Assembly (NCBI GenBank): GCA_017881265.1
Contig: JADGRA010000048.1
Span: 1 to 64,000, forward strand
Length of the DNA: 64,000 nt
Direction of reading: 5' to 3'
Source of the DNA: Myxococcaceae bacterium
GTDB taxonomy: Bacteria > Myxococcota > Myxococcia > Myxococcales > Myxococcaceae
The translations under genes and the position numbers were made by a program. Every line of letters begins with the position of its first letter. Positions within the stretch are counted from its first letter, which is position 1. Under the pieces are notes generated by a model. The model did not search any database, had not been told where the DNA came from, and saw only the letters and a program-made list of their open reading frames with translations. Below, piece by piece: positions 1-64,000 of the stretch.

Positions 1-132
1 GCGTAGCGTCCGCAGGGGACACTCAGTACCTCGCCAGGACTCCTCCAACCTCTAACGGCCCTACCGCTCCAGGCCTGGGGACGCCCGTCCGGCTTGCGCC
101 CGCCAAATTCGAAGCGCCAGGCTCCGAAAAGC

Positions 133-166
133 AGCGGGGGCGAACCCCGGAAGGTCCGCCCCCGCT
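133..166 (-). terminator. Hairpin terminator of the first decaheme cytochrome gene
   Basis: A perfect 10-bp inverted repeat (AGCGGGGGCG paired with CGCCCCCGCT) encloses a 14-nt loop. It begins about 20 bp past the stop codon of the minus-strand cytochrome gene. Read on the minus strand, the second arm is followed after two bases by TTTT, so it looks like an intrinsic terminator with a short U-tract. Confidence 0.65.
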
Positions 167-184
167 GTCCCCACTCCCGAAGTG

Positions 185-2566
185 CTACGGAGTGCCCTTG
201 TGGAACAGGCTCGGGTCGGCCACCTGGCCCGCGCTGTGGCAGATGGTGCACGTCTCGAGACCCGCTGCGCCGGGGGTGGCGCTGTTGATGGCGCCCTGCG
301 TGAGACTCACCGCGCCACCGTTGATGGTCATGTGCGACTGCGTCGTAGACGCAGTGTGGCAGGACCCGCAGACAGCCGTCGTCTTGGTCGTGCGCAGGTA
401 GGTCGCCTGGTTTGCAGAGTCGAGCGTGACCTGCGTCACCCCGTTGACGATGCCAATGGTGTCGGCCGTGGGGAAGGGGTTCGCATCGGTGTGACAGATG
501 TCGCAGTGCTGCACGCTGTTGCCCTCGGGGAGGAGGGGAGCGGGGCTGCTCTGGTTGTACCCACGGTAATCCGTCGGACTCGCCGGCCCGACGCCCGGGG
601 GCGACCCCGTAAAGCTGTAGACGACGACCTGGGCCGTGTGGATTCCGTGAATCATCGTCGCGAAGTCGATGGGCTGCTCGGTCTTCCCGTCGATGCCCAG
701 CGTGCCAGCCGGCTGCGGGCGCTGGGTGATGTCCGTGGCCTCGGTGTTGTGGCAGGTCACGCAGGCGTTGATGTTATCGGTGCGGTTGGCACCGTGCAGC
801 GCCAGGATGCCATGGCACGTGTCGCACTTCTGGATGTCCACCACCGAACGCCGCGGCTGGGCGGTTGCATCCGTGATGGCAAAGAAGCGCGAGTCCGTGC
901 GGACGGGAACCTCGGAAGTACCGACCTCCGGGTGCCCCTCGAGGACGGCCACGCCAGAGCCGACGGCGTTCGCCGGGATGGTGAAGGCCGTCGTGAACGA
1001 ATAGCCCCCGTCGGCGTTCTTCGTGACCGTGGCGGCCTTGAGTCCAGCGAGGACGTCGAAGCCCAGGGGCTGGCCCGGAGCGGGCGAACCTGCCGGTACC
1101 GTCGAGCCGAAGCCTGTCGTCGCGCCGCTTCCGGTGTTGGTCCAGTCCTCTCCAGGCTGCACCGTGTACCCGAAGTCGAACGCGAGGCGCGCACCGGAGG
1201 TGGTCCAGAGCGCATTCGTGGCCAGGTCCTGGGGCGAGCCGGTCGCCGGGTCGGTGACCGAGAAGGCGACGGTGAGTGCCTTGCCGGCCCCACTCGTCAC
1301 GGTGTTGATGGTGAGGAGGGACTTTTGGGCGCTGAGCGCTGGGGCGGTGACGGTGTGGACCGCCGACGCGTTGGCGGCCAGTCCGGCGCCATGGCAATTT
1401 CCGCAGGACCCGTCTGCCTGGACGCTGCCGGTGTGAATTCTGTAGCCGGTCGGAGGAGTGATTGACGAGAACCAGGTCCGGTCATGGCAGGCGCCACACG
1501 ACTCAATCGACGCTTGCGTCTTCCAGTAGTCATTGCCCGTGGTGGGTGACGGCACGTTGTGGCAGACGGCGCAATTGCCTGTGCTCTGCGGGTACACGAC
1601 GCTCGTGTAGTCGGTACCGTTGATGACGATTTGGTTCGGTGGGTTCGCGGCAAGTGCGGTGCCGTCGAGGTCCACACCGCTCACGCTGGGCAGGCTCGAG
1701 CCCTGGTGGATTTTGTGAACCATGACCGCCATGTCGAGCGAGGTGGAATTCACCGACGTCGGGTCAGGGTCAGGCGTGCTGGTGTTGTGGCAGCTCACGC
1801 AAAAGGGGACGGAAAGCCGCTTCGCACCGTGGTGAGCGACCTGGTAGTGGCAGCCATTGCAGGCGGCCTGGGTAACGAGCTCTCTCGGGTCCGAGGGGAG
1901 GATGGCTCCCGTCGAGGCAACCACCGTGCCGGTGCCGTCGAACGCGGGATGGGTGGAGTCGGGCGAATCCGGGTTGTTTTGCAATCCGAAGCGGGTATTC
2001 GCATTTGGCTCGTACGGCAGCGTGTTGGCTGTGGTGGCGCTCACCGCCGAAACCTTGGAGAGGTCCGACGCGTAGGTGTAGCTGCAGGAACCGTCGCCAT
2101 TGTCGACGAGTTTTCCGGGAAAGGTGTTGTGGCCACCCTCCGCTGCGGCGACGCTGGCGGTTCCGAAACTCTTGTTGAGGTAGCTCACCCACATCTGCGT
2201 TCCCGTATTCTTCGGGTCAGCAACCAACTTGGCGATGGTGAAGTTCGGCGAGAACGCTGCGTAACCGGTCGTCCCTCCGCCAATGCACGTCATTGCCTTC
2301 GTCAGCGCTGCGTCGGTGAAGAGGCGGTAGGTGACGGTTGGAATGCCCCCGGTGGTGGCCGCATTCGGGATGCTCACCTTGGTGATACTGGCGTAGAGGC
2401 GGGACTGCGTGGCGCCTGCGCCGCTGGGCCCGGTTGGCCCCTGGGGACCGGCAGGGCCCGCTTGGCCCGTCGGTCCAGCATCGCCGCCGGGGCCCGTTGG
2501 ACCAGTGGACCCACATGCGGCGAGCAGCACGACGGCGGTAATTGCGATGAGCTTCGTCGGTCGCAT
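185..2566 (-). CDS. OmcA/MtrC-family decaheme c-type cytochrome lipoprotein
   Basis: This is a 793-residue surface-type multiheme cytochrome. A signal peptide ends in a lipobox (LAAC, Cys18), so export and lipid anchoring are expected. Residues 19 to about 50 are collagen-like Gly-X-Y triplets rich in GPT, GPA and GPQ. A beta-rich region follows, then ten CXXCH heme motifs from Cys236 (CNGCH) to Cys773 (CTICH), grouped roughly five and five around a second beta-rich stretch. That is the architecture of OmcA/MtrC-type extracellular electron-transfer proteins. The ATG start is supported by a GGGGAGG ribosome site at 2572-2578. A terminator follows the gene. The terminal acceptor (metal oxide, electrode, another cell) cannot be told from sequence. 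Confidence 0.9.
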   Translation of the reverse strand: MRPTKLIAITAVVLLAACGSTGPTGPGGDAGPTGQAGPAGPQGPTGPSGAGATQSRLYASITKVSIPNAATTGGIPTVTYRLFTDAALTKAMTCIGGGTTGYAAFSPNFTIAKLVADPKNTGTQMWVSYLNKSFGTASVAAAEGGHNTFPGKLVDNGDGSCSYTYASDLSKVSAVSATTANTLPYEPNANTRFGLQNNPDSPDSTHPAFDGTGTVVASTGAILPSDPRELVTQAACNGCHYQVAHHGAKRLSVPFCVSCHNTSTPDPDPTSVNSTSLDMAVMVHKIHQGSSLPSVSGVDLDGTALAANPPNQIVINGTDYTSVVYPQSTGNCAVCHNVPSPTTGNDYWKTQASIESCGACHDRTWFSSITPPTGYRIHTGSVQADGSCGNCHGAGLAANASAVHTVTAPALSAQKSLLTINTVTSGAGKALTVAFSVTDPATGSPQDLATNALWTTSGARLAFDFGYTVQPGEDWTNTGSGATTGFGSTVPAGSPAPGQPLGFDVLAGLKAATVTKNADGGYSFTTAFTIPANAVGSGVAVLEGHPEVGTSEVPVRTDSRFFAITDATAQPRRSVVDIQKCDTCHGILALHGANRTDNINACVTCHNTEATDITQRPQPAGTLGIDGKTEQPIDFATMIHGIHTAQVVVYSFTGSPPGVGPASPTDYRGYNQSSPAPLLPEGNSVQHCDICHTDANPFPTADTIGIVNGVTQVTLDSANQATYLRTTKTTAVCGSCHTASTTQSHMTINGGAVSLTQGAINSATPGAAGLETCTICHSAGQVADPSLFHKGTP

Positions 2567-3129
2567 GAATTCCTCCCCTTGAAATGCGCGTACGCGGCGT
2601 CAACACGCCACTCGCTACGCAGTGGACCATGCAATCCAGAAGCCGAGTCCTGGCAGGGGGAACGTCCGCAAACGTCCCGAACGCCTTGCACTTGCGCCTC
2701 TCTTTTCCAAGGCCTGAGCGCACCGAATGCGCTGCAAGAAATGCAAATTGTCGGCTTCGGGGCGGATGGTGCCTTTTTCGTCTTTCGAAGAGTCCATCGC
2801 CAAACGGGGCCTCTTCCGACTACCCACTTGGCGATCCTCCCGCGTGCCTTCACGCTCTCATGAGGCCTGCTGACGGGCCGGTCGTCCGGGGGCGGGAATC
2901 ATCCCGGCGATGAGGAGGCCAACTTCAGCGGCAACCGCTACCAGGGCGAGCCTTGGGCCCGGCAAGCGCATTCCGCGCTGTCTACTGTGCGCGGGGCGAA
3001 AGCCGCGTGGGACCCTGCGTCTCTGCGAGAAGCTGGTCGAAACGCTCCACCGGGCCCGCCGCCGTGGCCGCAGGCGCAGTCACCAACTAGCGAAGGAGGA
3101 GACCCGACACGGGGGCCCACCACGTCGTG
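2567..3129. other. Intergenic region between two decaheme cytochrome genes (563 bp)
   Basis: I found no convincing gene here. The short open frames lack a ribosome site and recognisable protein features. The region holds the ribosome site of the downstream cytochrome and, 167 bp before its start, the inverted-repeat element at 2733-2745. The promoter of the 793-residue cytochrome must lie here if the two genes are not cotranscribed, and the long gap suggests they are not. Confidence 0.6.
2733..2745 (-). promoter_or_regulatory. Candidate regulator site, TGCAT-TTC-TTGCA
   Basis: Minus-strand reading is TGCATTTCTTGCA, an inverted repeat of TGCA around a TTC centre. Related copies sharing the core GCAWWTCYTGC occur upstream of the next two decaheme genes and of lutA. 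It lies 167 bp upstream of the cytochrome start. The binding protein is unknown; the NtrC-like regulator at 13427-14980 is a candidate by position. Confidence 0.45.
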
Positions 3130-5871
3130 TTACTGGGGCTCCCGTGGGTAGGCGAGGTGGACCGGGTACAGGTTCGTGATGTCGTGCACGGTCTGGACGG
3201 AATACGTCGAGTCGCTTCCGTGGCACACGTTGCAGTTCTCGACCGTCGGACCTCCCGGGAGCGTGGATGTGTTGATTGCCGCGTGGGCCACGTCAGCCGC
3301 GGAGTCGTGGCAGGTGATGCAGGCCCGCGTGGTTGGGGCTTGCCAGGCGACGTTGACGCAGGTCCCAGCGCTGCTGCACGCTTGCCCGTAGGCGCACGGC
3401 ATCGTTGCCGAACACGTCGCTTGGGAGTCCTGGTGACAGTTGGTGCAAGCCCGGACGTCGACGGGTGAAAGCACTTGCTGGAAGTTGCTCAGGCTGTTCT
3501 GGAAACCCAAGTAGTTGAGCGTCCCGGGCGGAATGGGGATTGGAGTCGCCCACGGCTCGCCCAGGTTGCCCTGCTCCAGGTAACCCGCCCGTAGGCGTGC
3601 GAAGTGAATGTTGTGGACAAGCTTCTGGTAGTCGATTTCGACGCCCGGCGTCGGGTCGACGGTCACGGTGCAAATGCTTCCGCCGTCGGTGACCGCCGGA
3701 TTGGGGAGGCACTGCTCCCAGCTGCTTGCCGGGTTCGCCGAGTCGTAACCGCCACACTGCGGATTGCTGGTGCAGGGCACGCCCATCGACCCCACCCCCA
3801 AGTCCTGCGCGTACTGGGAGTGGCAGGTGCTGCACGTCTCCCCGTTCTTCCGCTGGTCCCCGTGGAGCGCCAGGTGCGGGAATCCATCCGACGCCTGACC
3901 GTGACACGCGCCGCAGGCCGCCTGCGTCACCACCTGACGCGCCTGCACCGCCCCCGTCGTCTGAAAAGGGACGACCACCTGCGCGTCGACGGCGTCGCGA
4001 ACGCCATTCGTCGTCCTCGCCCAGTAGAACCAGACGGTGTAGGGACCCACCGGGGCGGTTCCGGCGTCAAGCCCGCTCAGGATGGGCGGCAACGCATTCG
4101 ACGGCCAGCCACCAACGGGCGTGTACGTGTAGGTTCCGGCGTTGTACGTCAGCGTTCCGACGCTCGCCGACTTCATGGAGAGTCCGCCCGTGGCACTGCC
4201 GTAGACCCGCTGTGGGTTGGAGGTGGGCCCGGCGACGATGAACGTCCCCGCCCATGCGGAGTTGGTCTTGAGGTCGGAAACGGGCGTGCCGGACGTGTCG
4301 AGCAACTCGAAGGTCAGCACCGGCGTGTCGCCGACGTTGAAGCTCCCGCCGGGGCCACTGCCTCCGGCGACCGCGACGTTCTTGAGGGTGTAGCCGTCCA
4401 GGGTGATGGGCGGCGACCACTGACTGATGCCGTGGACAGTGTCGACCGGAGCGACAAGCCCGGGAATGGTCGTCGTCGAAGCGGCATGGCACTCGTAGCA
4501 TTCCTTGTCCGGTTCGGCATTCGCCGGAACTGGGTGCTGGACGAGGATGCAGTTCCCGAAGGTCGGCGAGGAGCTCGCCACGTCGCACTTGGCCCCGGAA
4601 TACTGTGGGTTCCCCCCCACCGGGAATTGTTTGCAATCTTGGTCAGCCGTGCACGGGCCGGTCGACGGCTGACCGAAGACGGTGGCCGGGACGATGTTCT
4701 GGCCCCAGGGGTCGACACCTCCGTCAGGAAGCGGTGCGCCGGCGAAGAAGACGTTGTCGTGGCAGGACCCGCATGCGGCTCGCGAGAACTTCGTTTCCCA
4801 GGCGTCGTTGACGTGACAAGCGGGGCAGTTCTTCTCCATCGCCACGTCAGGAGTCAGCGCCTGGAAGGGTGTTCCCCCGATGGGCATCATCGGGAAGCCG
4901 ACATTCAGGTATGCCACCAGCGATGGGTCCGGACCCTCGCCATATTCCGGGTGGGCCACGCCCGGCGCGAGTTGATGCTCGCCGCGGTGGGCGGCGTGCG
5001 CCTTCCGCAGGAGGGTGTTCGGGCTGTAACCAGCGTTGTTGTGGCAGGCCTTGCAACTCGCGATGGGTAGCGAGTCGAGCGCGTAATCCCCAACGGGCGC
5101 GCGTGGCGGCGCGGGCGCAATATGGGCCATGTAGGTCTTGCCCCCATCAGCGGAATTCTGGTGGCAGGCGAAGCACGTGGAATTCACCGCTGTGGCCGAG
5201 ACCTGGCCGCCATCCCCGGGGCCACTGACGTAGGGCTCGACCGTGGCTGTGCCAATCTGGAAGTCCGCCAGCTTGAAGTCCTGGTCGATTTGATTGGCGC
5301 CCAGTGCAAAGACGGCGGCGCTGTACGTTCCGGCGACTTCCTGCGTGTACGTCGCGCCCCCGCTCCTCGTGGAGGTGCCCCCAGTCAAATCCGAGATGGG
5401 GTTGAGCTTGTAGATGAGCGTCCCGTTCACCGAGTTGACTGTCAGATTCGGAGGTCCACCGTCGGCGTACCCCTTGAGATTCGCGTAGGCATTGAAGGTG
5501 ACCACCGGCGAATTCAACAGCAGGTCCATGTTGGTGACCGTCTGGACCGGGTCGCGCGGCCCATAGACGATGAGTTCCGCGGCAGTCATGTTCACCGGTT
5601 CAATCGGTTGGCCGCAGTAGTTGACAAAGCCGACGGTGACAACGAGCTGCTCACCGGGGACGAAGAATTGACCGTTCTTCGGTGTCGAGACCGAAATGCT
5701 GGCCGTCACGCCAGGGGTCTGGCCCGGCGCGAGTGCCGGACACGAGGCCCCAGGGGGGCCTGCGTCTCCTGGGGGGCCAGCCGGCCCAAGGGGGCCTGTT
5801 GAGCCGCACGCAGCGGCGCACACAGCCAGCAGCATAAGTGCTTGGCGGACCATGGAGGTGTTTACTCTCAC
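3130..5871 (-). CDS. Decaheme c-type cytochrome lipoprotein (paralogue A)
   Basis: The 913-residue protein has a signal peptide with a probable lipobox (AAAC, Cys22), then collagen-like Gly-Pro-X triplets at about residues 24-42. Ten CXXCH motifs run from about residue 233 (CFACH) to 880 (CNVCH), with spaced clusters as in OmcA/MtrC-type proteins. It is clearly paralogous to the protein at 10416-13142: both share NGxFFxxGEQ near the N-terminus, long matching blocks in the central beta-rich domain and the same heme order. The listed start is GTG; an ATG six codons downstream (start 5853) is equally possible and gives a tighter signal peptide. Predicted role is outer-surface electron transfer. 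Confidence 0.88.
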   Translation of the reverse strand: MRVNTSMVRQALMLLAVCAAACGSTGPLGPAGPPGDAGPPGASCPALAPGQTPGVTASISVSTPKNGQFFVPGEQLVVTVGFVNYCGQPIEPVNMTAAELIVYGPRDPVQTVTNMDLLLNSPVVTFNAYANLKGYADGGPPNLTVNSVNGTLIYKLNPISDLTGGTSTRSGGATYTQEVAGTYSAAVFALGANQIDQDFKLADFQIGTATVEPYVSGPGDGGQVSATAVNSTCFACHQNSADGGKTYMAHIAPAPPRAPVGDYALDSLPIASCKACHNNAGYSPNTLLRKAHAAHRGEHQLAPGVAHPEYGEGPDPSLVAYLNVGFPMMPIGGTPFQALTPDVAMEKNCPACHVNDAWETKFSRAACGSCHDNVFFAGAPLPDGGVDPWGQNIVPATVFGQPSTGPCTADQDCKQFPVGGNPQYSGAKCDVASSSPTFGNCILVQHPVPANAEPDKECYECHAASTTTIPGLVAPVDTVHGISQWSPPITLDGYTLKNVAVAGGSGPGGSFNVGDTPVLTFELLDTSGTPVSDLKTNSAWAGTFIVAGPTSNPQRVYGSATGGLSMKSASVGTLTYNAGTYTYTPVGGWPSNALPPILSGLDAGTAPVGPYTVWFYWARTTNGVRDAVDAQVVVPFQTTGAVQARQVVTQAACGACHGQASDGFPHLALHGDQRKNGETCSTCHSQYAQDLGVGSMGVPCTSNPQCGGYDSANPASSWEQCLPNPAVTDGGSICTVTVDPTPGVEIDYQKLVHNIHFARLRAGYLEQGNLGEPWATPIPIPPGTLNYLGFQNSLSNFQQVLSPVDVRACTNCHQDSQATCSATMPCAYGQACSSAGTCVNVAWQAPTTRACITCHDSAADVAHAAINTSTLPGGPTVENCNVCHGSDSTYSVQTVHDITNLYPVHLAYPREPQ

Positions 5872-6330
5872 GGTGAAGGATACAACAGAGGCATGCAGGT
5901 CCCGGCGGCTGCGGTCTCCTCGTTGCTCATCCTTACTCCTCCGTGGTCGACGGCCAAAGCGGCGGTTGACCCGCAGTTCTGCGCGGGATGCCCGGCCATG
6001 CGCAGGAATTGCATTCAGACCCCTCGCCGGAAAGGCCGCCGGTCACCGCTGCATCCAGCAGGCCAAGGGGGCGCAGCTTACTGAATGGGCGGTCCGTGCA
6101 TGTGAGAAGAAACGACTGGACAACGCAGGGGTGATGTCGGCGTCAGAGAACACGGCAGGCGGAAACGGATTGTCGTCGAGACTGAACAGGCGTGGCTGTC
6201 TGCGGCTTCCGTGCATCTGCTTGAAGCGGCAGCCGCCGGCGTGAGCGCACCACGGAACGGCGAGAAGACCTCGGGGGGCACAGGACTCCGCCAACCCCCC
6301 GCCACTCCAGTCCTTCCGCAACCCCACGGG
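5872..6330. other. Intergenic region upstream of decaheme paralogue A (459 bp)
   Basis: No gene is supported here. Short frames on both strands have no ribosome site or recognisable domain. The region should contain the promoter of the 913-residue cytochrome and carries an inverted-repeat element at 6002-6014. No clear -35/-10 or sigma-54 pair was recognised. Confidence 0.5.
6002..6014 (-). promoter_or_regulatory. Candidate regulator site, ATGCAATTCCTGC
   Basis: Read on the minus strand this is ATGCAATTCCTGC, sharing the GCAWWTCYTGC core with the sites at 2733, 13379 and 15204. It lies 131 bp upstream of the GTG start of decaheme paralogue A. Conservation of both sequence and position suggests a shared operator; no regulator is proven. 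Confidence 0.45.
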
Positions 6331-6924
6331 CTAACTGGTCCGTCCGGACACGTCGTCGCCGGGCCCGTCAGGAACGGGGCCACCGGACCCGCGACTCATC
6401 CCGCTGATGAGGATGCGAAGCTCATCCGAGAGGAAGCTCAGTTGCACTTCCGGGCCGGCGAGCGCGAAGCCGTGGACCAAGTGGGCGAAGGCGTCTCGCG
6501 CGGTCTGCCACTCCTCGTGCACGAGGTCCGCCGGTGCGAGCGCGACAGCGAACAGCCGCTCGAAGTGCTCGACGGGGCCAGTCAGCGCAGCCTCGGTCGT
6601 CACGAGGTATACGAGCAGGTGACGCGACTGACGAAGAAAGCGCGCATACGCCAGTCCGAGGGCCAGAAGCCTGCCCGGCGCGGTGCGGTGGTCCAGTCTG
6701 GGGCGGAACTGTCGGTAGCGGTGTGCTGCGGCCGCCTGGAGCAGCGCGTCCTTGTTTTCGAAGTAGTGGTAAGCGGCCATTGGGTTTACTCGCAGGCGCT
6801 GGCCGAGCGCCCGCATGGTGACGGCCTCGAGGCCCCCGTCCTCGAGTAACTCAAGGGCAGCCTTCATCAGCCGAGCCCGGTCCACCAACGACCCGATAGG
6901 CCGACCCGCCCTGCGCTGCTTCAT
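6331..6924 (-). CDS. TetR-family transcriptional regulator
   Basis: A 197-residue protein with an N-terminal TetR-type helix-turn-helix at about residues 17-62. The recognition region contains the family pattern VTMRALGQRL...NPMAAYHYFENKDALL. The rest is a variable helical ligand-binding domain. It starts 24 bp from, and divergent to, the DHFR/RibD-like gene, and a 17-bp palindrome occupies the gap, so it probably represses itself and that neighbour. The ligand is unknown. TetR proteins paired with small reductases often sense toxic or aromatic compounds, but nothing here identifies one. Confidence 0.9.
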   Translation of the reverse strand: MKQRRAGRPIGSLVDRARLMKAALELLEDGGLEAVTMRALGQRLRVNPMAAYHYFENKDALLQAAAAHRYRQFRPRLDHRTAPGRLLALGLAYARFLRQSRHLLVYLVTTEAALTGPVEHFERLFAVALAPADLVHEEWQTARDAFAHLVHGFALAGPEVQLSFLSDELRILISGMSRGSGGPVPDGPGDDVSGRTS

Positions 6925-6930
6925 GCATTT

Positions 6931-6947
6931 ATTCTACTTCGTAGCAT
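6931..6947. promoter_or_regulatory. Probable TetR operator palindrome
   Basis: The sequence ATtCTACttcGTAGcAT is a near-perfect palindrome with arms CTAC/GTAG around TTC. It fills most of the 24 bp between the divergent TetR and DHFR/RibD-like starts. Its length, symmetry and position match typical TetR-family operators. The gap is so short that any promoter must overlap the operator and coding sequence. Confidence 0.55.
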
Positions 6948-6948
6948 T

Positions 6949-7484
6949 ATGGCTCGACCACGTACGTCGGCGTTCGTCGGTGTCAGCCTCGATGGCTTCC
7001 TCGCCCGGCCCGATGGTTCGGTGGACTGGCTCGTCCGTTCGAGGCCGTCGAACATGGCTTCGGCACCTTTTTCGACTCGGTGGACACGCTGGTAGTTGGG
7101 CGAAAGACCTACGACTTCGTGCTGTCCCTGCTCTCGTCGGGCCAGCCATGGGTGTACGGGGGGAAGCGCTGCATCGTGATGACGCACAGCGGCGTGCGAG
7201 GGCAGCATGGAGAGCGCGCCTACGCGGGCGAGCCAGCGGAGTTGATGCGCCAGCTCGAGGCTGAGGGTGCTCGCCAAGTCTACGTCGATGGAGGTGTGGT
7301 GATTCGGAGCTTTCTGGCCGCCGGACTCCTCGATGCGCTCACCCTCATGCTGGTCCCCTGCCTCTTGGGCGAGGGGCTGCCGCTCTTCGGAGGCGTGAAG
7401 CTGGAATCGGAGCTTGACCTTGCCGGTGTTCAGACCCTCGGTGGCAAGCTCGTCCAACTCCGGTACCGACTGCGCCCGGGGTAA
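6949..7484 (+). pseudogene. Dihydrofolate reductase/RibD C-terminal family protein, frameshifted
   Basis: The first frame starts at ATG 6949 and encodes the typical family start (FVGVSLDGFLARPDGSVDWL). It then loses homology at about 7034-7037. The expected continuation (FEAVEHGFGTFFDSVDTLVVGRKTYDF) is in another frame from 7038 to the stop at 7484 and includes the family C-terminal motif VYVDGGVVIRSFL and GEGLPLFGG. One missing base near 7035 would explain the break. The rest is intact, so this is either a recent mutation or a sequencing/assembly error. The family holds NADPH-dependent reductases of poorly defined substrate. Divergence from TetR suggests local control. Confidence 0.75.
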
Positions 7485-7595
7485 GCCCCACCGTGAAGCC
7501 CTCCCCACCCACCCGGCCAGCTGTGCAACGCTGGCGGACTGGGGAGCGACTGTAGCGTTGCGCTGCCGTGTCGCACGCTCCAGAAACCTTGCCGC

Positions 7596-7606
7596 GCAAG
7601 AAATGC
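7596..7606 (-). promoter_or_regulatory. Match to the shared GCAWWTCYTGC element before the ECF sigma gene
   Basis: The minus-strand reading is GCATTTCTTGC, identical in core to the site at 2733. It lies only 5 bp before the putative TTG start of the sigma factor gene, so it would overlap the ribosome-binding region. This closeness makes it less convincing as an operator than the other copies; it may be a chance match. Confidence 0.25.
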
Positions 7607-7610
7607 CCGT

Positions 7611-8159
7611 TTGGTACAGCCTTCGGCAGAGGAGTTCGAGCGCATCGCCCTCCCCCACAGCCGGGCCGCCCTCACTCTGGCCCGAGCCCTGGTCCGCAAC
7701 GACGCGGACGCTGAGGACGTCGTGCAGGAAGCGTTCCTGCGTGCTTACAAGTACTTCCGCGGCTTCTCCGGCGAAAATGCCAGGGCGTGGCTTCTGTCCA
7801 TTGTCCGAAACGAGGGCTACGCCCTTCTACGCAAGCGAGGGCAGGCCGAGCCGGTGGACACGTTGGACGAGGAACGCGAGCCGGCGCCTTCTCCGTGGAG
7901 TTCCGAGGCGCGGCCGGAGACGCCCGAATCCGCCCTGCTGCGGGCCATCGACGGCGAAACCGTCCGGCAGGCCCTCGGGACGCTGCCTGCAGAGTTCCGC
8001 GAGGTACTCGTCCTCCGAGAGTTGGAGCAATATTCGTACAAGGAGATTGCCGAAGTGACGCAGGTTCCCATCGGGACCGTCATGTCCCGGCTTTCGCGTG
8101 GGCGAAAGCTGCTCCACACGCGCCTCACCGCCAACGCGGACGGGGGTGGACGAGGATGA
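7611..8159 (+). CDS. ECF-type RNA polymerase sigma factor
   Basis: A 182-residue sigma-70 family protein. Region 2 lies at about residues 10-75 (DADAEDVVQEAFLRAYKYF, then RAWLLSIVRNEGYALLRKR). A short acidic linker follows, then region 4 at about 115-172 (TLPAEFREVLVLRELEQYSYKEIAEV, then IGTVMSRLSRGRKLL). There is no region 3, as in extracytoplasmic-function sigmas. The start appears to be TTG, because no ATG or GTG fits before region 2, and its ribosome site is weak. It overlaps the downstream anti-sigma gene by 4 bp (ATGA), so the two are translationally coupled. The inducing signal is unknown. Confidence 0.9.
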   Translation: MVQPSAEEFERIALPHSRAALTLARALVRNDADAEDVVQEAFLRAYKYFRGFSGENARAWLLSIVRNEGYALLRKRGQAEPVDTLDEEREPAPSPWSSEARPETPESALLRAIDGETVRQALGTLPAEFREVLVLRELEQYSYKEIAEVTQVPIGTVMSRLSRGRKLLHTRLTANADGGGRG

Positions 8160-8905
8160 ACGAGAGTCATCTCGGCGAGGCGCTCCACGCCTACCTGGAC
8201 AACGAGTTGAGCGCCGAGCGGGCTCTCGAGGCCCACTCCCATCTCGGCTCTTGCCCTTCCTGCCGGCGGGAGCTCGCGCAGATGCGCCGACTCCGCGATG
8301 TCCTCCACCGGAGCCTCGGACCGTCGGAGCCGTCGGTTGCATTCTTCCGCACGCTGCAGCAGTCCCTCCGCCAGGCCGACCCAGGGCGCTGGCGCAGACG
8401 CCTGGCGCGGGCAGCATGGTCCGCGGGCCCGCTGGCGGCCGCCGTCCTACTGGTGCTTTTTGCGCTTCAACCCGCCCGGCCGCCCTCCAACGACTTGACG
8501 GGCGAGGTACTGGCCGCGCACCTGCGTTCGCTCCAGCCGGGCCACCTGACAGACGTCATGTCATCAGACCGCCACACGGTGAAGCCCTGGTTTCAGGGCA
8601 AGCTGCCATTCAGCCCACCCGTGCTCGACTTCAGCGGCCAGGGCTTCACCCTCGAGGGGGGGCGACTGGACTACGTGGGCAGCCAGGAAGTGGCAGCCCT
8701 CGTATACCGCTCCGGGCAGCACGCCATCAACGCGCTGGTCTGGCCGGCACCCGGAGAACGTGACGTTGCCCCCCGGGCTGAGACGCGCGCGGGCTTCCAC
8801 GCGCTGCACTGGGTCAGCGACGGAATGGCGTGGTGGCTTGTGTCCGACATCGGGGAGGCAGACCTCCAACGCCTCGCCTCCCTTCTGCGCACGCCACACC
8901 AATGA
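8156..8905 (+). CDS. Membrane anti-sigma factor with zinc-finger (ZAS-like) domain
   Basis: The 249-residue protein begins with a short helical domain holding the HxxxCxxC motif (His29, Cys33, Cys36) of zinc-binding anti-sigma domains. One transmembrane segment follows at about residues 89-107, then a periplasmic domain of about 140 residues with no family I recognise. The ATG lies inside the sigma gene's stop (ATGA overlap). By family logic the cytoplasmic domain holds the partner ECF sigma inactive until the outer domain senses a stress. The periplasmic part ends in a DUF3379- or MucB-like style, but that is not a firm assignment. Confidence 0.85.
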   Translation: MNESHLGEALHAYLDNELSAERALEAHSHLGSCPSCRRELAQMRRLRDVLHRSLGPSEPSVAFFRTLQQSLRQADPGRWRRRLARAAWSAGPLAAAVLLVLFALQPARPPSNDLTGEVLAAHLRSLQPGHLTDVMSSDRHTVKPWFQGKLPFSPPVLDFSGQGFTLEGGRLDYVGSQEVAALVYRSGQHAINALVWPAPGERDVAPRAETRAGFHALHWVSDGMAWWLVSDIGEADLQRLASLLRTPHQ

Positions 8906-8974
8906 AGGGTGGCCCGCTCGGCCAGTGCCTCCGCCGGGCCCAACGGCGACGGGAGGGGGCGCGCGCCGCTTGAT

Positions 8975-10033
8975 TTAGCGGGGCAGCAGCGCATCGAGCG
9001 CAGCGCCGTCGTCTCCAAGGACGTCCCACTGCATGCGGAGGGGGTCATCGAAGATGGCGGCTCCTGCAGCCTGGTCGACGAGGTGGGCGGCGAGCAGCCC
9101 GTACTGCTCCGAAGCCTGCCAGACCTGTTCCGTCACCACCATCCGCCGCTCGTTGCGGGCACCCTCCCCGACGGGTTCATGTAGCAGTCGCTCGAAGTAC
9201 TGAATTCCAATCTCGCGTGCCCGGGCCTGGTGTGCCACGGCAACGACGACCAGCACCGAGTCCCACGCCTTCGGATTCACCTTCGAGACGTCCCGCCGGG
9301 TGGTTTCGACGGCCGCATGCAGCGCCTTGAGGCTTTCGGTGGCGATGTCGCGCAGGTTGTCCTCCATGGCCCCCCGAACGGACTGGAAGTAGGCCCGCTG
9401 CCCGTCCGGGCCAAGTTCGCCACGTGAGAAACGCACAAGCGCTTCCTCCGTGCGCTCGAGCAGTCCTTCCTCACGCGCATGAAGGGCCTTTGGAAGCAAC
9501 GTCGCCGTCGGGGACGACGCGTCCTGAAGCCGCGCCAGCACTTGCTGGAGGGTGTCCAGCGTTCGCGCCACCTGCTGGTCCCGCACCGCGCCCGGAGGTT
9601 CGGCAAACAGCAGCGCCGCCAGGAAGACGGCGTGCGAAACATCCTTCACCGGGTGGTAGGCGGCAGGCACGACAAAGGTGTGAAGGACTTCCTTGCCCAT
9701 GTAACGGGCTTCGAAGAGTCCGAAGGCGTACCGCAGCACGAGCCGCTTGGACTCCAACTCGGCGCACTGGAGCGCGCGCGCCCGAGCGTCGGTCTCGAGG
9801 AACTCCCGGTTGAGCTCGAACAAGGGGCCCTTCACCCCGAAGCTTGCCTCGGCGGTTCCGTGGACATCGGCCGCGCACCAGGGCGAGGCCGCCGGTGCCT
9901 TCGCCGACTCGGCCGACGTGGTGGGGCCGACGGACGTGTGGGCGCAACCCACGAGTGCCAAGCCCAGCAGCAGAGCCAGACGTCTCCCGCTTTGGGCGAG
10001 GATTCCGAAGGCACCCCTCCCCGGCTGCGACAT
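8975..10033 (-). CDS. Putative lipoprotein of unknown function
   Basis: I do not recognise this family. From the ATG at 10033 the product is 352 residues. It has a basic N-terminus, a hydrophobic stretch and a good lipobox (LVGC, Cys30), so it should be lipid-anchored. The mature part is mostly helical with many Ala, Leu, Glu and Arg, including a region of likely long helices at about residues 130-290 and no CXXCH or catalytic motif. The frame stays open upstream of 10033, but that part has no protein-like composition, so the start was set at the signal peptide. It converges on the sigma/anti-sigma genes and shares no operon with them. Confidence 0.7.
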   Translation of the reverse strand: MSQPGRGAFGILAQSGRRLALLLGLALVGCAHTSVGPTTSAESAKAPAASPWCAADVHGTAEASFGVKGPLFELNREFLETDARARALQCAELESKRLVLRYAFGLFEARYMGKEVLHTFVVPAAYHPVKDVSHAVFLAALLFAEPPGAVRDQQVARTLDTLQQVLARLQDASSPTATLLPKALHAREEGLLERTEEALVRFSRGELGPDGQRAYFQSVRGAMEDNLRDIATESLKALHAAVETTRRDVSKVNPKAWDSVLVVVAVAHQARAREIGIQYFERLLHEPVGEGARNERRMVVTEQVWQASEQYGLLAAHLVDQAAGAAIFDDPLRMQWDVLGDDGAALDALLPR

Positions 10034-10415
10034 GAGACGGCTCCTCTTCGTGGCCTGGGGCGAAAGCCCAGGGGGGCCCAGCGCCCTCTCGTCCCCTGTC
10101 CGAAAGGGCGCAGCCACAACGCACCCTACCGCCAAGTGCGTGCCGCGCCAGCTGCGAAGTGGCGGACAAAACTCAAGCGCTCCCGGAACGAGACGATGGC
10201 TGGATTCCCCAGGGTCACCCAACCCCCAAGGCTGCCCGCGCCCATCCTGTCGCACCGGCCAGTCGCTGCACCATCGCAGCCCGCACGGGACGCTGCCCGG
10301 TCCAACGGCCATGCAACAAGAAGCCCCGGACCCGAGACCCGCCTGGAGCGGAACTCGGCCGGGGCAATGTTGCCAGGAGGACCAGGCGTTGCCCAATCCT
10401 CCTGGACTGGACCCG
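10034..10415. other. Intergenic region (382 bp) with no supported gene
   Basis: This stretch lies upstream of the lipoprotein gene and downstream of the 908-residue cytochrome gene, both on the minus strand. Open frames on either strand lack ribosome sites and sensible composition. It contains the hairpin at 10373-10405 and presumably the lipoprotein promoter, which I could not identify. Confidence 0.5.
10373..10405 (-). terminator. Hairpin downstream of decaheme paralogue B
   Basis: A perfect 9-bp inverted repeat (CCAGGAGGA/TCCTCCTGG) with a 15-nt loop that can fold internally (GGC-AAC-GCC). It starts about 10 bp after the stop of the minus-strand cytochrome gene. There is no T-run after it, so intrinsic termination is uncertain; it may act as a 3' stabiliser. 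Confidence 0.45.
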
Positions 10416-13142
10416 CTACGGCTCGCGCGGGTAGGCGAGGTGGATGGAGTACAGGCTGGTGATGTTGTGCACCGTGTCCACGGCGAATGCGGAACCGCTA
10501 GCGTGGCAGACCGTGCAGGTCTCGATGGGCGGACCGCTCGCAGGCGTGTAGGTGTTGATGGCGGCGTGGGCTGCATCGTCCGCCGAGTCATGACACGTCA
10601 TGCATGCCCGGGTGGTTGGGCTTTGCCAGGCAACATTGACGCAGCTACCGGACGCGCTGCACGTCTGCCCATAGGCGCAAGGCGTCGACGCCGAGCAGGC
10701 GACCTTGGAGTCCTGGTGGCAGTTGGTGCAGGAGCGCACGTCCACCGGCGACAGCACCTCCTGAAAGCTGCTCAGGCCATTGTTGAAGCCCAGGTAGTTG
10801 AGGGTCGCGGGTGCAATGGGTGGCGTCCCCCACGGCTCGCCCAGGTTGTTGCGTTCCGCGTACCCGGCGCGCAGCCGCGCGAAGTGGATGTTGTGCACCA
10901 TCTTCTGGTAGTCGATTTCCACCCCTGGCGTGGGGTCCGCAGTGGTCGTGCAGTTGGTGCCCCCGTCCGTCAGCGACGGGTTCGGCAAGCACGCCTCCCA
11001 GCTTGCGGACGGGTTTGCCGCGTTGTATCCGCCACACTGCGTGTTGCTGGTGCAGGTCGGTCCAATCGAACCGGCTCCCAGATCCTGCGCGTACTGGCTG
11101 TGGCAGGTGTTGCACGTCTCGCCATTCTTTCGCTGGTCTCCATGGAGCGCCAGGTGCGGGAAGCCGTCGGCGGCCTGTCCATGGCACGCCGCGCACGCTG
11201 CCTGCGTCACCACCTGCCGAGCCTGCACGGGGTTAGTTGTCTGGAAGTTCACCACTTTCTGGGCGTCCACGGCGTCCCGGACGCCATTCGTCGTCCTGGC
11301 CCAGTAGAACCACACCGTGTAGCTGCCGGGCGGCGCCGGCTGTGGCGTGAGACCGCTGAGGATGGGTGCCAGTGCATTGGCCGGCCAGGGCGTCGACGGA
11401 GTGTAGGTGTACGTGGAAGTTCCGTCGAAGGTGAGCGTCCCCGTGGACGCCGTCTTCATCGACAGTCCGCCCGTGGCGCTTCCGTAGACGCGCTGCGGGT
11501 TGGAAGTGGGGCCGGCGACGATGAACGTCCCTGCCCAGGCGGAGTTGGTCTTGAGGTCAATGACGCCCGCGTCTGACGCGTCCAAGAGCTGGAAGCTCAG
11601 GACGGGCGTGTCGCTGACGTTGAAGCTCCCGCCGGTGCCGCTGCCCCCGGTGACGCTGACGTTCTTGAAGGTGTACCCGTCCAGCGTGATGGGCGCAGTC
11701 CACTGGCTGATGCCGTGCACCTTATCCACCGGCGCGATGAGTCCGGGGGCTGTGGACGTCGAGGCAGCGTGGCACGTGGCGCATTCGGTGTCCGGGTTGG
11801 GGCTGGTCGGAATCGGGTGGAACCTGAGCACGCATTGCCCAAACGTGGGGGAAGTTGCGCTCACGTCGCAACTGGTGGCGGAGAGGTTCGGGTTGCCACC
11901 GACCGGGAACCCATTACAGGCCGAGTCGTTGGTGCACGGCCCGGTCGACGGCTGACCGAAAACCGTCTGCGGAACAATGTTCGGGGAGGTCGCGGGGGCA
12001 CCACCGTCCGGGGGCCCTGCGAAGAAGACGTTGTCGTGGCAGGAGCCGCAGGCCGCGCGCGAGATGTTGGTCGCCCACACGTTGTTGACGTGGCAGGCGG
12101 TGCAGTTCTTCTCCATCGCCACGTCCGCCGTCAGGGCCACCCCGGGCGTTCCGCCAATCGGCATGAGTGGGAAGCCCACGTTGAGGTAGGTCGGCAGCGA
12201 GGTGTCTGGCTGGACGTAGCCGTAGTCGGGATGCGGCACTCCCGGCGCAAGCTGGTGCTCACCACGGTGCGCTGCGTGCGCCTTGTGCATAATGGTGTAC
12301 GGGCTGTAGCCGTGGTTGTTGTGGCAGGACTTGCAGCTGCCGATGGGCAGCGAGTCCAGCGCGTAGTTGCCGACTGGCGAGAAGCCAGGGGCAATGTGAG
12401 CCATGTACGTTTTGCCACCGATAGCGTCATTCTTGTGGCAGGCGAAGCAAGTCGAGTTGTCAAGCGCCGCCGAAACCGTTCCGCCATCCGCCGGGCCACT
12501 CACGTAGGTCTCGACCGTGGCTGTGCCAATCTGGAAGTCGGCCAAGGCGAAGTTCTGGTCGAGGGTGTTCGGTCCGAGCGACCAGACGCCGGCCGAGTAC
12601 GTCCCGGGAATCTCGCCCGGGCCCTGGAAGCCGAAGCCGCCGTCGACAATGGTGATGGGGTTCAGCTTGTAGGTGATGGTGCCGTCGGCCTCCACGGTCA
12701 GGTTGGGCGGGCCTCCGTCCGGATAGCCCTTGAGGTTCGAGTAGGCGCCGAACGGGGCGTAGGGCACGTTCAACAGGTCAACGTTGGTGATTGTCAGGTT
12801 GGGCGAGCGCGGCCCATACACGTAAAGCTCTGCTTGCGTGAGCTGGGCGGGCGTGAGCTGCGTTCCGCAGTTGTTGGCGAACGCGATGGTGAGCACCGGC
12901 TGCTCTCCCGCCGCGAAAAAGGTCCCGTTCGCCGGCTTCGAAACGGTGACCGATGCCGTCAAGCCAGGAGTCTGGCCCACAGGCAGTCCCGGACAGGCGC
13001 CGGCGCCTGGAGTTCCCGCATCTCCCGCGGGGCCCGCTGGGCCGGTCGGGCCCTGCGGACCTTGCGGCCCCTCTGGACCCGAGGAGCCGCTACATGCGGC
13101 AGCGAGGGCGATGGCCAACACAACTAGAGATTTGCGCAGCAT
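10416..13142 (-). CDS. Decaheme c-type cytochrome lipoprotein (paralogue B)
   Basis: The 908-residue paralogue of the protein at 3130-5871 shares the same domain order and near-identical blocks (for example GPTSNPQRVYGSATGGLSMK and WFYWARTTNGVRDAVDAQ). The signal peptide ends in LAAAC (Cys17) and is followed by Gly-X-Y triplets at about residues 21-48. Ten CXXCH motifs run from about residue 231 (CFACH) to 875 (CTVCH). A ribosome site (GAGGAG) lies 8 bp before the ATG. It is followed by a hairpin and preceded by an inverted-repeat element and the NtrC-like regulator gene. Predicted role is outer-membrane extracellular electron transfer. A duplication with the 913-residue protein is evident. 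Confidence 0.9.
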   Translation of the reverse strand: MLRKSLVVLAIALAAACSGSSGPEGPQGPQGPTGPAGPAGDAGTPGAGACPGLPVGQTPGLTASVTVSKPANGTFFAAGEQPVLTIAFANNCGTQLTPAQLTQAELYVYGPRSPNLTITNVDLLNVPYAPFGAYSNLKGYPDGGPPNLTVEADGTITYKLNPITIVDGGFGFQGPGEIPGTYSAGVWSLGPNTLDQNFALADFQIGTATVETYVSGPADGGTVSAALDNSTCFACHKNDAIGGKTYMAHIAPGFSPVGNYALDSLPIGSCKSCHNNHGYSPYTIMHKAHAAHRGEHQLAPGVPHPDYGYVQPDTSLPTYLNVGFPLMPIGGTPGVALTADVAMEKNCTACHVNNVWATNISRAACGSCHDNVFFAGPPDGGAPATSPNIVPQTVFGQPSTGPCTNDSACNGFPVGGNPNLSATSCDVSATSPTFGQCVLRFHPIPTSPNPDTECATCHAASTSTAPGLIAPVDKVHGISQWTAPITLDGYTFKNVSVTGGSGTGGSFNVSDTPVLSFQLLDASDAGVIDLKTNSAWAGTFIVAGPTSNPQRVYGSATGGLSMKTASTGTLTFDGTSTYTYTPSTPWPANALAPILSGLTPQPAPPGSYTVWFYWARTTNGVRDAVDAQKVVNFQTTNPVQARQVVTQAACAACHGQAADGFPHLALHGDQRKNGETCNTCHSQYAQDLGAGSIGPTCTSNTQCGGYNAANPSASWEACLPNPSLTDGGTNCTTTADPTPGVEIDYQKMVHNIHFARLRAGYAERNNLGEPWGTPPIAPATLNYLGFNNGLSSFQEVLSPVDVRSCTNCHQDSKVACSASTPCAYGQTCSASGSCVNVAWQSPTTRACMTCHDSADDAAHAAINTYTPASGPPIETCTVCHASGSAFAVDTVHNITSLYSIHLAYPREP

Positions 13143-13378
13143 GGGAACATCTCCTCACCAAGGGCCACAGGAATGACTGACGGGTAGTTGCCGCGAAAGG
13201 CAGGGGGGCGATTGCGGCCGGGAAGCACGGCACGACCGCCGACGGGTGCCGGAGTGCGTCTGCGCGCGGACGGCGACAAGACACAGAGTGCTTCGATGCA
13301 TCCGACCCCCAAGACCAGGCTGACTGAGCAGTCCCTCAAATCCCCTTCAACTGGAAGCGCAAAGCGTTTGGTTGAGAC

Positions 13379-13391
13379 GCAGGATTTGCAT
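13379..13391 (-). promoter_or_regulatory. Candidate regulator site, ATGCAAATCCTGC
   Basis: The minus-strand reading ATGCAAATCCTGC shares the GCAWWTCYTGC core with the copies at 2733, 6002 and 15204. It lies 237 bp upstream of decaheme paralogue B, between it and the regulator gene at 13427. No sigma-54 -24/-12 pair was found between this site and the cytochrome start. Confidence 0.45.
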
Positions 13392-13426
13392 GACGTTCTG
13401 CGGTCTCGGTTGAAAGGCGCACGAAG

Positions 13427-14980
13427 TCACCCCGGGTCTCGAATCACAGCAGTCCTCTCTCCCGGACGCGGCGAGTGATGCACACCATCGCCACCAGGCC
13501 GGTCGTTGCCGGCGTATTCCTTGAGGCGATACTGGATTTTCCGGGGGCTGATACCAAGCATTGCCGCTGCGAGGGGGGTCCTTCCTTCGACCGCTTGCAG
13601 CGTGCGGAGGATGGCCTCGCGCTCGATGTCCCGCAACGTCGCGCCTGGAAGGACGCCTCCTAAGCAAGCACTTCCGGGCCGGGTGAGCGCCGGTGGTAGC
13701 TCCTCGGGGCTGAGGTACTGGCTGCGCGCCAGGACCACCGCCCGCTCAATGACATTTTCCAGCTCTCGGACGTTGCCCGGCCAGTCGTACCTCAACAGGT
13801 CGTTGAGGATGCCGGGCATCAGCCCACGCACCGACTGGCCATGGACCTGATTGAATTTCTGGATGAAGTGCGAAACCAGCAGCGGAATGTCCGCCTTGCG
13901 CGTCCGGAGGGGAGGCAGCGTGACTGCGACGGTGTTGAGGCGGGCGTAGAGGTCCTGGCTAAAGCGGCCAGCCGCAACCTCGGCGGCCAAGTCTCGGTTG
14001 GTGGCCGCCACGATTCGCACGTCGATTTTGAGAGTCCTGGTGCTACCAGCACGCTCGAACTCGCCCTGCTGCAGAACCCGAAGGAGCTTCATCTGCAGTG
14101 AGGGCGGAAGCTCGCCAATCTCATCCAGGAACAGCGTCCCCCGGTGTGCCAGCTCGAACCGCCCTTCGCGCGGCCCCGTCGCGCCCCCAGGACTGCCCTC
14201 GTGTCCAAACAGGGCCGACTCGAGCAGCACCTCCGAGAGGCCCGCGCAGCTAACCTTGAGAAAAGGTGCGTCGCGCCGAGGAGCGCTCTGGTGGATGGCC
14301 TGGGCAACCAGCTCCTTGCCGGTGCCCGCCTCTCCAAGCAGCAGGATGGCGATGTCCGTCGAAACTGCGCCCCTGACGACGTCGAACACCGCCTGAAGCG
14401 CGGAGCTTTCGCCGATGATGGCTTCGAGGCGGTAGCGCTCCCGGACGCGGTCTCGCAGAACTTCTGTCTCGCGGGCGAGTCGCCGCTTCTCGAGCACTTT
14501 GTCCAGGACCACCTGCAGCGTGCCGAACTCGAAGGGCTTGATAAGCAGGTTCTCTGCTCCGGCGCGCATCGCCTCGACGGCCGCCTCGATGCCGGACGCG
14601 TCCGTCATCATGACAAAGAGGGCAGGCAACCCCTCCTCTCGCGCCCTGCGTACCAGCGCGACGCCGTCCAGGCCCGCTAAGTGCGCCTCCGAAAGCACAA
14701 CGTCGGCACCCTGCCGACGGAGCTCCGCCAGCGCGTGCAAGCCGTCCGCCGCTTCACTGACGGCAAAGCCGTGTGCGGCGAGGCGTTCCTTCAACCTAGT
14801 CCGGGCATCTGTTTGCCCGTCAACCACCAGGATGCGGGTCGCTTCACGCTGTTCGGCTGTCTGCAGCGGTTGCCAACTCTCAACCATCGACTTCGTCGCG
14901 ACTTGCCGGCGGCGTGACGCGGTGGGCTTCCTTCTGTCCGCAGGGCTAAATACGTCCATGGCACCCGCGCCCCGATGCAT
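13427..14980 (-). CDS. NtrC-family response regulator with atypical receiver and no GAFTGA
   Basis: The 517-residue protein has receiver (about 49-165), AAA+ (about 185-415) and Fis-type HTH (about 450-488) domains. Walker A is GEAGTGKE (216-223) and Walker B LFLDEIGE (283-290). Two departures stand out. In the receiver, the phospho-acceptor Asp is replaced by Glu98 (VVLSEAHLAGLDG), and the acidic pair is D54-G55 rather than DD. In the AAA+ domain, the GAFTGA loop that touches sigma-54 reads SPGGAT (263-268). By family knowledge, such proteins may be phosphorylation-independent and may not activate sigma-54 polymerase. It is divergent from lutABC and precedes a decaheme cytochrome gene. Starts at M8 or M32 are also possible. 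Confidence 0.88.
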   Translation of the reverse strand: MHRGAGAMDVFSPADRRKPTASRRRQVATKSMVESWQPLQTAEQREATRILVVDGQTDARTRLKERLAAHGFAVSEAADGLHALAELRRQGADVVLSEAHLAGLDGVALVRRAREEGLPALFVMMTDASGIEAAVEAMRAGAENLLIKPFEFGTLQVVLDKVLEKRRLARETEVLRDRVRERYRLEAIIGESSALQAVFDVVRGAVSTDIAILLLGEAGTGKELVAQAIHQSAPRRDAPFLKVSCAGLSEVLLESALFGHEGSPGGATGPREGRFELAHRGTLFLDEIGELPPSLQMKLLRVLQQGEFERAGSTRTLKIDVRIVAATNRDLAAEVAAGRFSQDLYARLNTVAVTLPPLRTRKADIPLLVSHFIQKFNQVHGQSVRGLMPGILNDLLRYDWPGNVRELENVIERAVVLARSQYLSPEELPPALTRPGSACLGGVLPGATLRDIEREAILRTLQAVEGRTPLAAAMLGISPRKIQYRLKEYAGNDRPGGDGVHHSPRPGERTAVIRDPG

Positions 14981-15334
14981 GCCCCGCGCCGTCGCCTGTC
15001 TGGAGGGGAGACCTCAACGCGGCGCGCAAGGTTTGCCCGTCGGTTGAGGAGGCATGCAGGGGGTCGTGCACCGGGAACCAAGCGAATTTCGGCGAAAACA
15101 GTCCAGCGGTGCTCCTCAGCCGAATGGCTCGGCCCCCCCTTGCTTTCGCAAGCTATGCGGCCGGTCGCGATTCCCCGCGTTCGAGGGGAAGGTACCTCCT
15201 GGGCGCAATTCTTGCGGAGGACCCCCGCATTTTTCGCTTCCCGACACTTGGTTTTGAAGCTGTTGTGCTGGCCTTTCCGGAGTTCGAATGCGTCCATGCC
15301 TTTGGTACTCCCTCTCGTCTCAGATGGGGGTCGT
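14981..15334. other. Divergent intergenic region between the regulator and lutA (354 bp)
   Basis: No gene is supported. The region separates the regulator (leftward) from lutABC (rightward) and contains the perfect 13-bp palindrome at 15204-15216. That position suits control of lutABC and autoregulation, but no promoter elements were confidently recognised. Confidence 0.5.
15204..15216 (+). promoter_or_regulatory. Candidate operator, perfect palindrome CGCAA-TTC-TTGCG
   Basis: This is the most symmetric copy of the element found upstream of three decaheme cytochrome genes: arms CGCAA/TTGCG around TTC. It lies about 120 bp upstream of the lutA start and between lutA and the divergent NtrC-like regulator. 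A palindrome of this size suits a dimeric Fis-type HTH. The regulator-site link is inferred from position only. Confidence 0.5.
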
Positions 15335-16081
15335 GTGACCGAGGTCGGCCTCTTCATCCCCTGCTACGTCGACCAGTTTTATCCCCAGGTCGGGCTGGCG
15401 ACGGTGACGCTGCTGGAGCGGCTGGGGTGCCGTGTGCGCTACCCCGAAGCGCAGACGTGCTGTGGACAGCCCATGGCAAATGCTGGCGCTGCCGCGGACG
15501 CCGCGCCGCTGGCGGAGCGCTTCGCGCAGATTTTCGGCCAATACCCCTACGTCGTCTGTCCGTCGGGAAGCTGCGTCTCCATGGTGCGGAACCACTACCG
15601 CGATGTGCTTCCTGGCCGACCGGACGTCGACGCGGTGGGAACCCGCACGTATGAGTTGTGCGAGTTTCTGGTGGACGTTTTGCACGTCGACGCCATTTCT
15701 GGCCGCTTCGCCCACCGCGTCGGCCTCCACCAGAGCTGCCACGCGCTCCGCGAACTTCGCCTTGGCAGCGGGACGGAACGGCGGGTGCCGCGCTTCAACA
15801 AGGTACGGACGCTGCTTGCCTCGCTCGAGGGCATCACCCTGGTGGAGCTTGGCCGCGCCGACGAGTGTTGCGGCTTCGGAGGCGTGTTCTCGGTCGAGGA
15901 GGAAGCCGTCTCCTGCGCCATGGGCAGGGACAGAATCTCCGACCACCTGCAGGCCGGGGCAGAATTCATCACCGGGGTGGACGTCTCCTGTCTGATGCAC
16001 CTCGACGGCCTGCTGCGGCGTGAGAAGAGGCCTCTGGGCGTGCGGCACGTCGCGGAGATTCTGGCCGGAGCCGTCTCATGA
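15335..16081 (+). CDS. lutA: Lactate utilisation protein A (Fe-S oxidoreductase subunit)
   Basis: The protein of about 248 residues has two CCG domains. The first carries TCCGQPMANAG at about residue 42; the second carries ECCGFGGVFSVEE near residue 180. These cysteine-rich motifs bind Fe-S clusters in the LutA/GlpC family. With LutB and LutC it oxidises L-lactate to pyruvate and passes electrons to the membrane quinone or cytochrome pool. I chose the GTG at 15335 because the family begins almost at once with a VxLFIPCYVDQFYP-like segment, and a GGGGG stretch precedes it. An in-frame ATG at 15296 would add 13 residues. The gene overlaps lutB by 4 bp. Confidence 0.88.
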   Translation: MTEVGLFIPCYVDQFYPQVGLATVTLLERLGCRVRYPEAQTCCGQPMANAGAAADAAPLAERFAQIFGQYPYVVCPSGSCVSMVRNHYRDVLPGRPDVDAVGTRTYELCEFLVDVLHVDAISGRFAHRVGLHQSCHALRELRLGSGTERRVPRFNKVRTLLASLEGITLVELGRADECCGFGGVFSVEEEAVSCAMGRDRISDHLQAGAEFITGVDVSCLMHLDGLLRREKRPLGVRHVAEILAGAVS

Positions 16082-17442
16082 ATCGCCACGCCGCCCGCGC
16101 CGCGCCCTTCATTGCCGATGAAGCCCGGATGCACTGGCACGACAAGGCGGTCTGGCACGTGCGCAGCAACCGCGACCGGGCGGTGGCGTCCGTCCCCGAA
16201 TGGGAAGCCCTCCGCGAGATTGCCGCTCAGGTGAAGGCCCACACCATGTCCCACCTGGCCGACTACCTCGAGACGTTCGAGCGCAACGCGCTGCGCCTCG
16301 GGGCGCACGTGCACTGGGCGGCAGACGCGGCTGAGCACAACGCCATCATTCTCTCCATCCTCGAGCAACGGGGCGTGAAACGCCTGGTGAAGAGCAAGTC
16401 GATGCTCACCGAGGAATGCCAGCTCAACCACTTCCTCGAGGGACACGGCATCGAGGTTGTCGACACCGACCTCGGTGAGCGCATCGTCCAGCTGGCCGAG
16501 GAGACTCCCAGCCACATCGTCTTGCCGGCCATCCACAAGAAGAAGGAGGAGATTGGGACCCTCTTCCACCACTTCTTGAAGACTGCGGCAGGCGCCTCGG
16601 ACCCCAAGTACCTGACCGAGGCGGCGCGCGGACACCTCCGGGAGAAATTCCTGGCGGCCGAGGTGGGGCTCACCGGGGTGAATTTCGCCATCGCCGAGAC
16701 GGGCGGCTTCGTCGTGTGCACCAACGAAGGGAACGCCGACCTCGGCACGTCCCTGCCGCGCGTCCACATCGCCTGTATGGGCGTGGAGAAAATCATCCCG
16801 CGCGCCGCCGACCTGGGCGTCTTCCTCCGCCTGCTGGCGCGCTCCGCCACCGGCCAGCCCATCACCAGCTTCACTTCCCATTTCCACGGCCCACGGACGG
16901 GGACCGAGCTCCACCTCGTCATCGTAGACAACGGCCGGAGCGGCATCCTCGCGAGCGAGGCGCACCGTCGTTCGCTCAGCTGCATCCGCTGCGGCGCCTG
17001 CATGAATACCTGTCCGGTCTTCCGGCGCACCGGTGGGCACAGCTACGACGCGACGGTTCCAGGTCCCATCGGCTCCGTTCTGGCGCCGGCACGGGATGCC
17101 GCACGGTATGCCAGCCTGCCCTTCGCTTCCTCGCTGTGCGGCAGCTGCACCGACGTCTGTCCCGTGAAGATTGACCTGCATCACCAGCTCTTCCTCTGGC
17201 GACAGGAGCTGAGCAGCCAGCACCTGACGCCCCTGGTCAAGCGGCTGGCTTCCCGCGTGGGAAGCCTCGTCTTGCAACGGCCATGGCTGTACAGCGCGCT
17301 CGGGTGGCTGACCCGCTGGTTCGGCCGGTGGCTGCCCCGCGCGCTGCTCTACCCGAAGTTCAACGCCTGGGGACGCCACAGGGAGCTACCCCCCATGCCC
17401 CCGGAAAGCTTCCGGGCCCAGTTTCGGAGGCGTCGTGCCTAG
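16078..17442 (+). CDS. lutB: Lactate utilisation protein B (LUD domain plus ferredoxin-type clusters)
   Basis: The 454-residue LutB has an N-terminal LUD domain (about 60-280) including TGVNFAIAETGGFVVCTNEGN. Two 4Fe-4S motifs follow: CIRCGACMNTCPVF near residue 302 and CGSCTDVCPVKIDL near 354. The C-terminal about 90 residues are hydrophobic/basic as in other LutB proteins. It begins inside lutA's stop (ATGA) and overlaps lutC by 8 bp, so the three are one translational unit. In the LutABC enzyme this subunit shuttles electrons from lactate oxidation. The next operon downstream consumes pyruvate, which fits. Confidence 0.92.
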   Translation: MNRHAARAAPFIADEARMHWHDKAVWHVRSNRDRAVASVPEWEALREIAAQVKAHTMSHLADYLETFERNALRLGAHVHWAADAAEHNAIILSILEQRGVKRLVKSKSMLTEECQLNHFLEGHGIEVVDTDLGERIVQLAEETPSHIVLPAIHKKKEEIGTLFHHFLKTAAGASDPKYLTEAARGHLREKFLAAEVGLTGVNFAIAETGGFVVCTNEGNADLGTSLPRVHIACMGVEKIIPRAADLGVFLRLLARSATGQPITSFTSHFHGPRTGTELHLVIVDNGRSGILASEAHRRSLSCIRCGACMNTCPVFRRTGGHSYDATVPGPIGSVLAPARDAARYASLPFASSLCGSCTDVCPVKIDLHHQLFLWRQELSSQHLTPLVKRLASRVGSLVLQRPWLYSALGWLTRWFGRWLPRALLYPKFNAWGRHRELPPMPPESFRAQFRRRRA

Positions 17443-18028
17443 CCGCACTCGAATTCTCGCTTCCTTGCGCGCGGCAGGAGCGCCCGCTGTGGCGCTGCCA
17501 GAACTCCCGACGCGTGGTCAGCGCTTCGAGGACCCACCGGCGCAGTTTGCCCAGTCCCTGGCCAGCGTCGGCGGTCGCTGCGAGCGCTCGCCCAACCTGG
17601 CGGCCGTCCGGACGGCGGTGGCTGCTTTGCCCACGGTGCTCGAGGCCTCCAAGGTGGCCTCGCTCATCCCGGAAGTACACGCGGGCAACGTGCCGCTGGA
17701 ACAGATTGAAGACCCGCACGCGCTCGCCGACGTGGACGTCGCCATCCTCCGCGGCGACTTCGCGGTTGCCGAGAACGGCGCCGTCTGGGTTCCGGGCGCC
17801 GCCCTTGGACGGCGCCAGGCCTTGCCCTTCATCACCCAGCACCTCGTGCTGGTGGTCGAGCCCATGGACGTCGTGCACACCCTTCACGAGGCGTACGCCC
17901 GTCTGCGCTTCGGGGGACCGGGCTTCGGCGTCTTCATCTCGGGGCCGTCCAAGACGGCAGACATAGAGCAGGCGCTCGTCATTGGCGCCCACGGCGCACG
18001 TTCGACGGTGGTGTTCCTCGTCGGCTAG
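17435..18028 (+). CDS. lutC: Lactate utilisation protein C (LUD domain)
   Basis: The 197-residue LutC is a single LUD domain. Family features include DVDVAILRGDFAVAENGAVWV at about residue 108 and a C-terminal FGVFISGPSKTADIEQALVIGAHGARS. The GTG start overlaps the end of lutB. It is the third subunit of the lactate-oxidising LutABC complex. It ends 24 bp from the convergent DHOD-like gene. Nothing in the sequence suggests truncation. Confidence 0.9.
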   Translation: MPSRTRILASLRAAGAPAVALPELPTRGQRFEDPPAQFAQSLASVGGRCERSPNLAAVRTAVAALPTVLEASKVASLIPEVHAGNVPLEQIEDPHALADVDVAILRGDFAVAENGAVWVPGAALGRRQALPFITQHLVLVVEPMDVVHTLHEAYARLRFGGPGFGVFISGPSKTADIEQALVIGAHGARSTVVFLVG

Positions 18029-18052
18029 CGGCCGCCGTCCGGGACTGGTGCG

Positions 18053-19063
18053 TCAGGCAATGAGGCGCTTGGGCACATAGCCGGTCAGCGACTTCACGTA
18101 GTCGGCCCGCAGCAATTCGGCCGGACGCCCCCCGGTGTGGGTGGCGTCCCTCAGCCCGCGAATTGCGGCCACGGACGGGAAGCCATTCTCCTGGAGCCAG
18201 CCTTCCAGTCCGTTCACCAGCGTGCGCACGTGTCCGGGGCCATGACGGAGCAGCGCCGAGGTCGTCATGACGACGTCTGCTCCAGCAAGGAGGTACTTGA
18301 CGACCTGCTCCCGGGAGTCGACGCCACGGCTCGCTCCGAGTGACAGCTTCAGCTTCTGAGAAAGCAACGAAATCCACACCAGGGGCAGGTGAATTTCTGC
18401 CGGGGTGGAGAGGTGGACGTCCAGCTTGAGGTTCAACGTGGCCAAGTCGATGTCGCGCTGGAAGAAGCGGTTGAAGAGGACGAGGCCGTCCGCACCCGCT
18501 TTCTGCAACTCGAGCGCCATGTGTCCCATGGCGCTGAAGAAGGGGGAAAGCTTGAGTGAGATGGGGATGCGCACGCTTTCCTTCACGCTGCGGACCACCT
18601 CCACGTAGCTGGCCTCGACGTCCTGGCCATTCATCCCGAGGTCGACCGGGACGAGGAAGAGGTTCAGTTCGAGAGCTGCGGCGCCCGCCTGCTCGAGCAA
18701 CTTGGCGTACTCGGCCCACCCTTCCCGGCTGGTCCCATTGAGGCTGGCAATGACCGGGATGGTCAGTGCCTCGGAGGCGCGGCGCAGCGTTTCCAGATGC
18801 CCCGAAACACCTTGGTTGTAGTCGTGCAATTCGGGGAAGTAGCTGCCTGCCTCGGCCTGGGAGAAGGAGCCATGCTCGGTGAGGAGGGCGTAGGCGGAGT
18901 CCTCGGCCCGAATCTGCTCCTCGTAGAGGGACGCCATCACGACTGCGGAAGCCCCACCGTCTTCCAGGCGCCGCATCCCGTCGAACGTCGACGTGAGGGG
19001 CGACGCCGACGCGACGACGGGGTGTTTCAGCTTCATGCCCAGGTAGGCACTCGTGAGGTCCAT
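18053..19063 (-). CDS. Dihydroorotate dehydrogenase-like flavoprotein (PreA/PyrD-like)
   Basis: The 336-residue TIM-barrel protein resembles class-1 dihydroorotate dehydrogenase, with LKHPVVASASPLT at the start, ALELNLFL-type substrate-loop positions and the phosphate/FMN segment AGADVVMTTSALLRHG. It lacks an Fe-S extension. It directly follows the PFOR gene (2-bp gap) and the GltD-like gene, so it is the third member of an oxidoreductase operon and unlikely to serve only pyrimidine synthesis. DHOD-like proteins in this setting are often annotated but have no proven substrate. A role together with the GltD-like protein in NAD(P)H-ferredoxin chemistry is possible. Confidence 0.8.
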   Translation of the reverse strand: MDLTSAYLGMKLKHPVVASASPLTSTFDGMRRLEDGGASAVVMASLYEEQIRAEDSAYALLTEHGSFSQAEAGSYFPELHDYNQGVSGHLETLRRASEALTIPVIASLNGTSREGWAEYAKLLEQAGAAALELNLFLVPVDLGMNGQDVEASYVEVVRSVKESVRIPISLKLSPFFSAMGHMALELQKAGADGLVLFNRFFQRDIDLATLNLKLDVHLSTPAEIHLPLVWISLLSQKLKLSLGASRGVDSREQVVKYLLAGADVVMTTSALLRHGPGHVRTLVNGLEGWLQENGFPSVAAIRGLRDATHTGGRPAELLRADYVKSLTGYVPKRLIA

Positions 19064-19065
19064 GG

Positions 19066-22655
<3,590 letters not shown>

Positions 22656-22659
<4 letters not shown>

Positions 22660-24347
22660 GGCCGCACCTTGAAGGTTCTCGGGACGGTGGTTTGAGGAGC
22701 CAGGCTGGTGGCCGCCTCCACGGGCACGTCGGGCACCATCTCGATGGCGTGGCAGGGACACTGCTCGTAGCAAACGGCGCAGCCGGTGCAGAGCGCGTCG
22801 TCCACCCGGTAGAAGCGGCCCTTGCCGAGCTTGACGATGGCCTGCTCCGGACAGGCGGCGTAGCAGTTGTCGCACTCGAAGCAGTTGCCGCATGACAGGC
22901 AACGGCTGGCCTCGAAGCGCGCCTCGGGTTCGGAAAGGCCGGTGAGAATCTCCTGGAACCCCTTCCGCTCGGACGGGCGGGTGGCACGCTGCTCCCGGCG
23001 GTCCGCGTCGAAGTACATGGGAAGGTTAAGCAGCTCGAAGCCAGCAATCCGGTGCGCGGGGGGCTTCACGTACGTTTGGCCGTGGAGCCAGGCGTCAATG
23101 TCACGGGCGGCCTTCTTCCCATGCCCGACGGCCGCCGTCATGGTGCGAGGGCCGCCAATCATGTCGCCGCCCGCGAACAGGCCGGGGTGCCCGGTCTGGA
23201 GGTGGCCGTCGACCTCCACGACTGCCCCCTGGCCGATACGCACCCCGGGAACCGTCTCCAGGAAGCTGAGGTCGGCGTGCTGCCCCACGGCAAGCACGAG
23301 AGAGTCGGCCTTCAGTCGTTCGAGCTTGCCGGTGCTGATGCAGCCGGACCCATCCGGAAGCATTTCCATGCGCTCGACCAGGAGTTCGTCCTCGCCGAAT
23401 TGCTTCACGGTCGACAGCCACTTCACCTTGACGCCTTCGGCGAAGGCCTCCATCGCCTCGTACGGGTGCGCCTCCATGTGCTTCTTGTCGAAGCGGAAGA
23501 TGAGCACCGCCTCCTCGGCGCCCAGGCGCTTGGCGACGCGGGCGGCGTCCATGGCGGTATTGCCGCCCCCGACAATCCCCACCACCCGCCCGAGAGCCGG
23601 CGCCTTGCCCTGCTCGACCTGCTCGAGGAGCGAGATGGCGTCAATCATCTTCCCGCCGTCTATGGCAGGAATCTCGAGATGGTTGGCCAGTTGCGCACCC
23701 ATGGCCAGGAACACGGCGTCGAACTTTCCCGCCGCCTTGTCCGCCAGCACGTCCGTCACGCGGTAGTTGGGGACGAAGCGAACGCCCATCGCTTCAATCC
23801 GACTGATTTCCTGCTCCAGGCCCTTGCGGGGCAGCCGGTACGCGGGAATCCCGTAGTGCATCATCCCGCCTGGCTTTGGGTTGGCGTCGCGAATCTCCAC
23901 CTCGTGCCCCATCCGGCGCAGGTGGTACGCACACGTGAGACCCGCCGGGCCCGCGCCCACCACCAGCACGCGCTTGCCGGTCGGCGCTCCCACCGGCACC
24001 GTCCAGCCGTGTTCCAGGGCAAGGTCCCCGAGGAACCGGTCCAGCGAATGGATGGCCACCGGCTCGTCGAGGAACTGCCGGTTACAGGCATCCTCGCAGG
24101 GGTGGTAACAGGCGCGCCCATGCGTCGCGGGGAGGGGGTTCTCCTCCATGTACTTGCGCCAGGCCTCCTCGTACCGGCCGGCCTGCGCGAGGGCGAGCCA
24201 CGCCTGGATGTTCTCTCCGGCCGGACAGGCCTGGTTGCACGGCGGGAGCAAGTCCACGTACGCAGCGGTTTGCCAGCGCCGCGCCCCGGTGCCCTTGGCG
24301 ATGGTGGACTTGTAGACCGGGGTCATGTCCTTGGGGATCGCACTCAT
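22656..24347 (-). CDS. GltD/NfnB-like NAD(P)-dependent flavoprotein with Fe-S clusters
   Basis: The 563-residue protein has an N-terminal cysteine-rich Fe-S domain (Cys37, Cys41, Cys80, Cys84, Cys88), an FAD motif GAGPAG (131-136) and a second Rossmann motif GIVGGGNTAMDAARVA. The C-terminus has a CLSCGNCFECDNCYAACP cluster and CTGCAVCYEQCPCHAIEM. This matches the glutamate-synthase small-subunit/Nfn family. It is first in the operon with PFOR and the DHOD-like gene and overlaps PFOR by 4 bp. A GGAGGG ribosome site precedes the ATG. It probably links reduced ferredoxin from PFOR to NAD(P)H. No glutamate synthase large subunit is present, so a GOGAT role is unlikely. Confidence 0.85.
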
Positions 24348-24622
24348 CGAAACCCTCCAATTGGCCCCTGAGCCCGTGCGGCTTGCCTCGGGCAGTCAGG
24401 CCGACTCCAGTGGCACAGACTGCGCTCCACTCAACGCGAAAAGGCCACCGCCAGCCCGGTCAATGGGTCCCTGAGAGTCGCCGACCAGGGCCCTGGGCAT
24501 GGCGGCTGCGCTGCCAAGGCAGGGAGTTGCATCGACTTCCGCGGAGCAAGGCCGTGGCCAGCGTTCCAGCTGCCGCTCCGGCCGAACGCCCGGCACCGTC
24601 GTTCCCGTGGGCTCGTGGCCCA

Positions 24623-26026
24623 TCAAATGGCCGGTGCGTGACGGCGTACCGTCGTTGCTGAGCGAAAGTAGGTGTCGAACGCCGACGCCACCGTGCGCAG
24701 CAGTAGCTGCCCGTCCGGGCTGACACGAACGTGAGCGTCCTCCCTCACCACCAACCCGTCGTTCTCGAGTCTTCGAAGGGCCAACTCCTCGTCTTGGAAC
24801 CCGCCGTCCAAACCTCCTGGGTGCTGGCGCGCGACGGCATCGAGGTCGACCTCGAGCTGACAGAAGAGCTGCATGATGAGATCGCGCCGCGCCTTGTCTT
24901 CGAGACTCAACGAATGTCCGCGGACGACTGCCAGGCCTCCGTCCTCCAGGAGCTGCGCCCATGCGTGTACCTCGCGCTCATTCTGGAGGTACGAGCCGCC
25001 GACGTCTGAAATGGCCGAGGGGCCGAAGGCGAGCACGTCACTGTCGGCGCAGGTGGTGTAGCCCATGAAGTTCCTGCGGAGCGAACCCGCCGCACGTGCT
25101 CTGCAGAGCTCATCGTTCGGAAGGGCAAAGTGGTCGAGACCGATGTAGCGGTAACCGGCGGCGAGCAGCCGCGTCATCGACTGTTCGAAGAGCGCGAGTC
25201 GAAGCTCCGGGCCAGGGAGCTCCTCAGCGGTGAACTGCCCTTGCCGCTTCTTCAGCGAGGGCACGTGGGCGTAGCCGAAGAGCGCGATGCGGTCCGGCCT
25301 CAGCTCCTCGATGCGTGCCAGCGTCCGGGTGAAGCCATCGACGGTTTGAAGAGGCAAGCCGTACATGAGGTCGACGTTGACGCTGACGAAGCCCAAGTCG
25401 CGGGCGAGCTGGATGATGTCGCGAGTCTGCTCGAAGGATTGAATTCGGTTGACCCTGGCCTGCACCCGCGGGTCGAAATCCTGCACGCCCATGCTCACCC
25501 GATTGAAGCCCAGCTTGGCGAGGGTGCGCATCTGCTCGGCAGTCGTGACCGGTGGATGGATTTCGATAGACGCCTCCGCCTCCGGCCGCCAGGAGAACCG
25601 GCGATGCAACGTTTCCACCAGCCGGGTGAGCTGAGGCGGGTCGAGGTAGGTAGGGGTTCCGCCACCGAGGTGGACCTGGACGACCTCTGGGATGTGCGGC
25701 AGCAAATCCGCCATCCGGTCCACCTCGAGGTCAAGCGCGCGGAGGTAGCGTTCCACCAGCGCTGCCTGACGCGTCACCAGCATGTTGCAGCCGCAGTAGA
25801 AGCAAAGCTTCCGACAGAACGGGACGTGTACGTAAAGCGACAGGGGGCGGTCACCGCACTGCTTGAGGGCCGAGTGGACCTCCGGGCTCCCCATGCCTTC
25901 ACGCCAGTGGTTGGCAGGGGGGTAGCTGGTGTAGCGGGGAACCGGCTCAGAGCCGTAGCGCGCAAGCAACGTCCGCCACCGGGCGACGTCCGGGTCTTGG
26001 GGCGCTGCGCTGATGTCAGCCTCCAT
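24623..26026 (-). CDS. hemN: Oxygen-independent coproporphyrinogen III oxidase
   Basis: The product of about 467 residues is a radical-SAM HemN. The CRKLCFYCGC motif (Cys71, Cys75, Cys78, plus Cys80) binds the 4Fe-4S cluster, preceded by the family start VPRYTSYPPANHW. GGGTPTYL follows, and the C-terminal HemN domain includes RNFMGYTTCADSDVLAFGPSAIS. It catalyses the two oxidative decarboxylations that form protoporphyrinogen IX without oxygen, matching the large heme demand of this window. I took the ATG at 26026; a GTG at 26077 would add 17 residues. It stands alone, divergent from the Rieske gene. Confidence 0.93.
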   Translation of the reverse strand: MEADISAAPQDPDVARWRTLLARYGSEPVPRYTSYPPANHWREGMGSPEVHSALKQCGDRPLSLYVHVPFCRKLCFYCGCNMLVTRQAALVERYLRALDLEVDRMADLLPHIPEVVQVHLGGGTPTYLDPPQLTRLVETLHRRFSWRPEAEASIEIHPPVTTAEQMRTLAKLGFNRVSMGVQDFDPRVQARVNRIQSFEQTRDIIQLARDLGFVSVNVDLMYGLPLQTVDGFTRTLARIEELRPDRIALFGYAHVPSLKKRQGQFTAEELPGPELRLALFEQSMTRLLAAGYRYIGLDHFALPNDELCRARAAGSLRRNFMGYTTCADSDVLAFGPSAISDVGGSYLQNEREVHAWAQLLEDGGLAVVRGHSLSLEDKARRDLIMQLFCQLEVDLDAVARQHPGGLDGGFQDEELALRRLENDGLVVREDAHVRVSPDGQLLLRTVASAFDTYFRSATTVRRHAPAI

Positions 26027-26457
26027 GTTCCAAGCGCGGCTGCAATGGACATACCTCCCCGGGCCGGCGGCTGTCACGCACAGTGCGGTGGAATTTCAAC
26101 GCCGTGTGCCGCCCCAGTGCACGCAGCTCCGCCAGTGTGCCCGTCTGCATCCGACGGTGGGTGCCACCTGCTTTTGCGACTATTCGAACGCTGCGCAATT
26201 TGCGGCGCAGCCCGCATTTTTTTCGTGGCGGCGACCGGTCCCCCCGGAGGCGAAGGCGAAGCGCGCTTGGCCTCCCGCTTGCTAGGACGCTGCACGATGA
26301 CGCGGGAGGGGTTTGCCCGTGCGTGAAGACTGCGCTGCACCACATCCACCTGGCCCAGCGCCAGGACTAGCGGCAGGACGCTGCGAGGACGCGGGCGCGG
26401 AAACACGCGCCCAAGAAACGTGATTGCACGACGGTACTCCAGAACGGGACGGTGGAC
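26027..26457. other. Divergent intergenic region between hemN and the Rieske operon
   Basis: No gene is supported in these 431 bp. A 7-bp inverted repeat (GCTGCGC/GCGCAGC, 26190-26211) frames CGCAATTTGCG at 26194-26204, which resembles the shared element but with a one-base centre. A TTTTTTT run follows at about 26217. No FNR box or clear promoter was recognised. Confidence 0.4.
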
Positions 26458-26916
26458 ATGGCAGCCCCTGTCGCTCAGAGCTTGAAGCCGGCACGGCGTA
26501 GCTTCCTGAATTGGTTCATCGGCGCCGGCCTCCTCGGCTGGGCCGGGAGCGTTCTCTACCCGGTGCTGCGCTACCTGCGCCCCCTGGGGGATGTGGGCGC
26601 GGGCGGCCCGTTGAAGCTCACGGCAGAAGAGCTTGCCATCCTGAACAAATCGCACTTCGTCATTGCCCGAGCGGGCACCCGGAAGGTGATTGTCTTCGAA
26701 TCGGCTGGGGAGCTGCGCGCCCTGGACGCAAAGTGCACCCACGAAGGCTGCACGGTGCAGTTCGTCCCGGGCGACTCGCTCATCTGGTGTGCCTGTCACA
26801 ACGGCAAGTTCGACCTGGATGGACGGGTGCTCTCCGGTCCGCCGCCTCGCCCATTGGGGAAGTGGGTCGCCACCCGAGAGGGTGACGAGGTGATGCTGAC
26901 GATGGAGACAGCATGA
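26458..26916 (+). CDS. Rieske iron-sulfur protein of a quinol oxidase complex
   Basis: The 152-residue protein has a twin-arginine-like N-terminus (RRSFLNWF) and one anchor helix at about residues 18-38. The Rieske domain has box 1 CTHEGC (Cys93, His95) and box 2 CACHNGKF (Cys111, His114); Cys98 and Cys113 should form the usual disulfide. It sits on the outer face of the inner membrane and takes electrons from quinol at the cytochrome b Qo site. The gene starts an operon with cytochrome b and a nonaheme cytochrome, overlapping the first by 4 bp. A GTG two codons upstream is an alternative start. Confidence 0.93.
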   Translation: MAAPVAQSLKPARRSFLNWFIGAGLLGWAGSVLYPVLRYLRPLGDVGAGGPLKLTAEELAILNKSHFVIARAGTRKVIVFESAGELRALDAKCTHEGCTVQFVPGDSLIWCACHNGKFDLDGRVLSGPPPRPLGKWVATREGDEVMLTMETA

Positions 26917-28325
26917 TCGAGGCACCGCACCCGGGTGTGCCCCCTTCCCCTGGTGAGCGCCTCTACCGCTGGCTGGACGCTCGGTTCGGGCTCGCGAAGG
27001 TGGTGGAGTTCGTCCAGCACAAAGAGGTGCCGGTCGGCGGCCACTCGATGGTCTGGTACTACCTGGGCGGCACCACGCTGTTCTTCTTCACCGTCCAGGT
27101 CGCCTCGGGCGTGCTGCTGCTCATGTACTACCAGCCCGGCGAGGTGACCTCGTACGAGTCCATCCGCTACATCACGACGCGCGTGCCTTTCGGCTGGCTC
27201 ATTCGCTCCATCCACTGCTGGAGCGCGCATCTGATGATTCTTTCGCTGGTGACGCACATGTTCAGCACGCTCATCCTGAAGGCGTACCGAAAGCCCCGGG
27301 AACTGACGTGGCTGAGCGGATTCGCGCTCTTCGGAATCGCCCTGGCCTTCGGATTCTCCGGCTATCTCCTCCCGTGGAATGAGCTGGCCTTCTTCGCGAC
27401 CGCCGTTGGCACCGACTCCGTCAAGGGCCTACCGGTCATCGGGCAGTGGTTGCTCGAGGTGATGCGTGGCGGGCCTGACGTCACCATCAATACGCTCTAT
27501 CGCTTCTTCGCGCTGCACGTCGTCATCCTGCCGCTGGTCATTGTGGCGGTGGTGTCTGTCCATCTTCTGTTCATCCAGGTGCAAGGCATGGCGCCAGGAA
27601 TGGCGCACCAGCGCGCCGACCGGCCCGGCCTCAAATTCTTCCCGGACTTTCTCCTCCGAGACCTCCTGCTGTGGCTGGTATGCCTGATTGTGCTGGCTGT
27701 TCTGGTGTACCTGCTCCCCTATGGCCCCGGCATCCCCGGGATTGAATGGGAGCTGGGAAAGAAGGCCAACCCGCTTGCACCCGCGTATCCCGGCATCAAG
27801 CCCGAGTGGTACTTCCTGTGGATTTACCAGCTGCTCAAGGAGTTTCCCGCTCACCTCTGGTTTCTCGAGGGACCGCAGGCGGCGCTGCTGGTGGTGACGG
27901 TGTTAATGGGAATCTGGGCGTTGGTGCCCTGGCTGGACCGGCGCGCCGGTCGGAACCAGCCCTCGCCGATGTTCACCGACCTCGCCATCGCAGCCATCAT
28001 CTTCATGGCCTACCTCATGCTGAAGGCATGGGACGTCGGCGGGCTGAAAGCGGGCTCCACGGGACTCCCAGATTCTCGGGCGACTGCCTGGACATGTTCG
28101 CTCATCATCCTGGGACTCGCATCGAGCGTCGCCCTGCTTCGGATGCTCGCGTACAAGCAGCGCTGGATGTTCTTCTCCGGCGCGGCGCTTCTGCAGGTGG
28201 TGCTGAACGGCGTGTTTGGGCTCGACTACATTGTCGCGGGAGGCATCGCTCTGCTCGTGGCCATCGCCGGCCTGGTGGTGACGCTGCGAAAGAGCAGTGG
28301 TGAGCCGCTGGAGGCGCCAAGATGA
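26913..28325 (+). CDS. Cytochrome b (b6-type with fused C-terminal half)
   Basis: The 470-residue membrane protein carries the four heme b ligands His101, His115, His202 and His217. The 14- and 15-residue spacings (H101-H115, H202-H217) are those of cytochrome b6 rather than mitochondrial cytochrome b. The Qo-site PEWY motif appears as KPEWYFLWIYQLLK, so the subunit IV-like half is fused on. About ten to twelve transmembrane helices are likely. With the Rieske protein and the following nonaheme cytochrome it should form a menaquinol-oxidising complex like the multiheme Cbc-type complexes of Geobacter. Confidence 0.92.
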   Translation: MIEAPHPGVPPSPGERLYRWLDARFGLAKVVEFVQHKEVPVGGHSMVWYYLGGTTLFFFTVQVASGVLLLMYYQPGEVTSYESIRYITTRVPFGWLIRSIHCWSAHLMILSLVTHMFSTLILKAYRKPRELTWLSGFALFGIALAFGFSGYLLPWNELAFFATAVGTDSVKGLPVIGQWLLEVMRGGPDVTINTLYRFFALHVVILPLVIVAVVSVHLLFIQVQGMAPGMAHQRADRPGLKFFPDFLLRDLLLWLVCLIVLAVLVYLLPYGPGIPGIEWELGKKANPLAPAYPGIKPEWYFLWIYQLLKEFPAHLWFLEGPQAALLVVTVLMGIWALVPWLDRRAGRNQPSPMFTDLAIAAIIFMAYLMLKAWDVGGLKAGSTGLPDSRATAWTCSLIILGLASSVALLRMLAYKQRWMFFSGAALLQVVLNGVFGLDYIVAGGIALLVAIAGLVVTLRKSSGEPLEAPR

Positions 28326-29902
28326 ATGCTCTTTGCGCGCTGCTGCTGTTGCTGGTCGCCACCAGTCCGGCGCCGGCGCCGGCACCGGACGACGGCAAGC
28401 TTCCCGCGTCGGTGGAGAAGCTATTCGAGGAGAAGGGACCGGACGGAAAACCTATTTTAGGAGATGCGGAGCGCGCGTACTTGAAGAAGCTCCCGCCGCA
28501 CACGCGCGATCTCATTGCAAAGGACGTCGATGCGCTCACCGTAGGGGGAGCGAAGCACCTCAAGGCCCTCCTCTCCCTGGATTTGTCCTCGCAGACTGCG
28601 GCCATCGTCTTCTCCGACAACTGCGTGCTCTGCCACAGCGACCCCGAGTCCCAGAAGCCCATCCACCTCTTCTCGCCCGACCCGAAGGCAACACACTCTG
28701 CGGAGCACCTGAATCTCAAGAGCCTTTTGAGCGACGTGCACTTCCGCCGGGGTTTGTCGTGCGCGGGCTGCCACGGGGGCTCGCCAGACAAGGACGTGAT
28801 GACCGCGGACATCGCGGCACGCTGGCCCAAGGCAGAGGTGCGCCACGTGGACCGCACCTGGATTCCGGAGTTCTGCGCCCGATGCCACGCAGACCCCAAC
28901 TTCATGCGCGGCTTCAACCCCTCCCTCCCCACCGACCAGCTCGCCAAGTACCGCGACAGCCAGCACGGCATCCTCCTATTGGGGGAGAAGGACTCCAAGG
29001 CGGCGCAATGCGTCAGCTGCCACGGCGTGCACGGCATTCGCGGTCCCAAGAGCCGTCAGTCCAAGGTGCACCCACAGGCCATTCCGGAGACGTGTGGCCA
29101 GTGCCATGCGGACCCGACGTACATGGCTGGGTACAAGAAAGCGGATGGAACGCCGCTCCCCACCAACCAGCTGGAGAGCTTCAAGAAGTCCGTGCATGGG
29201 AAGGCACTTCTCGAGAAGGGAGACCTCGGCGCTCCCGCCTGTAACAGTTGCCATGGCAACCACGCGGCGATGCCCCCGGCGGTGGGCTCAGTCTCGCAGG
29301 TGTGCCGGACGTGCCACGCCATGAACGGCACCCTCTTCGATGGAAGCAAGCACAAGCAGGCCTTCGAGCAGCACCACTGGCCGGAGTGCGAGAAGTGTCA
29401 CGGCAAGCATGAGATTCTGAAACCGAACGACTCGCTCATCTCCGATGCCCCAGACGGCCTCTGCGGCGCCTGTCATGCTGAGAACGCGAAGAACAACAGC
29501 GAGTGCAACGAGACGGCGCGCTATTTCCGCAGCAGCCTCTCCGACCTTGTCCTGCAACGGCAGCAATTCCGGCCGGAGGCGGAACACCTGGCGGAGCGCG
29601 GCCTCGACACCGAGCCCATCCTCGCTTCTATGGAGGAGTTGAACGAGGCCATCGTCCAGACGCGGACACGGGTCCACACCTTCGACAAGGGGGGCTTCGA
29701 CCAGGGAGCCAAGGCTGGACGCGAGGCTGTTGCCAAGACGGAGACGCTGCTGCAAGCGGCGCGGGGCGAGCAGCGCTTTCGCCGCAATGGACTCCTGGTC
29801 TCCATTGGATTCATGGCCTTCCTGGCAGCGGCGATGGCGGTCAAAATCCGTGAGCTGAGCAGACGGCGGGCAAAGACGAACGAGGGGCGGCGCCCGCCGT
29901 GA
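28322..29902 (+). CDS. Membrane-anchored nonaheme cytochrome c of the bc-type complex
   Basis: The 526-residue protein has an N-terminal signal peptide and nine CXXCH motifs (first CVLCH at about residue 102, last CGACH at about 381). A helical linker follows, then a C-terminal transmembrane helix at about 490-512. It thus faces the periplasm with a tail in the membrane. It overlaps the cytochrome b gene by 4 bp and replaces the mono- or diheme cytochrome c1 of ordinary bc1 complexes. It presumably takes electrons from the Rieske centre and hands them to soluble periplasmic cytochromes. Partial resemblance to cytochrome c3-type repeats is visible; no catalytic site such as that of nitrite reductase was seen. 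Confidence 0.88.
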   Translation: MNALCALLLLLVATSPAPAPAPDDGKLPASVEKLFEEKGPDGKPILGDAERAYLKKLPPHTRDLIAKDVDALTVGGAKHLKALLSLDLSSQTAAIVFSDNCVLCHSDPESQKPIHLFSPDPKATHSAEHLNLKSLLSDVHFRRGLSCAGCHGGSPDKDVMTADIAARWPKAEVRHVDRTWIPEFCARCHADPNFMRGFNPSLPTDQLAKYRDSQHGILLLGEKDSKAAQCVSCHGVHGIRGPKSRQSKVHPQAIPETCGQCHADPTYMAGYKKADGTPLPTNQLESFKKSVHGKALLEKGDLGAPACNSCHGNHAAMPPAVGSVSQVCRTCHAMNGTLFDGSKHKQAFEQHHWPECEKCHGKHEILKPNDSLISDAPDGLCGACHAENAKNNSECNETARYFRSSLSDLVLQRQQFRPEAEHLAERGLDTEPILASMEELNEAIVQTRTRVHTFDKGGFDQGAKAGREAVAKTETLLQAARGEQRFRRNGLLVSIGFMAFLAAAMAVKIRELSRRRAKTNEGRRPP

Positions 29903-29964
29903 CGCAGAGCAGCTAAGGGCGTCTGCCTTCTTGGCATGCGGGCACGCTCAGCCGAGGCGGCACC

Positions 29965-31644
29965 ATGGAGACCCTTGAAGAGAAGGTGAGCCGGCTCAGC
30001 GAGCGGGTCGACCAAATCGAGCAGAGGCTTGCCGGCCTTTCCTTTCCTGCGTTTCCCCCAGCGTGGCCGGGGGCCGAACCCCTGCCTCAAGCGGTCCCGT
30101 CCACCAGCACGGAGATGACGCGATGGCTGACCCTTCTCGGCCGCAGTTGCCTGGTGCTCGGAGGCGCATTTCTCATCCGCGCGCTCACCGACAGCCGAAC
30201 GCTGCCGAGCGGGATCGGTGTCGCCTTGGGAATGGTCTTTGCGGCCGCCTGGGTTTTCTTCTCTCACCGCGCAGGAGCGAGCGGCGCAACATTGAGCGCA
30301 GGGTTTCACGGGGTCACTGCCGCCCTCATCGCTTACCCGTTGGTGTTGGAAACGACGACGCGACTGGGCACGATGTCCAGTCCGGTTGCTGCCCTGACGC
30401 TGACAGCGTTCACCGGCCTGCTCCTGTGGGCGTCCTGGCGGGACAGACTGGGTTGGCTGGCGTGGATCGGCGTCCTGTCCTGTCTGCTCACGACCATCAT
30501 TCTGCTGAGGGCGACCCCAGCCCGAGCCGAGTTCACCGGGGTACTGCTCGCCTTGGCGGCGGCGACCTTCTGGGTCGGGGACCGGCCCCAATGGGGAGCC
30601 CTTCGGTGGCTTCCGGCCCTGGTTCTCGATTTGGTGACTCTGCGCGCGGTGCTCACCTCCACGCCGTCTTTCCTCGTCTACTCCCTGGCGCTCATCTGCC
30701 TGTCTCTGGCCTTTGTGCTGTTTCGGACGGCCGCCCTGGCACGACCCGTGGGCTCTTTCGAGACCCTGCAGACGCTGGCGGGACTCGTCATCGGTTTGAC
30801 CGGAGCTCTTCGGTGGTCAGTTGAGGCAGGACACCGCTCGAGCACCCTGGCGGTGGGGGTCCTTGCCGCCTCGCTGCTTGCCGTCTTTTTCGCGGCGTGG
30901 GTCGTTCCGCGTCGCGGCAACCGCGACCCGGACTTTGTCTTCTATGCAACTCTGTCCCTGGGGCTACTCTCCTTTGGAGTGGCGCTGCTGGCCGTGGGCG
31001 ATTTGCGCGGCGTGCTTTGGTCCACCTTCGCGCTCCTCACCGCGCTCCTTGGGCGTCGACGGCACCCCGCCGTGCTCTGGTCGTGCGCGGCCCTCCTCTC
31101 GCTGGGCGCGGCCCTCACGACCGGGCTGTTAGGTGGCGTCTGGGAGGCCTTGGTCAGCCGCCAACCGACTTGGTCAGCGATGAGCCCTGGAAGCGTCAGC
31201 GTGCTGGCGCTCGTCGTCCTGACTTACCTTGCGACTGCCCTTCCACAGCGGCCCCCTGTGCCCCCTGCGACAACCTGGGCATCGCTCCGCTTGCCCTCGG
31301 CCGTGCTCCTTTTCCTTGGCAGCGCCGGGCTGGCTGCGTCAGTTTTGCGGGCGTGCAGTCAATTCACCGCCGATCCTGCGCGCCTCGCCACGGCACGGAC
31401 GCTGGTCGCCGTGGCGGTCGCGTTGACGCTTGCGCCCATCCGACGGCGTGTGGCATGCCCGGAGCTCAAGTGGATTGCGTACCTCGCGCTGGTCCTTGGT
31501 GGAATCGAGCTGGTCGTCCGAGGCTTGCCAAGCGGGCAGCCACTCCTGCTGCTGGTCTCCTTCGTCGTCTACGGAGCCGGACTGATTCTGGTCCCCCGCC
31601 TGGCTCCTCCCAATCGCGACCTATTGTCCTCAAGCGGCCCGTAA
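29965..31644 (+). CDS. Polytopic membrane protein of unknown function (DUF2339-like)
   Basis: I do not recognise a definite function. The 559-residue protein begins with a short coiled coil (METLEEKVSRLSERVDQIEQRL) and a Pro-rich linker, then about 14 hydrophobic segments rich in Leu, Ala, Val and Gly to the C-terminus. This resembles DUF2339-type membrane proteins, whose role is unclear. It begins 62 bp after the nonaheme cytochrome gene on the same strand and could be cotranscribed with the quinol-oxidising operon. A GAGGCGG ribosome site precedes the ATG. A 7-bp inverted repeat follows its stop. Confidence 0.7.
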   Translation: METLEEKVSRLSERVDQIEQRLAGLSFPAFPPAWPGAEPLPQAVPSTSTEMTRWLTLLGRSCLVLGGAFLIRALTDSRTLPSGIGVALGMVFAAAWVFFSHRAGASGATLSAGFHGVTAALIAYPLVLETTTRLGTMSSPVAALTLTAFTGLLLWASWRDRLGWLAWIGVLSCLLTTIILLRATPARAEFTGVLLALAAATFWVGDRPQWGALRWLPALVLDLVTLRAVLTSTPSFLVYSLALICLSLAFVLFRTAALARPVGSFETLQTLAGLVIGLTGALRWSVEAGHRSSTLAVGVLAASLLAVFFAAWVVPRRGNRDPDFVFYATLSLGLLSFGVALLAVGDLRGVLWSTFALLTALLGRRRHPAVLWSCAALLSLGAALTTGLLGGVWEALVSRQPTWSAMSPGSVSVLALVVLTYLATALPQRPPVPPATTWASLRLPSAVLLFLGSAGLAASVLRACSQFTADPARLATARTLVAVAVALTLAPIRRRVACPELKWIAYLALVLGGIELVVRGLPSGQPLLLLVSFVVYGAGLILVPRLAPPNRDLLSSSGP

Positions 31645-31652
31645 CCCAAATG

Positions 31653-31671
31653 GAGGCGCGCTCTGCGCCTC
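31653..31671 (+). other. Inverted repeat GAGGCGC/GCGCCTC
   Basis: A perfect 7-bp stem with a 5-nt loop (GCTCT) lies 9 bp after the membrane-protein stop and 15 bp before the GTG of the next cytochrome gene. It has no T-run. It could attenuate read-through or restrict ribosome access to the downstream start, since the following GGTGG is the only ribosome-site candidate. Confidence 0.35.
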
Positions 31672-31686
31672 GGTGGTGACTGACTC

Positions 31687-33090
31687 GTGAAATTCATCCT
31701 GAAGATTCTCTCGACGGTTCGAGACTTCCTGTTCCTAGCCGCCCGGCACTGGGTGTCCGCAATCGGAGTCGCTCTCGCCAGCATCTCCGCTATCTCGTTC
31801 TTGTCGATCCTCGCACTCGAGCTCAGCGGCGAGGCCCGCGGCAACTACATGGGCATCATCAGCTATCTGATCTTGCCGACCCTCTTCGTGATCGGTCTTG
31901 CGCTGATCCCGATCGGGATCCGTCTGCTCCGCAAGCGAGAGAAGGCAGGCCAGCCAACGGGGTTCCCGGTTCTCAACTTCAACGACCCGCGGCTGCGCTC
32001 CATCGCCCTGCTCGTCATCGGGCTGACCGTCGTCAACTTGATGATTGTGTCGACCGCGACCTTCAAGGGCCTCGAGGTGATGCACAGCGACGCCTTCTGT
32101 GGCGGAACCTGCCACAACGTGATGCAGCCAGAGGCGGTCGCCCACCTGAACACGACCCATGAGAACGTGTACTGCGTCGATTGCCACATTGGCGAGGGCG
32201 CCAGCCACTTCGCCAAGGCCAAGCTGCGAGGTGCGACGCAGATGGTGCAGTTCCTCGTCGGCGACTACTCGCGTCCCGTGCCACAACCCACCGAGGTTCC
32301 GAACAGAATCTGCGTGCGGTGTCACGCCACGGAGCGCTTCAGCGAGAATCGACTACACATCCGGCGCATGTTTGGCGACCAGGAAAAGGCGGTCGAGAAA
32401 TACACCATCTATTGGATGTTGGTGGGCGGCGTTCGCGACGGGCAGTGGCACGGCGTACACAAGCACAACGGCCTGAAGGTCCGGTATTTGGCTGACCCGA
32501 AGCGCCGGACCATCACCGACATCGAAGTGACCCGCCCCGACGGCAGCACCGACAAATTCACTGCGAAGGACACGCAGGCTCCGGCCGGGGCGCAGTGGTT
32601 TGAGATGGGCTGCACCGACTGCCACAGCAGACCGGCGCACCGGTTCTCCAAGCCCGAGTCCGTCGTCAATGCAGCGCTCGCTACGGGCACCATCGACAAG
32701 GACCTCCCCTTCATCGGGCGCGAGGCCGTGGCAGTCCTCAAGACGACTTACCCCTCGCGCGAGGAGGCGCAGAAGGCGATTCCAGCCACGCTGCAGGCTT
32801 CCTACGCGAAGCTGACGCCCGAACTCGATGCCCAGGGCAAGGCGAAGGTCGCGGCGGCCGGGAAAGTGCTTGCCGAGGAATGGGCGCAGAACAACTTCCC
32901 CGACATGAAGGTCACCTGGGGTACCTACGTGGACTTCCTCCAGCACGACCCAGGGTGCTACCGCTGCCACGACAAGAAGCACGCCAACGCGAAGGGCGAG
33001 GTGGTGCAGCAGAAGTGCACTGGCGCCTGTCACGACACCATCGCCACCGAGGAAGAGAAGCCTGAGGCGCTGGACGTACTCTTCCCGTAA
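31687..33090 (+). CDS. NapC/NirT-like membrane hexaheme cytochrome c
   Basis: The 467-residue protein has three transmembrane segments (about 22-47, 56-82, 104-124), then a periplasmic domain with six heme motifs. The first is CGGTCH (Cys138, Cys142, His143), a CX3CH form; the last is CTGACH, also CX3CH. The others are CVDCH, CVRCH, CTDCH and CYRCH. The FCGGTCHNVMQPEAVAHLNTTHENVYCVDCH arrangement matches NapC/NirT/NrfH quinol dehydrogenases. It likely moves electrons from the quinol pool to periplasmic cytochromes, parallel to the Rieske complex. The start is GTG. The double membrane hairpin before the NapC helix is an extra. No catalytic partner such as NapA or NrfA is adjacent. Confidence 0.85.
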   Translation: MKFILKILSTVRDFLFLAARHWVSAIGVALASISAISFLSILALELSGEARGNYMGIISYLILPTLFVIGLALIPIGIRLLRKREKAGQPTGFPVLNFNDPRLRSIALLVIGLTVVNLMIVSTATFKGLEVMHSDAFCGGTCHNVMQPEAVAHLNTTHENVYCVDCHIGEGASHFAKAKLRGATQMVQFLVGDYSRPVPQPTEVPNRICVRCHATERFSENRLHIRRMFGDQEKAVEKYTIYWMLVGGVRDGQWHGVHKHNGLKVRYLADPKRRTITDIEVTRPDGSTDKFTAKDTQAPAGAQWFEMGCTDCHSRPAHRFSKPESVVNAALATGTIDKDLPFIGREAVAVLKTTYPSREEAQKAIPATLQASYAKLTPELDAQGKAKVAAAGKVLAEEWAQNNFPDMKVTWGTYVDFLQHDPGCYRCHDKKHANAKGEVVQQKCTGACHDTIATEEEKPEALDVLFP

Positions 33091-33452
33091 GTCGACGGGG
33101 TGGACCCGGGGGGTCCCTACGGCGGCGTGAACCGGTGGTCCCGTTGTGGCCCGGGACCTGGTTCCGGGTACAGCCAGCAGCCCCGGGAAGCTCAGTCCGG
33201 GCTCGCCCGTGCGTTGCGCGCCCCACGTGCGTCTGGACCCAGCCCAGGCGACTGAGTCTCGCGGGCCGGGCAGTTAATCGGGCCCTTCGCACAACCCGGT
33301 GCGAGGGCCGCCCGAGGTGCACCGGCACTCAGCCTGCGGCCGCCGGCGTACCCTATCGGGCCCTGCTGTCAGTCCAGCGTCTCCGCATGGCTCAACTGCA
33401 AGCAGCCAGAACGGCCGGGCGGGCTAACGTGCCCGTTGTCCGGCCGCTTCGT
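33091..33452. other. Intergenic region between convergent genes (362 bp)
   Basis: No gene is supported. The stretch separates the hexaheme gene (rightward) from the first small cytochrome (leftward) and is rich in G+C. It contains the large imperfect hairpin at 33281-33309 and a smaller one, GGACC/GGTCC, just after the hexaheme stop. Confidence 0.5.
33281..33309. terminator. Hairpin between convergent cytochrome genes
   Basis: Arms GGCCC-T-TCGCAC and GTGCGA-GGGCC form an 11-bp stem with one bulged T and an AACCCG loop. Its position midway between two convergent genes suits a bidirectional transcription block, although neither side has a T-run. Confidence 0.4.
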
Positions 33453-33800
33453 CTACTTCTTGAACGTGCGGATATACGCGATGAGGGCGTCGACCTGCTC
33501 GGGCGTGAGGTCCTTGAAGGCATCCATCTCCTGCTTCACGCCACCCGACTCCGTCTTGACACCATTGACAATGGCCTTCTTGAACTCGTCGCTCGCCTTC
33601 GCCTGAAACGCGGCGGTCGTCATGTCTTGCACCTTCATCTGCTGGCCCTTCTCAGTGTCTCCCTTGCCTGTAGCGCCATGGCAGGACGCGCACTGGGCCT
33701 TCCACAGGCGCTCAGTCTTCTTGTCGGTTTCTGCCAGTGCTGTGGTGCCGAGGAGAACTGCAGCGGCCGCAATCGATGCAATCAGATGAGCGTGTTTCAT
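33453..33800 (-). CDS. Small monoheme cytochrome c (tandem copy 1)
   Basis: The 115-residue protein has a cleavable signal peptide (cut near ALA-ETD, residues 22-24), giving a mature cytochrome of about 92 residues. It has one heme motif, CASCH, and a C-terminal helix with LIAYIRTFKK. A Met in KQEMDAF may be the axial ligand. It resembles cytochromes c5/c6 and is about 85-90 percent identical to the next copy. The ribosome site GGAGGG is 6 bp from the ATG. It is probably a diffusible periplasmic electron carrier between inner-membrane quinol oxidases and the outer-membrane conduit. Confidence 0.9.
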   Translation of the reverse strand: MKHAHLIASIAAAAVLLGTTALAETDKKTERLWKAQCASCHGATGKGDTEKGQQMKVQDMTTAAFQAKASDEFKKAIVNGVKTESGGVKQEMDAFKDLTPEQVDALIAYIRTFKK

Positions 33801-33899
33801 GCGTGACCCTCCGAGGTGACTGACGAGTAGCTCATCGACGGACGACTCGCAAGAATGTTCAAGAGGGTCCGTCGGCCGCCCGCTCTCTGCCCACTCCAG

Positions 33900-34247
33900 C
33901 TACTTCTTGAAGGAGCGGATCATCGCGATGAGGGAGTTGACTTGTTCGGCCGTGAGGTCCTTGTAGGCGTCCATCTCCTGCTTCACGCCACCCGACTCCG
34001 TCTTGACACCGTCCACGATGGCCTTCCTGAACTCGTCGTCCTTCTTCGCCTGGTAGCCGGCGGTCGTCATGTCCTGGACCTTCATCTGTTGGCCCTTCTC
34101 GGTGTCTCCCTTGCCTGTAGCGCCATGGCAGGACGCGCACTGAGCCTTCCACAAGCGCTCAGTCTTCTTGTCTGTTTCTGCAAGCGCAGTGGTTCCAAGG
34201 AGGACCGCAGCGGCCGAAATCGATGCAACCAAATGAGTGAGTTTCAT
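33900..34247 (-). CDS. Small monoheme cytochrome c (tandem copy 2)
   Basis: The 115-residue protein is very close to its neighbour at 33453, including signal peptide and CASCHGATGKGDTEKGQQMK heme segment. Differences cluster in the central helix (KKDDEFRKAIVDG) and C-terminal helix (LIAMIRSFKK), as in copy 3. It has its own ribosome site (AGGGG) before the ATG. Both copies look intact, so the duplication is maintained rather than decaying. Role as for copy 1. Confidence 0.9.
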   Translation of the reverse strand: MKLTHLVASISAAAVLLGTTALAETDKKTERLWKAQCASCHGATGKGDTEKGQQMKVQDMTTAGYQAKKDDEFRKAIVDGVKTESGGVKQEMDAYKDLTAEQVNSLIAMIRSFKK

Positions 34248-34339
34248 GAGTGACCCCTGAATGAAAGATGTGTCGCTTGTCGGGCGACTCGCACGGCTCC
34301 TTGCAAGGCGTCAGCCGCCCGCTCCCTGCTGAACTTCGG

Positions 34340-34690
34340 CTACTTCTTGAACGAGCGAATCATCGCGATGAGGGAATCGACCTGCTCGGGCGTGAGGTCT
34401 CCCTTGAAGGAGTCCATCTCTTTCTTCACGCCGCCCTTCTCGGTCTTGACCCCGTTCAAGATGGCGTTCTTGAGTTCGTCGTCTTTCTTCGCCTGGAACG
34501 CGGCAGTGGTCATGTCGACGATTTTCATCTGCTGACCCTTCTCGGTATCCCCGGCGCCCGCTGGACCGTGGCAAGACGAGCACTTGGCCTTCCACAGGCG
34601 CTCGGTCTTCTTGTCAGTTTCGGCCAGTGCCACGGCGCTGAGCAGGAGGGACGAGGCTGCAATCGTTGCCAACATGCGTGCGTGTTTCAT
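34340..34690 (-). CDS. Small monoheme cytochrome c (tandem copy 3)
   Basis: The 116-residue protein is the most divergent of the three: heme motif CSSCH, basic substitutions (NAILNGVKTEKGGVKKEMDSFKGDLT) and one extra residue before the final helix. The signal peptide is MKHARMLATIAASSLLLSAVALA. It comes first in transcription order, and its upstream region is shared with the divergent decaheme gene at 35126. The changed surface charge may tune partner choice, which is speculative. Confidence 0.9.
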   Translation of the reverse strand: MKHARMLATIAASSLLLSAVALAETDKKTERLWKAKCSSCHGPAGAGDTEKGQQMKIVDMTTAAFQAKKDDELKNAILNGVKTEKGGVKKEMDSFKGDLTPEQVDSLIAMIRSFKK

Positions 34691-35125
34691 GGATGACCCC
34701 CGGGGTTGAAGGTGCGCCTAACTCATCGACGCGCGCCTCGCAAGGACAAGCAGGTTTCAGGCGATGTGCGAGGCTGCGTGCACCAGCCGGACAGACGCAA
34801 AGCGCTCAAGCGTTCCCTCAACGCATTGACTGCGGGAGATTTTTCGACAACGTCTCAGCGTCTCTCCCACGCCAATGGTACCCACCCACAATCCCTAGGG
34901 CGAAGGGGCCCCGCGCGTCGTCGCCGTTCGCGCTGCCCGCTTGCCCACAAGGCATTGGGACAACTTCTTTGCAGGGCCCACGAATCCGAAAGAACCGGAC
35001 GAGAGTCGACGGGGTCCGCAAGATTTTCGCACGGCCGAGACCCCCACACCCGACAAACTAGCGGCCGAGCAATTGCAGGGCCTCCGGCAGCCGTGAACAC
35101 TGGATGGCCCTCCGGAGGGGTCCAA
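34691..35125. other. Divergent promoter region of small cytochromes and the conduit operon (435 bp)
   Basis: No gene is supported. The frame of the decaheme gene stays open through part of it, but composition and the strong ribosome site at 35113 place the start at 35126. A weaker inverted repeat CGCAT-TGA-CTGCG lies at 34822-34834, and an imperfect GCAAGATTTTCGCA near 35018; both only loosely resemble the shared element. Confidence 0.45.
35113..35120 (+). promoter_or_regulatory. Ribosome-binding site deciding the decaheme start
   Basis: CGGAGGGG lies 5 bp before the ATG at 35126. It is the strongest such site in a frame that remains open for another 420 bp upstream, and the ATG it serves begins a proper lipoprotein signal peptide. 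Confidence 0.75.
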
Positions 35126-38095
35126 ATGAAAGCCCGAATTCCGCTGGCAGTGCTAACCATCGCAGCGCTCGGTCTGAGCTGTGCAGGCCCCGTCGGTCCG
35201 ACCGGCCCGCAAGGCGACGCTGGACCTCAGGGCGTGGCGGGACCCCCGGGCGACGCCGGGACCGCGGGTCCGGTCAAAATCGCGAGCAACGCCGCTCCCC
35301 CCACTGACGCTGCATCCGCGGCGTGGGCAGCACTTGCGCCCCAGGTGACGGTCACGAGTGTCACCATCTCGAGTCCTCCCGTCGTGCATTTCACGGTGAC
35401 GGACGCCAACGGCCTCGCGGTCGTGGGTCTGGGCAACACTTCCAAGAGCAGCACCGCCACTGTCGCCGGTTTGAGCAACCTCTCCTTCGCCATCGCCAAG
35501 TTGGTGCCGGAAGCCACCGAAGCCACCAGCGACGGCGGCACCCGCGCAACGTCGCCCAGCAGGTGGATCAGCTACATCGTCACGACGGTGCCGACGACGA
35601 CGGCTGCAGCTGCCCCGACCCGTCCCAGCACCGACAACACAGGGACTCTGGTGGACAACGGAGATGGTACCTACGTGTACACGTTCTACCGGGACATCAC
35701 CAAAGTTGCGGCCTTCGTGGCAGATGCAGGGGTCTCGCCTCCGAACAACAAGGCCGACTTGGACGATCTGACCTACCAGCCGAGTTTGGTCCATCGGCTG
35801 ACCATCCAGCTCTCGGGCAGCGCTCCGGGCACCGGTACCAATACCCCCACTGGAGCTCAGGTGGTACCGGCTGTGTCGATGGTCAAGGCGGTGGACGCCA
35901 TTTACGACTTCACTCCCGCCACGGGTCAAATCGCGACGAATCCGGGCCGGGAAATCGTCTCCACCGCAAACTGCAACCAATGCCATCAGACGCTCGGTGG
36001 CATTCCCGGGGACAACCCCGAGAGTTCCGGTGCTGGATTTCACGGCGGTAACCGCAATGACACGCGCTATTGCGTGGTCTGTCACACCGGGCAGCGCGCA
36101 TACGGCAGGACGGAAGCGACCTTCACCCCCGCCACACTGACCACGCCTCCGGTCTTTACCGCTTCCAGCACCTACGTGGTGGATGGCCGGGCGCTCGGGA
36201 ACTTCCCGAACCACATCCACCACATTCACATGGGCGACAACCTCGTAAAGCAGAACTACAATTACAACTTTGCTTACAACTCCGTGCTCTATCCGCAGGA
36301 CCTCCGGAATTGCACCAAGTGCCACGACGGTTCGGCGACTGCCACCAACCCGACCGCGCAGGGGAACAACTGGCAGACCGTACCCAGTCGGTTGGCCTGC
36401 GGTGCATGCCACGATGGCATCAACTTCGCGGACGGAACCGGTGTGACCCTCTCCGACGCTTTCCAGGGGGTGTTCATCACCACCACCTTCGGGGGTCTTG
36501 CCCATGCCGGCGGCGCGCAGCCCGACGACACGCAGTGCACACAGTGCCACAACGCAAGCCGACCCGCGCTTGACCCCGCGGTGGTTCACATCCCGGTGAC
36601 TCCGCCGAATCCGCAGAACGCGCTCGCGGATGGCGGAACCAACGCCAACACCAACGCAGCGTGGATCGCTTCGAACCCGAGCCGGGCACCGGCCGGGGCA
36701 ATCACCGTCACCTATGACATCCAGAGCGTCTCGGTCAACGCGACCAGGCAGCCGGTGATGGTGTTCCGGATGCTGCAAAACGGAACGAGGACGGACCTCA
36801 ACAACTTCGCGACGGCATCGGTGAACCCCGCGACCGGAGCCAAGGAGCTTTGGGACAACTTCATGGGTGCGCCGAGCCTGTACTGGGTCTTCGCGGTACC
36901 CCAAGACGGAATTTCTGCGCCGGCCGATTTCAACGCGAGCGTCAGCGGCTATCTCAGGAGTCTCTGGAACGGGACTGCAACCAGTACCAAAAAGGGCACC
37001 CTCAGCGGCCCTGACAGCAATGGCTACTACACCGCGACACTCACCGGGGTCACCATTCCCACCAGCGCGGTCATGCTCACCGGCGGGATGGGTTACTCCT
37101 ACAACGTCACGAGCACGCTCCCGCTGACACAGACCAACCTCGCGGATTATCCCGTTACCCAGGGCCAGGCCAAGGGCCTACCGGGCACCTGCGTGACATC
37201 GGCCACCGCGGTGAGCCCTCCTTGCGTTGGCGGCTTGATTTTAATTGCGCCCAACGCGCAGGTGGTTGCCACCGGTTATACCGGCCGCCGACCCATCGTC
37301 GAGGACGCGCGCTGTGACAGTTGCCACCAGCAGCTCGGCGCGTTCACGCAGGACGCCTTCCATGCCGGACAGCGAAATGACGGGACAACCTGCGCCTGGT
37401 GTCATAACCCCAACCAGACCAGCAGCGGCTGGTCGGGAGATTCCACCAACTTCGTCCATGCGATTCATGCGGCTGCCAAGCGGACGGCACCGTTCACCTG
37501 GGATGCGACGAGCACGACGAACTCGTTCGCCGACGTGAAGTACCCAGGGGTCCTGGCGAACTGCGAGCAGTGCCACCTCCCCGGCACCTACGACTTCAGC
37601 GCCAGCGCCTCGGCTGCCGCCGTGCCGAATCGCCTGTACAGGACTGTCGGCACCGGCATCTACAATGCCGTCGCAGGGACGACGACCACCACCTACTCGT
37701 TCAGTGCTGGTGCTTGTGTCGCGGGCACGTCAGCCCCCCAGACGGCCCTCGGGGTGTTCGAGCTGTCGCCCTACATCACGCCGCTCGTGAATTACGGCTT
37801 CGGCTACACGTTCAACGCCGGGCTCACGACCAGCAATTCGTGCAAGCCAGACGGTACGCTGGTAACCATCCCGTCGGGTGGAATCGTCGACGCGGACCCC
37901 GTGACGCTCGTCAACTCGCCGGTCTCGACGGCGTGCTTCGCCTGCCACGACTCCCCGATCGAGCGGGCGCACATCGAGCTGAATGGCGGCTCCATCTACA
38001 CGCCCCGCAGCACGGCACTGGGAACGCTCGAGACGTGTTTGATTTGCCACGGCACAGGCCGGGTCGCGGACATCAAGGTAGTGCACGCGCAGTAG
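35126..38095 (+). CDS. OmcA/MtrC-type decaheme cytochrome lipoprotein of the conduit
   Basis: The 989-residue protein has a lipoprotein signal peptide (Cys19) and about nine Gly-X-Y triplets in residues 21-48. Beta-rich domains alternate with heme-binding stretches. Ten CXXCH motifs run from about residue 282 (CNQCH) to 970 (CLICH), five per half as in MtrC. It differs in sequence from paralogues A and B and is nearer in layout to the 793-residue protein. Genes for a beta-barrel and a 13-heme cytochrome follow on the same strand, so it should be the outer-face terminal reductase of that conduit. Specificity for iron, manganese, electrodes or other acceptors cannot be read from sequence. Confidence 0.9.
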   Translation: MKARIPLAVLTIAALGLSCAGPVGPTGPQGDAGPQGVAGPPGDAGTAGPVKIASNAAPPTDAASAAWAALAPQVTVTSVTISSPPVVHFTVTDANGLAVVGLGNTSKSSTATVAGLSNLSFAIAKLVPEATEATSDGGTRATSPSRWISYIVTTVPTTTAAAAPTRPSTDNTGTLVDNGDGTYVYTFYRDITKVAAFVADAGVSPPNNKADLDDLTYQPSLVHRLTIQLSGSAPGTGTNTPTGAQVVPAVSMVKAVDAIYDFTPATGQIATNPGREIVSTANCNQCHQTLGGIPGDNPESSGAGFHGGNRNDTRYCVVCHTGQRAYGRTEATFTPATLTTPPVFTASSTYVVDGRALGNFPNHIHHIHMGDNLVKQNYNYNFAYNSVLYPQDLRNCTKCHDGSATATNPTAQGNNWQTVPSRLACGACHDGINFADGTGVTLSDAFQGVFITTTFGGLAHAGGAQPDDTQCTQCHNASRPALDPAVVHIPVTPPNPQNALADGGTNANTNAAWIASNPSRAPAGAITVTYDIQSVSVNATRQPVMVFRMLQNGTRTDLNNFATASVNPATGAKELWDNFMGAPSLYWVFAVPQDGISAPADFNASVSGYLRSLWNGTATSTKKGTLSGPDSNGYYTATLTGVTIPTSAVMLTGGMGYSYNVTSTLPLTQTNLADYPVTQGQAKGLPGTCVTSATAVSPPCVGGLILIAPNAQVVATGYTGRRPIVEDARCDSCHQQLGAFTQDAFHAGQRNDGTTCAWCHNPNQTSSGWSGDSTNFVHAIHAAAKRTAPFTWDATSTTNSFADVKYPGVLANCEQCHLPGTYDFSASASAAAVPNRLYRTVGTGIYNAVAGTTTTTYSFSAGACVAGTSAPQTALGVFELSPYITPLVNYGFGYTFNAGLTTSNSCKPDGTLVTIPSGGIVDADPVTLVNSPVSTACFACHDSPIERAHIELNGGSIYTPRSTALGTLETCLICHGTGRVADIKVVHAQ

Positions 38096-38497
38096 GTGTC
38101 ATCGCAACATCGGCCAGTGAGCGGACTGAGCCATCCATCCTTGTGGTCGAGAGGTCCGACGGGCCCCGGCCACAAGGAAACGGCCCTGAGGCTCAGTCCG
38201 CCCATGCTGGGAGGCGTCGTCGGACGTCGGCGTCTCGGTTCGCTGGGCCCGGAGGAGGCGTCAACCCCCGACGGGCCCAGCGGGCTTCCGGTTTCCGCAG
38301 GCACTCTCGTGACAGCTGAGGTAACCTCGGACGTCGAGTGGTCGCGGTCCAATGGCCAGTTCTTCACCGTGGGGGAGGAGACGGTGGTGACGGTGAAGCA
38401 CACCGACAGCTGGGGGGTACGCTCCACGCTGGGCCCGGTCCAGGCTAACGTCGCCGGACCGCGGCGGAGGCTTTCTCCGCCAGAAGGAATCCGGTGA
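38096..38497 (+). pseudogene. Remnant of a decaheme cytochrome N-terminal region
   Basis: This 133-codon frame has no signal peptide or heme motif. It contains SNGQFFTVGEETVVTVKHTDSWG, which aligns with NGQFFVPGEQLVVTVGFVNYCG near the N-terminus of paralogue A (3130-5871), followed by ...NVAGPRR where A has IVYGPRD. Short Gly-Pro stretches before it echo the collagen-like segment. It thus looks like a decayed fragment, cut off before any heme site, between the decaheme gene and the barrel gene. Its stop overlaps the next start (GTGATG), so read-through coupling may be why the frame persists. Confidence 0.6.
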
Positions 38498-39927
38498 TGC
38501 GTCGCCCCGAGGGTTGCGGCCGGCAGCGAGCGCCACGGGGCCGGGACGCGACGGGTGCGCGGCTTCATCGCCCCGTCGGGCTCGCGCTTGGCGCTCGCAG
38601 GCGAGGTGCGGCCGCCCTGGCGCTCCTGCTGACCGTCTGGGCGCCGGTGGCGGTGGCCCAGGTGACGGAGGCCAGTTCGACGACGGTCTTGCGCCTGGAG
38701 CCAGACTGGCGAACGACAGACGGGCGGGTGGGCTTGTGGGGCACGGAATACATTGGGCTCTCGGTGAGGGGGCTGGACATTCCCGGCGCCATCGAAGACC
38801 TCCGCTTTCAGCTGTCCGCCTGGGGAACGGCTGCCACCATCACCGGGACCCCGGAACAGCTGCTGACCGGCGACTTTGACCTGCTCTACATGCAAGGGTC
38901 GCTCTTTCACCGTCACCTGACCGTCACCGTGGGGAGGCAGCTCATCTCAGGCGGGGCGGCGCGGGTCCTCCAGCTGGATGGACTGAACGCCAACGTTGCC
39001 ATCGGGAAATACTTTGGAATCAGCGGCTTCGTGGGCCAGCCCGTGCAGGCACCCACCGTCTCTGGAGTGGGAGTCAACGCCTACGTGGCCGCCCCCACCG
39101 TGTCTCGCGGCGTGGTGCCGCTCGGGGATTTCGCCTTCGGGGGAAGGGCCTACTGGAGGCCATCCTACGGCACCGAGGTGGGCGTTTCCTTCCTCGACAT
39201 TCAGAACGGCAGCCAAGTGGCCCGCCAGGACCTAGGTGTCGATGCCCATGTCCTGATTCTGCCCAACCTGTCGCTCACCGCCTCGAGCATCCTGAGCCTG
39301 GTGGAGTTGCGCGTGGCGGATGGCCAGCTCGGCCTCTCCTGGCACATTCTCCCCACGCTCGAGCTCTTCGTGAACGGGATGCGAACGGAGCCGGACCTTT
39401 TCCTCTCACGCACCTCCATCTTCTCCGTGTTCGCCTACACCCAGCGGACCGCCGCGGGAGGAGGAGTCTTCTGGCAGGCACTCCCGCGCCTCTCGTTCTA
39501 TGGCGAGTACAACCAGCTGTGGGTGGACGGCGGAAGCGGCAATGAAGCCCTCCTGGGCATCACCTACAAGCTCGACCGCAAGTCGAGCGTGGGCTTGAAT
39601 GGCCATCTCCTCTACGTCCCGGTGAACGGCTATACCGAGCTGCGCGCCTGGGTTCTCGAGTCGTTGACGGACCGGATAAGGCTAAGCGCCGACCTGCAGT
39701 GGCAGTTGCTTGAGAACCTGTTCACCTACGCCGGAACTTCCATTCCTTACAACGCAACGCGGGATTCCATCGTCGGGACGGCCAGCGTGAGCTGGCTGAT
39801 TGGTTGCGGGTGGAGTGGCATGCTGAGCGGGTCCATCGGGACGACGCCCCTGAACCTGACGCGCTACACCGTGACGGCACGGGTGGGCTACAACTTCACG
39901 ACGTTCGACGCGGGAACCCCTCGATGA
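38497..39927 (+). CDS. Outer-membrane beta-barrel protein, probable conduit porin
   Basis: The product of about 476 residues has a long N-terminus ending in a signal peptide (AALALLLTVWAPVAVA-Q, residues about 39-54). A mature part rich in alternating hydrophobic strands follows: Gly, Tyr, Leu, Val, aromatic girdles, and a final strand ending near YNFTTF. I count about 16-20 likely strands. No MtrB-type CXXC is present. It overlaps the 13-heme cytochrome gene by 4 bp and follows the decaheme gene, so it best fits the porin sheath of a porin-cytochrome complex. Resemblance to OmbB/MtrB is by size and context, not recognised sequence. The ATG at 38497 has an AAGGA site; GTG 38494 is an alternative. 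Confidence 0.7.
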   Translation: MRRPEGCGRQRAPRGRDATGARLHRPVGLALGARRRGAAALALLLTVWAPVAVAQVTEASSTTVLRLEPDWRTTDGRVGLWGTEYIGLSVRGLDIPGAIEDLRFQLSAWGTAATITGTPEQLLTGDFDLLYMQGSLFHRHLTVTVGRQLISGGAARVLQLDGLNANVAIGKYFGISGFVGQPVQAPTVSGVGVNAYVAAPTVSRGVVPLGDFAFGGRAYWRPSYGTEVGVSFLDIQNGSQVARQDLGVDAHVLILPNLSLTASSILSLVELRVADGQLGLSWHILPTLELFVNGMRTEPDLFLSRTSIFSVFAYTQRTAAGGGVFWQALPRLSFYGEYNQLWVDGGSGNEALLGITYKLDRKSSVGLNGHLLYVPVNGYTELRAWVLESLTDRIRLSADLQWQLLENLFTYAGTSIPYNATRDSIVGTASVSWLIGCGWSGMLSGSIGTTPLNLTRYTVTARVGYNFTTFDAGTPR

Positions 39928-40988
39928 AGTGGCGACTCTTCGGCCCCCGCAGTCTGCTCGCGGCTTCGCTTCTCCTCGGCGCCGGAGTGGTCGTCGCACT
40001 GGACTCTGCGGACCACATCAATCCGAACCATGCCGGCCACGCCAAGTCGGGCGTGGAATGTCTCGCGTGCCACGAGCCCATCTTCGACGAGACGACGCTG
40101 GGACAGGTCTCAGCTTTCCCCAAGGAGGCCAAGTGCCTCTCCTGCCACAAGAAGCAGAAGGAAGAGGGCAACTGCGGGTTTTGTCACTCACGCCCGGACA
40201 AGCCGAGCACCTACGTGCTGTCGCCGCCGCACCTCAAGTTCAACCACGCCAAACACCTCGAGAAGGATGAGAACTGCGGGGTGTGCCACCTGATGCTTCC
40301 GGCAAAGGGCCAGTTGGCCAAGCCGGTGCCACCGATGAAGACGTGTCTCGGTTGCCACAACCACCAACAGCAGTACGCCAACGGCCAGTGCGACGTGTGT
40401 CACCGGGACCTGCTCAGCATCCCGCTCAAGCCCACGAGCCCCCCGTTCAGTCACCAGGCAAACTTCACGCGCGCCCACCCACCCATTGCCCGGGCGTCCG
40501 CGGCGTCCTGCACCCTGTGCCACCAGCAACGCTTCTGTGCGGACTGCCACGCTGCGATGACCGCTCCGATGAGGATTGAGGCGGTCAAGCCGGATGCCGT
40601 GGACAAGAATTTCATCCACTGGGGCGACTACTTGACGCGACACTCGGTCGAGGCGCGCGGGAACGAGTCGCGCTGCCAGACGTGCCACGTGGTCACCTTC
40701 TGCGAGCAGTGCCACCGTGCGGCGCAACTGACGCCGAACTCGGCCAACCCGCAAAACCCACACCCCGCCGGCTGGAACATGCCTGGCAGCTCGAGCTTCC
40801 ACGGAACGGCCGCGCGGCAGGACATCGTGAGTTGCGCCACCTGCCATGAGCAGGGGGCACAATCCAACTGTGTGACCTGCCACCGCGTGGGCGGGTCCGG
40901 GGGCGATCCGCATCCATCCGGCTGGACCAATCGCCACCCAGCGTCGGAGATTCATCACAACCCCATGTGTCTGGCGTGCCATCCGTGA
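39924..40988 (+). CDS. Periplasmic 13-heme cytochrome c of the conduit (MtrA-like role)
   Basis: The 354-residue protein begins with a signal peptide or anchor (MKWRLFGPRSLLAASLLLGAG) and then packs thirteen CXXCH motifs, one per about 25 residues: CLACH, CLSCH, CGFCH, CGVCH, CLGCH, CDVCH, CTLCH, CADCH, CQTCH, CEQCH, CATCH, CVTCH, CLACH. Many other histidines can serve as distal ligands. The gene starts inside the barrel gene's stop (ATGA). By position it should be the heme wire inside or below the barrel, equal in role to MtrA/OmaB, although MtrA has ten hemes. The last motif ends at the C-terminus, so the chain could reach one end of the molecule. Confidence 0.85.
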   Translation: MKWRLFGPRSLLAASLLLGAGVVVALDSADHINPNHAGHAKSGVECLACHEPIFDETTLGQVSAFPKEAKCLSCHKKQKEEGNCGFCHSRPDKPSTYVLSPPHLKFNHAKHLEKDENCGVCHLMLPAKGQLAKPVPPMKTCLGCHNHQQQYANGQCDVCHRDLLSIPLKPTSPPFSHQANFTRAHPPIARASAASCTLCHQQRFCADCHAAMTAPMRIEAVKPDAVDKNFIHWGDYLTRHSVEARGNESRCQTCHVVTFCEQCHRAAQLTPNSANPQNPHPAGWNMPGSSSFHGTAARQDIVSCATCHEQGAQSNCVTCHRVGGSGGDPHPSGWTNRHPASEIHHNPMCLACHP

Positions 40989-41371
40989 GAACCCCTCCGG
41001 GGACGGAAGTCCTCTAACGGACATCACCGGGGGTGCGTGTTCTCGCCCAAAGGCTTAGGGGCGCGCTCGCTCCGGTGGAGGGCTTGTGCGGGGGATGCCG
41101 CGAAAAAAATTCGGACCGGGTGGCGTTCGAGCAAATTTCGCGCGAGCCGCCATGAGCGCCGTTCCGTGGGGAACGAGGCTCGGTTTCGTCGGCCGCACGT
41201 TGGCCTCACGGGCCGCCCGTGCAAGCGCCACTGCTTCCTGCGGCTTGAAGCGAAGCCGCTCCGCGCGTTCAACCCCGCGAGACTACACCCCTGCATGCTG
41301 AGACGTGCCGAAGAACGAAGGTCCAGCGCAGGATGCTCTGCCTTGGCCCCTCTCTTGCTGAAGCCTCCAGC
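40989..41371. other. Intergenic region before the hyp operon (383 bp)
   Basis: No gene is supported. Small frames here lack ribosome sites and sensible composition. The region ends with a sigma-54-like element at 41344-41359. Near the start, CCCCTCCGGGG just after the 13-heme stop may form a small hairpin. Confidence 0.45.
41344..41359 (+). promoter_or_regulatory. Sigma-54-like -24/-12 element before hypF
   Basis: TGGCCC-CTCTC-TTGCT matches the consensus TGGCAC-N5-TTGCW at all but one position with correct spacing. If real, transcription would start near 41370, only two bases before the preferred hypF ATG at 41372, so the mRNA would be nearly leaderless. That makes the call tentative. It gains weight from a similar element before the hydrogenase structural genes. 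Confidence 0.35.
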
Positions 41372-43666
41372 ATGGGCCTCCAGGGTCGCCGCATCGAGGT
41401 GCTGGGGACGGTTCAGGGCGTCGGCTTTCGGCCCTGGATTTACCGAATCGCCCAGACCCTGGGCGTCCATGGCCAGGTACACAACGACACGTGTGGCGTC
41501 ACCATCGAGGCGTTCGGCAGCCAGGAGACGCTGGACCGTTTCCTTCAGCTCATCGAGGCCACGCCCCCGCCCGCGGCATCCATCCGGCGGATGAGCTGGA
41601 CCCCGATTCCGGCGCAAGACGTCCGGGCCTTCCGCATCACCGCCAGCCAGGCGAGCACGTCGCGCCAGTCTTCCATCCCGCCGGACCTTGGGACGTGCAT
41701 GGACTGCGTGGCGGAGATTTTCGACCCCGAGGACCGGCGCTACCGCTACCCGTTCACCAACTGCACCAATTGTGGCCCGCGGTTCACCATCGCGCTGGAC
41801 GTCCCCTACGACCGGCCGGCCACCTCCATGGCGCGCTTTCCGATGTGCGAGGCGTGTCAGCGGGAATACGAGGACCCGGGGAACCGGCGCTTCCACGCCC
41901 AGCCCAACGCCTGCCCGCGCTGTGGCCCGAGACTTCGCGTCCTTGACCCATCGGGCGACACGGTGGAAGCCCTGGACGCCGTCCGCTGGGCGGCCGAGGT
42001 CCTGGTGAAGGGCGCCCTGGTGGCGGTGAAGGGCCTCGGCGGCTTTCACCTTGCCTGCGATGCGACCTCGCGCGAGGCGGTGGCGGCGCTGCGGCTACGC
42101 AAGCGGCGGGACGCGAAGCCCTTCGCGGTCATGGTTCGGACGCTGGCCCAGGCCCAGCGGCTGGCCGAGTTGACGCCTGCAGAATGCGACTTGCTGCAGT
42201 CTGTCGAACGTCCCATCGTCCTGGCCCGGCGTGCAGCTGACTCGGGGCTGGCGGACGAGGTCGCTCCCCAGAATCCCCTGGTCGGGGTGATGCTGGCCTA
42301 CACGCCTCTGCACCACCTGCTGCTCGCGGATGCTGGACGACCCCTGGTGATGACGTCGGCGAACCTCTCGGATGAGCCAATTGCCTTCCGCGACACGGAC
42401 CTGGTCCGCCTCCGGGAGATGGCCGACTTCTTCCTCATCCACGACCGGGAGATTGTGACCCGGTGCGATGACTCGGTGGTCCGCATCATCGGCGGAGCGC
42501 CGGCGCTTCTCCGCCGGTCCCGCGGGTACGTGCCGCGGTCCGTGGGCCTGGCACGTGGAGTCGCCCGCCCGGTCCTGGCCTGTGGGGCGCAGCTGAAGAA
42601 CGCCTTCTGTCTGGCGTCCGGCGACTTGGCCGTCCTGGGCCCGCACGTGGGAGACCTGGATGACCCCGAGGTGCTCGTCTCCTACGGGGAAGCCATCGAG
42701 CGGATGGAGCGATTCTTGGGTGTCCGTCCCGAAGTCATCGCCCACGACTTGCACCCGGACTACGTCTCCACCGCTTACGCGCTGGCGCGTCCGGAGCGCA
42801 CCCGCGTGGCCGTCCAGCACCACCATGCGCACGTTGCGAGCGCGATGGCCGAACATGGCCTCACCGGCCCGGTGGTGGGCGTCGCCTTCGACGGCACCGG
42901 CTACGGCCCGGATGGCTCCGCCTGGGGTGGCGAGGTGCTGGTGGCCACCTTCAAGGACTTCGAGCGGCTGGCGACGTTGCGGCCCATCCGCCTGGCCGGC
43001 GGGGACCGCGCGATTCGCCAAGTCTGGCGAACGGCGCTGGCGCTCGTCGACGACGCCTTCGAGGGAAAGGCCCCGCTGGACGACATCCCGCTTTTCCAGG
43101 GCATTACCCAGCAGCGGCTGGAAGTCGTGCGCCGGATGGTCAGTGGGGACTTCAACGCGCCGCGGGCGCACGGGGCGGGCCGCTACTTCGACGCGCTGGG
43201 GGCCCTGGGCCTCGGACTCCAGGAAGCCAGGTACGAGGGCGAGGTCGCGCTGGCCTGGAACCTGGTGGCCGACCCTGGCGAGACAAAGGCCTACGGCTAC
43301 CACCTGGACCGGACGACGGAACCCTGGTGCCTGGACTTGCGAGCCATGGTCCGGGAGGCGGTGGCGGATGTCATCGCCGGCGTCCCCGCCGCGCGCATCT
43401 CCGCGGCGTTCCACAACACGCTGGTGCAGGCGACGGCGGCCATGGTGCGAGCGGTGCTGGCCATCCGCGGACCTCTCCCCGTCGTCCTCACCGGGGGGTG
43501 CTTTCAGAACCCGCGTCTCGCCGAGGGCGTCTGCGCGGCCCTCGGGCCAGATGTCGATGTCCGGCTCCAGCGTCTCGTTCCAGCGGGCGATGGCGGCATC
43601 GCCCTTGGCCAGGCGCTGGTGGCCGATGCGGTTTCGCGTGCGACAACCGAAGAACCAGGAGGGTGA
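41372..43666 (+). CDS. hypF: Carbamoyltransferase HypF, [NiFe]-hydrogenase maturation
   Basis: The product of about 764 residues has the full HypF layout. An acylphosphatase domain starts with EVLGTVQGVGFRPWIYR; two zinc-finger pairs follow (CMDC...CTNCGPRF and CEAC...CPRCGPRL). A YrdC-like domain has AVKGLGGFHLACDA, and the Kae1-like domain has VQHHHAHVASAMAEHG and VAFDGTGYGPDG. HypF uses carbamoyl phosphate and ATP to carbamoylate the C-terminal cysteine of HypE, the source of the cyanide ligands. The start is taken at the ATG just before the acylphosphatase domain; an ATG at 41333 adds 13 residues. It is first of the operon hypF-C-D-E-ech-A. Confidence 0.95.
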   Translation: MGLQGRRIEVLGTVQGVGFRPWIYRIAQTLGVHGQVHNDTCGVTIEAFGSQETLDRFLQLIEATPPPAASIRRMSWTPIPAQDVRAFRITASQASTSRQSSIPPDLGTCMDCVAEIFDPEDRRYRYPFTNCTNCGPRFTIALDVPYDRPATSMARFPMCEACQREYEDPGNRRFHAQPNACPRCGPRLRVLDPSGDTVEALDAVRWAAEVLVKGALVAVKGLGGFHLACDATSREAVAALRLRKRRDAKPFAVMVRTLAQAQRLAELTPAECDLLQSVERPIVLARRAADSGLADEVAPQNPLVGVMLAYTPLHHLLLADAGRPLVMTSANLSDEPIAFRDTDLVRLREMADFFLIHDREIVTRCDDSVVRIIGGAPALLRRSRGYVPRSVGLARGVARPVLACGAQLKNAFCLASGDLAVLGPHVGDLDDPEVLVSYGEAIERMERFLGVRPEVIAHDLHPDYVSTAYALARPERTRVAVQHHHAHVASAMAEHGLTGPVVGVAFDGTGYGPDGSAWGGEVLVATFKDFERLATLRPIRLAGGDRAIRQVWRTALALVDDAFEGKAPLDDIPLFQGITQQRLEVVRRMVSGDFNAPRAHGAGRYFDALGALGLGLQEARYEGEVALAWNLVADPGETKAYGYHLDRTTEPWCLDLRAMVREAVADVIAGVPAARISAAFHNTLVQATAAMVRAVLAIRGPLPVVLTGGCFQNPRLAEGVCAALGPDVDVRLQRLVPAGDGGIALGQALVADAVSRATTEEPGG

Positions 43667-43670
43667 AGCG

Positions 43671-43982
43671 ATGTGTCTTGGCGTTCCGGGCAAGGTGTTG
43701 GAAGTGGATGGGCTGGTGGCCAGCGTCGACTTCTGGGGCGTGCGCAAGCAGGTCCGTCTCGACGTGGTGGACGCGCCGGTGGCGCCAGGGGACTACGTCC
43801 TCAACCACGTGGGCTTCGCCATCCGCCGCATTCCGGCCGAGGAAGGCCTGGCGACGCTCAAGCTCTACCATGACCTTTTGCGCAAGCAGGGGGAGGAGGA
43901 CGACCTGATGGCGGCCGACGTCCGCGCCGAAATCGAGGCGGCCGGACCCGGATGGTGGAGAGATTGTGACAAGCCCCTCTGA
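43671..43982 (+). CDS. hypC: HypC-type hydrogenase maturation chaperone
   Basis: The 103-residue protein begins MCLGVPGKV, the HypC signature; Cys2 becomes the N-terminal ligand that holds the Fe(CN)2CO unit. A small barrel core (VASVDFWGVRKQVRLDVVDAPVAPGDYVLNHVGFAIRRI) follows. It is longer than typical HypC (about 75-90 residues) because of an extra helical tail ending in WWRDCDKPL. A strong AGGAGG site precedes the ATG. Its 3' end overlaps hypD by 17 bp. With HypD it forms the scaffold for the iron centre. Confidence 0.95.
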   Translation: MCLGVPGKVLEVDGLVASVDFWGVRKQVRLDVVDAPVAPGDYVLNHVGFAIRRIPAEEGLATLKLYHDLLRKQGEEDDLMAADVRAEIEAAGPGWWRDCDKPL

Positions 43983-45120
43983 ACGAGATGCGCTGCAGCT
44001 GAAGTTCCGGGACCCGGAACGTGGGAAGGCGCTCGTCGAGAAGCTCGCGCACCTGACGGAGTCGTTGGGTCGCTCGCCAGTGGCAGTGATGCACGTCTGT
44101 GGGAGCCACGAGCAGGCCATTGCCCGCTTCGGACTCCGGCACGTCTTCCCCAAGGCGCTGGACGTCATCATGGGGCCCGGCTGCCCGGTCTGCATCACCG
44201 ACGTCCCCGAAGTGGACGAGGGGGTCGCCCTGGCCCAGCAGGGCGTCCGCGTCGCCACCTACGGCGACATGCTGAAGGTGCCGGGCTCCGCCGGCTCCCT
44301 GGCCGACGCCCGCGCTGGCGGCGCGAAGGTGGACATCGTCTACAGCGTCTCCCAGGCGGTCGAGCTGGCACAAAAGACGAACGAGGAAATCGTCTTCTTC
44401 GCCACCGGCTTCGAGACCACCGCGGTGGCCACCGCAGCAGAAATCCTCCGAGGGCCGCCGCCCAACTTCTCCGTGCTGTCAGCTCACAAGTACATCCCAC
44501 CGGTGATGGAGATTGTGGCCGAGATGCCGGACACCCGCGTGGAAGGCTTTCTCGCCGCCGGGCACGCTGCCACCATCACCGGCTGGGGCGTCTTCGAGGC
44601 CTTCGTCGAGCGCCACCACCTGCCCGTGGTGGTGGCGGGGTTTGAACCGCTGGACGTCCTCGCTGGCCTGGTTCGCCTGGTGGAGCTCATCCACGACAAG
44701 ACGCCCAAGGTGGACAACATGTACCCGCGGTGCGTCAGCCGGGAGGGGAACGTCGTCGCGCAGCAGCAGCTGTGGCAGGTGTTTCGCCCGCTGGGTGGTC
44801 GCTGGCGCGGCATCGCGCACGTCCCCAACGGCAACCTTCGCCTGCGCGACGAGTGGGCACACCTCGACGCGCGGCGGCGCTTTCACATCGACCTGGCCAG
44901 ACTCTGGACGTTCGCGCCACCCACCCTGGTGCAGCACTGCATCTGCGGCGACATCATGGCCGGCCTGAAGTCCCCGACCGACTGTTCCCTCTTCGGCAAG
45001 GAATGCCTGCCCGACACGCCGGTCGGCGCCTGCATGGTGAGCAGCGAGGGCACCTGCAAAATCTGGCACCAGTACGGCGGGCATCCCGAGTTGACCCGGG
45101 CGGTCGAGGTGAATCCGTGA
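43966..45120 (+). CDS. hypD: HypD, iron-scaffold hydrogenase maturation protein
   Basis: The 384-residue HypD has the conserved cysteine motifs HVCGSHE near residue 43 and GPGCPVC near 71, and a C-terminal Fe-S binding set (HCICGDIMAGLKSPTDCSLFGKECLPDTPVGACMVSSEGTC). The central GFETTAVATA motif matches. It works with HypC to assemble the Fe(CN)2CO unit before delivery to the large subunit. Its GTG start lies inside hypC and its stop overlaps hypE, showing tight coupling. Confidence 0.96.
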   Translation: MTSPSERDALQLKFRDPERGKALVEKLAHLTESLGRSPVAVMHVCGSHEQAIARFGLRHVFPKALDVIMGPGCPVCITDVPEVDEGVALAQQGVRVATYGDMLKVPGSAGSLADARAGGAKVDIVYSVSQAVELAQKTNEEIVFFATGFETTAVATAAEILRGPPPNFSVLSAHKYIPPVMEIVAEMPDTRVEGFLAAGHAATITGWGVFEAFVERHHLPVVVAGFEPLDVLAGLVRLVELIHDKTPKVDNMYPRCVSREGNVVAQQQLWQVFRPLGGRWRGIAHVPNGNLRLRDEWAHLDARRRFHIDLARLWTFAPPTLVQHCICGDIMAGLKSPTDCSLFGKECLPDTPVGACMVSSEGTCKIWHQYGGHPELTRAVEVNP

Positions 45121-46151
45121 AGCTGCAACTGCCCATCGGCGAGCGCATCAGCCTCAAGCACGGAGCCGGGGGCCGCGCGATGCGCGCCCTCATCGAACAG
45201 GTCTTCCTCGAAGGGGTCGACGCCCCGCTGCAAGGCATCGGGCTGGCCGCCATGGACGACGGCGCAGCCATCCCGGTCGGCGAGCGCTGGCTGGTGCTCA
45301 CCACGGATTCGCACGTCATCCATCCCCTCTTCTTCCCCGGGGGGGACATCGGACGGCTGTCCGTGGCGGGGACGGTGAACGACCTGGCGATGATGGGCGC
45401 GACGGAGCCGCTCGCGCTGACATGCTCGGTCATCCTCGAGGACGGCTTCCCCTCGGCGGACCTGCTGCGCATCCAGAAGTCCATCCTCGCCACCTCGCGC
45501 GAGGCGCACGCGCCGATTGTGACCGGCGACACCAAGGTGATGGGGCGCGGCGAGATTGACGGCCTTGTCCTCAACACGGCAGGCGTCGCTTTCACCAACC
45601 GGGTGGTGCCCGACTGCGGGCTCCGGATTGGAGACCGCATCATCGTGACCGGAACCATGGGAGACCATGGCTTCGCGGTCCTCGCCGTCCGGCACAAGCT
45701 GGCCCTGGAGGGAGAGCTGCAGTCCGACGTGGCTCCCATCAACGAGATGATTCGCGGCGCCCTGGCGGCGGGCGGCCAGGACGTGGTGGCGATGAAGGAC
45801 CCCACCCGGGGCGGTCTGGCGAGTGCGCTGCACGAGATGGCCGAGAAGAGCGGTGTGGGGGTCCTGCTGTACCAGGACCGCATTCCGCTGAGCGACCCGG
45901 TGCGCGCCGCGGCAGAGCTCCTCGGCATTGACCCGTTGCACGTGGCCAACGAGGGCAAGGCCGTCCTGGGGGTGCGCCCGGAGGCGGCGGAGCGCGTCCT
46001 GGCGGCACTCCACGCTCACCCGCTGGGACGGAACGCGGCCATCGTCGGGACCTGCATGGGGGAACACCTCGGCCGCATCATCCTGGACACGGGGCTGGGG
46101 CGCCGGCTGTTGACCGAGCCCGAGGGCGAGCCGCTGCCGCGCATCTGCTGA
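45117..46151 (+). CDS. hypE: HypE, cyanide-ligand-forming maturation protein
   Basis: The 344-residue product is a PurM/AIR-synthase-like ATPase. It starts LKHGAGGRAMRALIEQVF, has MDDGAAIP and GDTKVMGRGEIDG, and the conserved KDPTRGGLASALHEMA. It ends in the diagnostic PRIC, whose Cys344 is carbamoylated by HypF and dehydrated to thiocyanate. The GTG start is inside the hypD stop. The next gene is an enoyl-CoA-hydratase-like protein rather than hypA, an unusual order. Confidence 0.96.
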   Translation: MKLQLPIGERISLKHGAGGRAMRALIEQVFLEGVDAPLQGIGLAAMDDGAAIPVGERWLVLTTDSHVIHPLFFPGGDIGRLSVAGTVNDLAMMGATEPLALTCSVILEDGFPSADLLRIQKSILATSREAHAPIVTGDTKVMGRGEIDGLVLNTAGVAFTNRVVPDCGLRIGDRIIVTGTMGDHGFAVLAVRHKLALEGELQSDVAPINEMIRGALAAGGQDVVAMKDPTRGGLASALHEMAEKSGVGVLLYQDRIPLSDPVRAAAELLGIDPLHVANEGKAVLGVRPEAAERVLAALHAHPLGRNAAIVGTCMGEHLGRIILDTGLGRRLLTEPEGEPLPRIC

Positions 46152-46162
46152 GGAGACGTCCC

Positions 46163-46996
46163 ATGAAGCACATCCGCATTGAGGTGGACGCCGGCGTGGG
46201 AGTCCTCACCATCGACCGGCCGGACCGTTTCAACTCGCTGGACGTGGAGACGGCACAGGACCTTCGCAAGGCCGGCCTCCAGCTGGCCCGGGACCCCCTG
46301 GTGCGGGCGGTCGTGCTGCGGGGCGTCCCTGGCATCTTCTGCAGCGGGGCAGACTTGAAGTTCATTCGAGCCGGCGGGGAGGCGGCCCACCTGCAGTACC
46401 TGACGCCCTCCGCGCGCAACGTGCCGTCCGGGTACGGCGAGGTCTTCAAGCAAATCCTCGAGTACCTGCACAGCACCATCTCGGAGATTCGTCGCGCGGC
46501 GAAGCCTTTCGTGGCCGCGGTGGACGGCGCGTGTGCCGCCGGCGGGTTTGGACTCGCGATGGCGTGCGACCTGGTCTTCGCCTCGGAGCGCGCCACCTTC
46601 GAGTGGGCGTATGCCAAGACGGGGCTGAGTGGCGCGGAGAGCTCGACGTTCTTCCTTCCCAAGCTGGTGGGCCTGCGCTTCGCGATGGACATGCTGCTGC
46701 TCAACCCGCGTCTGGACGCGAAGGCGGCGCACCAGGCGCGGCTGGTGAGCGGCGTGCTCCCCACGGAGGGATTCGACGCGGAGGTTCTGTCCATCGCCAA
46801 GCGCCTGGCCGCTGGCCCCACGCGGGCCTACGGCATGGCGAAGGCCCTCTTCAACGAGGCAGCGGGGGTAGACCGGCTGGACTACCACCTGGACCGCGAG
46901 TTGGAAAACCTGGTCCGAAGCGCCGACGGGCCCGAGTTCAAGGAAGGCATCGACGCCTTCTTCGCCAAGCGCACGCCGCGCTTTCCGGGGCTTTGA
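46163..46996 (+). CDS. Enoyl-CoA hydratase/isomerase-family protein in the hyp operon
   Basis: The 277-residue crotonase-fold protein has the oxyanion-hole segments GIFCSGADLKF (near residue 57) and VDGACAAGGFGLAMACD (near 117), then AYAKTGLSGAESSTFFLPKLVG. In that last segment the usual Asp/Gly of GLSPDGG is replaced by Ala/Glu. It lies between hypE and hypA, 11 bp after hypE and 3 bp before hypA, so it is almost certainly cotranscribed. HypX/HoxX proteins, which make the CO ligand from formyl-tetrahydrofolate through formyl-CoA, carry a crotonase-fold C-terminal domain. This could be that half standing alone, or an unrelated CoA enzyme. No formyltransferase half is present here. Confidence 0.75.
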   Translation: MKHIRIEVDAGVGVLTIDRPDRFNSLDVETAQDLRKAGLQLARDPLVRAVVLRGVPGIFCSGADLKFIRAGGEAAHLQYLTPSARNVPSGYGEVFKQILEYLHSTISEIRRAAKPFVAAVDGACAAGGFGLAMACDLVFASERATFEWAYAKTGLSGAESSTFFLPKLVGLRFAMDMLLLNPRLDAKAAHQARLVSGVLPTEGFDAEVLSIAKRLAAGPTRAYGMAKALFNEAAGVDRLDYHLDRELENLVRSADGPEFKEGIDAFFAKRTPRFPGL

Positions 46997-46999
46997 CCC

Positions 47000-47392
47000 A
47001 TGCATGAGTACTCACTGGTGCAGGGACTCTTCGACGAAGTCGCCGCGCAGGCGGCGGCCCGCGGCGCGACGGCGGTGCGCAAGGTGACGGTGGGCCTGGG
47101 AGAACTGGCGGGCGTCGACCCGGAGCTGTTCGCCACCGCCTTCATGACCTTCCGTCCGGCAAGCCCCTACCCCGACGCGGAGCTGTCCTTACGGCTGGTA
47201 GAAGCTGTGTGGGTGTGCGCCGGGTGTGCGGCCCCCTTCCAGCGGGGCGCCGTGCTGCGCTGTCAGGCGTGCGGCGCACCCGGACGCCTTGCCGCCGGCG
47301 ATGAGCTCATCCTCGAGCGCATCGAGATGGAAGTGCCCGAGCCGCATGCTTTGCGCCCAGAGAGTACCGAGCGCGCACACACTGGCGACTGA
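47000..47392 (+). CDS. hypA: HypA-type nickel metallochaperone
   Basis: The 130-residue protein begins MHEYSLVQGLF; His2 is part of the nickel site. The zinc ribbon is CAGCAAPF...CQACG near residues 74-97. It is slightly longer than usual (about 113-118) at the C-terminus. It delivers nickel, with HypB, to the large subunit. It ends the first maturation operon; the partner hypB is 4.6 kb downstream after the structural genes. Confidence 0.93.
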   Translation: MHEYSLVQGLFDEVAAQAAARGATAVRKVTVGLGELAGVDPELFATAFMTFRPASPYPDAELSLRLVEAVWVCAGCAAPFQRGAVLRCQACGAPGRLAAGDELILERIEMEVPEPHALRPESTERAHTGD

Positions 47393-47427
47393 CGCCAAGT
47401 GTCAAACGCGTCTCTAGGGCTACGCAG

Positions 47428-47443
47428 GGGCACCAGTCTTGCA
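47428..47443 (+). promoter_or_regulatory. Sigma-54 promoter of the hydrogenase structural operon
   Basis: GGGCAC-CAGTC-TTGCA matches the -24/-12 consensus TGGCAC-N5-TTGCW except for the first base, with correct spacing. The -12 GC is at 47441-47442, putting the start of transcription near 47453. That gives a leader of about 55 nt to the ATG at 47510, whose ribosome site is GGGGAG. Uptake hydrogenase genes in several proteobacteria are known to use sigma-54. Confidence 0.6.
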
Positions 47444-47447
47444 CTTC

Positions 47448-47465
47448 GCCAGGTAACACCCTGGC
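47448..47465 (+). promoter_or_regulatory. Inverted repeat at the predicted hydrogenase transcription start
   Basis: GCCAGG-TAACAC-CCTGGC is a perfect 6-bp inverted repeat overlapping the start site predicted from the adjacent sigma-54 element. It could be an operator or form a small 5' hairpin in the transcript. No regulator family is suggested by the sequence. Confidence 0.35.
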
Positions 47466-47509
47466 GCCGGGCAGGATGACTCGGGCGCCGCAATCCCTGG
47501 GGAGCGGCG

Positions 47510-48661
47510 ATGAGCACTGGTGAGGGTTGGCTAATTGGAGAGTTGAAGCGGCGCGGCGTGAGCCGACGTGAATTCGTCCTCTTCTGCGCCGGGATTGCGG
47601 GCACGTTTGCCCTGCCAGGCTCCGCGGCGACGAAGATTGCCGCGGCTCTCAGCAAGACAAAGAAGCCCATCCTCGTCTGGCTGGAATTCCAGGATTGCTG
47701 CGGGAACACCGAGTCGTTCCTGCGCGCCAGTGCCCCCACCGTCGGCGAAGTCATCCTCGACACGCTCTCGCTCGACTACCACGAGACCATCATGGCGGCG
47801 GCGGGCACGCAGGCCGAGGAGGCGCTGCAGAACGTCGTCAAGACCCACAAGGGCGAGTACCTCGCGGTCGTCGAAGGCTCCATCCCGACGGGAGCGGGCG
47901 GCGCGTACTGCACCATCGGTGGGAAGTCGGCGTTGTCCATCGCCCGGGAAGTGTGCGGCGGGGCGGCGGCCACCATCGCCATGGGCACCTGCGCCACCTA
48001 CGGCGGTCTTCCGGCTGCGGCGCCCAACCCCACCGGCGCGCTGGGCGTGGCGGACGCGGTGCCGGGCGTGAAGAACCTCATCAACCTGTCGGCCTGCCCG
48101 GCCAACGCCGCCAACATGGTGGCGCTCATCGCCTACTACCTCACTTTCAAGCGCTGGCCGCCAGTGGATGGGGTGGGCCGGCCGCTGTTCGCCTACGGTC
48201 AGAGCATCCACGACGCGTGCGAGCGACGCGCCCACTTCGACGCTGGACAGTACGTCGAGGCCTGGGGCGACGAAGCGCACCGTAACGGCTATTGCCTCTT
48301 CAAAATGGGGTGCAAGGGCCCTGTCACCCACCAGAATTGCCCCAACATCCGCTGGAATGAAGGGACGAACTGGCCCATCGGCTGTGGCCACCCGTGCATC
48401 GGCTGCGCGGAGCCGGACTTCTGGGACAAGATGACGCCCTTCTACCAGCACCTGCCCAACGTGGCCGGCTTCGGCGTCTCCGAGAGCATCGACAAGGTCG
48501 GGGTGTGGCTGGCAGCCGGCACGGCCGTCGCGTTCGGTGCCCACACCGTGGGGAAGATGGTCCAGCACCGGCTGGCAACCCGCGAGGGGCCAGACACGGA
48601 GCTGCCCGCGCCACCGAGTCCGCCCAGTAAACAGCCGCCCAAGACCGGGGGAATGCCATGA
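47510..48661 (+). CDS. [NiFe]-hydrogenase small subunit, membrane-bound uptake type
   Basis: The 383-residue group 1-like small subunit has a Tat signal (SRREFVLFC, residues 18-26) and a C-terminal membrane helix near 330-348. The distal cluster is His234, Cys237, Cys262, Cys268; the medial one Cys277, Cys296, Cys299. The proximal site is unusual: FQDCCGNTES (61-69) has Asn66 where the fourth-ligand cysteine normally lies, with Asp62, Cys63 and Cys64 before it; Cys161 and Cys196 are present. The extra cysteines of O2-tolerant HyaA-type enzymes (C19, C120 in HyaA) are absent. An Asp-ligated cluster is known in the actinobacterial-type hydrogenase of Ralstonia. It overlaps the large-subunit gene by 4 bp. 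Confidence 0.94.
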   Translation: MSTGEGWLIGELKRRGVSRREFVLFCAGIAGTFALPGSAATKIAAALSKTKKPILVWLEFQDCCGNTESFLRASAPTVGEVILDTLSLDYHETIMAAAGTQAEEALQNVVKTHKGEYLAVVEGSIPTGAGGAYCTIGGKSALSIAREVCGGAAATIAMGTCATYGGLPAAAPNPTGALGVADAVPGVKNLINLSACPANAANMVALIAYYLTFKRWPPVDGVGRPLFAYGQSIHDACERRAHFDAGQYVEAWGDEAHRNGYCLFKMGCKGPVTHQNCPNIRWNEGTNWPIGCGHPCIGCAEPDFWDKMTPFYQHLPNVAGFGVSESIDKVGVWLAAGTAVAFGAHTVGKMVQHRLATREGPDTELPAPPSPPSKQPPKTGGMP

Positions 48662-50367
48662 CGCACGTGGTGGTGGATCCAGTTACGCGCATCGAAGGCC
48701 ACCTCCGGATTGAGGCGGAAGTGGACGGCGGCCAGGTGAAGGACGCCTGGTCATCCTCCACGATGTTTCGCGGCATCGAGTTGATTCTCAAGGGCCGCGA
48801 CCCGCGGGATGCCTGGGCCTTCACCCAGCGCATCTGCGGCGTCTGCACGACGGTGCACGCCATCGCGTCCATCCGCGCGGTGGAGAACGCCATCGGCGCA
48901 ACGCCGCCGCCCAACGCGCGCATCCTCCGGACGCTCATCAACGCGGCCCAGTGCATCCAGGACCACGTCATTCACTTCTACCACCTGCACGCGCTGGACT
49001 GGGTGGACGTGGTCTCCGCCCTGTCGGCGGACCCGGCAAAGACCTCCAGCCTGGCGCAGTCCATCTCGGACTGGCCGCTGTCGAGCACGCAGTACTTCAC
49101 CGGCGTGAAGACACGCTTGAAGGACTTCGTCGACCGCGGGCAACTCGGGCCGTTCGCCAACGCCTACTGGGGCCATCCGGCGTACAAGCTTCCGCCCGAG
49201 GCCAACCTCATGGCGGTGGCGCACTACCTGGAGGCCCTGGACTGGCAGCGCGAGTTCATCAAAATCCACGCCATCCTCGGCGGAAAGAATCCCCACCTAC
49301 AGTCGTTCCTGGTGGGCGGCATGGCCACCCCGGTGGACCCGAACAGCCAGTCGTCGCTGAACATCGGGACCATCTCAAACCTCCGCGCCCTCGCCGCGAA
49401 GGGCCAGGACTTCGTCAAGCGCGTGTACCTGCCCGACGTGCTCGCCATCGCGGGCTTCTACAAGGAGTGGGCGGGCATCGGCGCCGGCGTGGGCAACTAC
49501 ATGACGTACGGCTCCTACCCGGAGAACGACGCGCCCAACCCGCCCATGTTCCTGCCGGCCGGCATCATCATGAAACAGGACATTGGAAAGGTCCTGGCGC
49601 TCGACCCGTCCCGCATCAGCGAGTCGGTGAAGCATGCCTGGTACGACTACAGCGGCGGCGACGACAAGGCGCTCCACCCCTCGCAGGGGGAGACCCTGCC
49701 CCACTACACCGGCCCGCAGCCTCCGTACGAGAGGCTGGACCTCGCCCAGAAGTACAGCTGGCTCAAGTCGCCACGCTATGGCGGCGACGCGATGGAGGTC
49801 GGCCCGCTGGCCCGCATGCTGGTGGCCTATGCCTCGGGCCAACCGCGCGTCAAGGAACTGGTGGGCGTGGCCCTGGGCAGTCTGAAGGTTGGACCCGAAG
49901 CCCTCTTCTCGACGCTCGGCCGGGTGGCCGCGCGCTGCATCGAGACAGTCCTCCTCGCCGAGAAGATGGACGGGTGGATTGACGAGCTGGCGGCCAACAT
50001 GGGGTCCGGCGACTACCGCATCCAGGACAACGCCAAGTGGGACCCAAAGAGCTGGCCGAAGGATTGCTTCGGCGCCGGGTACCACGAGGCGCCCCGCGGC
50101 GCCCTCGGTCACTGGGTCCACATCAAGGATGGCATCATCGTCAACTACCAGTGCGTCGTCCCCAGCACCTGGAACGCTGGGCCGAGAGACGTCGCAGGCA
50201 AACGCGGGCCCTACGAGGCCTCGCTGCTCGGCACGCCGGTGGCCAAGCCGGAGCAGCCGCTGGAGATTCTGCGGACGGTGCACTCCTTCGACCCGTGCAT
50301 GGCCTGCGGCGTCCACGTCGTGGACGTCCACAAGCGCGAGCTGGCGCACGTGAGGGGGGGGCCGTGA
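48658..50367 (+). CDS. [NiFe]-hydrogenase large subunit
   Basis: The 569-residue catalytic subunit carries RICGVC (Cys60, Cys63) and DPCMACGVH (Cys547, Cys550), which ligate the NiFe site. The maturation protease should cut after His553, releasing a 16-residue tail. The N-terminal VDPVTRIEGHL is the standard family start. It oxidises H2 with the small subunit on the periplasmic face and sends electrons to the cytochrome b partner and quinone. It overlaps both neighbours by 4 bp (ATGA at the start, GTGA at the end). Confidence 0.96.
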   Translation: MTHVVVDPVTRIEGHLRIEAEVDGGQVKDAWSSSTMFRGIELILKGRDPRDAWAFTQRICGVCTTVHAIASIRAVENAIGATPPPNARILRTLINAAQCIQDHVIHFYHLHALDWVDVVSALSADPAKTSSLAQSISDWPLSSTQYFTGVKTRLKDFVDRGQLGPFANAYWGHPAYKLPPEANLMAVAHYLEALDWQREFIKIHAILGGKNPHLQSFLVGGMATPVDPNSQSSLNIGTISNLRALAAKGQDFVKRVYLPDVLAIAGFYKEWAGIGAGVGNYMTYGSYPENDAPNPPMFLPAGIIMKQDIGKVLALDPSRISESVKHAWYDYSGGDDKALHPSQGETLPHYTGPQPPYERLDLAQKYSWLKSPRYGGDAMEVGPLARMLVAYASGQPRVKELVGVALGSLKVGPEALFSTLGRVAARCIETVLLAEKMDGWIDELAANMGSGDYRIQDNAKWDPKSWPKDCFGAGYHEAPRGALGHWVHIKDGIIVNYQCVVPSTWNAGPRDVAGKRGPYEASLLGTPVAKPEQPLEILRTVHSFDPCMACGVHVVDVHKRELAHVRGGP

Positions 50368-51128
50368 GTACCGCTGGCGCTTACAGGCGCTGGCACCACC
50401 ACGAGGAAGAGCCCCGCGTCCGCGTCTACGTCTGGGACGCCGTCGTTCGCTCGGTGCACTGGCTCCTTGCAGGCGCGATTGTCGTCCTCGCCGTCACCGG
50501 GCTCTACATAGGCCATCCCTACGGGGGCTCGGTGGGACCGGCAAGCCCCCACTTTCTGATGGGGTGGATGAAGACCGTCCACTTCTACGCCGCCATCGTC
50601 TTCACCATCTCCTTCGCTGCGCGGGTGCTGTGGTTCTTCATCGGTCCGAAGCAGGCCTCCTGGCGCCAGTTCATTCCGACGACGAGGGCGCGCTGGGCCA
50701 ACTTAACCAGGACCCTGCGCTTCTACTTATTGCTCTCCGTGGAGACCCCCGGCGCGGTGGCCCACAACGCGGTGGCCGGTCTGGCCTACACCGCGGTCTT
50801 CCTCCTCTACGTGGTGATGATTGTCACTGGGTTTGCGCTCTACGGCGCGAGTGCCAACGTGGGCTCGTTCATGTACCTCTTCCACGGTTTGTGGCCATGG
50901 GTGGGAGGCCTACAGACGGCCCGGCTCATTCACCACGTGGTGATGTGGCTCCTCCTCGCTTTCGTCATTCACCATCTTTACAGCGCCCTTCTGACTTCGA
51001 AACAGGAACGGAACGGCGAGCTCGACTCCATCTTCTCAGGCAACAAGTTCCTATCCCGCGAGGAAATTGACTCGGGGAGGGACGACTTCGGCCCCCGAAA
51101 GAGTGCGCCAACCCATGTCCGGACGTGA
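50364..51128 (+). CDS. Ni/Fe-hydrogenase b-type cytochrome subunit
   Basis: The 254-residue integral membrane protein has four main hydrophobic segments. Likely heme b ligands include His in SVHWLLAG (near residue 32), KTVHFYAAI, and the paired RLIHHVVMW/VIHHLYSALL motifs near the C-terminal half. This is the HyaC/HupC family that anchors the hydrogenase and reduces quinone. The GTG start overlaps the large-subunit stop. The tail LSREEIDSGRDDFG is soluble. It overlaps hupD by 14 bp. Confidence 0.93.
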   Translation: MSTAGAYRRWHHHEEEPRVRVYVWDAVVRSVHWLLAGAIVVLAVTGLYIGHPYGGSVGPASPHFLMGWMKTVHFYAAIVFTISFAARVLWFFIGPKQASWRQFIPTTRARWANLTRTLRFYLLLSVETPGAVAHNAVAGLAYTAVFLLYVVMIVTGFALYGASANVGSFMYLFHGLWPWVGGLQTARLIHHVVMWLLLAFVIHHLYSALLTSKQERNGELDSIFSGNKFLSREEIDSGRDDFGPRKSAPTHVRT

Positions 51129-51684
51129 CCCTTTGCTCGTGCTCGGCCTCGGCAACCTCCTCTGCCAGGACGACGGCGTCGGGGTGGCCGCTGTCGGCTG
51201 GCTTCACCGCCACTACACGCCGGCACCGGGCGTCCGTGTCCTCGACGGGGGAACCCTCGGCCTGGCGCTACTTCCCACCCTGGAAACCGCGGACACGGTG
51301 CTCATCATCGACGCCATCCGCTCGGACGGCCCCCCTGGCAGCTTCGTCCGGCTGGAGGGGGAGGACGTCGCGCACGCCGCGGAGCACCGGCTCTCGGTGC
51401 ACCAGGTGGGGGTGAGTGACCTGCTCGGGGCGGCGCGCTGGCAGGGAAGCCTCCCCGCGCGCCTACTCCTACTCGGCCTGGTCCCGCAGTCCATGGAGCT
51501 GGGCGTGGAGCGAACACCGGCGGTGGCAGCCGCCCTGCCGGCCCTCGTCGACCGGGTGGTGGCCGAGTGCGCCGCCCTCGGGTACCCGTTCACACCGAGG
51601 CTGTCGGATGAGACATCCAGCGACTTTGGCCCTCTGGGTGACAACTTCCATCGCCTGTTCGGCCTGCCTGGCGAAGTGCGGTGA
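51115..51684 (+). CDS. hupD: Hydrogenase maturation endopeptidase (HupD/HyaD family)
   Basis: The 189-residue protein starts LVLGLGNLLCQDDGVGV, where the Asp after CQD and the Glu/Asp positions form the nickel-sensing site of HyaD/HycI proteases. IIDAIRS and SVHQVGVSDLL supply the second Asp and the conserved His. The final 20-30 residues (YPFTPRLSDETSSDF...) are an unusual tail, and the next gene starts within them. It trims the large subunit after nickel insertion. Confidence 0.93.
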   Translation: MSGRDPLLVLGLGNLLCQDDGVGVAAVGWLHRHYTPAPGVRVLDGGTLGLALLPTLETADTVLIIDAIRSDGPPGSFVRLEGEDVAHAAEHRLSVHQVGVSDLLGAARWQGSLPARLLLLGLVPQSMELGVERTPAVAAALPALVDRVVAECAALGYPFTPRLSDETSSDFGPLGDNFHRLFGLPGEVR

Positions 51685-52012
51685 GGACGCTCGGGCCACC
51701 GAGTCCGTTCCCTGGGACCGGATTCGTTCGGCCGAGGCACGCAGTCGCGGCAAGGCGCTCTTCGTTCAGAACTGCGTCCTGTGCCATGGCGAGCACGCCG
51801 ACGGCCGCGGCGTCCGCAGCATCGGACTGGACCGCAAGCCAGCCGACTTCTCCAACGCGCAGTGGAACAGCCCCGCCGGAGCGGCCCGGGCCTACCACGC
51901 CATCCGCGAGGGCGTCGCCGGCAGTCCGATGCCTTCCTGGAGCTCGCTCTCGGAAGCAGAAAGCTGGGACCTGGTTGCCTACCTCGTCTCGGTGAGTACC
52001 CAAGGCCCCTAA
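51608..52012 (+). CDS. Small monoheme cytochrome c in the hydrogenase operon
   Basis: From the ATG at 51608 the product is 134 residues with one heme motif, CVLCHGEH, and a C-terminal AESWDLVAYLVSVST helix, as in cytochrome c class I. The N-terminal part contains WVTTSIACSACLAKCGED, a poor signal peptide whose last Cys could be a lipid anchor. A GTG 10 codons downstream is an alternative start. The gene overlaps hupD by about 77 bp in another frame, unusual for this compact operon. It may carry electrons between the hydrogenase and the cytochrome chain. Confidence 0.65.
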   Translation: MRHPATLALWVTTSIACSACLAKCGEDARATESVPWDRIRSAEARSRGKALFVQNCVLCHGEHADGRGVRSIGLDRKPADFSNAQWNSPAGAARAYHAIREGVAGSPMPSWSSLSEAESWDLVAYLVSVSTQGP

Positions 52013-52026
52013 AGAGGAAACGACGA

Positions 52027-52779
52027 ATGTGCGAGTCATGCGGATGCGGGGATGAAGCGCTGGTGCCGGTGGAGGTACAGCACCGCATTCTCGCTGTGAA
52101 CGACCAGACAGCTCGCCACACCCGCAGCCACTTCGAGGAGCTCGGCGTGCTGGCGTTGAACCTCATGGGCTCTCCAGGCTCCGGCAAGACGGCGTTGCTG
52201 GAGGCGACGGCGCGCCTGGCCAAGGGTCGGCTCCGCCTGGGGGCCCTGAGCGGAGACCTGGCCACCGACCGCGACGCGGCGCGACTCCGGGCCGCCGGCA
52301 TCCCGGCCCTGGAAATCACCACCGGTTCCGCCTGCCACCTGGACGCGGAGCTGGTGCACCGCGCCCTCCATGACTTCCCGTGGAAGGAACTCGACCTGCT
52401 AGTCATCGAGAACGTGGGCAATCTGGTGTGTCCGGCCGTCTACGACCTGGGGCAGGCCGCCAACGTGGTGGCCCTCAGCGTGACGGAGGGGGAGGACAAG
52501 CCCCTCAAGTACCCCGTCATGTTCCGCAAGGCGGACCTGGTCCTTGTCACCAAAATCGACTTGCTCCCGCACCTACCAGACATCCGGCTGGAAGCGATTG
52601 CGGATTCCCTCTCACGAGTCATGCCGTCCCCGGTGATGCTGCCCGTCTCCGCCCGGACAGGCGAGGGGATGGGCGCCTGGCTGGACTGGCTCGCGGCGCG
52701 ACGCGCCTCCACCCACCCAAGCGAGAGCCACGCAGCCGCGACGGCACACTCCCATGCCCGGGTTCCCTCGCACAGCTGA
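52027..52779 (+). CDS. hypB: HypB, GTP-dependent nickel insertion protein
   Basis: The 250-residue GTPase begins MCESCGCGDE (N-terminal metal-binding CxxCGC). P-loop GSPGSGKTALLE lies near residue 48, the SGDLATDRDAARL and ENVGNLVCPAVYDLG motifs follow, and the guanine-specificity segment is TKIDLLPH. It lacks a long His-rich stretch but ends with a mild His-containing tail (ESHAAATAHSHARVPSHS) that might store nickel weakly. It completes the hyp set (A, B, C, D, E, F). It starts 14 bp after the small cytochrome gene. Confidence 0.95.
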   Translation: MCESCGCGDEALVPVEVQHRILAVNDQTARHTRSHFEELGVLALNLMGSPGSGKTALLEATARLAKGRLRLGALSGDLATDRDAARLRAAGIPALEITTGSACHLDAELVHRALHDFPWKELDLLVIENVGNLVCPAVYDLGQAANVVALSVTEGEDKPLKYPVMFRKADLVLVTKIDLLPHLPDIRLEAIADSLSRVMPSPVMLPVSARTGEGMGAWLDWLAARRASTHPSESHAAATAHSHARVPSHS

Positions 52780-52912
52780 GCAGGCCGGCGCAGGTGGCCC
52801 CAGCCGGGCCCGTCCTTGCCCGCCCGGTCTCTCCGGCACCCGCTGCCGCTGCACCCACCGCCGGGCAGCACGGCGAGGCACCCCTTCCCTTTCCGCCTAG
52901 GAGGTTCGCGCG

Positions 52913-53365
52913 ATGGAGCTGACTGCCACTCAAATCCGCAAGCTCATCCTCGACGAGCATGCCGTCCTGCGAGATGAGCTGCAGGACATCGCGACGCTCC
53001 TGCAGGACGTCACCGCCAAGCGGGCGCAGGCTGCCGAGCGGCTGCGGCACCGGATGAAGACCTTCTCCGAGGCGTTCCTCAAGCACATCGCCCACGAGGA
53101 CAGCTTGCTCCGGCCGGTGCTGGCCAACATCGACGCCTGGGGCGCGGTACGCGTGGAGAAGATGGACGACGAGCACCGGGAACAGCGCTCCACCATCGCA
53201 GCCCTGACCTCGCTTGAGATGGCGAGTGACCTCGAGGGCTACCTCGCCCGCATCCGCGCCTTCGTGCTGGCCATCTCGGCCGACATGGAAGCCGAGGAGC
53301 ACGAGTGTCTCAGCCCGGACATTCTCCGCGACGACACCATCGTCATCGACTACTTCACCGGGTAG
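52913..53365 (+). CDS. Hemerythrin-like HHE domain protein
   Basis: The 150-residue protein is a four-helix bundle with carboxylate/His iron ligands: His16 in LDEHAVLRDEL, His58/His61 in KHIAHEDSLLRP, His83 in MDDEHREQRS, and His125 with Glu122 in EAEEHECLSPD. A GGAGG ribosome site precedes the ATG. Hemerythrins bind O2 or nitric oxide and often protect anaerobic machinery. It converges on nuoN with an 11-bp overlap at the 3' ends and stands apart from the hydrogenase genes, 133 bp after hypB. Confidence 0.85.
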   Translation: MELTATQIRKLILDEHAVLRDELQDIATLLQDVTAKRAQAAERLRHRMKTFSEAFLKHIAHEDSLLRPVLANIDAWGAVRVEKMDDEHREQRSTIAALTSLEMASDLEGYLARIRAFVLAISADMEAEEHECLSPDILRDDTIVIDYFTG

Positions 53366-54815
53366 CGGAAGCCCCCGGGACGGTGCCGAGGGCCCGCGCC
53401 GCCCGCGTCGCCCCCTGAAGCAGCGGCGCAGGCCACAGCCCGATTCCCACCACCGCAGCCAGGCAGAGCGCGATGGCCGCGCGCAGCGCCACGCCCGCGT
53501 GCAGCGGTGCGGAGGACTCTCCCTCGGACATGAATGTCGAGCGGGCCACGCCGAGGTAATAGAAGAGGCCCACCACGGCCAGACCGACGCCCAGGACGAC
53601 CGGCCACACCAGCCCGGCGCGGTAGCCAGCAAGGAAGACGAAGAGCTTGGCCCAGAAGCCGGCGACGAAGGGGATGCCCGCCAGTGAGAGCAGGAAGACG
53701 AGGAGCGCCGCGCCGAGGAAGGGCGAGCGCCGAGAGAGTCCGGCGAGGCGCACCAGGGTGTGGCCGCCCGATTGCTCGGCCGCGGCATGCACCACCAGGA
53801 AGGCGCCCAAGTTGGTGAAGACGTAGGTGGCGATGAAGAAGAGCGCCATCGCCACGCCGAATTCCGTGTGCGTACAGAGCGCCACCAGCACATAGCCAAT
53901 CTGGGCGATGCCCGAGAAGCCCAAGAGCCGCCGCGCGTCCGTCTGGGGCAGCGCGAAGAAGTTACCCACCAGCATGCTGCTCACCGACAGAAGGAGCACG
54001 GCGGGTTCCCAGACGGCTGACTGACGGGCCCAGCCGGACAGCAGCACGACGCTCAGCGCTGCCAGGCCACCGGCCTTGGGCGCCACCGAGAGAAACGCCA
54101 CGAACGGCGTGGGGGCACCTTGATACGTGTCCGCCACCCACATGTGGAAGGGCACGGCCCCCACCTTGAAGCCGAAGCCCGCCACCACCAGGAGGAGCCC
54201 GACGCCGGCCAGAGGTGGAAGGGCGCCCGTCGGGACGGCCGAGATGAGGGTCGACTCGGTGAAGCCGAGGATGAGGGCAAGGCCAAAGAAGGTGAGTGCC
54301 GAGCTCGCGGTTCCGGTGACGAACAGCTTCAGCCCGGCCTCCGCGGCCAGCTTCGGTCGGTCCGCGGGACCGTCATTCTTGGCCCAGGCCGAAAGCACGT
54401 ACAGCGGGACACCCATTAACTCGAAGGAAACGACGAGAAGCGTCCAGTCCCGGGCACCGGGCAAAATCATCATCCCGACGACGCTGAAGAGCAGCAGCGC
54501 GTAGTACTCCGCTTGACGCAGCGGGGCCCGCGCCTCCAGCCAGTCCAGCGCTCCCAGGACCGCCAGCAAGGCGGCACAGAGGAACACGCGCTGGAAGAAG
54601 AGGACCCAGGCGTCGGAGACGTACGCCCCGTGCGGGGTGGAGCCGGACACGTCGAGGACGAAGGACGCGCCCAGCACCGCCGCCAGCAGCACCGCGGTCA
54701 GCCTCCCCCAGACCCGGCCATGGCCCGGCAGCACCGCATCGCCGAGCAGCACCAGCCCGGCGATGCCGGCCACCGCCAGGTCCAGGGTGAGCAGCTGAAG
54801 CCAGTCCGAGGTCAC
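53355..54815 (-). CDS. nuoN: NADH-quinone oxidoreductase subunit N
   Basis: The 486-residue antiporter-like membrane subunit has about 14 helices, including the proton-channel segments LVVSFELMGVPLYVLSAW, EAGLKLFVTGTASSALTFF and FKVGAVPFHMWVADTYQGAP. The GTG start is inside the nuoM stop; the open frame continues upstream but without family sequence. It is the last gene of the operon and overlaps the convergent hemerythrin gene by 11 bp. It pumps protons as the proximal membrane module of complex I. Confidence 0.93.
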   Translation of the reverse strand: MTSDWLQLLTLDLAVAGIAGLVLLGDAVLPGHGRVWGRLTAVLLAAVLGASFVLDVSGSTPHGAYVSDAWVLFFQRVFLCAALLAVLGALDWLEARAPLRQAEYYALLLFSVVGMMILPGARDWTLLVVSFELMGVPLYVLSAWAKNDGPADRPKLAAEAGLKLFVTGTASSALTFFGLALILGFTESTLISAVPTGALPPLAGVGLLLVVAGFGFKVGAVPFHMWVADTYQGAPTPFVAFLSVAPKAGGLAALSVVLLSGWARQSAVWEPAVLLLSVSSMLVGNFFALPQTDARRLLGFSGIAQIGYVLVALCTHTEFGVAMALFFIATYVFTNLGAFLVVHAAAEQSGGHTLVRLAGLSRRSPFLGAALLVFLLSLAGIPFVAGFWAKLFVFLAGYRAGLVWPVVLGVGLAVVGLFYYLGVARSTFMSEGESSAPLHAGVALRAAIALCLAAVVGIGLWPAPLLQGATRAARALGTVPGASATR

Positions 54816-56356
54816 CGCAGCGCGTCCGCCAGGAGGGGAAGCCGTTGGAGGAAGGCGGCGCTGGTGACGTCGATGAAGTCCAGCAGCAGGCGGGGCCAGA
54901 GCCCGAAGAGGACGAGTGCCGCGCCAAGCACCAGAGGCGCCCCCCACTCCGTCCCCCGGGCGTCCTCCAGGTGGGCGAATTCACCGGTGGGCAGAGGTCC
55001 CCAGAAGATGGTCTTCGCCGCACGCAGCACATAGACCGCGGTGACGAAAGCCCCGAGGACTCCCGGCACCGTCCACCACGGGAACCGGGTGGTTGCCGCA
55101 CCGAGAAACACCAGAAACTCGGCGACGAAGCCAGCCGTTCCGGGAAGTCCCAACGAGGACAGGCTGGCCAGGGTGAAGCAGACAGCGACCGCCGGCATGG
55201 CATGGGCGAAGCCGCCCATGCGGGCGATGGTGCGCGTGTGCGCACGCTCGTAGACGAGGCCCACCAGCGCGAAGAAGAGGCCAGTCATGATGCCGTGCGC
55301 GAACATTTGGTACACGGCCCCGTTCCAGCCGGCGGCGTTGAGGGTGGCAGCTCCGAGCATGACCACGCCCATGTGGCTGACGGACGAGTAGGCAATGACG
55401 TACTTCAGGTCCGTCTGGCTAGCGGCGCAGAGGGCGCCGTACAGGATGTTGACGACGGCCACTCCTCCGACGACCGGCGCCCACGCCACCGCAGCGTCCG
55501 GGGCCAGCACCATGCCAACGCGCATGACACCGAAGGCGCCTAGCTTCATCAGCACCCCGGCGTGAAGCATGGACACGGCCGTGGGCGCCGACGCGTGGCC
55601 GTCCGGAGACCAGGTGTGGAAGGGGAAGACACCGGCCAGCGTGCCGAAGCCGAGCCAGACCAGCGGGAACACCAACATCTGGGTCGACCGGGAGAAGGCC
55701 ACGGCCTGGAGCGCCTGGAGGTCGAAGGTGCGCGCCCCGGAATGACTCCACAGCACGAACATTGCCACCAGGATGGCCGCCGAGCCCACCAGCAGCATCA
55801 GCGTCAGCTTCATCGCCGCGTACTCGCGCGAGCCGACGGCAAAGCGCTTCCACACGAAGCGAAACGGGCCGGCCGGCGGAACCTCGTGGCTGCTGCCCCA
55901 GATGCCGATGAGGAGGTACATCGGCAGGACGGCAATCTCGTACAGCAGGAAGAAGACGAAGAGGTCCTGAGAAACGAAGACGCCGAAGACGCCCGAGACG
56001 AGCACCAGCAGCAGGATGAAGAATTCCTTGTCCCGCCGGTCCACCTTCCAACTCGCCAGGACACCGGTGACGATGATGAGTCCGGTGAGGAGTAGCAGGG
56101 CGACGCTCCAGCCGTCCGCCGCCAGCTTGATGTGAATCCCGAGGGACGGGACCAGCGGGTAGTCCTCCAAGAATTGGAAGCCGCCCTTGGCCTTGTCCCA
56201 GGACCAGGCCACGACAAGGGCGCCGGCCAGCGAGGTGAGGGCGCCGCACAGGGACACCCACCGCGTCGCCAGACGGGCCTGCCGAGGCAGCAGGAGCAGC
56301 AGGGCCGCAGCCACCGCCGGAGCTGCCACCACCAACGAGAGCAGGTGCGTGCTCAC
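54812..56356 (-). CDS. nuoM: NADH-quinone oxidoreductase subunit M
   Basis: The 514-residue antiporter-like subunit has about 14 helices. Family landmarks are FVFFLLYEIAVLPMYLLIGIWG, GFGTLAGVFPFHTWSPDGHASAPTAVSMLHAGVLMKLG and SLGLPGTAGFVAEFL. The start is the GTG at 56356 within the nuoL stop. It sits between nuoL and nuoN in the standard order. No frameshift or missing key residue was noticed. Confidence 0.95.
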   Translation of the reverse strand: MSTHLLSLVVAAPAVAAALLLLLPRQARLATRWVSLCGALTSLAGALVVAWSWDKAKGGFQFLEDYPLVPSLGIHIKLAADGWSVALLLLTGLIIVTGVLASWKVDRRDKEFFILLLVLVSGVFGVFVSQDLFVFFLLYEIAVLPMYLLIGIWGSSHEVPPAGPFRFVWKRFAVGSREYAAMKLTLMLLVGSAAILVAMFVLWSHSGARTFDLQALQAVAFSRSTQMLVFPLVWLGFGTLAGVFPFHTWSPDGHASAPTAVSMLHAGVLMKLGAFGVMRVGMVLAPDAAVAWAPVVGGVAVVNILYGALCAASQTDLKYVIAYSSVSHMGVVMLGAATLNAAGWNGAVYQMFAHGIMTGLFFALVGLVYERAHTRTIARMGGFAHAMPAVAVCFTLASLSSLGLPGTAGFVAEFLVFLGAATTRFPWWTVPGVLGAFVTAVYVLRAAKTIFWGPLPTGEFAHLEDARGTEWGAPLVLGAALVLFGLWPRLLLDFIDVTSAAFLQRLPLLADALR

Positions 56357-58158
56357 CGCCACCCACCGAGCCAGGCCAGCACCAGCGCCCCTACCATCAC
56401 CGCGAAGACATAGTCGCGGGTCCGCCCGGTCTGGAGAGGCCGCACCGTGGTGCCCACCTCGAGGGTGCCCCAGCCAAGGGCGTTGATGACGCCGTCCACC
56501 AGGTAGCGGTCCACCCAGCGCGCCCAGCCACTGACCCGCAGGAGCACCTGGCGGTAGAGGCTCTCCCAGCCCCGGTCCACGAAGGCCCCCCGGTCGAAAT
56601 ACTCCAGCGCAGCTGCCCACGGAACACGTCGCCCTGCGCCGCCGAAGACGAAGACGGCTGCGCCGAGGCCGAGCACGGCGGCAGCCGAAGCCACCACCGG
56701 CGTCAGACCCAGATGGAGGTGGTAGTCCGCGCCCAGCGAGCGGGCCAGCCACCCCCCGAGGAGGCCGGCGAAGACGGCGGGAACGGCGAGCAGCACCAGT
56801 GGCCCGGTCATGGAGAAGCCAGGCTCATGCGCGTGCGCCGCCGCCTCCGAGGGCGGACCGAGGAAGGCTTTGACGAGGACGCGCCCCATGTAGAGCGCGG
56901 TCAGAAAGGCGGACGCCATGAGCAGGACCCATGGCACCCAGCCCGCCTTCCCTTCCACCGAGGCGAGGACCAAGTCCTTGGACGCGAAGCCGGCAAAGCC
57001 CGGGACGCCGGAGAGGGACAGGGCGCCGACGACGAAGACTGCCGACGTCAGGGGCATCCTCCTCCTCAGCCCGCCCATGGCGCCGAGCTCATTGCTGTGG
57101 ACGGCGTGGATGACGCTGCCTGCGGCCAGGAAGAGGAGCGCTTTGAAGAAGGCGTGTGTCCCGAGGTGGAAGAAGCCGGCGAATGCCGAGCCGGCACCAA
57201 TTGCTGCCACCATCAGGCCCAGCTGGGAACAGGTGGAATAGGCGAGCACCCTCTTGATGTCGGTCTGAACCAGGGCGAGCAAGGCAGCAAAGGCCGCTGT
57301 CCCGGCCCCGACCCAAAGCATCAGGTCGCGGGTCGCCGGAGCCCGGGCGAAGAGCGGGTCGGCCCGCACCAGCATGTACACACCGGCCGCGACCATCGTC
57401 GCCGCATGGAGCAGCGCGGACACCGGCGTCGGCCCCTCCATGGCGTCGGGAAGCCAGACGTGAAGGGGGAATTGCGCCGACTTGCCCACCACGGCGATGA
57501 AGAGAAGTGCCGTGACCGCGGTGGCCACCTGGGGCGAGGCAGCCACCGTCCAGTCGAAGCTTCCGGTCGAGGCGAACAGCACCAGGAGCGCGAAGAGGAA
57601 GCCCATGTCGGCGAGCTTCGTCATCCAGAAGGCCTTGACCGCGGCCCGGGCGGCGCTGGGCCGGGCGAAGTAAAAACCAATCAGCAGGTAGCTCGTCACG
57701 CCCACCAGCTCCCAGCCCGCGAAGAGCTGGAGGAGGTTGGGGGCCAGCACCAGCAGATTCATGCTGAAGAGGAAGAGCGCGTGGTAGGCGAAGTAGCGCC
57801 CATAGGAGCGCGCCGTTTCATCCCGCATGTACTCGAGTGAGAAGACTTGAACGCACAACGCGACGACGGTGACCACCAACAGCATCACTACCGAGACGCC
57901 ATCCAGCTGAAGCCCCACCTCGGCAAGCGTATGGCCCTGTGCGGGCAGCCACGGGATGGTGACGCGCACGTCCGGCGCGCCGCCGGTCCGGTCGATGACG
58001 AGTTTCGCCGCCGCGGCGGCGGCCACAAGGCTGCTCGCGATGGTCAGGCCTGCGGCGGGCGCGCGGCGGCGACGGGCCCAGGGGAAGACGACCAACAGCA
58101 GGGCAGCCAGCGCAGGCGCGCCGAGGGCCACCTCGCCCAGGAGCACTGGCGAATTCAA
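56353..58158 (-). CDS. nuoL: NADH-quinone oxidoreductase subunit L
   Basis: The 601-residue distal antiporter-like subunit has the family blocks LFAGWELVGVTSYLLIGFY, KLADMGFLFALL, WLPDAMEGPTPVSALLHAATMVAAGVYML and LSGVPGFAGFASKDLVL. The C-terminal region (about 560-601) would form the lateral helix and final helix. The start codon appears to be TTG overlapping the nuoK stop, with GGGAGG 8 bp upstream; GTG at codon 4 is an alternative. It is the largest pump module of the complex. Confidence 0.95.
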   Translation of the reverse strand: MNSPVLLGEVALGAPALAALLLVVFPWARRRRAPAAGLTIASSLVAAAAAAKLVIDRTGGAPDVRVTIPWLPAQGHTLAEVGLQLDGVSVVMLLVVTVVALCVQVFSLEYMRDETARSYGRYFAYHALFLFSMNLLVLAPNLLQLFAGWELVGVTSYLLIGFYFARPSAARAAVKAFWMTKLADMGFLFALLVLFASTGSFDWTVAASPQVATAVTALLFIAVVGKSAQFPLHVWLPDAMEGPTPVSALLHAATMVAAGVYMLVRADPLFARAPATRDLMLWVGAGTAAFAALLALVQTDIKRVLAYSTCSQLGLMVAAIGAGSAFAGFFHLGTHAFFKALLFLAAGSVIHAVHSNELGAMGGLRRRMPLTSAVFVVGALSLSGVPGFAGFASKDLVLASVEGKAGWVPWVLLMASAFLTALYMGRVLVKAFLGPPSEAAAHAHEPGFSMTGPLVLLAVPAVFAGLLGGWLARSLGADYHLHLGLTPVVASAAAVLGLGAAVFVFGGAGRRVPWAAALEYFDRGAFVDRGWESLYRQVLLRVSGWARWVDRYLVDGVINALGWGTLEVGTTVRPLQTGRTRDYVFAVMVGALVLAWLGGWR

Positions 58159-58451
58159 TGCCTTGCCTCCCGGGCGAGGTCGAGGACGGTGTCGCCATGC
58201 CTCCGGTACAGCAGCATCACCAGGGCTAGCCCCACCGCGACCTCCGAGACGGTGACCACCAGCGCGAAGAGCACCAGGGCCTCACCCGGGCCCCCGCGGA
58301 GTGTGGCGAAGGCAACGAAGACGACGTTGGCCGCGTTTGCCATCAGCTCTATGGACAGCAGCAACGCGACCGCATGCCGGCGGGTGAGCACGCCGTACAG
58401 CCCGATGCTGAACAGCAGCGTCGCCAAAAGCAGGACCTCGGTGAGCCTCAT
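58155..58451 (-). CDS. nuoK: NADH-quinone oxidoreductase subunit K
   Basis: The 98-residue protein has three helices, with the conserved Glu residues in helix 2 (SIELMANAANVVFVAFA) and helix 3 (VTVSEVAVGLALVMLLYRRH). It belongs to the E-channel of complex I with NuoH and NuoJ. ATG start; it overlaps nuoJ's stop by 4 bp and nuoL's start by 4 bp. Confidence 0.95.
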   Translation of the reverse strand: MRLTEVLLLATLLFSIGLYGVLTRRHAVALLLSIELMANAANVVFVAFATLRGGPGEALVLFALVVTVSEVAVGLALVMLLYRRHGDTVLDLAREARH

Positions 58452-58966
58452 CTGGGCGACCCCTCGGTCTCGGGAGTCGGGTCGCGTCGCCGCGCCAGCA
58501 CCACGGCCCCGACGACGGCTGCCAGCAGCAGAAGCGAGGTCACCTCGAAGGCGAGCAGGTAGTCGTCGAGCAGGCTTCGGGCCAATTCGGCCGTCGTGGG
58601 CGGCCGGGGGGCGATGACGTTCGAGAAGTCCGTCTTGAGAATTGCCCCGCCTACCAACGCGAAGAAGCCAACGGCGACGAGGAGGCCACGGATTCGGTCG
58701 GCGCTGTCGATTTCAGCCACCGCGCCTTCCTGCCGCCCGGTGACCATCACGCCAAAAATCATCAACGTGACGACGCCACCGACGTACGTCAGCACCTGGA
58801 CGCCGGCGAGGAACGGCGCGTCCAGCAGCGCGTACAGCGCTGCCGTCCCGAGCAGCACCAGGGCCAGCCAGAGGACCGCACGCACCAGGTTCTGGCTGCG
58901 CACCACCAGGTACGCAGCGACTACCATGACGAGCGCGACCAGCCAGAAGGCGAGCCGGAAGGTCAT
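58448..58966 (-). CDS. nuoJ: NADH-quinone oxidoreductase subunit J
   Basis: The 172-residue membrane protein has about five helices and the family segment FLAGVQVLTYVGGVVTLMIFGVM in helix 3, where the pi-bulge occurs in known structures. The start at 58966 overlaps the nuoI stop; the frame continues upstream but without family sequence. The acidic/polar loop between helices 3 and 4 is longer than average (TDFSNVIAPRPPTTAELARSLLDDY). Confidence 0.94.
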   Translation of the reverse strand: MTFRLAFWLVALVMVVAAYLVVRSQNLVRAVLWLALVLLGTAALYALLDAPFLAGVQVLTYVGGVVTLMIFGVMVTGRQEGAVAEIDSADRIRGLLVAVGFFALVGGAILKTDFSNVIAPRPPTTAELARSLLDDYLLAFEVTSLLLLAAVVGAVVLARRRDPTPETEGSPR

Positions 58967-59541
58967 CCGGAGGTCCCCTCCCCTGGGCCCGGTGCCCCTC
59001 CGGAGGTGGCGGGTGCCGGCGGAGCAGCGGGTGCCACCGCCGGCGGTTTCGGTACCTTGGGCGGCTGCTGCATCCCCATCAACCGCGTCGCGTCGCCCCA
59101 GGCGCGCGGCTTGGACTTCTCGTTCGCGTAAAGCTTCGCCATGGTAAGGACGAGCTCCTCGCGTGAGTAGGTGGGAACCTCGGGCTCCCGGGTCATGACG
59201 ATGGCGTCCGTGGGACAGACCTGGACGCACAGCTCGCAGAAGATGCAGGCCGACATGTCCAGGATGAAGTCATCGGCATAGCCGCGCTTCTTGCCGGTGA
59301 TGGGGGATTCACGCTTGCCGCCAAACTTGATGGCGATGACCTGCGAGGGGCAGATGCGCTCGCACTGCAGGCAGCCGATGCACAGCTCATCGCCCTGCTC
59401 GTCGTGCAGAAGCGCGAAGCTCGAGCGGTAGCGCTCGGCACGCTCGCGGATGACCTTCGGGAACTCGACCGTCGTCACGGGGCGCAGCAGGTTGGTGAGG
59501 GTCACCCTCATCGCCCGAAGCCCGTCCGTGAAGTAGCCCAT
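58963..59541 (-). CDS. nuoI: NADH-quinone oxidoreductase subunit I (two 4Fe-4S clusters)
   Basis: The 192-residue protein carries CIGCLQCERICP and CIFCELCVQVCP, which bind clusters N6a and N6b. The N-terminal amphipathic helix (MGYFTDGLRAMRVTLTNLLRPVTTVEFP) lies on the membrane. A Pro/Ala-rich C-terminal tail of about 50 residues is unusual for the family. A GGGAG ribosome site precedes the ATG. Because NuoE, F and G are absent, this subunit is the likely docking surface for reduced ferredoxin; that is inference. Confidence 0.95.
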   Translation of the reverse strand: MGYFTDGLRAMRVTLTNLLRPVTTVEFPKVIRERAERYRSSFALLHDEQGDELCIGCLQCERICPSQVIAIKFGGKRESPITGKKRGYADDFILDMSACIFCELCVQVCPTDAIVMTREPEVPTYSREELVLTMAKLYANEKSKPRAWGDATRLMGMQQPPKVPKPPAVAPAAPPAPATSGGAPGPGEGTSG

Positions 59542-59553
59542 GACGCTCCCTCG

Positions 59554-60525
59554 TCAGCCCACGAAGACGACCCACACGCCTGCCGTCGCCACCAGCGCGA
59601 TGCTGGATGGAACCAGGTACCGCCAGCACAGCCTCATCAACTGGTCGGACCGGAAGCGCAGCAGCGTCCAGCGAATCCAGTACAGCCCGGCAAAGAGGAA
59701 CAGAGTCTTGAGGACCATCCAGTGCAGCCCAGGCCGGAAGGGGCCACCGTCCCAGCCGCCCAGGAAGAGCGCCGAGGCCACCGCCGAGGCCACCAGCGTG
59801 TGGACGTACTCGGCCATGTAGAAGAGGGCGAACTTCATTCCCGTGTACTCGGTGGTGACGCCCGCCACGAGCTCGCTCTCCGCCTCGGGGATGTCGAAGG
59901 GGATGCGGTTCGCCTCGGCCAGCATCGCCAGCACGAAGATGACGAAGGCCGGGATGCCCAGGAAGAAAGGCCAGGCGACGAACCAGTGGTGGTCCGACTG
60001 GAACTGGACAATGGCGCCGATGCGCATGGAACCGGCCAGAATGACCGGGACCAGCGCGGCGAGCACCAGCGGAACCTCGTAGGAGACGGACTGCGCCACC
60101 GCGCGCATCCCTCCAAGGAGGGCCAGCTTGTTGTTGCTCGCCCAGCCGGCGGTGAATACGGGCAGCACGGTGACCGCCCCGATGGCGAGCACGTAGAGCA
60201 CCCCAACGTCGAGGTCCGCCGCCACGACGGTGGGGGAGAAGGGGACCGCCGCCGCCACGCCGATGGCGCAGACGACAGCGACGGGCGGGGCGAGGTTGAA
60301 GAGGACGGCGTCCGCCTTCAGCGGGACGATGTCTTCCTTCTGAAGCAGCTTCAGCACATCGGCGATGGGCTGGAGAATCCCGGCCGGCCCGACCAGGGTT
60401 GGACCGAGCCGGGACTGCATTCGTGCCGCCAATTTCCGCTCGAACCAGAGCGAGAACGCGGTGACGGTCATCAGCACCGTGACGATGACTGCGCCGTAGC
60501 TCAGCCCGTGGACGAAACCACTCAC
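59554..60525 (-). CDS. nuoH: NADH-quinone oxidoreductase subunit H
   Basis: The 323-residue membrane subunit shapes the quinone chamber. It has ERKLAARMQSRLGPTLVGPAGILQPIADVLKLLQKED near the start and the acidic loop motif EANRIPFDIPEAESELVAGVTTEYTGMKFALFYMAEY. About eight helices are likely. The GTG start lies inside the nuoD stop. In ordinary operons nuoE, F and G lie between nuoD and nuoH; here they do not. Confidence 0.96.
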   Translation of the reverse strand: MSGFVHGLSYGAVIVTVLMTVTAFSLWFERKLAARMQSRLGPTLVGPAGILQPIADVLKLLQKEDIVPLKADAVLFNLAPPVAVVCAIGVAAAVPFSPTVVAADLDVGVLYVLAIGAVTVLPVFTAGWASNNKLALLGGMRAVAQSVSYEVPLVLAALVPVILAGSMRIGAIVQFQSDHHWFVAWPFFLGIPAFVIFVLAMLAEANRIPFDIPEAESELVAGVTTEYTGMKFALFYMAEYVHTLVASAVASALFLGGWDGGPFRPGLHWMVLKTLFLFAGLYWIRWTLLRFRSDQLMRLCWRYLVPSSIALVATAGVWVVFVG

Positions 60526-61712
60526 CGGTCGACCTCGCCCATGATGGGGTCGAGCGAACCGAGGATGGCCACCGCGTCGCTCACCGTGGCCCCCGGGAGG
60601 ATGTAGGGCAGCGCCGAGAGCGCGTGCAGGCTGGGCGGGCGAATCTTCAGCCGGTAGGGGAACTGCGAGCCGTCCGAGATGAGGTACGTGCCGAGCTCGC
60701 CCCGAGGCGTCTCGATGGCCACGTAGGCCTGGCCAGGTGGGATTTTGGTCTGCACCGGCACCTTGATGGGCTTGCCGCTGTTGATGGAGCCTACCGGGAC
60801 GTTGTCCACCATGGCCCGGACCAGGCGAATGCTTTCGCGAATCTCGCCGAGGCGCACCTGCGCCCGCGCGAAGCAGTCCCCTCCGGTGGCGGTAACGGGC
60901 CGGACCGGCACCTCGTCGTAGGCGTGGAAGGGCGCGTCGCGGCGCAGGTCATGGTCGACGCCACTGGCACGGAGGATGGGACCGGACACGCCCAGCTCCA
61001 GAGCGAGGTCGGCGTCGAGGACCCCGACGCCCTTCGTGCGGGCCACGAAAATCTTGTTGTGGAGCGTCATCTCCTCGTATTCGTGGATGCGGCCGGCGAT
61101 GACGTTGAGCGCCGAGTGGACCTTCGCGCTCCAGCCCGCCGGCAGGTCGTGTCGGTTCCCGCCGATGGTGTGGGTGTTGTAGTGAAACCGGGCGCCGGTC
61201 ACTTCCTCGAAGAGGTCGAGGATGAGCTCGCGCTCACGAAAGCAATAGATGAAGACGGTGGAGCCACCTCCCAGCGCGCCACCGAGGTCGAGCGCGAAGG
61301 TCCCCAGCCACAGCAGGTGCGAGGCAATCCGCTGGAGCTCGGCGAAGAGGCTTCGCATCCAGCGGGCCCGGCGCGGCACCTCGAGGTTGAGCAGCTTCTC
61401 GAAGGCCATGTTCAGCGCCTGCTCGTTCGTCATCGGCGCCACGTAGTCGTTCTTGTCGACGATGGGCGTGATTTGCACGTACGCGAGGGACTCGCACAGC
61501 TTCTCCACCGCGCGGTGGAGGAAGCCGACGTGCGGGACGGCCTTCACCACAATCTCGCCGTCCAGCGTGAGGTCCATCCGGAAGACCCCGTGTGTCGACG
61601 GGTGCTGCGGTCCGAAGTGGAGCAGCATCAGCTCCGCTTCCGGGTCGTACCGGTCGATGTTCACGTGCGGGTCGACCCGCCGAGTGACCTGGACGGTGCG
61701 CATCCCGGTCAT
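60522..61712 (-). CDS. nuoD: NADH-quinone oxidoreductase subunit D (49-kDa-like)
   Basis: The 396-residue subunit has the conserved quinone-site segment LHFGPQHPSTHGVFR near residue 32 and VGFLHRAVEKLCES. The C-terminus is ETPRGELGTYLISDGSQFPYRLKIRPPS...ILGSLDPIMGEVDR. It carries no nickel cysteines, as expected. ATG at 61712 overlaps the nuoBC stop; an ATG three codons on has a better-spaced GGAG. The long open frame extending upstream of this start is a shadow of nuoBC. Confidence 0.96.
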   Translation of the reverse strand: MTGMRTVQVTRRVDPHVNIDRYDPEAELMLLHFGPQHPSTHGVFRMDLTLDGEIVVKAVPHVGFLHRAVEKLCESLAYVQITPIVDKNDYVAPMTNEQALNMAFEKLLNLEVPRRARWMRSLFAELQRIASHLLWLGTFALDLGGALGGGSTVFIYCFRERELILDLFEEVTGARFHYNTHTIGGNRHDLPAGWSAKVHSALNVIAGRIHEYEEMTLHNKIFVARTKGVGVLDADLALELGVSGPILRASGVDHDLRRDAPFHAYDEVPVRPVTATGGDCFARAQVRLGEIRESIRLVRAMVDNVPVGSINSGKPIKVPVQTKIPPGQAYVAIETPRGELGTYLISDGSQFPYRLKIRPPSLHALSALPYILPGATVSDAVAILGSLDPIMGEVDR

Positions 61713-62905
61713 CTCCAGGGAGCGGCCGCGGTGTCTGCGGCGAAGTCGCGCCGCAGCGGGTGCCCTGTGTAGTTCTCGGCCATCATCAACCGGCGGAGGT
61801 CCGGGTGGCCGGAAAACACGACGCCCAACAAGTCGAACTGCTCGCGCTCCTGCCAGTCGGCTCCCGCGTACACTTCGCTCAGCGAGGGGACCGGCTGGCC
61901 TGCCAAGGGGCGCACGGCCCAGGTGGCAACCCGGGTGCCGGGGCCCACCGTCCGCAGCAAGTAGACCACTTCGTGGTGCTCGACCTCCCCTGCTTCGTTG
62001 CCGCCCCGCCCCTTCCCGGCCAGCCAGTGGGTGGCGACGATGGAGACGAGCTGCCGGTAGCCGAGGCCCTTCAGCCGGCGGGCCAGCTCCAGGTGTCGCT
62101 CGACGGGCACCAGCGGCGGCCCCTGCTTGCCCGCGGGGAGGATGCCGAAGTCCGCCAGCACTCCATCGAGTTCGGTGGCATTGGACGCCGCGAAGGGCGC
62201 TGGCACCGCCTCGAGCGGCACGGACACGGGCGGGGCGACCTCCAGGTCGGTGGCGGTCTCGGCGGAGCTCACCTGCGCTTCGTCGAGCGCTGCCGTGCGG
62301 TCGGCATCCACCAGTCTTGGGTTCGAGGGCTTGGTGACGCGGAGCAGCTCCGGGTTGGGGTCCCCGACCACTTTTGCGCCCTGCCGCATGGCGCGAACCT
62401 TCTCCTGGAGGCGGAGAAACCCGTGCATGAGCGCCTCGGGATTGGGCGGGCACCCCGGAACGTAGACGTCCACGGGAAGGAACGTGTCCACGCCTGGAAC
62501 GACGGAGTAGAGGTTGCGGTAGAAGTCCCCGGAGATGGCGCACGAGCCCATCGCGATGCACCACTTCGGCTCGGGCATCTGGTCCCAGAGCTTCTTCACC
62601 CGCGGGGCCATTTTGACAGTGATGGTCCCGGCGACCACCATCACGTCCGCCTGCCGCGGCGACGCGCGGACAATGGTGCCCATCCGGTCGATGTCCACCC
62701 GGCTTGCGGCGCTCGCCATGAATTCGATGCCACAGCAGCTGGTCGCCATGGGGAAAGTCCACAGCGCGTTGGTCATTCCCCAGGTCAGCACGTGGTCCAG
62801 CGCGGTGGCGGCCAGGGTGAGCCCCGGGATCTGAAAGAGCACCTTGTACAGCGGATGCTCGAAGTTGCCGGTGTCGTCCACCGTGCGATGGCCTTTCACA
62901 CCCAT
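61709..62905 (-). CDS. nuoBC: Fused NuoB-NuoC subunit
   Basis: The 398-residue protein joins two complex I subunits. Residues 1 to about 175 are NuoB, with the N2 cluster ligands Cys57, Cys58, Cys122 and Cys152 (TSCCGIEF, GSCAISGDFY, VPGCPPNPE). A linker of about 60 residues rich in Ala, Pro, Glu and Val follows. About 240-398 is NuoC, ending EREQFDLLGVVFSGHPDLRRLMMAENYTGHPLRRDF. The usual fusions are NuoC-NuoD, so this one is uncommon. The ATG at 62905 overlaps nuoA by 10 bp. No internal stop separates the domains. Confidence 0.93.
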   Translation of the reverse strand: MGVKGHRTVDDTGNFEHPLYKVLFQIPGLTLAATALDHVLTWGMTNALWTFPMATSCCGIEFMASAASRVDIDRMGTIVRASPRQADVMVVAGTITVKMAPRVKKLWDQMPEPKWCIAMGSCAISGDFYRNLYSVVPGVDTFLPVDVYVPGCPPNPEALMHGFLRLQEKVRAMRQGAKVVGDPNPELLRVTKPSNPRLVDADRTAALDEAQVSSAETATDLEVAPPVSVPLEAVPAPFAASNATELDGVLADFGILPAGKQGPPLVPVERHLELARRLKGLGYRQLVSIVATHWLAGKGRGGNEAGEVEHHEVVYLLRTVGPGTRVATWAVRPLAGQPVPSLSEVYAGADWQEREQFDLLGVVFSGHPDLRRLMMAENYTGHPLRRDFAADTAAAPWR

Positions 62906-63255
62906 TCCAGAGTCCCCTTCCGGATGCCCCACACCCAGCCCAGCATGAGCACGCCGACGAAGCTGCCCACCGCCCACAGCCCGCCCTTCCCCATCTCGCG
63001 CGTGATGATTCCCCACGGGAGCACCAGCGCCGCTTCAATGTCAAAGAGGACGAAGAAGAGAGCGACCACGTAGTAGCGAGCGTGAAACTGGACCCAGGCT
63101 GGAGCGTTGGGCGTCTCGCCGCACTCGTACGTCTCGCGCTTGAGGCGCGAGCTGCTCCGGGCACGGACGCGCAACAGCCTGGCGCCCACGAGAAGGCTCG
63201 CGGCCACCGCAGCGGAAACCAGCAGAAAACCGACCAGCGCGAGACCCTGACTCAC
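62896..63255 (-). CDS. nuoA: NADH-quinone oxidoreductase subunit A
   Basis: The 119-residue protein has three helices and the family signature YECGETPNAPAWVQFHARYYVVALFFVLFDIEAALVLPW. The start is the GTG at 63255, preceded by AGGAGGG about 10 bp upstream. An ATG at 63318 would add 21 residues without family sequence. It is the first gene of the nuo operon proper and lies 25 bp after the ferritin-like gene's stop if this start is right. Confidence 0.94.
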   Translation of the reverse strand: MSQGLALVGFLLVSAAVAASLLVGARLLRVRARSSSRLKRETYECGETPNAPAWVQFHARYYVVALFFVLFDIEAALVLPWGIITREMGKGGLWAVGSFVGVLMLGWVWGIRKGTLEWV

Positions 63256-63280
63256 CGTGAAACGGCCCTCCTGGAGACCC

Positions 63281-63820
63281 TCACTGTGCCACCGGATCAT
63301 CCCCGTAGGCTTCTGCATTCGCGGAGGGCTCGCCCGAAGTCCGAGCCATTTCCTGCTTGACTAACGCCTGATGCTCCACTTCCTCGTCGCGGAGCTCGGT
63401 GAAGAGCGCACGGACCTCGGCGTTCTGGAGCTGGGGAATGGCGCGCGCGAAGAAGTCATAGGCCTTCTCCTCGGCGGCCAGCGCCGTCTTCAGCGCCTGC
63501 TCGACGCTCATGAAGACTCGCACCTGGTCAAACTCCGGCGCCTCGACGTCGAAGACTTTCGCCCGGATGGCGCTGGAAATCTCACCCGGAAAGAGCGCCT
63601 GCCGCCGCTCCGCCAACCGTGACCGGTGAATCTCTTCCACCCGGGCCATGCGGGCGAAGAAGTTGGCCGCATCGACGGTGTGATGGAGGGTGAGCTGCTC
63701 GGCGAAGTCTTGGTACCGGTCGCGCGCCTCCTCCTCGATGGAGATGGCGAGGTCGAGTCCGTCTCGCAAGGTCAGCCGCGTGAAGTCGATGCCTTGGGTA
63801 GGAGTCACGTCCATCCTCAC
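63281..63820 (-). CDS. Ferritin-like (rubrerythrin-type) diiron protein
   Basis: The 179-residue helical bundle has two EExxxR/H-type motifs: SIEEEARDRYQDFAEQLTLHH with EEIHRSRL, and AAEEKAYDFFARAIPQL with DEEVEHQALVKQEM, matching the diiron site of rubrerythrins. No rubredoxin cysteines are present. The GTG start at 63820 overlaps the preceding stop (GTGA), so it is coupled to the 2-oxoacid oxidoreductase gene; ATG 63814 is an alternative. It likely scavenges peroxide or handles iron near oxygen-sensitive Fe-S enzymes. Confidence 0.8.
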   Translation of the reverse strand: MRMDVTPTQGIDFTRLTLRDGLDLAISIEEEARDRYQDFAEQLTLHHTVDAANFFARMARVEEIHRSRLAERRQALFPGEISSAIRAKVFDVEAPEFDQVRVFMSVEQALKTALAAEEKAYDFFARAIPQLQNAEVRALFTELRDEEVEHQALVKQEMARTSGEPSANAEAYGDDPVAQ

Positions 63821-64000
63821 TTTTGCAAATAGGCGTCGAGCACGCGCTCACGTGGTTGACGAGTTTTGGCCAGTTCAGCCTGACGCAGGCGGACCAGCGC
63901 GTCGTACGTCGGTGGGGGGGCCGGGTTCCGGTAGAAGACTCCGGTGTAGAGTTCCTTCCCGTACGCGCGGGCCAGGTCGAGGGCGGCCAGTTGGTTGGAG
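63817..64000 (-). CDS. 2-oxoacid:ferredoxin oxidoreductase beta subunit, 3' part
   Basis: Only the last about 60 codons are inside the window; the start lies beyond base 64000. The visible product reads ...ALDLARAYGKELYTGVFYRN then PAPPPTYDALVRL and ends LDAYLQK. The YTGVFYRNP-x-PTYD pattern is the C-terminus of KorB/2-oxoglutarate (2-oxoacid):ferredoxin oxidoreductase beta subunits. The catalytic TPP domain is off the window, so the substrate cannot be judged. It is followed immediately by the ferritin-like gene and then the nuo operon. Confidence 0.7.
   Translation of the reverse strand, partial: SNQLAALDLARAYGKELYTGVFYRNPAPPPTYDALVRLRQAELAKTRQPRERVLDAYLQK

What the first reader, a model, noticed from the sequence alone, without database searches (positions are those of the whole stretch)
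35126..40988. Probable porin-cytochrome conduit with a 13-heme periplasmic partner
A decaheme surface lipoprotein, a beta-barrel and a highly heme-packed cytochrome occur in one direction, the last two overlapping by 4 bp. This matches the logic of MtrCAB and OmbB-OmaB-OmcB, but the periplasmic partner has 13 CXXCH motifs in 354 residues rather than about 8-10, and the barrel shows no sequence I can tie to MtrB. It may be a separate conduit type.
Basis: partly seen in the sequence, partly recalled or inferred. Interest (0 to 1): 0.72.

Follow-up and report, generated by a model that had tools for sequence, protein, structure and literature searches.

The report
Myxobacterial outer-membrane electron conduit
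These genes very probably encode a protein wire that carries electrons out through the outer membrane of a myxobacterium; it belongs to an already described barrel-plus-cytochrome type (known from Anaeromyxobacter), and its 13 hemes are normal for that type, but it sits beside an MtrC-like surface cytochrome that the described Anaeromyxobacter clusters lack.

Summary
In detail: a 10-heme OmcA/MtrC-family lipoprotein (35126-38095), a signal-bearing beta-barrel (38494-39927) and a 13-CXXCH cytochrome (39924-40988) lie on one strand, the last two sharing ATGA. The conduit reading is well supported; the "separate conduit type" reading is not. A same-strand barrel lies directly upstream of the homologous 12-14-heme gene in 76 of 80 named loci, mostly Myxococcota, also Ignavibacteria, Bacteroidota and Nitrospirae; three of the other four are contig ends. 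Named Anaeromyxobacter strains carry the 12-heme form and share a supported clade with the window protein. This matches the two-gene Pcc clusters that Shi et al. 2014 (PMC4245776) described in Anaeromyxobacter (12 or 14 hemes, 338-344 aa; Pcc barrels 18-22 strands). AlphaFold2 gives a confident 22-strand barrel (pLDDT 90); it matches neither MtrB/PioB (PF11854) nor any porin family. What differs is the cap: an MtrC-family decaheme gene precedes the pair, and a degraded fragment of a second decaheme gene lies between them, where the closest relative has an intact one. With quinol-side and periplasmic cytochromes upstream, this is a putative complete extracellular electron transfer island. New variant of a known kind; insertion and function are inferred.

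The parts
35126..38095 (+). OmcA/MtrC-family decaheme outer-surface lipoprotein (proposed cap)
   Evidence: TIGR03507 435 bits (cut-off 209), PF22113 2.8e-50, 10 CXXCH, lipobox, collagen-like linker; PDB sequence match MtrF 3pmq 5.7e-21
38180..38464 (+). Degraded N-terminal fragment of a second OmcA/MtrC-type decaheme gene, where the closest relative has an intact decaheme gene
   Evidence: tblastn of L025 decaheme residues 5-89 (E 1.5e-4) and of window protein 10419-13142 residues 2-112 (E 8e-4), same frame and order; intact gene in L025
38494..39927 (+). 22-strand outer-membrane beta-barrel (Pcc-type porin-like sheath)
   Evidence: AlphaFold2 pLDDT 90.2, pTM 0.83, 22 strands; homologues beside the cytochrome gene in 76 of 80 named loci; no Pfam, NCBIfam or PDB sequence match
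39924..40988 (+). 13-heme c-type cytochrome (proposed heme wire through the barrel); start overlaps the barrel stop by 4 bp
   Evidence: 13 CXXCH and 12 conserved non-motif His; weak profile match to MtrA chain 6r2q_A, 2e-6
31687..33090 (+). NapC/NrfH-like inner-membrane cytochrome (4 CXXCH + 2 CX3CH), proposed quinol-side entry
   Evidence: PF03264 3.2e-6, NrfH model 1.5e-10 but far below its cut-off; homologues beside the pair in L045, L046, L048, L053, L060 and Ignavibacteria loci
26913..28325 (+). Cytochrome b (b/b6 type), proposed quinol oxidase subunit
   Evidence: PF00033 1.1e-47, PF00032; homologues near the pair in several loci
28322..29902 (+). 9-heme cytochrome overlapping the cytochrome b gene by 4 bp
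   Evidence: 9 CXXCH; cytochrome b plus 9/11-heme pair recurs near the conduit in L029, L055, L115, L118, L120
33453..33800 (-). Small monoheme periplasmic cytochrome c, copy 1
   Evidence: PF00034 1.7e-12; homologues near the pair in several relatives
33900..34247 (-). Small monoheme periplasmic cytochrome c, copy 2
   Evidence: PF00034 3.4e-8
34340..34690 (-). Small monoheme periplasmic cytochrome c, copy 3
   Evidence: PF13442 2.6e-9
185..2566 (-). Second OmcA/MtrC-family decaheme lipoprotein (possible alternative cap)
   Evidence: TIGR03507 403 bits, over cut-off
3130..5871 (-). OmcA/MtrC-like decaheme protein (possible alternative cap)
   Evidence: PF22113 1.1e-25; TIGR03507 below cut-off
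10416..13142 (-). OmcA/MtrC-like decaheme protein, paralogue of 3130-5871 and of the decaheme gene next to the barrel in the closest relative
   Evidence: 69% identical to 3130-5871; L025 decaheme 57% identical

Best explanation
38494-40988 encodes the trans-outer-membrane core of a porin-cytochrome (Pcc) conduit of the Anaeromyxobacter type. The 22-strand barrel is an insulating sheath and the 13-heme protein is the heme wire inserted in it from the periplasmic side. The MtrC-family decaheme lipoprotein 35126-38095 (and possibly the three others in the window) is the outward-facing cap that hands electrons to Fe(III), Mn(IV), humics or another extracellular acceptor. Electrons would enter from quinol through the cytochrome b/9-heme complex and the NapC-like cytochrome and cross the periplasm on the small monoheme cytochromes. 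Shown: gene order, heme motifs, barrel fold prediction, conserved pairing, family relationship. Inferred: insertion of the cytochrome in the barrel, docking of the MtrC-type cap, direction of flow, acceptor.
For: Barrel gene directly upstream of the 12-14-heme gene, same strand, in 76 of 80 named loci; three of the other four are contig ends. A start codon placed for a 4-bp overlap in 60 of those 76. Barrel and cytochrome distance matrices correlate at r = 0.91 over 57 loci against a permutation maximum of 0.11 (shared descent alone can give this). AlphaFold2 22-strand barrel, pLDDT 90, within the 18-22 strands published for Pcc barrels. Window cytochrome in one supported clade (96/94) with Anaeromyxobacter 12-heme proteins; Anaeromyxobacter two-gene clusters are published Pcc clusters, and the cytochrome Adeh_3392 rises under Mn(IV) reduction (PMC4245776). 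Cap meets TIGR03507 at 435 bits. Quinol-side cytochromes recur beside the pair as far away as Ignavibacteria. The only barrel of this family and all four OmcA/MtrC-type proteins found in the genome lie in this window.
Against: No complex could be modelled; the 13-heme model alone is poor (pTM 0.46) and has no significant structural match, MtrA included. The barrel's Foldseek matches are diffuse (ushers, OprD, AlgE, MOMP; TM about 0.5 or less) and MtrB is not in the top 50. 398 bp separate the cap gene from the barrel. The motif at 84-88 has no invariant distal histidine of its own. Anaeromyxobacter clusters of this family lack a cap gene, so the cap partnership is not a family rule. Homology to Geobacter OmbB/OmaB was not tested here.
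Confidence: 0.84

Rival explanations
1. The same conduit runs inward: the complex takes up electrons (for example from Fe(II) or partner cells) like PioAB/MtoAB instead of exporting them.
For: Two-component barrel-cytochrome conduits without a dedicated cap are described in Fe(II) oxidisers (PMC4245776); a complex-I type gene cluster and a cytochrome b complex are present in the window.
Against: MtrC-type caps and Anaeromyxobacter relatives are tied to extracellular reduction (PMC4245776); a reduced-donor side (hydrogenase, quinol cytochromes) is in the same window.
Confidence: 0.1
2. The 13-heme protein is a periplasmic electron store or shuttle that does not enter the barrel, and the barrel only anchors it or exports something else.
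For: In many relatives the cytochrome is a lipoprotein (48 of 80 by a strict lipobox pattern, more by eye), so it could simply be tethered; there is no complex model.
Against: Near-universal one-to-one pairing with the barrel, usually with overlapping genes.
Confidence: 0.06
3. A substrate-specific porin lies by chance between two cytochrome genes.
For: Foldseek's best barrel matches include solute porins at low TM-score.
Against: No porin family in Pfam or NCBIfam matches any of 67 homologues; the pair is conserved across phyla.
Confidence: 0.02

Closest known systems
Two-gene Pcc clusters of Anaeromyxobacter (Group IV of Shi et al. 2014, PMC4245776; Adeh_3392 cytochrome)
   Same: Barrel and dense multiheme cytochrome adjacent; 12-heme homologues of about 344 aa here (L035, and named L065, L066, L069); barrel within the 18-22 strand range; sequence homologues of both genes.
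   Different: 13 instead of 12 hemes (extra motif at residues 84-88); an OmcA/MtrC-type cap gene upstream, which the Anaeromyxobacter clusters lack; cytochrome not a lipoprotein here.
Ignavibacterium-type Pcc clusters (IALB_1838/1839)
   Same: Ignavibacteria loci L112-L124 hold a homologous barrel and 14-heme cytochrome with NapC-like and cytochrome b plus multiheme genes beside them.
   Different: 14 hemes, about 400 aa, different surface cytochromes, about 30% identity. The I. album proteins themselves were not compared.
Shewanella MtrCAB
   Same: Cap belongs to the OmcA/MtrC family; same three-part logic.
   Different: Barrel is not PF11854 and has 22 predicted strands against 26 for MtrB; cytochrome has 13 hemes and does not meet the DmsE-type model.
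Geobacter OmbB-OmaB-OmcB and Ext conduits
   Same: Barrel, multiheme periplasmic cytochrome and surface lipoprotein cytochrome; ExtA has 12 hemes (PMC6148476); Geobacter extEFG also sits with a hydrogenase operon.
   Different: Cap is of the OmcA/MtrC family; sequence homology to OmbB/OmaB/Ext proteins was not tested here.

Membership tests
Pcc conduit, Anaeromyxobacter type (Shi et al. 2014 Group IV) | Barrel gene adjacent to a periplasmic multiheme cytochrome gene | tested here: met
   Window 38494-40988; same arrangement in 76 of 80 named loci
Pcc conduit, Anaeromyxobacter type (Shi et al. 2014 Group IV) | 5-14 hemes in the periplasmic cytochrome (12 or 14 in two-gene clusters) | tested here: met
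   13 hemes, 354 aa; homologues 12-14
Pcc conduit, Anaeromyxobacter type (Shi et al. 2014 Group IV) | Barrel with 18-22 strands | tested here: met
   22 strands in the AlphaFold2 model, pLDDT 90
Pcc conduit, Anaeromyxobacter type (Shi et al. 2014 Group IV) | Sequence homology of both proteins to the Anaeromyxobacter pair | tested here: met
   Named Anaeromyxobacter loci L065, L066, L069; tree clade 96/94 with the window protein. Identity with the locus tag Adeh_3392 itself was not verified
Pcc conduit, Anaeromyxobacter type (Shi et al. [quoted passage not shown]
   Needs a complex model and wet-lab tests
Pcc conduit, Geobacter type (OmbB-OmaB-OmcB, Ext) | Homology to Geobacter OmbB/OmaB or Ext barrels and cytochromes | not tested
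   No Geobacter genome could be reached through the tools
MtrCAB | MtrB/PioB-family barrel (PF11854) | tested here: not met
   No match in the genome or in 67 homologues
MtrCAB | MtrA/DmsE-type decaheme cytochrome (TIGR03508) | tested here: not met
   16 bits against a cut-off of 192; only a weak profile match to the MtrA chain 6r2q_A
MtrCAB | OmcA/MtrC-family surface decaheme (TIGR03507) | tested here: met
   435 bits, cut-off 209
Substrate-specific porins | Match to a porin family | tested here: not met
   None in Pfam, NCBIfam or PDB sequence; Foldseek matches diffuse, TM about 0.5 or less

The most novel reading that the evidence does not exclude
A hybrid conduit in which an MtrC-family cap works on an unrelated Pcc-type 22-strand barrel and 12-14-heme wire, with the cap exchanged during evolution: the nearest relative has a different decaheme subfamily directly before the barrel, and the window keeps a degraded fragment of one there. 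The core would then be a standard socket for interchangeable surface cytochromes across Myxococcota, Ignavibacteria and beyond.
Probability: 0.4. Interest if true: 0.5.

Novelty: new variant of a known kind. Interest (0 to 1): 0.33.

Why it matters
It moves the finding from a possible new conduit type to a documented family and shows by comparison how broad that family is (Myxococcota, Ignavibacteria, Bacteroidota, Nitrospirae), with the core pair constant and the surface cytochromes variable. No Pfam or NCBIfam model covers the barrel, so such conduits are easily missed by annotation. If the MtrC-type cap really docks on this barrel, cap choice and membrane crossing are separable modules, which can be tested in Anaeromyxobacter.

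Tried and rejected
MtrB/PioB membership: rejected. PDB sequence and fold searches for the barrel: no specific relative. Fold search with the 13-heme model: no significant match, probably because the heme-free model is poor. Reaching a Geobacter genome to compare OmbB/OmaB: not possible through the handles available. A conserved link between the conduit and the hydrogenase genes downstream: not found in any of the 80 named loci. A third cytochrome next to the pair in many relatives (11-12 hemes, as in L025): a single-sequence search found none in this genome (no positive control). A distal ligand specific to the motif at 84-88: none found. A later GTG start for the barrel at 38575: the codon is GTC, so the start is GTG 38494 or ATG 38497. 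Literature: the locus tag Adeh_3392 appears in one held paper only; no dedicated study of these myxobacterial clusters was found.
Full report
Observation. 35126-38095 encodes a 989-aa lipoprotein with 10 CXXCH and a collagen-like linker; 38494-39927 a 477-aa protein with a signal peptide and no heme motif; 39924-40988 a 354-aa protein with 13 CXXCH, against 0.17 expected in shuffles. The last two genes share ATGA. Between the first and second lie 398 bp.

What each part is. The decaheme protein is an OmcA/MtrC-family member (TIGR03507 435 bits; PF22113 2.8e-50; PDB match to MtrF). The barrel matches nothing in Pfam, NCBIfam or PDB sequences, alone or as a profile, and MtrB/PioB PF11854 is absent from the whole genome. 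AlphaFold2 with 67 homologues gives a 22-strand barrel at pLDDT 90.2; Foldseek finds only diffuse barrel similarity. The 13-heme protein contains c7-like multiheme segments; as a profile it weakly matches MtrA in 6r2q (2e-6).

Comparison. The pair was sought in relatives, in 195 genomes of the phylum (barrel profile in 81) and in named GTDB genomes (164 relatives of the cytochrome confirmed, best 80 kept). In 76 of the 80 named loci a barrel gene is found directly upstream on the same strand. In three of the remaining four (L058, L096, L123) the cytochrome gene lies at a contig end; in L117 no barrel was recognised. A start codon that would overlap the barrel stop by 4 bp exists in 60 of the 76. 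Heme counts are 12, 13 or 14. In a 70-row alignment 11 of the window's motifs are present in every row, and 12 further histidines are conserved. The third motif (84-88) is missing in the Anaeromyxobacter-type and in one large Myxococcota group of 12-heme forms but present in Ignavibacteria and Nitrospirae, so 13 may be the older state; it has no conserved distal histidine of its own. In the tree the window protein pairs with a Myxococcaceae MAG (L045, 64%) and lies in a supported clade (96/94) with Anaeromyxobacter proteins. Barrel and cytochrome distances correlate at 0.91, as expected for genes inherited together.

Known or new. Shi et al. 2014 (PMC4245776) described two-gene Pcc clusters in three Anaeromyxobacter genomes and Kuenenia, with cytochromes of 12 or 14 hemes in 338-344 aa and no outer-membrane cytochrome, and a 14-heme, 400-aa form in Ignavibacterium. 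They report 18-22 strands for Pcc barrels and 5-14 hemes. The named Anaeromyxobacter loci here (PSR-1, A. soli, A. oryzae) carry such a pair without a decaheme cap gene nearby. The window is therefore a member of that family, and 13 hemes does not set it apart.

What is distinctive. An MtrC-family cap precedes the Pcc-type core. Decaheme genes also precede the barrel on the same strand in L029, L030, L045, L049 and L055 among others. In the closest relative the preceding gene belongs to another decaheme subfamily (57% identical to the window's 10416-13142 protein), and the window keeps a degraded N-terminal fragment of such a gene at 38180-38464 (same frame and order; E 1.5e-4 in the whole window). 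This suggests that the cap was exchanged. All four OmcA/MtrC-type proteins that the genome search finds lie in this window, with the genome's only barrel of this family.

Mechanism. Proposed chain: quinol, cytochrome b/9-heme pair (26913-29902) and NapC-like cytochrome (31687-33090), three monoheme cytochromes (33453-34690), 13-heme wire in the barrel, MtrC-type cap, extracellular acceptor. Similar quinol-side genes accompany the pair in Ignavibacteria. Shown: genes, motifs, predicted fold of the barrel, pairing, family. Inferred: insertion, docking, direction, acceptor.

Limits. No complex could be modelled. Homology to Geobacter barrels was not tested. Genomes reached by the genome search are unnamed.

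Noticed in passing
window 185-13142 (-): Three further OmcA/MtrC-type decaheme lipoproteins; 3130-5871 and 10416-13142 are 69% identical paralogues.
   Followed up: partly
window 38180-38464 (+): Apparent relic of an OmcA/MtrC-type N-terminal domain between the cap gene and the barrel.
   Followed up: yes
L160, L161, L162, L163, L165: Large-genome members of the same family (single contigs of 9.5 and 12.3 Mb among them) carry a diverged 13-heme cytochrome; in L160 and L165 a barrel ORF lies directly beside it, with no other multiheme gene in 20 kb. If these are aerobic fruiting myxobacteria, the role of such a pair is unclear.
   Followed up: partly
window 41333-51128 (+): hyp maturation genes and a [NiFe] hydrogenase with a cytochrome b directly downstream of the conduit; not conserved next to the pair in relatives, though Geobacter extEFG also sits with a hydrogenase operon (PMC6148476).
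   Followed up: partly
L062, L064, L067; L075, L078, L098, L100; L080-L104: Very heme-rich cytochromes (28, 33-34 and 22-23 CXXCH) beside the barrel pair in other Myxococcota.
   Followed up: no
window 33453-34690 (-): Three tandem copies of a small monoheme cytochrome c.
   Followed up: no
window 39924-40988 and relatives: The cytochrome carries a lipobox in many relatives (including L035, an Anaeromyxobacter-like genome) but not in the window, its nearest relative or the Ignavibacteria.
   Followed up: partly

Follow-up and report, generated by a model that had tools for sequence, protein, structure and literature searches.

A carbon monoxide ligand is needed by every nickel-iron hydrogenase, and a gene found among the maturation genes of one such enzyme raises the question of whether a lone crotonase may help to supply it. 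The gene lies in a stretch of 64,000 nucleotides (hereafter the window: positions 1 to 64,000, forward strand, of contig JADGRA010000048.1, assembly GCA_017881265.1) from a bacterium of the family Myxococcaceae, and an earlier note on this DNA had seen in it either a split HypX or a new source of the CO ligand. Judging from sequences and operons, we consider it probable that the product works on its own as a formyl-CoA decarbonylase that supplies the CO ligand, corresponding to the C-terminal half of the HypX protein.

The crotonase gene, its operon and its relatives

The gene of the proposed decarbonylase (46163..46996, forward strand) is an open reading frame with an ATG start that encodes 277 amino acids, and its product has been found to match only ECH families in Pfam (ECH_1, 157.9 bits). 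It starts 11 bp after the end of hypE (46151) and its stop lies 3 bp before the start of hypA (47000); the close packing of an enoyl-CoA-hydratase-like gene between these two genes, as described in the earlier note, has thus been confirmed by the ORF coordinates and by Pfam. The run of genes, all on the forward strand, is hypF (41333..43666, the longest ORF, with a start that is not settled), hypC (43671..43982, worked out from the ORF end; 103 aa beginning with MCLGVP), hypD (43966..45120), hypE (45117..46151, its start inferred to be a GTG that overlaps the hypD stop), the crotonase gene and hypA (47000..47392). On the 3' side of hypA, and on the same strand, follow the small (47510..48661) and large (48658..50367) [NiFe]-hydrogenase subunits, a cytochrome b561-type subunit (starting inside the ORF 50037..51128), a hydrogenase maturation protease (51067..51684), a small cytochrome c-like ORF and hypB (starting inside the ORF 51781..52779). 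Pfam confirms hypF, hypC, hypD, hypE, hypA, both hydrogenase subunits, the cytochrome b and the protease, while NCBIfam confirms hypB and, again, the two subunits. The source genome (4.4 Mb, 81 contigs, 95.7% complete) holds 12 ECH_1 matches, and the window crotonase is the one within the hyp operon.

Two further observations concern the surroundings of the operon. Directly 5' of it (34706-40988), a multihaem cytochrome lipoprotein, an outer-membrane barrel-like ORF and a c7-like multihaem cytochrome were read by eye, the c7-like match coming from NCBIfam, and together they look like an extracellular electron conduit adjoining the hydrogenase. After hypB (52913-53365), a small ORF with a weak NCBIfam match to an iron-sulfur repair di-iron protein model likely codes for a hemerythrin-like protein.

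The window crotonase belongs to a family. A scan of GTDB contigs returned five relatives (62-78% identity). In the genome of the window and 59 related ones, 60 in all, the window gene and five others at 66-78% identity stood apart from next best matches of 39%. A family profile built from seven rows and run with a cut-off of 1e-70 on two phylum samples found members in 7 of the 193 genomes sampled from the window's phylum and in 8 of the 199 from the second phylum; all matches had E values of 4.8e-137 or below, with nothing between this value and the cut-off. Taking the samples, one further genome (G026) and the GTDB matches together, 19 distinct genomes carry a member, nine from Myxococcota and ten from Acidobacteriota (phylum names inferred). 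These members were found by sequence and not by context, and hyp genes flank the crotonase in 19 of 19 loci; therefore, its placement in hyp operons is not due to chance. In 16 loci hypE lies upstream of the crotonase, with or without an intervening formyltransferase gene, and in the other three (L114, L115, and L116) the order is hypC–hypD–formyltransferase–crotonase–hypE. A separate rearrangement is seen in a Myxococcota locus (L109:1309-5941), ordered hypF–hypC–hypE–crotonase–hypD–hypA–hypB, where hypD has shifted behind the crotonase. The large subunits at the family loci share 49-80% identity with that of the window, a diversity which indicates that the crotonase is linked to maturation and not to one hydrogenase. 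A further recurrent operon partner was sought by an all-against-all ORF comparison of the 12 loci that have no adjacent formyltransferase, and only hyp and hydrogenase genes, apparent reading-frame shadows and a few pairs common to two loci were recovered.

The slot after hypE is also that of fused hypX genes. In fact, on pHG1 of C. necator the hypX start lies 11 bp after hypE, and hypX follows hypE in Bradyrhizobium and Rhizobium plasmids as well; within the two phyla, four of five HypX loci have it directly after hypE, and for the fifth (L121) the short stretch available gave no match to a hyp gene. The window gene is nevertheless not filed as HypX, because the fused formyltransferase that defines HypX is absent: HypX/HoxX has 597 aa and the window crotonase is a single domain of 277 aa, with only 28-34% identity between HypX and the family in the domain that they share. 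No HypX was found in the window's genome, where the best match (18 bits) covers the formyltransferase half only, and full-length HypX was found neither in the 12 genome entries (11 distinct genomes) carrying the crotonase nor in any of the 15 genomes with a family member in the samples of the two phyla. In seven of those 12 entries the best crotonase match to HypX is the hyp crotonase, and in five it is another crotonase. A reading of the gene as HypX itself was accordingly rejected.

HypX is rare in both samples (3 of 193 and 2 of 199 genomes), and HypD was found in 69 of 193 Myxococcota and 94 of 199 Acidobacteriota genomes, including all 15 with the crotonase and all five with HypX. The absence of any genome with both HypX and the hyp crotonase is not significant, because few genomes carry either. 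Most hyp-positive genomes have neither (59 of 69 in Myxococcota, 84 of 94 in Acidobacteriota), so hydrogenases presumably mature there without either protein. Three side observations were made during these searches. Among the Pfam HypD matches, the proteins of the crotonase genomes lie towards the lower end (about 1e-72 to 1e-135, one gene being partial) and those of HypX genomes near 1e-150; there may be two types of HypD. HypX-like genes occur on plasmids of Acaryochloris, Mycetohabitans and Nocardia (L192, L193, L198, and L199) with no hyp genes annotated within a few kb. Finally, hypX is annotated as two genes in Sulfurovum mangrovi and on a Mesorhizobium huakuii plasmid (L194:3001-4618; L195:3001-4632), apparently because the reading frames are broken and not because the gene is truly split.

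Active-site residues and descent

A study of A. aeolicus HypX (Muraki et al., 2019; PMC6802093) gives Tyr416 and Glu426 (Tyr439 and Glu449 in R. eutropha, that is, C. necator) as candidates for the decarbonylating base, describes R. eutropha mutants at Tyr439 or Glu449 as having a HypX-minus phenotype, and places Ala392 at "a neck of a bottle" near the cysteamine of the folded CoA. In the window crotonase, Tyr150 (codon 46610..46612), Glu159 (46637..46639) and Ala126 (46538..46540), all read on the forward strand, align with these three residues, the alanine by way of C. necator Ala415. Ordinary enoyl-CoA hydratases work with two catalytic glutamates (144 and 164 in rat numbering). This pair is absent from the window crotonase, which has Tyr150 where PaaF, CaiD and other hydratase-type rows have a glutamate, and no glutamate within the G127-GFGLAM stretch.

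In a joint alignment, the tyrosine and the glutamate are both present in 19 of 19 family members and 11 of 11 HypX proteins and in none of 50 other crotonases; the tyrosine alone occurs in two of the 50 and the glutamate in none. The control crotonases are not a random sample: they were picked as the best matches to HypX or to the window protein (five belong to the genome of the window), and 5 enzymes of E. coli and 2 rows from plasmids were added to these. The two residues are spaced by nine residues in the family and in three HypX proteins (Embleya, Acaryochloris, and Mycetohabitans), and by one residue more in the other HypX proteins. When shared columns were defined as those with the same residue at least 90% conserved in the family and in HypX and at most 10% elsewhere, four were found (I98/I387, A126/A415, Y150/Y439, and E159/E449, window and C. 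necator numbering); two control crotonase clades had 0 and 1 such columns in common with HypX, and none with the family. The GLSGAES segment noticed earlier is present as G154-L-S-G-A-E-S160. Its description as a replacement of the usual GLSPDGG has to be loosened, because GLxPDGG occurs in some crotonases (rows L196, L032, and L005) and is merely one type among several.

In overall sequence the family is closest to PaaG-type crotonases (epoxyphenylacetyl-CoA isomerase; oxepin-CoA hydrolase, alternative type), and this closeness is a ground for supposing that the hyp operon took in an ordinary PaaG-like acyl-CoA hydratase or isomerase, which would act on a different CoA ester and not be involved in making CO. 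The nearest NCBIfam model, 'oxepin-CoA hydrolase, alternative type', agrees with it, albeit at 172.7 bits against a cut-off of 300. Among the best 25 of 70 matches no NCBIfam model exceeds its cut-off, and a named degradation enzyme was therefore rejected as the identity of the gene. PaaG-type enzymes, moreover, have an aspartate at the column of Ala158, the glutamate of the window crotonase standing one column on, and a phenylalanine in place of Tyr150, and the family is further set apart from them by its presence in hyp operons at all 19 loci. We regard such a capture as improbable, given the hyp linkage across two phyla, the tyrosine in the glutamate column of ordinary hydratases together with an acid at the HypX position, the formyltransferase partner in 7 of the 19 genomes and the lack of a model above cut-off among the best 25 NCBIfam matches.

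Phylogenies have been inferred with two samplings. The first (54 of 64 rows, near-copies being left out) separated the family together with the HypX C-domains from the other crotonases, with an SH-aLRT of 99 when all columns were used and with 99/99 when the motif columns were removed (51 rows, three long-branch rows also being out). The wider sampling (67 of 80 rows), to which 16 crotonases that are HypX's own best matches were added, joined the two with 100/100 using all columns. Without the motif columns, the free search set HypX on a long branch apart from the family, although the tree with the two joined is 4.6 lnL better, a margin that does not decide between the trees (p-AU 0.683). The earlier note had named placement within ordinary fatty-acid or benzoate enzymes as a refutation; with all columns the protein does not fall among ordinary enzymes, and the motif-free trees of the wider sampling speak neither way. 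Common descent of the family and the HypX C-domain is favoured, though not settled once the motif columns are removed.

Profiles point in two directions. With a HypX C-domain profile, 18 of the 19 family members rank above all 34 other crotonases; with the family profile, PaaG-like crotonases reach up to 187 bits and HypX 31-62 bits, which is to be expected if HypX evolved fast, and no less so if the family arose from a PaaG-like enzyme by acquiring the pair. A masked ranking put 12 of 19 members above all others, 10 of the 16 added control crotonases being fragments there. HypX was not among the best 50 Foldseek matches, which list ordinary crotonases, of an AlphaFold model of the crotonase that is itself modest (pLDDT 63, below 50 in the motif region).

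The likeness to HypX might alternatively be convergent, two crotonases having reached the Tyr/Glu pair independently in the service of one reaction or of two similar ones. This possibility concerns descent and overlaps with the decarbonylase reading; the motif-free free tree and the long HypX branch would fit it. The all-column trees, the higher likelihood of the joined motif-free tree and the two further rare columns shared outside the motif (I98 and A126) speak for common descent instead, and we hold convergence to be rather unlikely.

Formyltransferase neighbours and the origin of formyl-CoA

In 7 of the 10 Acidobacteriota loci (L007, L010, and L112-L116), a gene for a protein of 210-276 aa stands directly upstream of the crotonase. 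Formyl_trans_N exceeds its Pfam cut-off in all five of these seven proteins that were scanned, and N120, H122 and D166 are invariant across the alignment of the seven; this Asn-His-Asp set we take to be the triad of PurN. In L007 and L112 the stop of the formyltransferase gene overlaps the crotonase start by 4 bp (ATGA). The closest solved chains are PurN, as is the closest NCBIfam model in the three formyltransferases scanned, with 51-75 bits against a PurN cut-off of 150. The partner thus shares the domain and the triad with PurN, but lies far under the PurN cut-off and has an extra conserved C-terminal stretch, and its genomes have stronger Formyl_trans_N matches elsewhere. Its structure model is poor (pLDDT 48.8). 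The N-domain of HypX, on the other hand, is closest to Fmt and formyl-tetrahydrofolate dehydrogenase, and 'split' therefore need not mean that a HypX gene was cut in two. This difference between the formyltransferases also counts in favour of the convergent origin considered above. The adjacent genes of these seven Acidobacteriota suggest a split HypX in a two-gene version with a different formyltransferase.

This partner formyltransferase with its intact triad is absent from all nine Myxococcota and from three of the ten Acidobacteriota among the family genomes. A profile of the partner, run over all 19 genomes, found it in the seven, and ten of the others gave only matches of PurN or Fmt scale. 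The remaining two (G194 and G227) have weaker relatives beside another HypC, which were rejected as partners because the Asn and Asp of the triad are lost. As a side observation, in two Acidobacteriota genomes (L152:7573-8708; L153:2883-4015) a second formyltransferase-like gene, which has lost the triad Asn and Asp, follows a HypC-like gene, with CBS-domain-like and radical-SAM-like ORFs near (names given by eye).

The genome of the window has exactly two Formyl_trans_N matches, which, judging by score and best-matching profile, we take for purN and fmt, and a genome search found no formyltransferase gene beside the crotonase. The earlier proposal to look for a separate formyltransferase elsewhere has yielded only these PurN- and Fmt-like genes, and for this reason the window crotonase is an orphan half and not a demonstrated split HypX. 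From the earlier alternative of a split HypX or a new CO source, what has stood is the operon slot, the Tyr/Glu pair and the formyltransferase next to the gene in most Acidobacteriota loci; the formyltransferase half in the window's own genome has not.

Proposed function and its meaning

The stand-alone hyp crotonase is probably a variant of HypX that works like its second half, with which it shares the fold, the Tyr/Glu pair, the alanine at the CoA neck and the slot directly after hypE. In the proposed mechanism, the crotonase would bind formyl-CoA, Tyr150 and Glu159 would serve as a general-base pair, as has been proposed for HypX, and CO would be released next to the HypC–HypD scaffold to supply the Fe(CN)2CO group of the hydrogenase. 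The formyl-CoA of many Acidobacteriota would be made from 10-formyl-tetrahydrofolate by the adjacent PurN-type formyltransferase; that of the window's lineage would have a different origin, possibly a housekeeping formyltransferase.

A different role within a formyl route has been considered, in which the crotonase releases no CO and, for example, binds formyl-CoA or channels it to HypC–HypD, HypD itself being the decarbonylase. A 2025 review reports an enoyl-CoA-hydratase motif in HypD and suggests that HypD might decarbonylate (PMC12134894), and the crotonase gene is always found with hypD or hypE, as such a role would have it. The HypX Tyr/Glu pair, however, is invariant in the whole family, which fits catalysis by the crotonase, and we judge the channelling role very improbable.

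The decarbonylase reading can be extended, tentatively, to a modular CO pathway, in which a stand-alone decarbonylase would use formyl-CoA from any source in the cell. A PurN-type formyltransferase would then have been recruited in Acidobacteriota independently of HypX, and Myxococcota would draw on a non-dedicated source; we hold this extension to be possible, though less likely than not.

Searches of an open-access full-text library turned up no description of a stand-alone hyp crotonase (subscription papers and preprints being outside this scope). With the family, two large soil phyla offer a named gene, named residues and a named partner for experiments, and split proteins would allow the two reactions of HypX to be studied separately. 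Finally, if the modular pathway is true, its shared-pool chemistry could bear on the source of CO in organisms without HypX.
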